IMG/VR virus record: IMGVR_UViG_3300027762_000033
Location: 1-26,609 of that record
Length of the DNA: 26,609 bases
DNA from: a virus
Direction: 5' to 3' (one strand)
Below the pieces are notes generated by a model. The model was not told the origin of the DNA, ran no database searches, and saw nothing but the letters and a program-made list of their open reading frames with translations. Positions 1 through 26,609 of the stretch are shown here, piece after piece (the stretch's first letter is position 1; the number at the start of each line of letters is the position of its first letter). The translations under genes and the position numbers were made by a program.

Positions 1-2083
1 CACGCGGTGCTTCCTTTTGTAAAGCTACTTCTTCTTTCGTCCCTTGCACTTCCGTCCTGGCGTTTGGCTCACCACCTTTCTCTAAGGTCGTTTCTTTCCA
101 CGCTGTCTCAGTCCACTTTCTATTGCTAAGCGAAGACATAGTCCCAACATTACCAACCTCAGCCATAGCGTCAACCCAGCTTTTGTGTTCTGAATGACCT
201 ATAACAACCTCTCCGTCCTTAAAGTAAGACACTCTCCAATTACCTGTGATCTGATGTTGGTCCTTATCGTAAACACCAGGAGCAGGTGTTTTAGTAACTA
301 TTGCAATCTCACCTTTATCAGAGACAAACTTAGCTGGCTTGTCTTTAGACGCAATGGTATACTTTCCAGTCGTACGGTTTAACGCTTGTCCTTGATCGTT
401 ATACTGTACTGCTTTCTTCCCCGGCTCGTACAAAAACTCACCCTCCTGCCCTTTTGTAAAGCCAAGCTTCTCATAGAACCCTTCAAGTCCTTCTTGCTTA
501 GTCGGGTCAAGTGCCTCTGGCACTAGGCGTAGAGGTAGCTTCGTCTCGTCTGCTAGCCGCATCACTCCTTGTATAAACTTCGTCCCCGCACCTGTCCCAG
601 CCTGCGGATTCTCGACGTTGTTTAACAGGATGCCGTCATCCCCAACAAACACAGACCCTCTGATACTTGGGTCTGTTGCGCGCAGCCACCCGTCCCTACC
701 TAACTTTCCGGCTTGCCGGACCAGTCCCGCACCTGCCTTCACAATGTGTGCCGCAAGTATCTCTGGGTCCACACTCTGCACTCCACCACGTCTCTTAATC
801 GTATCTTGTGCCCACTGCTGCGCTGCTTCGTAAGCACTCTTCACTGGAGTCGACTTCTTCGTTGGTACGATCTGCTGCTTAGTTAACGTTTCTCTCAAAG
901 ACAGTAAGTCATCCAACGCCGCAGGCTGCTTCGCACGTTCCTCTTCTGCTAGGCGTGCTGCAAGTTGCTCACTAAATAGTTGCTCTAATGGTATTTGTGC
1001 CTGCCTAGCTGTAGGCAACGGCTCACCACCACGGAAGCTAATCTGTCCACCTTCATTAGCAAGGCGTTCTGGTGTCGGTCCAACAGCAGATGCTTCTTGC
1101 ACCAACGGCTCTTCTCGCCGTAACGGCTGTTCCAACGGCTTCAACGGCTTCGGTTGTTTAGGCCCTATTAGCAACGACTTATCTATATTCCTTCCTTCTG
1201 TCGGCATGAACTGAGTCGACCCCTCAACCGCACGCTTGACATCTGTCAACGTCGGTATAATCCCAGGGCCTTTAGGCAACGGTGCTTCTGGCATGTCGGC
1301 TAAACCATGCTTCAACGCACCCCTTGACATCAACCCACCAAGTGCCAGCCCAGCAGCGCCACCGCCAACCTCTTGCGGCGTCTTTGCACTAGCTAACCTA
1401 TCAACCATTTCAGGCAACGCCTCTGCAATCGACCCACCAAAAGCTACAGGTACAGGCTTAATTGGTCCAACTTTCAGTGGCAACAACGCAGACTGCAACA
1501 GCATCTTCGGCGACGTAAGTCCCTCTGCTGTTCTAGCAGTCTCTTCCACTGCGCCTAGTCCAGTCTCCAACGCCGTGTTCAACAACGAAGGATTCTGTCT
1601 CAACTTCTTATACGTCTCGGCAAGCAACGCTTCGTCGATCAACTTAAGCACGCCGACATCTGGCTGCGTTATCGTCTGCTGCGGTGGTCCAACAAACGTT
1701 TCAGGTGTCAACTCTGGTGAAGCTACTGGTGCAGTGCCTTTCCGTAGCACGTCACCAAAATAGTTAACCATGTCTACTCCTACTTGTCCAACTTTATCAA
1801 GTGCTGGACCAAACACTTTACCAGTCATCTGCGCCATCGGGCTATAGCCAACCAACGGCCCTAAGAAAGGTTGTTGCTTTAGCCGTTGAAACGCATTAGG
1901 AGCCTCCGGCACTTGGTCAAGGTTTGCCCCCATCGTCGCCATGTTCGCAGCGAACTGTCCCCACTGGCCTACCTTAACTCCAGCATCAAGGCCAGCCTCT
2001 AGTGCGTTCCATTTCGTGGAACCAACCGCCTTGAAATCCTCCCAAGGAGCCGTCGTAGCAAAGTCTTCCCAAGGTGCGCTCAT
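1..2083 (-). CDS. Large internal virion (ejection) protein, C-terminus beyond window
   Basis: An uninterrupted minus-strand frame of 694 codons starts at ATG 2083, which overlaps the stop of the upstream gene as ATGA, and runs off the left edge without a stop. The N-terminus carries a short tandem repeat (APWEDF at residues 3-8 and 12-17). The rest is Ala/Gly/Pro/Gln-rich with a Gly-rich helical stretch around residues 225-265, as in big podoviral ejection proteins. Residues about 480-545 end in FYEKLGF (536-542), which resembles the C-terminal motif of a GNAT acetyltransferase embedded in a larger phage polypeptide. Position as last of a run of ejection-type genes after the nozzle fits a T7 gp15/gp16-like role (DNA ejection channel). 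The reading frame is certain; the function is inferred from position and composition. The acetyltransferase-like segment may be degenerate. Confidence 0.8.
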   Translation of the reverse strand, partial: MSAPWEDFATTAPWEDFKAVGSTKWNALEAGLDAGVKVGQWGQFAANMATMGANLDQVPEAPNAFQRLKQQPFLGPLVGYSPMAQMTGKVFGPALDKVGQVGVDMVNYFGDVLRKGTAPVASPELTPETFVGPPQQTITQPDVGVLKLIDEALLAETYKKLRQNPSLLNTALETGLGAVEETARTAEGLTSPKMLLQSALLPLKVGPIKPVPVAFGGSIAEALPEMVDRLASAKTPQEVGGGAAGLALGGLMSRGALKHGLADMPEAPLPKGPGIIPTLTDVKRAVEGSTQFMPTEGRNIDKSLLIGPKQPKPLKPLEQPLRREEPLVQEASAVGPTPERLANEGGQISFRGGEPLPTARQAQIPLEQLFSEQLAARLAEEERAKQPAALDDLLSLRETLTKQQIVPTKKSTPVKSAYEAAQQWAQDTIKRRGGVQSVDPEILAAHIVKAGAGLVRQAGKLGRDGWLRATDPSIRGSVFVGDDGILLNNVENPQAGTGAGTKFIQGVMRLADETKLPLRLVPEALDPTKQEGLEGFYEKLGFTKGQEGEFLYEPGKKAVQYNDQGQALNRTTGKYTIASKDKPAKFVSDKGEIAIVTKTPAPGVYDKDQHQITGNWRVSYFKDGEVVIGHSEHKSWVDAMAEVGNVGTMSSLSNRKWTETAWKETTLEKGGEPNARTEVQGTKEEVALQKEAPR

Positions 2084-2967
2084 GGAACTTTTTCCCAGTT
2101 GTTTTTATCTGCCGGATCACCACCCAGGAACCGATAGCCTTTCATAACTGTCCCAGGAGCAGGTCCGCTCTTAGTCTGCACAGACTGTTGCGCCGCAGGC
2201 ACATTCTGCATAAAGTTCGTCGCAGCACTACCCATACTGCGTAACGTCTCCGGTGGTATCGCCCCAGCCTCAAGCATAAAGCGACCAGATGGAACCTGAT
2301 TCGTCACTTGCTTGTTCTCTACAAACGGATTCCACTTACCTATCGTACTAACTTGATTAGTCGTCTCTGGTACAACTTGCGGGTTAAAGATCGACTGTCT
2401 TAACGCAAGTGCCGTCCCCACCGGAAGCGACTGATTCGCAACCGCTTGCCCAAACTGTGCATCCCTCTGCAATAACGACTGTCCAGGCAGCAACACTGGC
2501 CGATGGTTATTTTCGTCCGCTGGAACCTGATACTTTCCTTGGTTCAGCATCGTTGGCACCGACGACCCAAGTTCGTTTCCTGCCGTAGGTGTCAGCGGTG
2601 CTAATGGCTTCGGTGCACCTTCCGCAGCAGCCTGCGCTGTATAGTACATCCCTCTTGACTTATTCAACTCTTTTAACATCTCAAGCTGTGCATCAGCCCT
2701 TTTGTTAGCTTCTGCCTGCTGTGTAGCACGCGCCGCCCTATCCGCTATGTGCTGGTCCAGCATCGACTTTTGATACTCTCCCGTCTGCCCCAACTGCTCC
2801 CTCTGCAACCCTAGTCTTTGCTGTTCCATCATCGACTGCTGCATGAACTCTCTATCTCTCTGTGCAAGGGCAGCTTTCTGCTGTAACGCTTGTGCATAGA
2901 TAGCACCTAGATTGTTTGACGTATCTGCGGCTGCAAGCCACGGATTGACTGTGCGTATGTAAGGCAT
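2080..2967 (-). CDS. Gln/Ala-rich probable internal virion protein
   Basis: A 295-aa soluble protein with no signal peptide or membrane segment. Residues about 25-105 are a long Gln/Ala/Glu/Arg-rich helical stretch likely to form a coiled coil. Residues 115-295 are Pro/Asn/Gln-rich and low in hydrophobics. It lies between two other ejection-type proteins and its stop overlaps the start of the following gene by four bases (ATGA), so it is translated within the same late operon. No catalytic motif is visible. An internal virion or ejection protein is the simplest reading from position and composition; I do not recognise the family. Confidence 0.72.
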   Translation of the reverse strand: MPYIRTVNPWLAAADTSNNLGAIYAQALQQKAALAQRDREFMQQSMMEQQRLGLQREQLGQTGEYQKSMLDQHIADRAARATQQAEANKRADAQLEMLKELNKSRGMYYTAQAAAEGAPKPLAPLTPTAGNELGSSVPTMLNQGKYQVPADENNHRPVLLPGQSLLQRDAQFGQAVANQSLPVGTALALRQSIFNPQVVPETTNQVSTIGKWNPFVENKQVTNQVPSGRFMLEAGAIPPETLRSMGSAATNFMQNVPAAQQSVQTKSGPAPGTVMKGYRFLGGDPADKNNWEKVP

Positions 2968-2974
2968 AAACTTA

Positions 2975-3643
2975 TCAAGGGAACATTACACCATAAGGAT
3001 TAACACCAGGCGCGAAGGCCGTACCAGCAGAATTAAATGTAGTCCCTACTGGAGCAGCAGAAGCGGATACACCACCACCTAAAGCAGAACCTATTCCAGT
3101 AACCATCCCAGCAGCCCCAAGCAACTTACCTATACCACCTAACGTATCTCCTTTATGACTCGCATCCTGTAACTCAAGCGGCAGCACATTCGCACTCCCT
3201 GCTGCCATATTTCCATATATCGACTGCATCTGTGCTGCTCTCGCGTTTTTGATTGCTTGCTGCAACTGCCAGTCGCTAAGGCCGGTGAACTGTGCCCTCT
3301 GCTGACTCGCCAACCCTTTCGCCGCCTTCTGTCCGGCTTCGCCGACAGCGGTCTGTGGTGTTGTCTGTAAGGTCGACGCAACACTAGAGCCTAGCGGCAC
3401 CGCCTCTGCTCGGTTATAGTCTGCCTGCCTTGTCTGCTGCCCCTGTTGGATTTGAGTGTCTGCCTCATCACGTCCTCCTGCCTTCAACGACGCCGCAAAC
3501 TCCCCTCTCGACTTCTTCCGCAACGCCTCCTGCCGTGCCAACTCCGCCTTAGTCGCGCTCTCTGCTGCGTTCTTCGCCTGCTGCTGGCCAGCGACTTGTA
3601 GGCCCGTCCCGATAGCCGCTAGTATTAGTGGTAGCCAAAACAT
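2975..3643 (-). CDS. Probable internal virion protein (T7 gp14-like position)
   Basis: This 222-aa protein begins with a hydrophobic segment (FWLPLILAAIGTGLQVAG, residues 2-19), followed by an Ala/Gln/Lys-rich helical region (about 20-150) and a Gly/Ala-rich hydrophobic stretch (about 165-195, GIGKLLGAAGMVTGIGSALGGG) that could insert in a membrane. Such small Ala/Gly-rich proteins with a hydrophobic N-terminus are typical of podoviral ejection proteins that enter the host envelope. The ATG is separated by one base from the upstream stop, and AGAGG lies just upstream as a ribosome binding site inside the previous gene's end. Family assignment is by composition and gene order, not by a diagnostic motif. 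Confidence 0.74.
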   Translation of the reverse strand: MFWLPLILAAIGTGLQVAGQQQAKNAAESATKAELARQEALRKKSRGEFAASLKAGGRDEADTQIQQGQQTRQADYNRAEAVPLGSSVASTLQTTPQTAVGEAGQKAAKGLASQQRAQFTGLSDWQLQQAIKNARAAQMQSIYGNMAAGSANVLPLELQDASHKGDTLGGIGKLLGAAGMVTGIGSALGGGVSASAAPVGTTFNSAGTAFAPGVNPYGVMFP

Positions 3644-3644
3644 A

Positions 3645-4241
3645 TTAACCTCTTACCGTTACTGGTGACTGTGTCAAATAGTTACCGAAGCCATAGGTTC
3701 GTCCGTTCTGCTGTTGCTGCTGTCCTAACTGATTTGCTAAATGTATCCTCGCCCAGTCCTCTAGAAACCCACCAACTGGCTGAAAGGCGCTTGGCATAGT
3801 AATGGTGGCCGCTGCACGAAGGGCCTGTTGTGACGCCTGTGACGGATCAGCACTCGCATTTAGTTGACTCACTAACGCACTTCTCTGGTCCTCGACTTCA
3901 CGCCGTAAGTTCTGCGCCTCACTTGCAGCGGTGTCAACTATCCCACGTTGCTGCCGTGCAATGTTCTTGTCTAGACCCTCAACAGCCTGATTTGCTGCAC
4001 TCGACTGAAGCAGACCTTTATCAGCCAGGCTAAACGCCAGCCTATCCTGCATCGCCTTTGCCTCACTCCCCAGCACCGGCATAGCATACGACTTATACGC
4101 GTCTGCCCTCTGATTGTAAAACTCAGGCGTGAACTTGGCAAAGGTACTATCTATCCCTTGCATTCCCGCCGCTATGTCCGCCTGTCTCTGTTGCTCTTGC
4201 GCGCGTGCGTAAGATCCTGTACCGCTAGAACCACAACCCAT
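3645..4241 (-). CDS. Probable internal virion protein, MGCGSSG N-terminus
   Basis: A 198-aa protein with a Gly/Ser/Cys N-terminus (MGCGSSGTGSYARAQEQQRQ), then mostly charged and polar helix with many Gln and Ala up to residue 155, then a C-terminal segment with a Gln run (about 175-179) and aromatic residues. There is no signal peptide: the Cys near the N-terminus lacks the preceding hydrophobic core of a lipoprotein. The start is supported by AAAGGTGA a few bases upstream. It is the first of four consecutive ejection-type ORFs downstream of the GNAT-like gene. The role in DNA ejection is inferred from order and composition. Confidence 0.72.
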   Translation of the reverse strand: MGCGSSGTGSYARAQEQQRQADIAAGMQGIDSTFAKFTPEFYNQRADAYKSYAMPVLGSEAKAMQDRLAFSLADKGLLQSSAANQAVEGLDKNIARQQRGIVDTAASEAQNLRREVEDQRSALVSQLNASADPSQASQQALRAAATITMPSAFQPVGGFLEDWARIHLANQLGQQQQQNGRTYGFGNYLTQSPVTVRG

Positions 4242-4244
4242 AAA

Positions 4245-4619
4245 TCACCTTTCAAGTTTTTTCACGAACAGTGTTGTTGTTATTGTCTGCTGGTAGCCGA
4301 ACTTCGGCATGTAGGTAAAGAATGGCGATGACTCCCAACACGGCACACAAACGCAATCAGCACCCACAGCCTGAAGCACATCTTCAACGAAACATAGTGC
4401 ATTAACCGACGCAGGTGCCTTGACCTTTTTACTATCTGTCCACGCAAGCACCAACGGCACAGCACCGACAGACAAATACCCCACAATCTCTCCGTCTTGC
4501 TCCATCACGTGTGTCGGCTTCAGCACCACATGGTTATCTTCAGCCGCTCTCTTCGTCAGCGTCTCCATGTCCTCCTGTCGGACACGGCGCACTCGCATAA
4601 ACTTCTCCATAAGATTCAT
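4245..4619 (-). CDS. GNAT-like acetyltransferase-fold protein
   Basis: This 124-aa protein has the spacing of a small GNAT fold: an N-terminal basic strand/helix (residues 6-28), a beta hairpin with DGEIVGYLSVG (42-52), a helix around 70-85, and near the C-terminus PFFTYMPKFGYQ (99-110), which resembles the last GNAT motif (YEKLGF-type). The canonical acetyl-CoA pyrophosphate loop Q/RxxGxG/A is not evident, so catalytic activity is doubtful. Small GNAT-like genes sit beside tail and ejection genes in many podoviruses, as here between the nozzle and ejection proteins. The ATG overlaps the previous stop as ATGA; an in-frame ATG three codons later is an alternative start. Confidence 0.68.
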   Translation of the reverse strand: MNLMEKFMRVRRVRQEDMETLTKRAAEDNHVVLKPTHVMEQDGEIVGYLSVGAVPLVLAWTDSKKVKAPASVNALCFVEDVLQAVGADCVCVPCWESSPFFTYMPKFGYQQTITTTLFVKKLER

Positions 4620-5761
4620 CGTTCGACTTCGTTGTAGTAAACTATCACCGACGCAACTTTTGCGGCTAGTGCCGAGGTGCTAACCAACTTCACTGAAAAA
4701 TGTGTTCCAACACCATTAACCATCAGGCGTCGACGCGCAAGTGTTGAAGACGTCACAGTGCCTACTTCTGTGTAGACGTCACCTTCAAAATCCACGCTGA
4801 AGTAAACCGTCCACGTCCCCTGAATAACCACATCTAAAGAAAAGTACTGCTTCCCGGTCCCCGGCTTACCTGCGTCCATCCACGGGAGTGTCATCGTCAC
4901 CTGCGCTGCATCGTATCCGTTGATCTTGTAAATCTTGTTGTTCGTTGCCCTGACGTAAACCGCTCCGTCCAGAACCACAAACTTTTCAAACGTCACCGAC
5001 CCGTCCACCGTCGATGGCAGAAACGTACTCCACGCCACAACCTTCGCTTGCGGGAAGTAGGACAGCACGTAGATCGTGTCTTTCAGAAATAACAGATACT
5101 GACTCTTATTCGGCACGAACGCCGCACACGCATTCTCCTTCAGCACAGGATTACTCCCAGTCGCCTTCGCGGTCACAAGTCCATCAACCGCTGAGCCGAT
5201 GTCGACGACGTACGCATTGTTACTACTATCTCGCACCCGCACACTCCGCACCCCGCTATCATGTAACATGAATATGTCCAAGTCCCCGATCTGCTGCACA
5301 CTCAACGGTGCATACGTCCCTATCCCATTAAGAATCTGATCTTGTACATAGCTACTAGGCGCTGCTGCGATAGTCCAAATCTGCGTCGTATTCCTCGCTA
5401 TCAACGCGAGCCGACCCTGATACGGCGCGACCGCCACAAGGTTTTCTGTCGCTGCAACCTGGTTCGTCGAAATGACATACCCCGCTCCGGTATTCTGCTG
5501 CTCGAACTGTGTCGGCACCGCCGACGCCGAAAAAGCCCACCGACTTCCAACAACAAAGTTGAGCTTGTTCTTTAACGTCCTTGCAAAGGTAGGCACTAAA
5601 CCAGTTACGTCTCCAAAGCCGAACGTATATTCGTCATCTCCCGCTGCAAGCAGCAACGTCCATTGGTCTCCCGCCTCCCAAGTGCCATCAAAGGTCACAC
5701 GAGTAAACTGGCCATAACCAGTCGTTGGTCCAAAACCACCACTAAACGCAAAGGTAGACAT
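4616..5761 (-). CDS. Tail nozzle / DNA stabilization-like protein, C-terminal part
   Basis: A 381-aa beta-rich protein. It contains repeated blade-like segments such as YQGRLALIARNTTQIWTI (about 125-142), GIGTYAPLSVQQIGDLDIFML (about 157-177), SGVRSVRVRDSSN (about 179-191) and KVVAWSTFLPSTVDGSVTFE (about 237-256). This pattern occurs in phage proteins of the P22 gp10 / T7 gp12 nozzle type, which close the DNA channel below the adaptor. It lacks the N-terminal GxxSR...pG...N...G...kR segment of that family, but the gene immediately upstream, with a one-base TAATG overlap, has exactly that segment. The two ORFs therefore look like one nozzle protein carried as two chains. Confident as a tail protein, less so on the exact homologue. 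Confidence 0.76.
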   Translation of the reverse strand: MSTFAFSGGFGPTTGYGQFTRVTFDGTWEAGDQWTLLLAAGDDEYTFGFGDVTGLVPTFARTLKNKLNFVVGSRWAFSASAVPTQFEQQNTGAGYVISTNQVAATENLVAVAPYQGRLALIARNTTQIWTIAAAPSSYVQDQILNGIGTYAPLSVQQIGDLDIFMLHDSGVRSVRVRDSSNNAYVVDIGSAVDGLVTAKATGSNPVLKENACAAFVPNKSQYLLFLKDTIYVLSYFPQAKVVAWSTFLPSTVDGSVTFEKFVVLDGAVYVRATNNKIYKINGYDAAQVTMTLPWMDAGKPGTGKQYFSLDVVIQGTWTVYFSVDFEGDVYTEVGTVTSSTLARRRLMVNGVGTHFSVKLVSTSALAAKVASVIVYYNEVER

Positions 5762-7074
5762 TAGGGAGTTCCGTAGGTTAGGACAACGTTAATCCAATTT
5801 GTGTAAACAACATTAACTGGTGTATCAGTGCACTTACATCGAATCTGAAATGACACAGATCTATCCACCCTCAACGACTTACTAAACGAAGCCGTTGCCG
5901 TGCCTTGTCCGTTGATTATGATGCTTGCATCACTTGTCTCCCACACTTTCGTTACTACACCTGTCGGTGCAGTTAACAACACTGTTACAGTGGGACTAAC
6001 TATCTCTTTATAATAACTGCTTAAGACAGTATCTGTCGTACTCAACGCAGCCTCACTCAACGCAACCGAAAACGCAGAAGGAGCTACACTAGCAACCGCT
6101 CCGCCACTGCCACCGACAGTCACAACCAACAAACCAACCAACGTACCATACGCTATCGGGGCACTCACCACAAGCGTGTCGCCATCTGCCTCCGCAGTAT
6201 AACCGGTTGTGTGCGTGTTAATCGCAAGTGCGATAGCAGACGCGGTATCACCTACATCTGCAAGGCCAGCAACGGTCTCAGCCGAGTGCAACCGAACATA
6301 CCCACCAAGAGAATCTGGTCCTTCAACCAAGAATGTCGAGTCTGCTGTACTTGACGTGACGATAAACGTCGCCGTTGCCGACTCCCCTGCGGAGGCACTC
6401 TGCCCGTCGTCAATCTGCGACACCACAAGCGTACCATCGTCAGTTGTTACACTCTGAGTGAGCGCAAACGAGATGTTTGTTGGTGACTTTAATTCAACGT
6501 AGTTATTAACCAACGTAACTTGCCAGCCAGTCAAGTCTGTCAGTTGCCCTGCAAGCTGCGCAGCAAGTTCCACATTCGATGTCAGCCCGACTAGTACCTC
6601 ACCATTCACGAACTGCATCACCGGACTACCATCGTAAAACACGTAGCTATCCCCACTCGTGTACGTCGCCACCACCCACGCCTTGTCGCCGAACTGTGCA
6701 CTACACGTCACCGCTGTTATGCGGTGACGTGTATCGTCATACGTCACACCCTGCACTACCTCTGGATGCACAAGCTGCTGGTACGTCACACCCGTCGGCG
6801 CTGTGATATACGGCTCGGTCACTCCATCCGTATACGCTGACCCAAACACCAGTAACCCAGTCGACACCTCTTGCAGCCCAAACGTCCCCTGGTTCTCATT
6901 GCTGTCCAGCACACTCACATCTGCAAACGCTTCAAACGCTTCTCTCTTTTCAACCTCCCCACCTTGGTTCACGAACGCATTCTCTAGCGTCTGTAACGTC
7001 CCTGGCTGGGAGGTCAGTTCGTCTTTGCGGCTATCTAGGCCGTACTTAAAGTTCTGGATTGCAAGATATTTCAT
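5761..7074 (-). CDS. Tail nozzle / stabilization-like protein, N-terminal part with Ig-like insert
   Basis: This is a 437-aa protein. Residues 1-50 (KYGLDSRKDELTSQPGTLQT, then a NAFVNQGGEVEKREAF stretch) match the typical opening of podoviral nozzle/stabilization proteins. The first 150 residues continue as beta strands (GLLVFGSAYTDGVTEPYI). The remainder is Thr/Ser/Val/Ala-rich and looks like two or three Ig-like or beta-sandwich domains (about 160-437) rather than the propeller. The propeller-like part is in the next gene, joined by TAATG. No clear Shine-Dalgarno precedes the ATG; instead a perfect 6-bp hairpin lies 4 to 20 bases upstream, so translation or transcription may be controlled there. 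Structural role is inferred from the N-terminal signature and position. Confidence 0.72.
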   Translation of the reverse strand: MKYLAIQNFKYGLDSRKDELTSQPGTLQTLENAFVNQGGEVEKREAFEAFADVSVLDSNENQGTFGLQEVSTGLLVFGSAYTDGVTEPYITAPTGVTYQQLVHPEVVQGVTYDDTRHRITAVTCSAQFGDKAWVVATYTSGDSYVFYDGSPVMQFVNGEVLVGLTSNVELAAQLAGQLTDLTGWQVTLVNNYVELKSPTNISFALTQSVTTDDGTLVVSQIDDGQSASAGESATATFIVTSSTADSTFLVEGPDSLGGYVRLHSAETVAGLADVGDTASAIALAINTHTTGYTAEADGDTLVVSAPIAYGTLVGLLVVTVGGSGGAVASVAPSAFSVALSEAALSTTDTVLSSYYKEIVSPTVTVLLTAPTGVVTKVWETSDASIIINGQGTATASFSKSLRVDRSVSFQIRCKCTDTPVNVVYTNWINVVLTYGTP

Positions 7075-7078
7075 GACG

Positions 7079-7099
7079 GTTCCAGTTAATGGAACACAC
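7079..7099. repeat. Palindromic element, copy A (left border of accessory cassette)
   Basis: On the plus strand GTTCCA (7079-7084), a five-base spacer GTTAA, then TGGAACACAC (7090-7099). The 6-bp arms are perfect. The 21-base unit differs at one position from copy D (26385-26405) and, read in inverted orientation, at two positions from copy B (16677-16697). It fills the gap between the stop of the lipoprotein gene and the start of the nozzle gene. Confidence 0.85.
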
Positions 7100-7377
7100 T
7101 ACTTCACCACTTTCAGTATCTCGGCAATGGCGTTTAGCGCGGCCACGGTGTTCGTCCCGCTGCTCTCCTGCGTCAGACTTCCGACGCTTGCGCCCTGGGT
7201 CTTTTCTGTCTGGCTCGCCTTGAAGTTCGCGAGTTGCGACTTTGAATCAAAGAACGTCCAGCCCGTGACTTTCGTTGTGATCGTGGTTGTCTCTCCATTT
7301 CGTACGTCCGTTTGTTTGGTTGTGAAGTGTGCGCAGCCGCAGAGGGCCACGACGGCGAGTAGTGCGATTGTTTTCAT
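7099..7377 (-). CDS. Small lipoprotein
   Basis: Start chosen at ATG 7377 because it overlaps the previous stop as ATGA and GGAG lies nine bases upstream; a start five codons earlier is also open. The 92-aa product has a short basic end, a hydrophobic core and two Cys (MKTIALLAVVALCGC, Cys13 and Cys15), so a lipoprotein signal is likely although the box LCGC is not canonical. The mature part is Thr/Ser/Lys-rich, with TTTITTKVTGWTFFDSKSQL in the middle and a short C-terminal amphipathic helix. It is last in the lysis-like block and may be an envelope protein that assists lysis or excludes other phages. No family recognised. Confidence 0.68.
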   Translation of the reverse strand: MKTIALLAVVALCGCAHFTTKQTDVRNGETTTITTKVTGWTFFDSKSQLANFKASQTEKTQGASVGSLTQESSGTNTVAALNAIAEILKVVK

Positions 7378-7775
7378 GGTTGTTTTCTCCATTCGTTTTC
7401 AAGTTTCCAGTGGTTAGTGTGGCTGCTAATTGGCACTTCGTAGGTGAACACTCGCGGCCCGGCGTCTTGCACGGTGATTGTCACTCTGCGAACGACGTTA
7501 CTCGCCTGCCAGCGTTCGGTCGCGGGTTGATACTGGCTGCCGGCGTGCAACGGGCGGTGGGTGGCAATTCCCGGACTTTTACTGAGCATCACACAAATTT
7601 CGCACCCCTCCCCATTATACCACTCGAATACATTGGTGACAATGCAGTCGGACTTCTGAACGCCGTTAGTATGTTGGTAAGCGAAGCACGAGCATCCGCA
7701 AACCCATCGCAGAATCAGGTAGGCGCACGCGCTATAAATGAACGTAATGCGTAGGTTGCGTTTGGCTATTGTCAT
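7374..7775 (-). CDS. Small membrane or exported Cys-rich protein
   Basis: A 133-aa product with a basic N-terminus and a hydrophobic segment at residues 11-32 (TFIYSACAYLILRWVCGCSC), followed by a soluble domain. The whole protein has eight Cys, several close together (VCGCSC, EGCEIC). The start is well supported: ATG 7775 overlaps the holin stop as ATGA and AAGGAG lies upstream. Its position directly behind the holin-like gene would suit an inner-membrane spanin partner, but the soluble part looks like beta strands, not the coiled coil of Rz proteins. Function unknown. Confidence 0.62.
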   Translation of the reverse strand: MTIAKRNLRITFIYSACAYLILRWVCGCSCFAYQHTNGVQKSDCIVTNVFEWYNGEGCEICVMLSKSPGIATHRPLHAGSQYQPATERWQASNVVRRVTITVQDAGPRVFTYEVPISSHTNHWKLENEWRKQP

Positions 7776-8125
7776 GGTGTCGTATCTCCTTCTTGCTGAA
7801 ACCAGCCGAGTTTTTGCTCGATGCGTTTCAGAAATTGATTATGGATGAACCACGCTGCGCAGGCGGCAACCAGGCCGAGCACGATCATTTTGGTTAGCCA
7901 CACCCGCAGTAGTTCGCCTGGCGGACGTTCGGAAAGCAGCGGGAAACACGCCATTCCCGCAAGCAACACCGCTCCGGGAATCCACTTGTTATCCACGAAT
8001 GGGAGCAGCTTGAGCGCGTATCCCAGCGCGATGCAGACGATCAGCACAAGCACCCCCACGGGCGCACCCATCAACGCATCGTTCCAGCGATAGAATGTTT
8101 CGAGTCCTGTTATTGTGTTGGTCAT
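7772..8125 (-). CDS. Holin-like membrane protein, three TM segments
   Basis: This 117-aa protein has three hydrophobic segments: about residues 21-40 (APVGVLVLIVCIALGYALKL), 48-64 (KWIPGAVLLAGMACFPL) and 76-95 (LTKMIVLGLVAACAAWFIHN). A charged C-terminal tail follows. The IPG turn at the start of the second segment, the size and the topology resemble phage holin families. It starts one base after the spanin-like gene stop and overlaps the next gene by ATGA, so it belongs to a compact lysis-like cluster. A holin would time lysis by permeabilising the inner membrane. Another small phage membrane protein cannot be excluded from sequence alone. Confidence 0.72.
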   Translation of the reverse strand: MTNTITGLETFYRWNDALMGAPVGVLVLIVCIALGYALKLLPFVDNKWIPGAVLLAGMACFPLLSERPPGELLRVWLTKMIVLGLVAACAAWFIHNQFLKRIEQKLGWFQQEGDTTP

Positions 8126-8126
8126 T

Positions 8127-8231
8127 TCAATACCTCACAGGTGGCGGCGGCGTGATCGTCACGTCGCTCTGGGTTGTTGCACAGCCGGCCAAGACGATGG
8201 CCAGCAGAATCACATACGCATATCGGTACAT
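8127..8231 (-). CDS. Rz1-like outer-membrane spanin lipoprotein candidate (34 aa)
   Basis: A 34-codon ORF begins at ATG 8231, eight bases after a strong AGGAG ribosome binding site (8240-8244), and ends with TGA at 8127, one base before the holin start. The product starts MYRYAYVILLAIVLAGC, a textbook lipoprotein signal with lipobox LAGC (Cys17). The 18-residue mature tail ends in PPPPVRY. Tiny size, lipobox and a proline-rich tail next to a holin are the hallmarks of Rz1-type o-spanins, which disrupt the outer membrane in the last step of lysis. The first 22 bases overlap the end of the upstream peptidase-like gene in another frame. The partner i-spanin is not obvious. Confidence 0.74.
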   Translation of the reverse strand: MYRYAYVILLAIVLAGCATTQSDVTITPPPPVRY

Positions 8232-8665
8232 AGCAATAGCTCCTGCGGAGTTGGGTGTATTTCCTCCATCCGCAACTGAAGATCAAAGAACCGCAGCCGG
8301 TCGGGGGTTTCTCGCAGAACTGCAATCGTGATGTTGTGTCCCTCTGGCCACTCGCCACCGAGAACCGCATAATCCAACCAGCCCACAGCCAACGAGGTTT
8401 TTTGGCTTTTGGTTCTCCGGTGTGCGCCCTTGGCCCACATGGACACCCACTCGCCCATGTTCTCACAGTCCCAACCATCTTCCTCGTACGTCAGATCGAG
8501 CTTGGCCATACTGGAGATGCACCAGTCCGTGAACTCCCCTGTCAGCCACTCCACAGACGGCAGCGAATACATGAAGTCCGGGCAACTGATGGCCTTGGTC
8601 GGCACTCCAGCCGCGACCAGCAGAGCCACCAGCGACGGGCGTTGAATAAGTTGAGGTTCGTTCAT
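8210..8665 (-). CDS. Papain-like cysteine peptidase candidate
   Basis: Start chosen at ATG 8665, which overlaps the preceding stop as ATGA; an ATG two codons earlier is also possible. The 151-aa product has an N-terminal helical part. It then has WDCENMGEWV (residues 65-74), where Cys67 opens a helix as in CDDFA/DCENFA-type papain-fold proteins. GHNITIAV follows (His110-Asn111), and then RFFDLQ (Asp128, Gln130), the order Cys...His...Asp/Glu-x-Gln seen in phage papain-like proteins related to the MOA agglutinin C-terminal domain. It lies between a coiled-coil membrane protein and the spanin/holin genes. It could be a cell-wall or other lysis-associated peptidase. Active-site assignment is inference from motif spacing. 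Confidence 0.62.
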   Translation of the reverse strand: MNEPQLIQRPSLVALLVAAGVPTKAISCPDFMYSLPSVEWLTGEFTDWCISSMAKLDLTYEEDGWDCENMGEWVSMWAKGAHRRTKSQKTSLAVGWLDYAVLGGEWPEGHNITIAVLRETPDRLRFFDLQLRMEEIHPTPQELLLCTDMRM

Positions 8666-8997
8666 GGCCATAGTTTCGAGATAGCAATACCAATCAAACT
8701 ACTGATGGCCCCACTACCCACCAGCAAAGCTGCAATCACTCGTCCGCTGGCCCGCGCCTCCAACCTCGTATCCTCCAGCGAGCGCAACCGCTTGTCGTGC
8801 GCTTCCACGGCTACTTGCAGCGGCACACATGTCCCCGGCGATGGGCACAGCTTCATCATCGAGAGCCGGTTATTCGTTTCGTGCTGTGCTGACTCAATCC
8901 CCTTCAACCGCGCTCGCACTTCGGCCAACTGCTCGTGGTGCGCTCCAACGGTTGTTGTGATAACCGCTACTTGAGTCCTCACATCGTCGTGGCTCAT
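8662..8997 (-). CDS. Coiled-coil protein with C-terminal membrane anchor
   Basis: This 111-aa protein has an N-terminal helical region (residues 5-45) with heptad-like spacing (HHEQLAEVRARLKGIESAQH), a short CPSPGTC loop (Cys51, Cys57), a second charged helix (60-82) and one hydrophobic segment at about 86-108 (VIAALLVGSGAISSLIGIAI). This layout, coiled coil then a single C-terminal TM, resembles phage XhlA-like or holin-accessory proteins. It starts three bases after the previous stop, with AGAGG upstream, and its own stop overlaps the peptidase-like gene. A role in lysis is likely from context; the exact role is unknown. Confidence 0.68.
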   Translation of the reverse strand: MSHDDVRTQVAVITTTVGAHHEQLAEVRARLKGIESAQHETNNRLSMMKLCPSPGTCVPLQVAVEAHDKRLRSLEDTRLEARASGRVIAALLVGSGAISSLIGIAISKLWP

Positions 8998-9000
8998 GTG

Positions 9001-9357
9001 TTACCTCTTTACGATGTCCAGTGCTGCTGGTTCGTCGGCAGTTTCCACAATCAGCGTGCGCTTGCCTTCAAGCGGAAACGTCTCGCTGCTCTTGAGGAAG
9101 CCGCACACACCTGACACCCGCAACTCGCAAGTCCCGGGTTGGATAGGGGTCAAGCACACCTCGGCAGGGTTAATCGGGTTTGTGACGAAACCAACCACTC
9201 CTAGCGGGTCCACGCTCCACACGACCTTGTCAATCCGACTCGCGCCGCGAACCGGATTATTTGGATCAAGTGCCAATGGTTTCCCAAGCGAGTTGACGGC
9301 TTGTGTGTAAGCGTATGTCGGGGGATACAGTGTAACTTTTAGCGGTTCAGTGTTCAT
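9001..9357 (-). CDS. Hypothetical protein, Ig-like fold suspected
   Basis: This 118-aa product lacks a signal peptide, unlike the genes just upstream of it. A good ribosome binding site (AAAGGA) lies upstream of the ATG. The pattern of alternating short strands with ASRIDKVVWSVDPLGVVGFV (about 39-58) and QPGTCELRVSGVCG (about 73-86) resembles a bacterial Ig-like (BIG2-type) domain, where a W-S-V strand is followed later by a P-G-T-x-x-V/L strand. It separates the secreted beta-helix protein from the lysis-like block. No function is claimed. Confidence 0.65.
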   Translation of the reverse strand: MNTEPLKVTLYPPTYAYTQAVNSLGKPLALDPNNPVRGASRIDKVVWSVDPLGVVGFVTNPINPAEVCLTPIQPGTCELRVSGVCGFLKSSETFPLEGKRTLIVETADEPAALDIVKR

Positions 9358-9367
9358 AGTTGTCCTT

Positions 9368-10939
9368 TCATCTCAGAATTCCTACGCGCAAAGTGGTAGC
9401 GCGGACGCGCTTCGTTGTCACGGTGCGGTCTCTGTATGCCAGCGGATGCGGATATACTAATGGGGTGTAATGGCTCGGCTCGGGAATCCTCGCGTTGAAA
9501 TAATCTCGGCCAGCCTTCACCAGGTTGGTGATGTAGTAACTGCACTGCTCCGTGTTGTCCGCCAAACCAACATCCACAGCAGCACCATTGACGGTGTTAC
9601 TCCAGAAATAGCAAGGCCACAACGTTTGATTGTTAGAAAAGTTCGTTCCAGTCAGCGCGTAGGACGATATGACACCAGGCTGCTGATTGGCAGGCCAGCC
9701 GTATTGATCGGTGTTGCTATCCAGGGCATTGGTCAGGATCAAATCGGTATCCGTCATCCCGATAGCGATGAAATCGTGCCCGATAGTGGTTCCGCTTGAG
9801 TACGCCGTTCCGGCTCCCGGACCCAGATTGATGGCGTTGAACGTGTTGGTGATGGTCTCCGCAACCGAAGAACCAATACGGATGTAGCCTCCGCCATACC
9901 CCGAGATGCTCCCTCCATCCGGCACGTTGTTTGTGTAGCGGTAGGTTGTGAAGCCAACCGTGAAGCTCGACCAGTTGGTTGGATTGCCGTCAAACGACAA
10001 ACCCAACCCAGTCGTCCCCCAATCATAGTTTGTGTAGTTGATGGTGAAGGCATATCCCGGCACACCGCGAGGTAGTGGCACTCCAACGTAAAGGTGCGCG
10101 GGCGGGCACGATCTGTAGTACTTCAATTGCGCAAATCCTGCCGTGGTTGCGTACACAGTGTTAGAGAAAAGCACGCCGCTGCCTCCGCGAAACCCCAACA
10201 CCCACGGCCCGCCGCCGCAGTTGGTAAAAACATTGTTGTAAATCTCCCATGATCGGGCGGACGTGTCTCCGGAGTCGTAACCATGCACTCCGCTCGGAGT
10301 GTAACCATCACAAAAATTGTGGCGAAAGACCAGCGATGCTCCATTGTAAGCGTCGAAGAAGCCGTTGCCCGGATAGCCGTTCGCATAGAACACGCAGTTC
10401 TCCGCGTAGGCTGCATTGGTCGTGCCAAATGGGATAACTTCGCTTGCCCAACTGGTGTAATCCCCTCCCTCGAAATCAATCGGCTGCGCCGACACGCCGG
10501 TGTTCACAAAAACACAGCGTTCAACCAGACCTTTACTCGTCGTGATACCGCGATACGGAGTGGTCAGGTGCAGGTTGTAATAGTGCGTATGACCATAGCT
10601 GAAGAATCCCCCGTTGTTCCCGGAACTGCCGATGCACGTCATGTCTGAAACGGTGATGACGTTCGTTTCCGAGTTCTGAAATAAGAACGTATATTTGAAA
10701 TTGCCGGACGTGATCGTGGTTTGATTCGTGCCGGAGCCACGCAGCCAAAACGACTTGTAGAGCGGTGACGTGATCTGGTTGGTGATCGTGCAACTGCCGG
10801 GAAGAATTTCAACCACATCACCCTCAGCCACCGCAGCAATGGCCGCACGAATGGCCGCGTCAGTGCAGGCGACCTGATTGGTCGCGGCGTGGCTGCCAAG
10901 CACCATTCCAAGCGCAGCAATGAACAGGATAATCTTCAC
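9368..10939 (-). CDS. Secreted right-handed parallel beta-helix protein
   Basis: Start chosen at GTG 10939: it overlaps the upstream stop as GTGA, is preceded by GGAGGG, and places a signal peptide at the N-terminus (VKIILFIAALGMVLGSHA, cleavage near residue 18). An open frame continues upstream but would add a non-hydrophobic leader. The 523-aa protein opens like pectate-lyase fold proteins (AIRAAIAAVAEGDVVEILPG), then shows Asn/Gly-rich coils (RCVFVNTG, ENCVFYANG, WEIYNNVFTN) over about residues 70-265. An inserted beta domain and a short tail (YTPLVYPHPL) typical of exported beta-helix proteins follow. It could bind or cleave a polysaccharide; catalytic residues cannot be assigned. Confidence 0.8.
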   Translation of the reverse strand: MKIILFIAALGMVLGSHAATNQVACTDAAIRAAIAAVAEGDVVEILPGSCTITNQITSPLYKSFWLRGSGTNQTTITSGNFKYTFLFQNSETNVITVSDMTCIGSSGNNGGFFSYGHTHYYNLHLTTPYRGITTSKGLVERCVFVNTGVSAQPIDFEGGDYTSWASEVIPFGTTNAAYAENCVFYANGYPGNGFFDAYNGASLVFRHNFCDGYTPSGVHGYDSGDTSARSWEIYNNVFTNCGGGPWVLGFRGGSGVLFSNTVYATTAGFAQLKYYRSCPPAHLYVGVPLPRGVPGYAFTINYTNYDWGTTGLGLSFDGNPTNWSSFTVGFTTYRYTNNVPDGGSISGYGGGYIRIGSSVAETITNTFNAINLGPGAGTAYSSGTTIGHDFIAIGMTDTDLILTNALDSNTDQYGWPANQQPGVISSYALTGTNFSNNQTLWPCYFWSNTVNGAAVDVGLADNTEQCSYYITNLVKAGRDYFNARIPEPSHYTPLVYPHPLAYRDRTVTTKRVRATTLRVGILR

Positions 10940-11739
10940 AAGCCCTCCAGGTAATACGAGTTGTAAAGCGCAGTGATTTGCGCCTGCGACAGTTCGCCGG
11001 AATAAACAGCCAGCCCGGCGAGTTTTCCGTCGAACCACAGACTTGCTCCTCCATTTCGAGCGCCGACATACACAGGATTCGCTGCATACTCAGCAGCCGT
11101 ATCCTTGTTAGCTTTCCATTCCTCGTCGGTCTTCTCAACAGCATTGACGTAGAACTTGAAGTTTCCACGAGTTGAAGAGTTGTCTGCCACCACCACGAAG
11201 TGATTCCACGCTCCTGTGTTCGGAGCAGTAATCGCTTCCATAAGATAGTATGCGCCAGATGTTCCTCGCACAGCCGCCACAAGCGCACCATCTTCACCGG
11301 CAATGTACACATTCACCCTCGAAGTCCCAGACCACATTGAACTATTGTGTTCGTAGATGCTCTGGTCAACATTGGTCGCGTCGAACCAAGCCCGGAAAAC
11401 GATTGTGATAATGTTGGTCCCGAAAGTGAGATTGCTGGGTGTGCTTCCCGCTGTTGATGTCCTTGCGTCGTCAGAACTCCCGTTAAACTCCAGGGCATAA
11501 CCGCTTCCACTCGGTCCCGTTACCCAGTCAGCGTCAATAAACCCCCGTACGCCCACCACATTGGTCAACTCCGTTCCCGCCCCTTCGGTCATCTTCCACC
11601 ACAAAATATCCGGCGTTGGAGCGGTAACTCCGGTTGTCTTCTTCACCGCCGACCCTTGAAACGCCGTCGTGCGCGTGAAGCTCTGCCCAAAAGCAGAAAG
11701 CAGAAAGCAGAAAGCAGAAACGAAAATGAGCCGTTGCAT
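10936..11739 (-). CDS. Secreted LamG / concanavalin-like lectin-fold protein
   Basis: A 267-aa product with a hydrophobic signal segment (residues 3-18, cleavage probably after AFG) and one LamG-like domain over about residues 43-262. The domain shows ILWWKMTEGAGTELTNVVG, then YALEFNGSSD, a TFGTNIITIVFRAWF strand, TGAWNHFVVVAD and a final LAGLAVYSGELSQAQITALY, all usual for LamG_3 domains that bind sugars. It lies two bases after the fiber-like gene and overlaps the beta-helix gene by GTGA. The hydrophobic core of the signal peptide is encoded by four copies of a heptanucleotide, described separately. Ligand unknown. Confidence 0.8.
   Translation of the reverse strand: MQRLIFVSAFCFLLSAFGQSFTRTTAFQGSAVKKTTGVTAPTPDILWWKMTEGAGTELTNVVGVRGFIDADWVTGPSGSGYALEFNGSSDDARTSTAGSTPSNLTFGTNIITIVFRAWFDATNVDQSIYEHNSSMWSGTSRVNVYIAGEDGALVAAVRGTSGAYYLMEAITAPNTGAWNHFVVVADNSSTRGNFKFYVNAVEKTDEEWKANKDTAAEYAANPVYVGARNGGASLWFDGKLAGLAVYSGELSQAQITALYNSYYLEGL
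11693..11720. repeat. Heptanucleotide tandem repeat (GCAGAAA)4 in a signal-peptide coding region
   Basis: Four perfect copies of GCAGAAA (TTTCTGC on the coding strand) lie end to end. They encode the FVSAFCFLLSAF part of the signal peptide of the LamG protein. Because the unit is seven bases, gain or loss of one copy would shift the reading frame. Confidence 0.95.
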
Positions 11740-11741
11740 GG

Positions 11742-13268
11742 TCAGTTGTTACTCAAGATGGCCACCGCTCGTTTGCAGTTTATTCCGTTCGTTTGCGATG
11801 CGAACGCCACGTCGCATGTCAGTCCGGCGGGAATAGTGATTGCGGTATTCGTCATTCCGCCGAGGACGCGAATCCCCGCCACTTCGACGCGGAACGTGAT
11901 GTTGCTGTCAGTGCCATTTGTCAGAAGCATCGAAGCTGTCCACTCGCCAGCAGAGGCCAAGCCAGTCAGATTTGTGACGGAGCAGTGGTTTGTTAGCGAG
12001 TAAAAGTAGAGCGGCGTGTAGCCGTTCCCCAGGGCAATGCTGTTCGTTGGGCCAGCCCATGCTTGCGTACTCGCACCAACGATGTTCGTGGACACGAGGT
12101 ATACAGGTCCGGTGAAAGCGTTGCTGCCATTCCAAATGATGTTTCCACTGTTCGTTCCGCCAACAATTCCAGAGGGCTGGATGTTCGTGGCCAAGGCTGC
12201 ATTCCAGTGGTTGGAGATAATCAATTCCGTCGTCTCGACTGTATCCACCGTGTTTGTCCCGGCCACGGTGAGATTGCCGCTAAGATAGTTAGACTGGCCC
12301 AGTCCGATGAGGCTGCCTCCAAGTAGAGTGTTGCCTTCATTGTCCACCGAAAACGTAACGCCATTCGTGCTGGAATGCACCAAAGCCGAAGACCACAGCC
12401 CATTCACATAATAGGATCCCATGTCCCAAGAATCCGCCTGTCCGTCCATGACGCTGGACACGGTTATACCACTCATCACATTGGTCTCGCCCCCTGTGGT
12501 ATCGTGTTGCATAACAAAGTTGATATCCGCCGACTTGGTATCTCCAGCAAAGCCATACAATTTGCCGCCTCCACTTAGTGTTGTTGGAGTATTGCTGGCT
12601 GTGTAGTAGTTGACATGATCCCAAACCCACACATTGGACAGACCCGCACCTTTCCCAAAGTAATTACTCGCTGTCACGCTGCCCGCAAACGTCACGGCCC
12701 GCGTTTCGTTGTTGGTGAGCGCGCCGGATGTAACTCCTGTGACATTTGTCAATCCAGCGCCGTTGCCGTAGAAACCGCTCGACGTCACGCTCCCCGTCGT
12801 ATTCACCTGATTCGTAAGCTCTCTGGATACAGAAAGCAATGGCACATTCGTTGACAACCGAGCATCTGCCAGGGTACCAGTGGTGAGGTCTGAGGCATTA
12901 GTTGTAGCTTTGTCGCTCAAAACGTTGGTAGAAAGGCTCGCCCAGTTGGTCAAGTTTGCGGCTCCTATTTGCCAAGGCGCGTTCGTTACCGCCAGATAAC
13001 TGATGTTGGTCTGTACTGTCTGCACACCGGACAATCCTGATCCGTCGCCGTAGAGTTTACCGAAATAGTTCGACAAACCCAATGCGATAAGATTTCCGCT
13101 AAGTTCTATCTGATCAAACCGCCCCGTCTTCACGTTAGCGTAACCCCAAGCATTCGTTTCTCGGCCAAGGCCGCTTTGGCCGTCGCCCCGCGGCACGAGG
13201 TAGTTCGTTTGCGCCTGGACGGCTTGCGCTAGTGTGAAAAATAACAAAGCGAAGAGTCTCATAATCAT
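11742..13268 (-). CDS. Secreted tail-fiber-like repeat protein
   Basis: A 508-aa protein with a signal peptide (MIMRLFALLFFTLAQAVQA, cleavage before QTN; a second ATG two codons on is equally possible). Fiber-type motifs follow in order: GLGRETNAWGYANVKTG (33-49), GDGSGLSGV (74-82), SDLTTGTLADARLSTNV (126-142), GNGAGLTNV (168-176) and GKGAGLSNV (205-213). These Gly/Asn motifs are common in phage tail fibers and in exported proteins of Verrucomicrobiota. The C-terminal 250 residues are beta-rich and TN-rich. No strong ribosome binding site is visible; it starts six bases after the sialidase-like gene. It may form a trimeric adhesin, either virion-borne or on the host surface. Confidence 0.78.
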   Translation of the reverse strand: MIMRLFALLFFTLAQAVQAQTNYLVPRGDGQSGLGRETNAWGYANVKTGRFDQIELSGNLIALGLSNYFGKLYGDGSGLSGVQTVQTNISYLAVTNAPWQIGAANLTNWASLSTNVLSDKATTNASDLTTGTLADARLSTNVPLLSVSRELTNQVNTTGSVTSSGFYGNGAGLTNVTGVTSGALTNNETRAVTFAGSVTASNYFGKGAGLSNVWVWDHVNYYTASNTPTTLSGGGKLYGFAGDTKSADINFVMQHDTTGGETNVMSGITVSSVMDGQADSWDMGSYYVNGLWSSALVHSSTNGVTFSVDNEGNTLLGGSLIGLGQSNYLSGNLTVAGTNTVDTVETTELIISNHWNAALATNIQPSGIVGGTNSGNIIWNGSNAFTGPVYLVSTNIVGASTQAWAGPTNSIALGNGYTPLYFYSLTNHCSVTNLTGLASAGEWTASMLLTNGTDSNITFRVEVAGIRVLGGMTNTAITIPAGLTCDVAFASQTNGINCKRAVAILSNN

Positions 13269-13274
13269 ACCAAG

Positions 13275-15626
13275 TTATTGAATCACCACCACGCCGTTGC
13301 TGACGGCCAATGATACATTTGTGCCAGCCACAATATCTCTCAGGCGCATTGTTGCAGCGGCCTGTATATTACTCCTCCATGTCGTTGGCGCAGTATTTCG
13401 GTCCCTGTTCTTCTGGATGGCTTGCGTCCAAGAGGCCACGCCATTAAGCCCAATGTCCTGCTTGAAAATTAACAGATCGCTAACTCCCATTTTTGAAAAC
13501 AAAGAACCTCCAGCCTTAGACCCGACTGTCAGCGGATATGCTGGTGAAGAAGCCGACGCAGAATAGCCGTTAGTGAAGTGCGTATAGTAGGGATTGCCGT
13601 CCACGTATGTCCTGTAAACTCTATAGATAGCGGCTGGATTGGTGTACACGAAATCTGTCGAACAACTCACGGCGATCGTAGTCCATTGATCCACTGGGAG
13701 ACTGACCAAGCATTCGTTCACAAGCCAATGCCCTGCGCCATCAGAGACGCTGAGACAAAGATAGTTTGGGCCGTAGGATCGTGCAATATGGATTCCGGCA
13801 TTCGTGTTGGCGTAGTTACAGGTATCCAAAATGGGGTCCATGCTCCCTGCCGTGCCTGCGTGGTAAAGGCGCATCACGATTGTCCACTCGCTGCCGTCGT
13901 GAAGGAACTTCCAAGAATCCGGGTCTTGAGCCACCAGATTTTGATTGGTGCCGTTGAACCACAGATTGCCGTCTAAGTGGACCATTGGCGGAGCGGCAGC
14001 GTTGGTCAGTGACTCTCCGTTATAGCCTGAATCAACCCATATCTCCCCATTCGCCTTGCCAGCCAGACTGGATTGCATATAAGCCGCAAACGGAGTGCTG
14101 ATATTGGTAGAGGCTGGGATTGTCTGCGTCGGGATGCTCGAATCCAAAACGTCAAAGAAGATGCTCGAATTCGTTTGAGTGAAATACGGATCGTGGGAGG
14201 ATTCACCATAAACGAATCCCAACTTCCCGCCGCCCAGAGTAACAAATGTTCCCATCTGAAAGGCGTTGTAATACATGGGATATTGCGTGAACAGTTGCGT
14301 CCAGGTGGCCCCCTCATCGTACGATTGAAAAAGCCCAGTGCTATTCGCGTCCGTTCGCGTCGCCAGCAGCCACTTATTTCCTACCACCGTAAAAGCAGCG
14401 GGTGGCAATGTTCCAGTGCATTGGTTTACGTCAACGGATGCGAGAGCACTCCAAGTTGCTCCGTCGTCGGATGAAACTCCCCTGAATAGTCTGTTGGTAC
14501 GCGTGCCTATCGTAGTGGATTCCCAACGGAACAGCCCCACCAGCCGCTTATCAAAGGTTTCTACAACAGCAACCTCTGAGATGTTTTCATTGCTCCACTG
14601 CGCCCAAGTCCACGTCAACCCAAAGTCTGACGAGGTATATGCCCCAGGATACCACTCACCTTGATCTACTCCAGGAGCCGCTTGACGGAAAAAAAAGGCA
14701 GGAACAATCAGCTTACCACGTTGGCTATAAACCGGCAGAGAACCCAAAGCAACACCCCACGTATTCGTCCCGTAGATGTTCGTGCCAACTGGATTTGTCA
14801 ACTCAACCGGGTGCGACCAGTTTACCCCGTCATTCGTTGACCACGAATACCCCACATGCCAATCGTCAATGCTTAGGTCATAGGGATGACTAGTCGAAGA
14901 TAAATAGCTCACCGCAGCAAACAGCCGGCCATCTGGCATGCGGATTGGTGCAAAATACATGTAACTGTTGTTGGACACTCCGCCATCGGCCAACGCCACA
15001 GTCGGCGTCTGCCATGTGTGTCCGTTGTCGTAGGATACCGCTCGATTTACGCTGGCGTATGGCGAGGCGTGGGAAACCATGTCGAGGTAGTACGCCTGCA
15101 CGGAGTAGGTTTGTGGATTGTAGACGGCGGCTGGAAAGGTGTTAAACGCACCATTGGACACGATGACGATGCTCGATGAACGTTGCGGTCTGGACGTGGT
15201 CACAGGATCATTCAGTAACATGGGATAAACCTGCAACTTTGATTCAAGAGGCCATGAATACCGATCCACTCCGCCCAAGGTCAGGGACGAAAAGTTGTTT
15301 GTGGCCACGGCAGAGTTAAGAGTTTCCGGCGTGACATAGTCTTGTTGCCGCCAATTCGAGTTGTTCGTTCCGCCGACGAGCCGCCATTCCGTGGCGGTAT
15401 CTATCTGGTAGCAGGTCATTCCTTCCGTTCGTCGAGCGGCTGGTAAGTTCGTTCGCGCCAGAGCATTTGCCACCTGCTTAGGCGTTCCCTTGATTTCACT
15501 GGCGTCGGCTAATGCCCACGTCATGTTCGTGCTACCTGTTCCGATTGTTGACAGAACAGCTATATCAGCCACCACAGACGACGAAATGAAGATGCAACCA
15601 AGCAGGATATAGATTCGTGTTTTCAT
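13275..15626 (-). CDS. Secreted sialidase-like (Asp-box) protein with LamG-like domain
   Basis: The largest complete product (783 aa). A signal peptide (residues 1-20, cleavage after VVA) is followed by a fiber-type linker (RRTEGMTCYQIDTATEWRLV, about 66-85) and then a six-bladed sialidase-like propeller at about 145-500. It has five Asp boxes: SYDNGHTW (199-206), STNDGVNW (263-270), SSDFGLTW (332-339), SSDDGATW (386-393) and SYDEGATW (435-442). A LamG-like domain occupies about 530-725, with LWFNGTNQNLV and WTIVMRLYHAG. The last residues (DIVAGTNVSLAVSNGVVVIQ) again resemble a phage fiber end. The FRIP arginine motif is not evident, so glycan hydrolysis is unproven; a glycan-binding depolymerase or exo-enzyme is likely. 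Confidence 0.83.
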   Translation of the reverse strand: MKTRIYILLGCIFISSSVVADIAVLSTIGTGSTNMTWALADASEIKGTPKQVANALARTNLPAARRTEGMTCYQIDTATEWRLVGGTNNSNWRQQDYVTPETLNSAVATNNFSSLTLGGVDRYSWPLESKLQVYPMLLNDPVTTSRPQRSSSIVIVSNGAFNTFPAAVYNPQTYSVQAYYLDMVSHASPYASVNRAVSYDNGHTWQTPTVALADGGVSNNSYMYFAPIRMPDGRLFAAVSYLSSTSHPYDLSIDDWHVGYSWSTNDGVNWSHPVELTNPVGTNIYGTNTWGVALGSLPVYSQRGKLIVPAFFFRQAAPGVDQGEWYPGAYTSSDFGLTWTWAQWSNENISEVAVVETFDKRLVGLFRWESTTIGTRTNRLFRGVSSDDGATWSALASVDVNQCTGTLPPAAFTVVGNKWLLATRTDANSTGLFQSYDEGATWTQLFTQYPMYYNAFQMGTFVTLGGGKLGFVYGESSHDPYFTQTNSSIFFDVLDSSIPTQTIPASTNISTPFAAYMQSSLAGKANGEIWVDSGYNGESLTNAAAPPMVHLDGNLWFNGTNQNLVAQDPDSWKFLHDGSEWTIVMRLYHAGTAGSMDPILDTCNYANTNAGIHIARSYGPNYLCLSVSDGAGHWLVNECLVSLPVDQWTTIAVSCSTDFVYTNPAAIYRVYRTYVDGNPYYTHFTNGYSASASSPAYPLTVGSKAGGSLFSKMGVSDLLIFKQDIGLNGVASWTQAIQKNRDRNTAPTTWRSNIQAAATMRLRDIVAGTNVSLAVSNGVVVIQ

Positions 15627-15629
15627 AAT

Positions 15630-16196
15630 TTACTGAACTGAAACGCTGTAACTGCCTTCAAGAATGTACTGGGTGCGATAGGTTCGGTATTGCAGACCGT
15701 GAGCCGTGTTAGTGGTAAGAATCAAACCCGTGTCTTGTCCAAGGGGCGTCCAAAAAGCCGCCGTTCCCCAAGACATAGGGTGGGACCAGTAAATGTATTC
15801 CATCACTGGCGTGTAATTCTGCGCCGCTCGCACGTAGGTATTCGTCGCCACCCCGGTCAACAGATTCGTCACCTGATTATCTGTGAGCGTGGCATTGGTA
15901 CTGTAGCCAGAGTAGAAATAGTAGTTCGTGCTCGTGCCACCGCCTCCACTTCCACCAGCAACTAGTTGCCAATCACCAACGTCATTCAACTCCCACACTC
16001 CATTAGTTGTAATAGTAATCGAACCACCAACAATCGGATTACCGTTTGTGTCCAACAAACTCACCAAGTTCGTAATGCTAAACTTATTCGCATTCATGTC
16101 CGACTGCAACTTGCCGTTCCGAATCGGGAAAGTCTGAGCGAAGACGCTTCCCGACGCAAGAAGAGTCGCTAAAACAAGTCGCAGTGTGGCGTTCAT
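15630..16196 (-). CDS. Secreted small fiber-like protein, TN-rich
   Basis: Start chosen at ATG 16196, which overlaps the preceding stop as TAATG; it gives a 188-aa protein beginning directly with a signal peptide (MNATLRLVLATLLASGSVFA, cleavage before QTF). Next comes a fiber-type segment (RNGKLQSDMNANKFSITNL), then a Gly linker (GGSGGGG) near residue 92, and a Tyr/Thr/Asn-rich C-terminal half. The LQsDmNAnkFsITNL pattern is common near the start of phage fiber proteins that hold a head domain on a shaft. It precedes the sialidase-like gene by three bases and may be its partner. Function not established. Confidence 0.72.
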   Translation of the reverse strand: MNATLRLVLATLLASGSVFAQTFPIRNGKLQSDMNANKFSITNLVSLLDTNGNPIVGGSITITTNGVWELNDVGDWQLVAGGSGGGGTSTNYYFYSGYSTNATLTDNQVTNLLTGVATNTYVRAAQNYTPVMEYIYWSHPMSWGTAAFWTPLGQDTGLILTTNTAHGLQYRTYRTQYILEGSYSVSVQ

Positions 16197-16663
16197 TATT
16201 TGTAAGAGTAACGAAACCAAATATTACTTGCAATGGCTACGCCGTAGTTTGTAATGTTATACAAACGAATCCAGCCAGCCTCACCAACCTCAAAGCCGGT
16301 TGAAGTAAACTGAGGCTCTGTGACGTTTGTCATGGCCCAAGTGACATTTGTCAGTGACGTCCAATTCGTCTTGTCCAGTGAGGTTTGAAACAAAAAGGAT
16401 AGTTCATTAGTCGCAGTAGACGCTGGAGTCGTTTGCAACAAAAGGCCGACAGACGTTGCTGTCACAGCAAACGGCTGTTGCATCTGCTCTACGTAGTTTG
16501 TTGGCGCATTCCACGTAGAGCAGGCGGTTATTAAGTCAGTGTCAACCTCTAGTTGGTAACCAGGCGCATTCGTTTTAACAAAAGGCGCAAACGTAGCCTT
16601 ATACTGCGCTTGCGTAGCAACAACCGAACCTACAAAAACTAAAACAAGCAACCACTTTTTCAT
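16196..16663 (-). CDS. Secreted small TN-rich protein
   Basis: Start chosen at ATG 16663 because AAGGAA lies at the right distance upstream and the product then begins with a clean signal peptide (MKKWLLVLVFVGSVVATQA, cleavage before QYK); a longer frame would start eight codons earlier inside the palindromic element region. The 155-aa protein is beta-rich, with frequent Thr-Asn pairs (TSLDKTNWTSLTNVTWAMTN). It ends in an aromatic strand (NIWFRYSYK), a style common in exported proteins of Verrucomicrobiota. It is the first gene of the accessory cassette, immediately after copy B of the palindrome. No function recognised. Confidence 0.72.
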   Translation of the reverse strand: MKKWLLVLVFVGSVVATQAQYKATFAPFVKTNAPGYQLEVDTDLITACSTWNAPTNYVEQMQQPFAVTATSVGLLLQTTPASTATNELSFLFQTSLDKTNWTSLTNVTWAMTNVTEPQFTSTGFEVGEAGWIRLYNITNYGVAIASNIWFRYSYK

Positions 16664-16676
16664 TTCTTTCCTTTTG

Positions 16677-16697
16677 GTGTGTTCCATGAAATGGAAC
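16677..16697. repeat. Palindromic element, copy B (right border of accessory cassette)
   Basis: On the plus strand GTGTGTTCCA (16677-16686), spacer TGAAA, then TGGAAC (16692-16697). It lies three bases after the adaptor gene stop on the minus strand and just before the ribosome binding site of the next gene. Orientation is inverted relative to copy A, so the GTGTG/CACAC extensions of both copies point into the cassette. Confidence 0.85.
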
Positions 16698-16700
16698 TAA

Positions 16701-17618
16701 CTAATTTGATACCTCATACTCAAGATAGTAACCGGCGGCATCAGGCGCGGCACTAAGGGAGTAGTTAAAACCTGAGAGCGTCAGTGACGTCTTCACAGGG
16801 GACGGAACGATCACAAGGCCGGCAGACGGTTGGCTAACCGTAGCTCTAACGCTTGTCGGAGTGAAGCCAATGTTGTACGCTACCGAGCCAGTGGCTTCAC
16901 CTACTGTCAGAGCGACAGAGCCGGAATGGGACATATATGTTGATTGTGCAGCACTTGAACCGATTAGGATGGTTTCACGTTCACGAACCTCCCTTGGAAC
17001 AAGGGAGAAGGTACGGTAACGTTGTTGACTAGAGGCGGATAAGCTAGCATACAGTGAAGCTGCTAACGCAGCAGCACGCTGTGCGTCAGGACGGTTACCT
17101 GCTGCTTTGATGTCCGCCGCAACGGACAACACCAAAAGCATATCGTCAAGGTTACAGAGGTCTGTATCGCTTGCAAGAGTATCGAGAACCTTCTGCCCTA
17201 CAAACCGAACAACCTGCGCTGTCAGCGGCACTGGCCACACTTCAAACGTCGTAAGGGTGTAGTGCGCCCACCGCTGTATCGGATCACTCGCTTCAAGAAG
17301 CTCGCTGTTGAAGGTGTTTAGTTCGTCTACCCCTATGCCATAGTCGACCTCGCGCCACGTGCCGTTATACTGCGCCTCCACTTTCAGTGGGCGGTTGTAG
17401 TTTATAGCCGGCTTCGCTGCTGTCCGCACACCGCCGGAGACGTCCACAGACGCTGTGTAGGTTAGTTCACTCCAATCCCGCAAAGCGGCTAGAAACTTCT
17501 GCTTGTTCGACAACTGCACCTTCAACTCTGCGTCGGTGCCAGAGCCGACAGATGTCGACGCCCCGATCTCACCCTTTAGCATTGTGACGAGAGTTGAAAG
17601 TGCAGTTCTTGTCGCCAT
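16701..17618 (-). CDS. Head-tail adaptor-like protein with C-terminal Ig-like domain
   Basis: A 305-aa protein. Residues 1-225 are mostly helical with a central beta part (GTWREVDYGIGVDELNTF and WAHYTLTTFEVWPVPLTAQV), followed by a long Ala-rich helix (MLLVLSVAADIKAAGNRPDA). This is the layout of podoviral adaptor proteins (T7 gp11 / P22 gp4 class) that dock under the portal. Residues about 228-305 form a Ser/Thr/Val-rich beta-sandwich, probably Ig-like, that is extra for an adaptor. It sits one base after the upstream stop and precedes the accessory cassette. Adaptor identity is inferred from size, predicted secondary structure and order. Confidence 0.7.
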   Translation of the reverse strand: MATRTALSTLVTMLKGEIGASTSVGSGTDAELKVQLSNKQKFLAALRDWSELTYTASVDVSGGVRTAAKPAINYNRPLKVEAQYNGTWREVDYGIGVDELNTFNSELLEASDPIQRWAHYTLTTFEVWPVPLTAQVVRFVGQKVLDTLASDTDLCNLDDMLLVLSVAADIKAAGNRPDAQRAAALAASLYASLSASSQQRYRTFSLVPREVRERETILIGSSAAQSTYMSHSGSVALTVGEATGSVAYNIGFTPTSVRATVSQPSAGLVIVPSPVKTSLTLSGFNYSLSAAPDAAGYYLEYEVSN

Positions 17619-17619
17619 A

Positions 17620-17961
17620 CTACGTAGAAGTAACGGCCTCTCGACCAGTTAGAGTTTCGCTGTCGGGTACAGCTTGTGTCACAGAGGCTAACGCCTCCTC
17701 GAAGGACGCAGGAAAGCGAGGATTGGCAGAGCCAAACAGTGCGTTGACAACCTTCCTCGGGTACTTATGTGACAAGCGTGCAAGCTCAAAAGCAGGAGAG
17801 CGTTCGACGTCAGCAGTTTCCTCAACGACGGTCACTGCACTACCTTGCACTTTCTTGTTAAAAAGACAAGCTAGAAGCTGTGCCTCTGGTGGGGTGACAA
17901 GGAGCTTCGGCACATCGTTCTTGTGCTCGTCGAGTTTTAAACGTATTGTTGCAGTTTTCAT
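17620..17961 (-). CDS. Small conserved-type phage protein between capsid and adaptor genes
   Basis: The start is uncertain. ATG 17961 gives 113 aa beginning MKTATIRLKLDEHKND; GTG 18012 would add 17 residues and overlaps the upstream stop as GTGA, but it would place a perfect 10-bp hairpin inside the coding region. I prefer the ATG. The protein has a strand, then TPPEAQLLACLFNKKVQGSA, an ELARLSHKYPRKVV helix and FPASFEEAL near the end. This order (TPxE helix, RLxxKY, then LFxxxxxPxxFEEA) recurs in small proteins near podoviral capsid genes. Function unknown, possibly in head completion. Confidence 0.68.
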   Translation of the reverse strand: MKTATIRLKLDEHKNDVPKLLVTPPEAQLLACLFNKKVQGSAVTVVEETADVERSPAFELARLSHKYPRKVVNALFGSANPRFPASFEEALASVTQAVPDSETLTGREAVTST

Positions 17962-17974
17962 GTATGTGGGGAGA

Positions 17975-17998
17975 AGGTGGGGCCGTTTGGCCCCACCT
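17975..17998 (-). terminator. Perfect 10-bp GC-rich hairpin, attenuator-like
   Basis: On the minus strand AGGTGGGGCC, loop AAAC, GGCCCCACCT, followed by TCTCCCC rather than a U-run. It lies right after the exported protein gene that follows the major capsid gene, where late operons often have a partial terminator. Without a U-run it may instead stabilise the upstream mRNA end. Confidence 0.6.
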
Positions 17999-18008
17999 GT
18001 TGCATCGT

Positions 18009-18650
18009 TCACGGAACGAAGTAGTTGTACTTAATCGCCTTAACTACGTTCGTGTAGGCCATTCCGTCAGCGACGGTATAGCCCAACAACCTAAGTGCCT
18101 TCGCTCCCACAAACATCGAGGCGTCGATGTTAGTGGCGACGGTTGTGTTAATTGTCGCAGAAGGAGTAATGGTAAACACAAGGCGCGAGCCTGTTCTGCT
18201 GTCTTCATTCTCACCGTCCCACACAGGTGCGAAGGTGATAGTGCCGACAGCACTAGCGTGTGCTGGGCCAACGGTTACACTGATATTTCCAACCCAAGGA
18301 CCTGGGTGAGGAGTGATACCAGAAGCTTGGTTTGTCCCACCAGCCGGCTGGGAAACCACAGAAGGCAGAACTAGCTCAACCTCACCACAGAGGTTAAAGT
18401 TTGTGCCTGAAGAGTTTGTGCCCCAGACCCTGGCACCTTGCCAGTTAGTCCATACAAGGTATGTGTCGTTCACAGCAAGGCCACCTGCGTAGACTGCTGA
18501 TAGGTTCGTCAACACGTTGTCGGAGGAAGCGTACAACACGTTAGTGCCGACGGTAACCGACTTAGCGTTGAGGAATGAAATGCTACGATGCTCGGCAAAC
18601 ACCTGCGTTGCAAGCGCCGCCACAGCGAGGAAGAGAACCATCTTTTTCAT
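18009..18650 (-). CDS. Secreted protein directly after the capsid gene
   Basis: A 213-aa product with a clear signal peptide (MKKMVLFLAVAALATQVFA, cleavage before EHR) and a good ribosome binding site (AAAGGA). The mature part is beta-rich with Thr/Asn/Val (VGTNVLYASSDNVLTNLSAV, TITPSATINTTVATN), perhaps two Ig-like layers. In many phages this slot, just behind the major capsid protein, holds a head decoration protein, which would not be exported. Here the signal peptide argues for a periplasmic or surface role, or for an N-terminal hydrophobic anchor used in the virion. It is likely expressed strongly together with the capsid gene, before a hairpin. No family recognised. Confidence 0.72.
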   Translation of the reverse strand: MKKMVLFLAVAALATQVFAEHRSISFLNAKSVTVGTNVLYASSDNVLTNLSAVYAGGLAVNDTYLVWTNWQGARVWGTNSSGTNFNLCGEVELVLPSVVSQPAGGTNQASGITPHPGPWVGNISVTVGPAHASAVGTITFAPVWDGENEDSRTGSRLVFTITPSATINTTVATNIDASMFVGAKALRLLGYTVADGMAYTNVVKAIKYNYFVP

Positions 18651-18668
18651 TAGCTAGTGTCCTTTCTC

Positions 18669-19757
18669 TTAGACCGCAACTTCGTACACACCGTGGCAGT
18701 TAAGCTGAGTGACTTCGAGGCCACCAGTCCATGTCATGCTGCGCAGGAAAACCGCAGCGTTGTAGGGTCGCTCTGGGTCGAGGACCTTGTTTTCTTCGTT
18801 CGCCATCGGACGGAGCCGCAGGCGACGAGGATCAATGACGTAGCAGCGAGAGCTAAGGTTGTTGCTGTCGAGCCACGGGTCATAACGGAAGGTACCAAGA
18901 CCCTTCATCGAGATGTCGGTCATGCCGATGTCGTTCTTCCCGTTGTTGACGAAGCCCTCTTGGGTGTAGATGCCTTTCTCGTGAACCTCGTCCGCAAGAG
19001 CGTCGAGGAAGACGCTACCGCACAAAGCCACCGAAGGCCTACCTCCCCACCGCATGAGCTGACGCAGTTCAGAGCGGAGCTTACGGGTTAGCGTTTGGTC
19101 AGTTCTGCTTGGCGTGATCGCCGGGCCAGTGTTGGCGCTTTCAGCAAGGCCCGTCAAGAAAGCACGATGCCGCCACCACGTGTAGTCAGAGCGTACAAGG
19201 CCAGCGGTGGTGCCGGTGTTGGGTGTGTCGGTCAGCAACGCAGTGATTCCAGGGACTTGTTTCGAGCCTGACCCATCACCCCACAACATATTGTTCATGC
19301 TAATGGCCCAAGATTCGGTAAAGTCCGCAATGCGGGCCTTGAACGTCCCGCCTGCAATACGCACCGCCTCAGCGTTACTATGGTTCTTCATAGAACCATC
19401 GTTAGTCACCGTGATACCATCCTTCTTGAGTTCGGTCCAGGTGATAATAAGGTTCGCGACAACCTCGTACCAAGCCACCTGCGCTCGCCGGATGTTCTCC
19501 GCTTGGTCAAACTCGAACAACTGGTCCTCACTGTAGCCTTGGAAGAAGCCAGTAGTGTCGGACATCATAGTTCCCTGCACAGCGGTAGAGATGTAGTCTT
19601 TACCGCCTGGGAATGTTTCTTTATTTGCGTCCAGAATTTTCAGTAGTGGACGCTCCTGCAAGGCTTGCATAAGCGGACCGTTTTTGACGTAGAACGTCAG
19701 AAGGGCGTTTGCAAGGTCACCTGCAGCACTCATACCGATTGTAGTAAGTGTTGCCAT
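18669..19757 (-). CDS. Major capsid protein
   Basis: A 362-aa protein with no signal peptide, located directly after a scaffold-type gene and two genes after the portal. The N-terminal arm (ATLTTIGMSAAGDLANALLT) is followed by an extended E-loop-like section (TFPGGKDYISTAVQG) and a domain with paired Trp (SDYTWWRHRAF). A C-terminal part has RLRLRPMANEEN and MTWTGGLEVTQLNCHGVYEV, as in HK97-fold phage capsid proteins where a final strand carries LEVTNCxxxGV. The closing pattern and the gene order make this a confident call. It should form the icosahedral head with the scaffold encoded just upstream. Confidence 0.85.
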   Translation of the reverse strand: MATLTTIGMSAAGDLANALLTFYVKNGPLMQALQERPLLKILDANKETFPGGKDYISTAVQGTMMSDTTGFFQGYSEDQLFEFDQAENIRRAQVAWYEVVANLIITWTELKKDGITVTNDGSMKNHSNAEAVRIAGGTFKARIADFTESWAISMNNMLWGDGSGSKQVPGITALLTDTPNTGTTAGLVRSDYTWWRHRAFLTGLAESANTGPAITPSRTDQTLTRKLRSELRQLMRWGGRPSVALCGSVFLDALADEVHEKGIYTQEGFVNNGKNDIGMTDISMKGLGTFRYDPWLDSNNLSSRCYVIDPRRLRLRPMANEENKVLDPERPYNAAVFLRSMTWTGGLEVTQLNCHGVYEVAV

Positions 19758-19760
19758 ATG

Positions 19761-20810
19761 TTATACGTACTTTCCACCAGACGCCACAAGATTGATGACA
19801 TCGTCAGGAGTCTTGGGTGCTGGAAGTGCTGTGGTGGAGGTACCGACAGAGGTAAGGGTACGACTGACCGAAGGCCTTGGCGTCAGGCGCCCAATACCTT
19901 TTGTTACATTCTCATACGCTTGCTCTGCAAGACTGATAACGTCTTGCTGAGTTTTTACCTGCGCGCTTTGAAGCATGGTGTTGAAACGACTTTGCACAAA
20001 TTCCCACAGGCCGTCTGGCTCACTTGCGTTCACCTTTGGCTTGAAGTCTGGGTTTGTAGCGCGCTTCGCTTTATCCCAACTATTCACCGCTTCAACCATC
20101 GAGTTGCGAGAGCGAGTCTGTTCGGTTTCGATAGACCGCAGACGTCGTTGCTCCTCGACTTTTTGTTGGGCGAGTGTCTTGTTGAGTTGCTTTGCACGCT
20201 CTAGGCTGATCTTGCCTTCGTTGACCTCCTGTTGCAGGTCCTCGGGCAAGCCATCGCCGTTGACATACTGCTGTAAAACCTGCATGACCGGGGTCAATCG
20301 CTCAAGCGCCTTTGCTGGGTTTGTGTTCAGCAGAGCAGTTAGCTCAAGGGCGTCGTTTAACTGAGCATCAGTGATGCTGTTTGCTTCGCAGTATTGGTTC
20401 AACTTCACCACCCGCTCAGCCATTGGTTTTAGAGACTCAACCTCTTCACGGAGTGTCCTTGCCTCTTCGACCTTCTGCTGCCAACGGGGGTGCGCATGGA
20501 ATGGTAGGTCTTCGACCTTTTCTTCTGTCTGCTCCGCCTTAGCGGGTTGTGGCACAGGTGGCGACTGTGCGTCGCTGTCTTTCTTTTCTTCGGCTGGCGG
20601 GGCCGACAGCTTGGCAGATAACTCACTAATGACCTTATCTGCTGTCTGTTCGCCTTCCGACGGAGACGGGGCCGTCGTAGAAGCTGGCGCTTCTGTAGGT
20701 TTAGCGTCTGTTGTGCTTGCCGGTGTAGACACCACCGGCGTCGCAGTTGCCTCGACTGACGGGGTCGTGGTCTCTTGTTTAGCGTCGAGAGTTTCAGTGT
20801 TGGGATCCAT
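19761..20810 (-). CDS. Capsid scaffolding protein
   Basis: A 349-aa acidic protein. Residues 1-95 are low-complexity Thr/Ser/Pro/Ala/Glu (for example TTPSVEATATPVVSTPASTT). Residues about 100-260 are charged helices likely to form coiled coils (ARTLREEVESLKPMAERVVK, then the EQRRLRSIETEQTRSRN region). The C-terminus (about 320-349) is a short basic/proline part ending in VASGGKYV. This disordered N-terminus plus coiled-coil core is the usual scaffold makeup, and the gene lies between portal and major capsid protein. The start overlaps the portal end by 17 bases. No protease domain is seen. Confidence 0.8.
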   Translation of the reverse strand: MDPNTETLDAKQETTTPSVEATATPVVSTPASTTDAKPTEAPASTTAPSPSEGEQTADKVISELSAKLSAPPAEEKKDSDAQSPPVPQPAKAEQTEEKVEDLPFHAHPRWQQKVEEARTLREEVESLKPMAERVVKLNQYCEANSITDAQLNDALELTALLNTNPAKALERLTPVMQVLQQYVNGDGLPEDLQQEVNEGKISLERAKQLNKTLAQQKVEEQRRLRSIETEQTRSRNSMVEAVNSWDKAKRATNPDFKPKVNASEPDGLWEFVQSRFNTMLQSAQVKTQQDVISLAEQAYENVTKGIGRLTPRPSVSRTLTSVGTSTTALPAPKTPDDVINLVASGGKYV

Positions 20811-22806
20811 TTTGGACTAGTGTGGGTTGTCCGCCCTCCACCGGAGGTGGTGCGAGGGCAGGTTGTTGTGGTTGCGGTGCAAGCGCCATTGGAGGTGGAA
20901 AGAATTCGGTAACGTCGAGCTGTTCGTCGAGGCGCTTTACCGCTTCGCGGATAACAGCCTGTGGGCTAGCGCCCGACTGCAAAAGCGTAGGTGCCATCCG
21001 CTCGAAGTTGGAGATTTCAACGGCCTTGTTAGGGCGGCCGCTAGACGCGGCCTTGACTGTTAGATACACTTCGTGCAGGAAATAGTTCCTCTCGTCAGGA
21101 GACTCAGGTAGCGCCGCGCCTGGACCAGCAACCTCTTTTGCTGTCTGCAACGAGAAAGACTTCAGCATTAGCTCACCGCAAGCCTCACTAAGTGCCGCGT
21201 TGAAATCGTCAAGGTCGTCAACGTTAGACGACACCGTCGACATCCTACTCTGCTCCGCGATAGTTTGACCTGTGGCGGTTACCTTCGGTGAAGGTTGTCC
21301 CATGTTGGCGTCTTGTAGACCAACAGAGAAAAGCATGTCTTGCTCAAGGGCAGAAGTGTCGTACAGCGTCGGATTGATCTCCTTAACACCGAGAGGCATT
21401 ATCAACTTTGTGATGTCCTCACCGGGCTTCACACCTTCCAGACGCACAACGCAATGCGGGTCGCCGTTGACGATACGGCTGATGTCCTCTTCACTAAGAT
21501 CCGCAGTGGTAACATATTTAGGCAGGTTCGCCTTCCGGTGTTCCCGAAGGGCGTCGCGGGTGCGATTCCACTCCTTTTGCACACTCCGTAGGACGTCCAC
21601 GTCTGATAGAGGGAAGACGCTAACAAGGCCAGGTTCGATCTCAGCGGCGTTGAACGTCAGAGCAAAAAGCGGATAGAAGCCACGTAGGGAAGGCTCTATC
21701 GGTGCTGGAGGGTCGACGTAGTCGTTGTATCCGTCAAGCACGAACAAGCGGCACTTCGTGCGGCTGTCAAAGACCTCAAACACGCAACCGAGACTGTCTT
21801 CACTAACAGCATTAGGCGCCATGCCACCACGTTGCGGTTGGCTCTTATCCGCACTCGCTTCGCAGGGCTGTCCTTGGGCGTCGTACTGTGTAAAGCTACC
21901 CCGCACGGCTTCGCCATTTAACTCAAAAAACTCAATGATTTCCTCGATCGGTAGGAGATATTCTACCGCCACCCACCTGGCACCGATAAAGCCTCGCAGA
22001 CGCCTGCACTTCGGATCAGGTATGATAGACGTTGAGGCCGGGAAGTCAAACACCAGCCGCTCTCGCATCTCACTATCAGAAGAGTCATACCCAAGCGACT
22101 GCACTAAGGTACGTAGCTGCTCTGCTTCCGCACTGTCCTGGTCAATGGTCCCGTCTGCAAGCTGCGCAGCAAGTGACTTTGCCCGCTTCGCTCTCTCCAC
22201 AAGGTTGTCTTTCGACGCGTCTGTGGTTCCGACCAGCGACTCCGCGTTCCGCACAACGCTAACGCGTGCAAAAGCAGCACCACAGATAAGCACACGGTTC
22301 ACCAGGTCCTTCATCTGACATTTGTAGTCGGGGGTCTGATGATCGGTGTTCCATGTATGAAGGCACGTAAGTGTTTTTCCGACTCGCTCTACCAGCTTCT
22401 TGTTAGCGTAGCCTTGCTCATAATCACTCAGCAAAGCAGATGCTTCTACGTCCGTTGGGTCCAGCATCAGTCTCTGCGCTGCGTCTAGAAGCTCCTCCTG
22501 CGTGCCGCCCCAGAGGACGTAGTCCAGGCGCTCACGTCGCTTCCACTCGGCCTGAGGATCGCGTGCATACAGCACCGCACCCTTTTGGTTTACCATTCGA
22601 AGAGTCAGATTAACCGTATAGCGGTCGTCATGCGCGCTTGTCTGCCCGTTCCATTGCAGGCCAGCAACAAACTTAATGTTGTCCCGCATCCTGGCGTATG
22701 CCTCTTTGTGAAACTTCTTCGCGTCCTTGATGCGTTGGACCCACTTCTCAGCGGACGACTTCACCCGTTCGGGTGGCTCAAAGACGTTAGAAGAGAGTGT
22801 GTCCAT
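20794..22806 (-). CDS. Portal protein
   Basis: A 670-aa protein that starts in a TAATG overlap with the large terminase stop. The N-terminal 100 residues contain FVAGLQWNGQT and a helical MVNQKGAVLYARDPQAEWKR segment as in P22-type portals. The middle has FDFPASTSIIPDPKCRRLRG, then FYPLFALTFNAAEIEPG and a long helix (DVDVLRSVQKEWNRTRDALR), the stem region of portal proteins. A Gln/Pro-rich tail ends the chain (PPPMALAPQPQQPALAPPPV). It should form the dodecameric ring through which the terminase packages DNA. Identity rests on size, these motifs and position. Confidence 0.87.
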   Translation of the reverse strand: MDTLSSNVFEPPERVKSSAEKWVQRIKDAKKFHKEAYARMRDNIKFVAGLQWNGQTSAHDDRYTVNLTLRMVNQKGAVLYARDPQAEWKRRERLDYVLWGGTQEELLDAAQRLMLDPTDVEASALLSDYEQGYANKKLVERVGKTLTCLHTWNTDHQTPDYKCQMKDLVNRVLICGAAFARVSVVRNAESLVGTTDASKDNLVERAKRAKSLAAQLADGTIDQDSAEAEQLRTLVQSLGYDSSDSEMRERLVFDFPASTSIIPDPKCRRLRGFIGARWVAVEYLLPIEEIIEFFELNGEAVRGSFTQYDAQGQPCEASADKSQPQRGGMAPNAVSEDSLGCVFEVFDSRTKCRLFVLDGYNDYVDPPAPIEPSLRGFYPLFALTFNAAEIEPGLVSVFPLSDVDVLRSVQKEWNRTRDALREHRKANLPKYVTTADLSEEDISRIVNGDPHCVVRLEGVKPGEDITKLIMPLGVKEINPTLYDTSALEQDMLFSVGLQDANMGQPSPKVTATGQTIAEQSRMSTVSSNVDDLDDFNAALSEACGELMLKSFSLQTAKEVAGPGAALPESPDERNYFLHEVYLTVKAASSGRPNKAVEISNFERMAPTLLQSGASPQAVIREAVKRLDEQLDVTEFFPPPMALAPQPQQPALAPPPVEGGQPTLVQNGSQH

Positions 22807-24299
22807 TAGAAGTCGCGAGTGCGGAGCTTACTAGCTAGCTCCCTCTCTTTAACGTTTTTCTTCATCCACCCAAGCGTGATACCTTGTGGCAGGGGCCACT
22901 GGCCTAAAAAAGGCACCTGCGATCGGCGCGCTTTTGTCATATCAGCCAGGCCCAGACCCAAGAGTGCAATCGTGTCAACAAAGTCGTCATGCGTCCCGTG
23001 GTCGAAGGTAAGTAACTCATGCATCGCGTCAGGGAGCCATGACTTAGCAAACCGTGGAAAGCGAACCTGCCCCTGGGCCATACGGCCACGAATCGACTGT
23101 GCGCGAACGCGCTTCTTTGCTGTAGCCGACACCTCTTCGATGTAAGCATACACACCCTCCTCCCGCATCCGCTTCTCTAGAAACGGACCTATGCTTTTAC
23201 TGATGTGGTCACGTCCTGCCCACCACGTTAGTGGCTTACGCCTACGACACACCTCAAGCATTGCCTCCACAACCTCGTCCGTCTTCGCTCTCTTCCACCA
23301 AACATCTGGCAGTATCCACAAAACACCCCGCTCGTCAACTCCTGCACTGACGATGCAGGTAAGGTCCCTCTCTTGCTCAAGGGAGACAGCGTGGTCACTT
23401 GCGGTGTAAATGTGCAGGTTGGAAGGAAGTTCGTCGGGATCGTATAAGTGGTCTGTGATCCAGTCACGATGGAAGAAGTCACCCTGCTCTGGTGTGGGGT
23501 CTTGCTGGTAAAGAGAAGAGAAAGTCTGGTCATTCTTTCGTGCCTCCCGCACAAGGTCAGAGTTGAACCACTCCGGCCATAGAAGCTCGCCAGGCGACCG
23601 TCCGAGAGGGTCGTTGTCTTTCGCGATGAGAGGTAACGAAACGACTTCCCACTCACCACGTTCAGAAGCTAACAGCCTACCAGCTAGGTCTTCCTCGTGG
23701 CGACGAGTTTGAATAAGAATAACTGCGCCACCAGGCTTTAGACGAGGAATGAAGTCAGAGCAGTACCAGTCCCACTGCTTGTCCCTAACAACCTTACTGT
23801 CTGCGTCCTCCTGGGAACCGATGGGGTCGTCGATAAGGCCAAGGTCGGCGCGGTGACCGGCAATACCGGCGCCGACACCGGCACAGAAGTAGATGCCGTT
23901 GTTAGTCGTGGACCACTCGCCTGCGGCCTGGCTATCCGCACAAAGGTCCATGTCAAGTGTTAGCTTGTGCTGCTTGACGATGTTGCGACCGAAACGACCG
24001 AATTGCTCTGCGAGAGTGTGGGCGTACGAGGCAGCGAGAATGCAGCGACCAGCTTTACGGGCCAGGTACCAAGGAGGGAAAAGACGACTTGTATAGGTAC
24101 TCTTAGCCGAACCTGGTGGAAGGAAAAGTGCTAGCTTACGTATTTCTCCTCGTTCAACCGCCTCAAGCTTTTCTATGACAAGACGATGGTGTCGCGCCGG
24201 CTCGTACCCACAGAGGCGAGCCCACTCACTCAGCGACGCGAGAACGCTACGACGTCTTAGTAGCAGTTCCGCTGCGCGCGATTGTTTCAAGCTCGGCAT
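22806..24299 (-). CDS. terL: Terminase large subunit
   Basis: A 497-aa packaging motor with both domains visible. ATPase: Walker A LFLPPGSAKST (residues 58-68; Lys66, Ser67), Walker B LGLIDDPI (153-160, Asp157-Asp158) and a coupling-type motif LIQTRRHEEDL (195-205). Nuclease: YTASDHAVS with Asp302, and THDDFVDTIAL (436-446) with Asp438, Asp439 and Asp442 as metal-binding candidates. A YQQDPTPEQGDFF stretch (264-276) joins the domains, as in the Terminase_6 family. It overlaps the small subunit gene by 53 bases and the portal gene by one base. All key residues are present, so it should be active. Confidence 0.95.
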   Translation of the reverse strand: MPSLKQSRAAELLLRRRSVLASLSEWARLCGYEPARHHRLVIEKLEAVERGEIRKLALFLPPGSAKSTYTSRLFPPWYLARKAGRCILAASYAHTLAEQFGRFGRNIVKQHKLTLDMDLCADSQAAGEWSTTNNGIYFCAGVGAGIAGHRADLGLIDDPIGSQEDADSKVVRDKQWDWYCSDFIPRLKPGGAVILIQTRRHEEDLAGRLLASERGEWEVVSLPLIAKDNDPLGRSPGELLWPEWFNSDLVREARKNDQTFSSLYQQDPTPEQGDFFHRDWITDHLYDPDELPSNLHIYTASDHAVSLEQERDLTCIVSAGVDERGVLWILPDVWWKRAKTDEVVEAMLEVCRRRKPLTWWAGRDHISKSIGPFLEKRMREEGVYAYIEEVSATAKKRVRAQSIRGRMAQGQVRFPRFAKSWLPDAMHELLTFDHGTHDDFVDTIALLGLGLADMTKARRSQVPFLGQWPLPQGITLGWMKKNVKERELASKLRTRDF

Positions 24300-24768
24300 T
24301 TGACAGAGACTCCAAGGAGCCTACCTTTTGCTCGATGGATTGTTTTGGTTTTCCAAGAAAACGATCAACTAGATACTGTGAGACATTCGCGACAACGTTC
24401 TTCGGTGCGTTTTCGTCGTCACGTAGCTCGATGAGTTTGTAGACACTGTCCTTCGCTGCGGTTTCGATAACACCAGCGAGTTCGTCCTTTCCTGCTGCGT
24501 CGAGTTCGTCTGCAAGGCGCCGACGTGCCCACGGCTGACGCAAGACCTGCGAGATCCACGGCTCAGTGTAGTTCGTCGCGAGAGCGATCTCCTTGTTGCT
24601 GTGCCCTCTAGCTTTCAACCACAAGATCATCCGGTGCTCTGGGCGCTCGTGGAGTATTGCCAGATTCGGCTCCGTCGGATTAAAGAAATCCTGCGGCCTT
24701 TCCTCCGTCTCTTCAAACATCCCGCGAAGCGGGCTGTTCTCGTAGAGCTGTGTGTTCGTCTCGTTCAC
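24247..24768 (-). CDS. terS: Terminase small subunit
   Basis: A 173-aa protein starting at GTG 24768, the only upstream start before an in-frame TGA. An N-terminal extension is followed by a helix-turn-helix at about residues 50-77 (LKARGHSNKEIALATNYTEP, then WISQVLRQPW), then a long helical oligomerisation region (about 80-150). This matches small terminases, which bind the packaging site and hand DNA to the large subunit encoded next. There is no good ribosome binding site. A possible 59-aa ORF ends one base before the GTG, so translation may be coupled to it. Confidence 0.82.
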   Translation of the reverse strand: MNETNTQLYENSPLRGMFEETEERPQDFFNPTEPNLAILHERPEHRMILWLKARGHSNKEIALATNYTEPWISQVLRQPWARRRLADELDAAGKDELAGVIETAAKDSVYKLIELRDDENAPKNVVANVSQYLVDRFLGKPKQSIEQKVGSLESLSNAELETIARSGTATKTS

Positions 24769-24769
24769 G

Positions 24770-24949
24770 TTAAGTCACGAGGGACGATACTCCCGGCGCA
24801 TGGCGTCGTTGTGAGTCTATTCCAGCTACTGGAACAGACTCTTTATTGCGAAGCAGGCAAAGCGGTTGCTTCAGCAAGTGCGCCAGCACTTCAGCGGGCA
24901 ACCCCTCCCTCTCTCCTTCTCTCACTTTCTCTTTATCTCTTATACTCAT
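24770..24949 (-). CDS. Possible 59-aa leader ORF upstream of terS
   Basis: An open frame from ATG 24949 to TAA 24770, ending one base before the terS GTG. GGGGA lies a few bases upstream of the ATG. The first 16 residues are strongly charged (MSIRDKEKVREGEREG), encoded by an almost pure purine tract. The rest (LPAEVLAHLLKQPLCLLRN, then a polar tail) could be one amphipathic helix. Spacing to terS and the ribosome binding site favour translation. However, copy C of the palindromic element lies inside the frame, so it may equally be a leader RNA with a chance ORF. No family recognised. Confidence 0.4.
   Translation of the reverse strand: MSIRDKEKVREGEREGLPAEVLAHLLKQPLCLLRNKESVPVAGIDSQRRHAPGVSSLVT
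24814..24840. repeat. Palindromic element, copy C (near terS)
   Basis: AGTCTATTCCA, spacer GCTAC, TGGAACAGACT on the plus strand, 11-bp arms with one mismatch that becomes a G-U pair in minus-strand RNA. Over 30 bases including the CTCTTT flank it agrees with copy D at 24 positions. It is 46 to 72 bases upstream of the terS start. Confidence 0.8.
24900..24939. other. Polypyrimidine/polypurine tract beside terS
   Basis: About 40 bases on the plus strand are nearly all C and T, with isolated A (CCCCTCCCTCTCTCCTTCTC and onward to TTTCTCTTTATC). The strand asymmetry stands out from the surroundings. Being next to terS, it could form unusual DNA or mark a packaging or control site, but the cause is unknown. 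Confidence 0.7.
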
Positions 24950-25076
24950 TTTCCCCGCTACTTTATCACCTTCCCGCCAGCCCCTCTAAAGAGATTCCGT
25001 TCCAGCGAGTCTAGGTCAAGTTGAAATTTTTGGTGCGGTTGGGGGAGAGGCTTCCCTGCCTATAAAAGACCACCGT

Positions 25077-25100
25077 GGGGTGGGGACTGCCGGGGGTGGG
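25077..25100 (+). other. G-quadruplex-forming motif
   Basis: Four G-runs with short loops: GGGG, T, GGGG, ACTGCC, GGGGG, T, GGG. This satisfies the usual G3+N1-7 rule on the plus strand. It lies about 30 bases downstream of a GGGGG run and within the divergent region, where a structure could affect rightward transcription or replication. Confidence 0.75.
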
Positions 25101-25201
25101 TCGGCTGAAGCCGAGGCGAGCCAATGGGAGTCGCACGCGTGACGCGTAGGCGGGTGCGCGGATGCGTGGGCGTGACGCGCAAGGGGACAAGCGGGAGTCG
25201 C
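25101..25201. repeat. Hairpin plus nested pairs of short direct repeats (iteron-like)
   Basis: A perfect hairpin TCGGCT-GA-AGCCGA (25101-25114) is followed by GGGAGTCGC (25126-25134), GCGTGACGCG (25137-25146), GCGTGACGCG (25170-25179) and GGGAGTCGC (25193-25201). The inner pair is spaced 33 bases apart start to start, about three helix turns. The stretch is GC-rich and noncoding. It may bind an initiator or regulator; function unproven. Confidence 0.65.
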
Positions 25202-25416
25202 CTGGCATAGACGATGCTGCGCAGCACACGGCTTGCCAAGCTGGGCGCAAGCGGTCAATGGCATGAAGATTGCTGGCAAAGCAAACGGTGTGCCAAAAGG
25301 CTGTCAGCAGAGCAAATAAAGATAGAATTACCCCTTGCCTCTTGCGAGGGAATGAGGGAAGATAGCGCCAGCCTGACAGCAAGGCCAAAAGCCAAGCGAG
25401 GCAGAAAGCAAGCAAT

Positions 25417-25614
25417 ATGCGATGGTCTATTTTATACGATAAGCGAACGGGGCGAAGAATCGCCTATATCGGCTTCCCTAGCCAAGCGAGCCGCGCAAAG
25501 CGAATATGGCTAGACTTTAGCAAGCTGCCATTACGGTCTAATTGGCCAGACATGCACGGCATTGCAGAGAAAGGCAAAGCGGATATTCATAATAACGAAA
25601 TTGGCTTGTTATAG
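25417..25614 (+). CDS. Small rightward protein of unknown function (65 aa)
   Basis: ATG 25417 follows GGCAGAAAGCAAGC, a leader that resembles the ones before the two other rightward genes (GAAAGCAA core). The product is basic and aromatic: MRWSILYDKRTGRRIAYIGF, then an ASRAKRIWLDFSKLP segment and a polar end. It has no signal peptide or membrane segment. It might be a small DNA- or host-protein-binding early protein. The stop codon lies in the left arm of a long inverted repeat. An overlapping 99-aa frame beginning at 25214 lacks comparable support. No family recognised. Confidence 0.5.
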   Translation: MRWSILYDKRTGRRIAYIGFPSQASRAKRIWLDFSKLPLRSNWPDMHGIAEKGKADIHNNEIGLL

Positions 25615-25660
25615 CTTAGCCCCATGCGCTGGCGAGCACGGCGCAAAGGCTAGGCTATAA
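25609..25660 (+). promoter_or_regulatory. Long two-tier hairpin between small genes
   Basis: Arms TTATAGCTTAGCC (25609-25621) and GGCTAGGCTATAA (25648-25660) pair over 13 positions with one G-U pair. Inside them GCGCTG and CGGCGC form a second stem with loop GCGAGCA. A further small stem (CTTAG...CTAAG, 25661-25678) follows. No U-run follows, so this is more likely a processing, stability or regulatory RNA structure than a simple terminator. Confidence 0.65.
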
Positions 25661-25701
25661 CTTAGCTCTGGCACTAAGCCAGAAACAGAAAGAGAAAGCA
25701 A

Positions 25702-26109
25702 ATGAAGCAAGCAAAAATCGAAACAACGTTTGGAAGCATCAGCTTCACGGCTGAATTGAGCATTGATCCAGATGCCGCTATTCTTATGGCGGCAAAGCAT
25801 GACCTATATCATCGCATCAATGGAAAGATCGAAAAAGCGATGGGAGGAACGCGAGAAGTTGACTATAGCAAGGAGACGGCTGATAAGCTCATCGCCGCCT
25901 ATAAGGCGCAAGGAGTGGCAATTAGCAACGTCAGAGCCTATGCGCCTTCCCCTGCGGCGGCGGCGGCCTATAAGGTCGCAAACGAGAAATATGACAAGCT
26001 AGTTGCGAACGGCAAGCTGCAATCGCTTTGCGATGCGATGGGCTGGTTAGAAGACGGCAAAGTGCCAGAGCGCAGCAAGGTTGTTGCGCTGATACACAAA
26101 GGGATGTAA
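25702..26109 (+). CDS. Rightward protein of unknown function (135 aa)
   Basis: ATG 25702 follows AGAGAAAGCAA directly. The product is soluble, rich in Ala and Lys, and mostly helical after a beta-like start (IETTFGSISFTAELSIDPDA). The middle (DYSKETADKLIAAYKAQGVA) and end (YDKLVANGKLQSLCDAMGWL) look like short amphipathic helices. There is no signal peptide, membrane segment or catalytic motif. It is the largest of three genes transcribed away from the late operon, as early or control genes often are in podoviruses. No family recognised. Confidence 0.7.
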   Translation: MKQAKIETTFGSISFTAELSIDPDAAILMAAKHDLYHRINGKIEKAMGGTREVDYSKETADKLIAAYKAQGVAISNVRAYAPSPAAAAAYKVANEKYDKLVANGKLQSLCDAMGWLEDGKVPERSKVVALIHKGM

Positions 26110-26128
26110 GAGCCAATCCGGGAGGCTC
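26110..26128 (+). promoter_or_regulatory. Short intergenic hairpin
   Basis: GAGCC (26110-26114) and GGCTC (26124-26128) pair around the loop AATCCGGGA, starting right after the stop of the 135-aa gene. There is no U-run. It resembles the structured gap before that gene and may act in RNA processing. Confidence 0.45.
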
Positions 26129-26154
26129 AGAGCCTTAAAAGAGAAAGCAAAACT

Positions 26155-26358
26155 ATGTTAAACTTTGACGAAAAGCGCATAATCGCCTTAGTAGCGAAAG
26201 AAATTGCAAAGCAGCTTGCAAAGCAGCTTGCCGAGCAACTTCCCTCTGAAAAGCTAACGCAAGCAATTAGACTGGCAGACAAGGCGTTACAACTTCGCAG
26301 TGAAGCCTGTAGCTTAGAGCGGAAAGCACGCGACATCATTCTAGGCAGGCAGCAATAA
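26155..26358 (+). CDS. Small helical protein (67 aa)
   Basis: ATG 26155 follows AGAGAAAGCAAAACT, the same leader type as the previous gene. The product is almost entirely predicted helix: MLNFDEKRIIALVAKEIAKQ, with two tandem KQLA units (about residues 18-26), then a second charged helix ending in RKARDIILGRQQ. The heptad-like Leu/Ile spacing suggests a coiled-coil dimer. It is followed within 25 bases by a terminator, closing the small rightward operon. It might be a DNA-binding or regulatory partner; no family recognised. Confidence 0.65.
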   Translation: MLNFDEKRIIALVAKEIAKQLAKQLAEQLPSEKLTQAIRLADKALQLRSEACSLERKARDIILGRQQ

Positions 26359-26380
26359 CCTCTAGCCTCTCCCTTCAGGG

Positions 26381-26414
26381 GTGTGTTCTAGTTAATGGAA
26401 CACACTCTTTTGCT
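26381..26414 (+). terminator. Intrinsic terminator; palindromic element copy D
   Basis: GTGTGTTCTA (26381-26390), loop GTTAA, TGGAACACAC (26396-26405), then TCTTTTGCTTT. The 10-bp stem has one G-U pair and is followed by a T-rich run, as expected for rho-independent termination of the rightward genes. The same palindrome, without a T-run, occurs as copies A and B. Confidence 0.78.
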
Positions 26415-26419
26415 TTATA

Positions 26420-26442
26420 GGCTCTAAGGCTCTAAAGCTCTA
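26420..26442. repeat. Tandem 8-mer GGCTCTAA
   Basis: Two adjacent perfect copies (26420-26427, 26428-26435) and a partial third (AGCTCTA, 26436-26442). Related GGCT/GCCT plus A-run words continue at 26501-26558. Confidence 0.8.
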
Positions 26443-26609
26443 TCTGTAGCGTGCATCGTGCTTTGTATGTTGCGTGGTTTCGACCCCCCCCCCTATGGCA
26501 GGCTAAAAGCCTCAAAGGCTCAATCCCTCAAAAGGCAAAATAGTTAGAAAGGCTAAAATCCATTACAGAATCGAAAAAGGAGCTTTTACAGTAGTCTAAA
26601 TTTTTTTTT
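26443..26609. other. Noncoding right end with C10 run, A-tracts and terminal T9
   Basis: I see no gene here. It contains ten consecutive C (26484-26493), then eight short A-tracts between 26505 and 26578 spaced roughly 7 to 11 bases apart (one larger gap), which could bend DNA. GGCTAAAAGCC is a small hairpin. AAAAAGGAGCTTTT near 26574 might hold the ribosome binding site of a next gene. The sequence stops in nine T, which suggests the contig was broken at a homopolymer. Confidence 0.6.

Follow-up and report, generated by a model that had tools for sequence, protein, structure and literature searches.

Signal peptides on capsid-adjacent, fibre and spike proteins of a podovirus clade suggest exported virion parts

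According to the textbook, the assembly of tailed phages is wholly cytoplasmic. We analysed a stretch of viral DNA of 26,609 nucleotides (the window; IMG/VR record IMGVR_UViG_3300027762_000033) in which seven late genes of the structural region of a podovirus start with export signals. Across the clade of this phage, we observed signal peptides that are conserved from a single origin beside the capsid gene, fused to fibres and spikes, and exchanged between Sec and Tat types. Virion proteins with signal peptides, recorded by MS/MS, also exist in unrelated cultured phages. With moderate confidence, we conclude that this clade synthesises virion-surface parts as Sec or Tat precursors, which are exported and processed and which attach to virions when the cell lyses or afterwards.

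Results

Seven products of the window carry Sec signal peptides

The first-pass annotation had described the products starting at 18650, 16663, 16196, 15626, 13268, 11739 and 10939 as beginning with a basic end, a hydrophobic core and a small-residue cleavage site. Our rule-based scan bore this out: all seven N-termini are real and lie at these positions, and all seven have textbook Sec/SPI signal peptides with a basic n-region, a hydrophobic core and small residues at -3 and -1. The predictor was our own rule set, with sister phages as the negative control. The start at 16663 is an ATG within an ORF opening at 16687, behind AAAAGGAAAGAA, and that at 16196 is an ATG within a TTG ORF. The start at 10939 is a GTG with GGAGGG upstream. 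The proteins, with predicted signals and cleavage sites, are as follows.

18009..18650, minus strand: exported 213-aa protein whose gene immediately follows that of the capsid and which founds a clade-wide family; signal 18594-18650, cleavage between MKKMVLFLAVAALATQVFA and EHRS
16196..16663, minus strand: exported protein of 155 aa, its gene following that of tail tubular protein A; signal 16607-16663, cleavage between MKKWLLVLVFVGSVVATQA and QYKA
15630..16196, minus strand: exported 188-aa protein; signal 16137-16196, cleavage between MNATLRLVLATLLASGSVFA and QTFP
13275..15626, minus strand: exported 783-aa BNR/sialidase-like spike candidate (Pfam BNR_2, E 6e-16); signal 15567-15626, cleavage between MKTRIYILLGCIFISSSVVA and DIAV
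11742..13268, minus strand: exported 508-aa fibre with GDGSGL/GNGAGLTN repeats; signal 13212-13268, cleavage between MIMRLFALLFFTLAQAVQA and QTNY
10936..11739, minus strand: exported 267-aa LamG-domain protein (Pfam Laminin_G_3, E 2.9e-14); signal 11686-11739, cleavage between MQRLIFVSAFCFLLSAFG and QSFT
9368..10939, minus strand: exported 523-aa protein with GTG start; signal 10886-10939, cleavage between MKIILFIAALGMVLGSHA and ATNQ

Beyond these seven, no called gene of the structural region scored in the scan; one additional match lay at 25011-25415, in an ORF that is itself doubtful. Given the 1% background of the sister phages, the binomial probability of seven signal-bearing genes among 27 is about 7e-9. 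Mis-called starts and chance hydrophobic N-termini were ruled out by the sister control and by the enrichment of Gln at +1 described below.

Fibre motifs had been noted in three of the seven, and we found the same three: the repeats of the 508-aa protein, the BNR domain of the 783-aa protein and the LamG domain of the 267-aa protein (E 3e-14), the last of which also matches a PHROG virion structural protein (E 8.9e-8). These three proteins and their clade homologues have fibre or spike architecture, and their genes lie in the tail part of the structural module. Profile searches returned no significant family match for the 155-, 188- and 523-aa proteins; judged by eye, the 523-aa product is suspected to be beta-helical. 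By tblastn, the 783-, 508- and 523-aa proteins had no match in phages, nor the 783-aa protein in plasmids. None of the seven has a peptidoglycan hydrolase domain, and thus they do not qualify as SAR or secreted endolysins.

The exported genes lie within a podovirus structural module

The 46.8-kb contig IMGVR_UViG_3300009009_000019 contains the window at 100% protein identity and carries replication genes on the other side; judged from its sequence, the window is part of a complete podovirus genome of about 46.8 kb. Positions 2-2083 cover the start of a giant internal virion protein of about 1800 aa, whose remainder lies at the opposite contig end. A reading frame running off both contig ends indicates circular permutation, as expected of a complete permuted genome. 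The backbone comprises TerS, TerL, portal, scaffold-like protein, capsid, a 130-aa protein, tail tubular protein A, stabilisation protein, acetyltransferase and internal proteins, and is syntenic with that of Microcystis phage Mae-Yong1326-1. The backbone features placed in the window are as follows.

22806..24299, minus strand: terminase large subunit (PHROG, E 1.8e-96)
20794..22806, minus strand: portal protein (33-44% identity to portals of relatives)
19761..20810, minus strand: scaffold-like protein (synteny)
18669..19757, minus strand: signal-less major capsid protein (match to PHROG major head protein, E 6e-28)
17620..18012, minus strand: signal-less conserved 130-aa protein (clade homologues likewise lie between the capsid and tail tubular genes)
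16701..17618, minus strand: signal-less homologue of tail tubular protein A (homologous to proteins of relatives, with synteny in Mae-Yong1326-1)
7772..8125, minus strand: holin (PHROG holin, E 1e-6); the lysis module adjoins the exported genes
4616..7074, minus strand: stabilisation protein as two ORFs of 437 and 381 aa

The signal-bearing genes occupy two slots, one directly after the capsid gene and one between tail tubular protein A and the lysis and stabilisation genes. Mae-Yong1326-1 shares TerL, portal, capsid, tail tubular, stabilisation protein and acetyltransferase genes with the window, and Rhizobium phage RHph_N65 has a podovirus backbone of the same kind, but in both phages the corresponding genes lack signal peptides. 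The stabilisation protein is encoded by two adjacent ORFs in the window and in most clade members checked, and by a single ORF in many sister phages.

A signal peptide beside the capsid gene defines the clade

About 100 distinct relatives were brought in by capsid-protein alignment. A signal-bearing gene directly follows the capsid gene in 19 of 19 distinct clade members with sequence there, whereas the gene at the same position has a signal in none of the 79 other relatives with sequence there. Seventeen of the clade members were counted by script, L117 was added by hand, and L168, which fits the pattern, came from an independent TerL search. The apparent lack of the gene in L117 proved to be a gene-caller gap, as the gene was present on hand check. 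On the capsid-protein tree the trait maps as one change, indicating a single origin; SH-aLRT support was 84 for the exact signal-bearing group and 100 for this group together with signal-less L051. Overall, signal peptides were found in 61 of 287 clade genes (21%) versus 8 of 828 sister genes (1%; Fisher p 8e-30), and the matches in the sister phages were mainly lipoproteins and membrane proteins. A one-off acquisition in one contig is ruled out by this clade-wide fixation.

Further signal-bearing genes were seen between portal and scaffold in L037 (8097-8909) and just upstream of TerL in L041 (4629-5132), so that other structural slots are occupied by exported genes too.

Sec and Tat signals on proteins of the fibre slot

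After tail tubular protein A, most clade members encode a signal-less protein of 230-280 aa and then signal-bearing proteins of fibre or spike architecture. Signal peptides are fused to GGTGQTTASAARTALG, a fibre hallmark, in L032, to a YGVKGDGSTDD spike in L034, and to GDGSGLTN repeats in L031 and the window; L113 has a signal-bearing beta-helix-like protein in this slot. Two fibre-slot proteins carry a Tat-type signal instead of a Sec signal, L035:8456-9415 (PRRKFLGG) and L115:12955-13755 (SRRQFVKTG), both with an RRxF-type twin-arginine motif before the hydrophobic core.

The fibre slot of L033 contains a classic 1248-aa fibre without a signal and with a PHROG tail-fibre match. L129:13497-14417, a fibre-like protein of 306 aa, appears to be a homologue of the L035 Tat protein that lacks the signal. 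The signal is thus not obligatory for a fibre, and the trait is dominant in the clade rather than absolute. By eye, no signal-less receptor-binding candidate was seen in the window genome, L032/G009, L034/G011 and L117/G022.

The post-capsid proteins form a divergent, probably beta-rich family

Wherever a clade member has sequence behind the capsid gene, a homologue of the 213-aa protein is encoded there; the family is very divergent, at 18-46% identity. The predicted mature N-terminus lies about 4 residues before an SFLN-like motif, the C-terminal Pro is invariant across 17 aligned rows, and several Thr-Asn positions are shared. Structure prediction gave low confidence for the window protein (pLDDT 54); for the L117 protein, with 17 rows, the model reached a pLDDT of 70 and a pTM of 0.70 and was all beta. 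Searches of PDB and BFVD with the model gave no match at E <= 0.001 and only generic beta-sandwich matches, and no sequence or significant fold match to known decoration proteins was obtained. Profile searches likewise failed to link the family with the post-capsid proteins of sister phages, with the window's 155-aa protein or with the signal-less 230-280-aa gene that follows tail tubular protein A, and homology to these was rejected. As might be expected of a head decoration protein, the post-capsid protein adjoins the capsid gene and is, in the model, small and beta-rich. Since the all-beta model had no significant fold match, we propose head decoration from position only.

Sequence signs of processing

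Gln occupies the predicted +1 position in 20 of 51 cases (39%) when scoring is blind to +1, versus a protein background of 3.2%, a 12-fold enrichment; under a Gln-favouring score the count is 25 of 51. In Bacteroidetes, most SPI substrates follow a Q-rule with Gln at +1, typically over 48% (PMC5837995). The enrichment lends indirect support to export and cleavage in the cell.

The exported proteins are also rich in Thr-Asn, which occurs at 2.8 times the composition expectation with all codon pairs used, whereas Asn-Thr stands at 0.9 (window 9368-18650 and clade loci L031-L041, L113-L118 and L129). For Thr-Asn, the remaining proteins encoded on these contigs gave a value of 1.3 and the fibre-like proteins of sister phages one of 0.7, and the enrichment was absent from the signal-bearing flavophage proteins described below and from one Verrucomicrobiota plasmid used as comparison. 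The excess may mark a modification site or be a signature of host exoproteins.

Signal-bearing virion proteins of cultured flavophages

Eleven proteins with Sec signals are recorded as structural by experimental MS/MS in Cellulophaga phages phi10:1 (gp091-094; locus L253, 41847-48878) and phi19:1 (gp101-104; L256), both Assiduviridae, and phi18:3 (gp085-087; L258), of the Pachyviridae; this status comes from GenBank MS/MS notes, which are silent on N-terminus maturity, and contamination of the preparations with outer-membrane vesicles or secreted proteins is possible. Ten of the 11 have Gln at +1, and homologues in phi46:3, phi19:3 and Ingeline carry Sec signals too. Like the window, these three phages have adjacent Sec-signal genes in the tail region and Gln at +1, and like the clade they have fibre and pectate-lyase domains on signal-bearing proteins. 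They differ from the clade in family and genes, and their signal-bearing set lies in the tail region; no exported post-capsid gene was seen in phi10:1. In our own scan, partial for some genomes, the exported fibre set was absent from the Bacteroidota isolates crAss001, B124-14, FCL-2, phi14:2, phiST and phi40:1. We found no text drawing attention to the flavophage signals.

Two phages, phi14:2 and phi4:1, have MS/MS virion proteins that lack a signal and contain a domain 44-50% identical to the lyase domain of phi10:1 gp093; the same enzyme domain thus enters virions on signal-bearing and on signal-less proteins alike. The first 118 residues of gp093, signal included, recur in phi18:3 on another C-terminus. 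Taken together, these arrangements identify the signal as part of an exchangeable N-terminal module. Near-identical signals were also seen across different phage families, suggesting exchange of such a module.

Discussion

From the sequence alone, the first-pass annotation had rightly pointed out that a tailed phage would not be expected to export fibre-like proteins. Of the four roles then proposed, a new route onto virions has become the best supported, through the clade-wide fixation beside the capsid gene and the MS/MS records of the flavophages, while secreted enzymes, remodelling of the cell surface and a block to superinfection are possible for the window phage. In the reading we favour, the precursors would be a capsid-proximal surface protein, tail fibres and spikes with Sec or Tat signals. 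Late in infection they would be exported and their signals removed, while DNA-filled capsids with tail stubs would be built in the cytoplasm. Once holin and endolysin had opened the cell, the mature parts would encounter the particles and attach to them, as P22 tailspikes and T4 decoration proteins do in vitro. From the MS/MS virion proteins with Sec signals, it follows that some tailed phages probably complete their virions with proteins that have first been exported from the cytoplasm. As the flavophages are unrelated to the clade, we infer by analogy that the window phage behaves likewise, and we infer the cleavage, its timing and the joining at lysis. More tentatively, with slightly less than even confidence, we propose that such two-compartment assembly, in which exported and processed surface proteins and fibres are added to cytoplasmic capsids at lysis, has arisen independently in at least two groups of tailed phages. 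The exported parts would then perhaps be modified at their Thr-Asn-rich regions outside the cytoplasm.

The main competitor is that the lectin, sialidase-like and fibre-like proteins are late effectors secreted to the surface or matrix of the infected cell, acting in progeny release, superinfection exclusion or dispersal, and are no virion parts. Real export signals, enzyme domains, the host-like Gln at +1 and the separate signal-less fibre of L033 all fit such a role, and the signal-bearing proteins of Porphyromonas gingivalis prophages have been interpreted as outer-membrane modifiers (PMC10367356). We nevertheless regard it as rather unlikely, as it would not account for fixation directly beside the capsid gene throughout the clade or for signal-bearing fibre and lyase proteins in virions of cultured phages, and it would leave the window genome and the three others inspected by eye without a visible receptor-binding candidate. 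The textbook rule of cytoplasmic assembly and the position of the flavophage signals within a conserved N-terminal module would instead agree with virion proteins whose signal-like N-termini are not exported, serving as uncleaved anchor or assembly handle, or with assembly of a retained cytoplasmic pool only. Selection for cleavage features (Gln at +1, small residues at -1 and -3), the two Tat replacements and the short spacing from the mature N-terminus to the SFLN-like motif all point to processing and make this improbable. Bacterial exoproteins often contain BNR, LamG and beta-helix-like domains, and the genes might accordingly be recently captured host genes, carried with their signals as non-functional passengers. 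A post-capsid protein present in all clade members at 18-46% identity is not a recent arrival, however, and the signals are joined to phage fibre modules; we consider capture of this kind very improbable.

Filamentous phages provide a familiar precedent, as their coat proteins pIII and pVIII carry signal peptides and are exported ahead of virion assembly. These proteins are assembled in the membrane during extrusion, whereas the window clade consists of tailed phages with lysis genes. Among tailed phages, the host Sec pathway is used by secreted endolysins, such as Lys44 of fOg44, and by SAR endolysins (PMC6116005); unlike the window products, these are lysis enzymes and not fibres or capsid-surface proteins. 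The P. gingivalis prophages (proposed Nixviridae) resemble the window phage in encoding proteins with Sec signals, five of which obey the Bacteroidetes Q-rule, but their genes are of unknown function and are read as host-surface modifiers rather than as fibres or virion parts (PMC10367356). In the open-access literature searched, of which coverage was incomplete, we found no description of signal-bearing fibres as virion parts.

If the favoured reading of exported virion parts is true, the rule of cytoplasmic assembly has exceptions among tailed phages. Fibres travelling via Sec or Tat could allow receptor-binding proteins to be folded or modified in the periplasm, and such fibres, when expressed without an export step, may misfold or miss processing. 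The post-capsid signal peptide provides a simple genomic marker for this uncultured clade.

All seven signals reported in the first-pass annotation are present, but as a tally of exported products seven is an undercount, as a lipoprotein encoded at 7099-7392 is likely to be exported too; judged from its sequence, it is probably an ordinary lysis protein. Its ORF overlaps a membrane-anchored ORF at 7374-7775 beside the holin gene, and the two resemble an outer and inner spanin pair.
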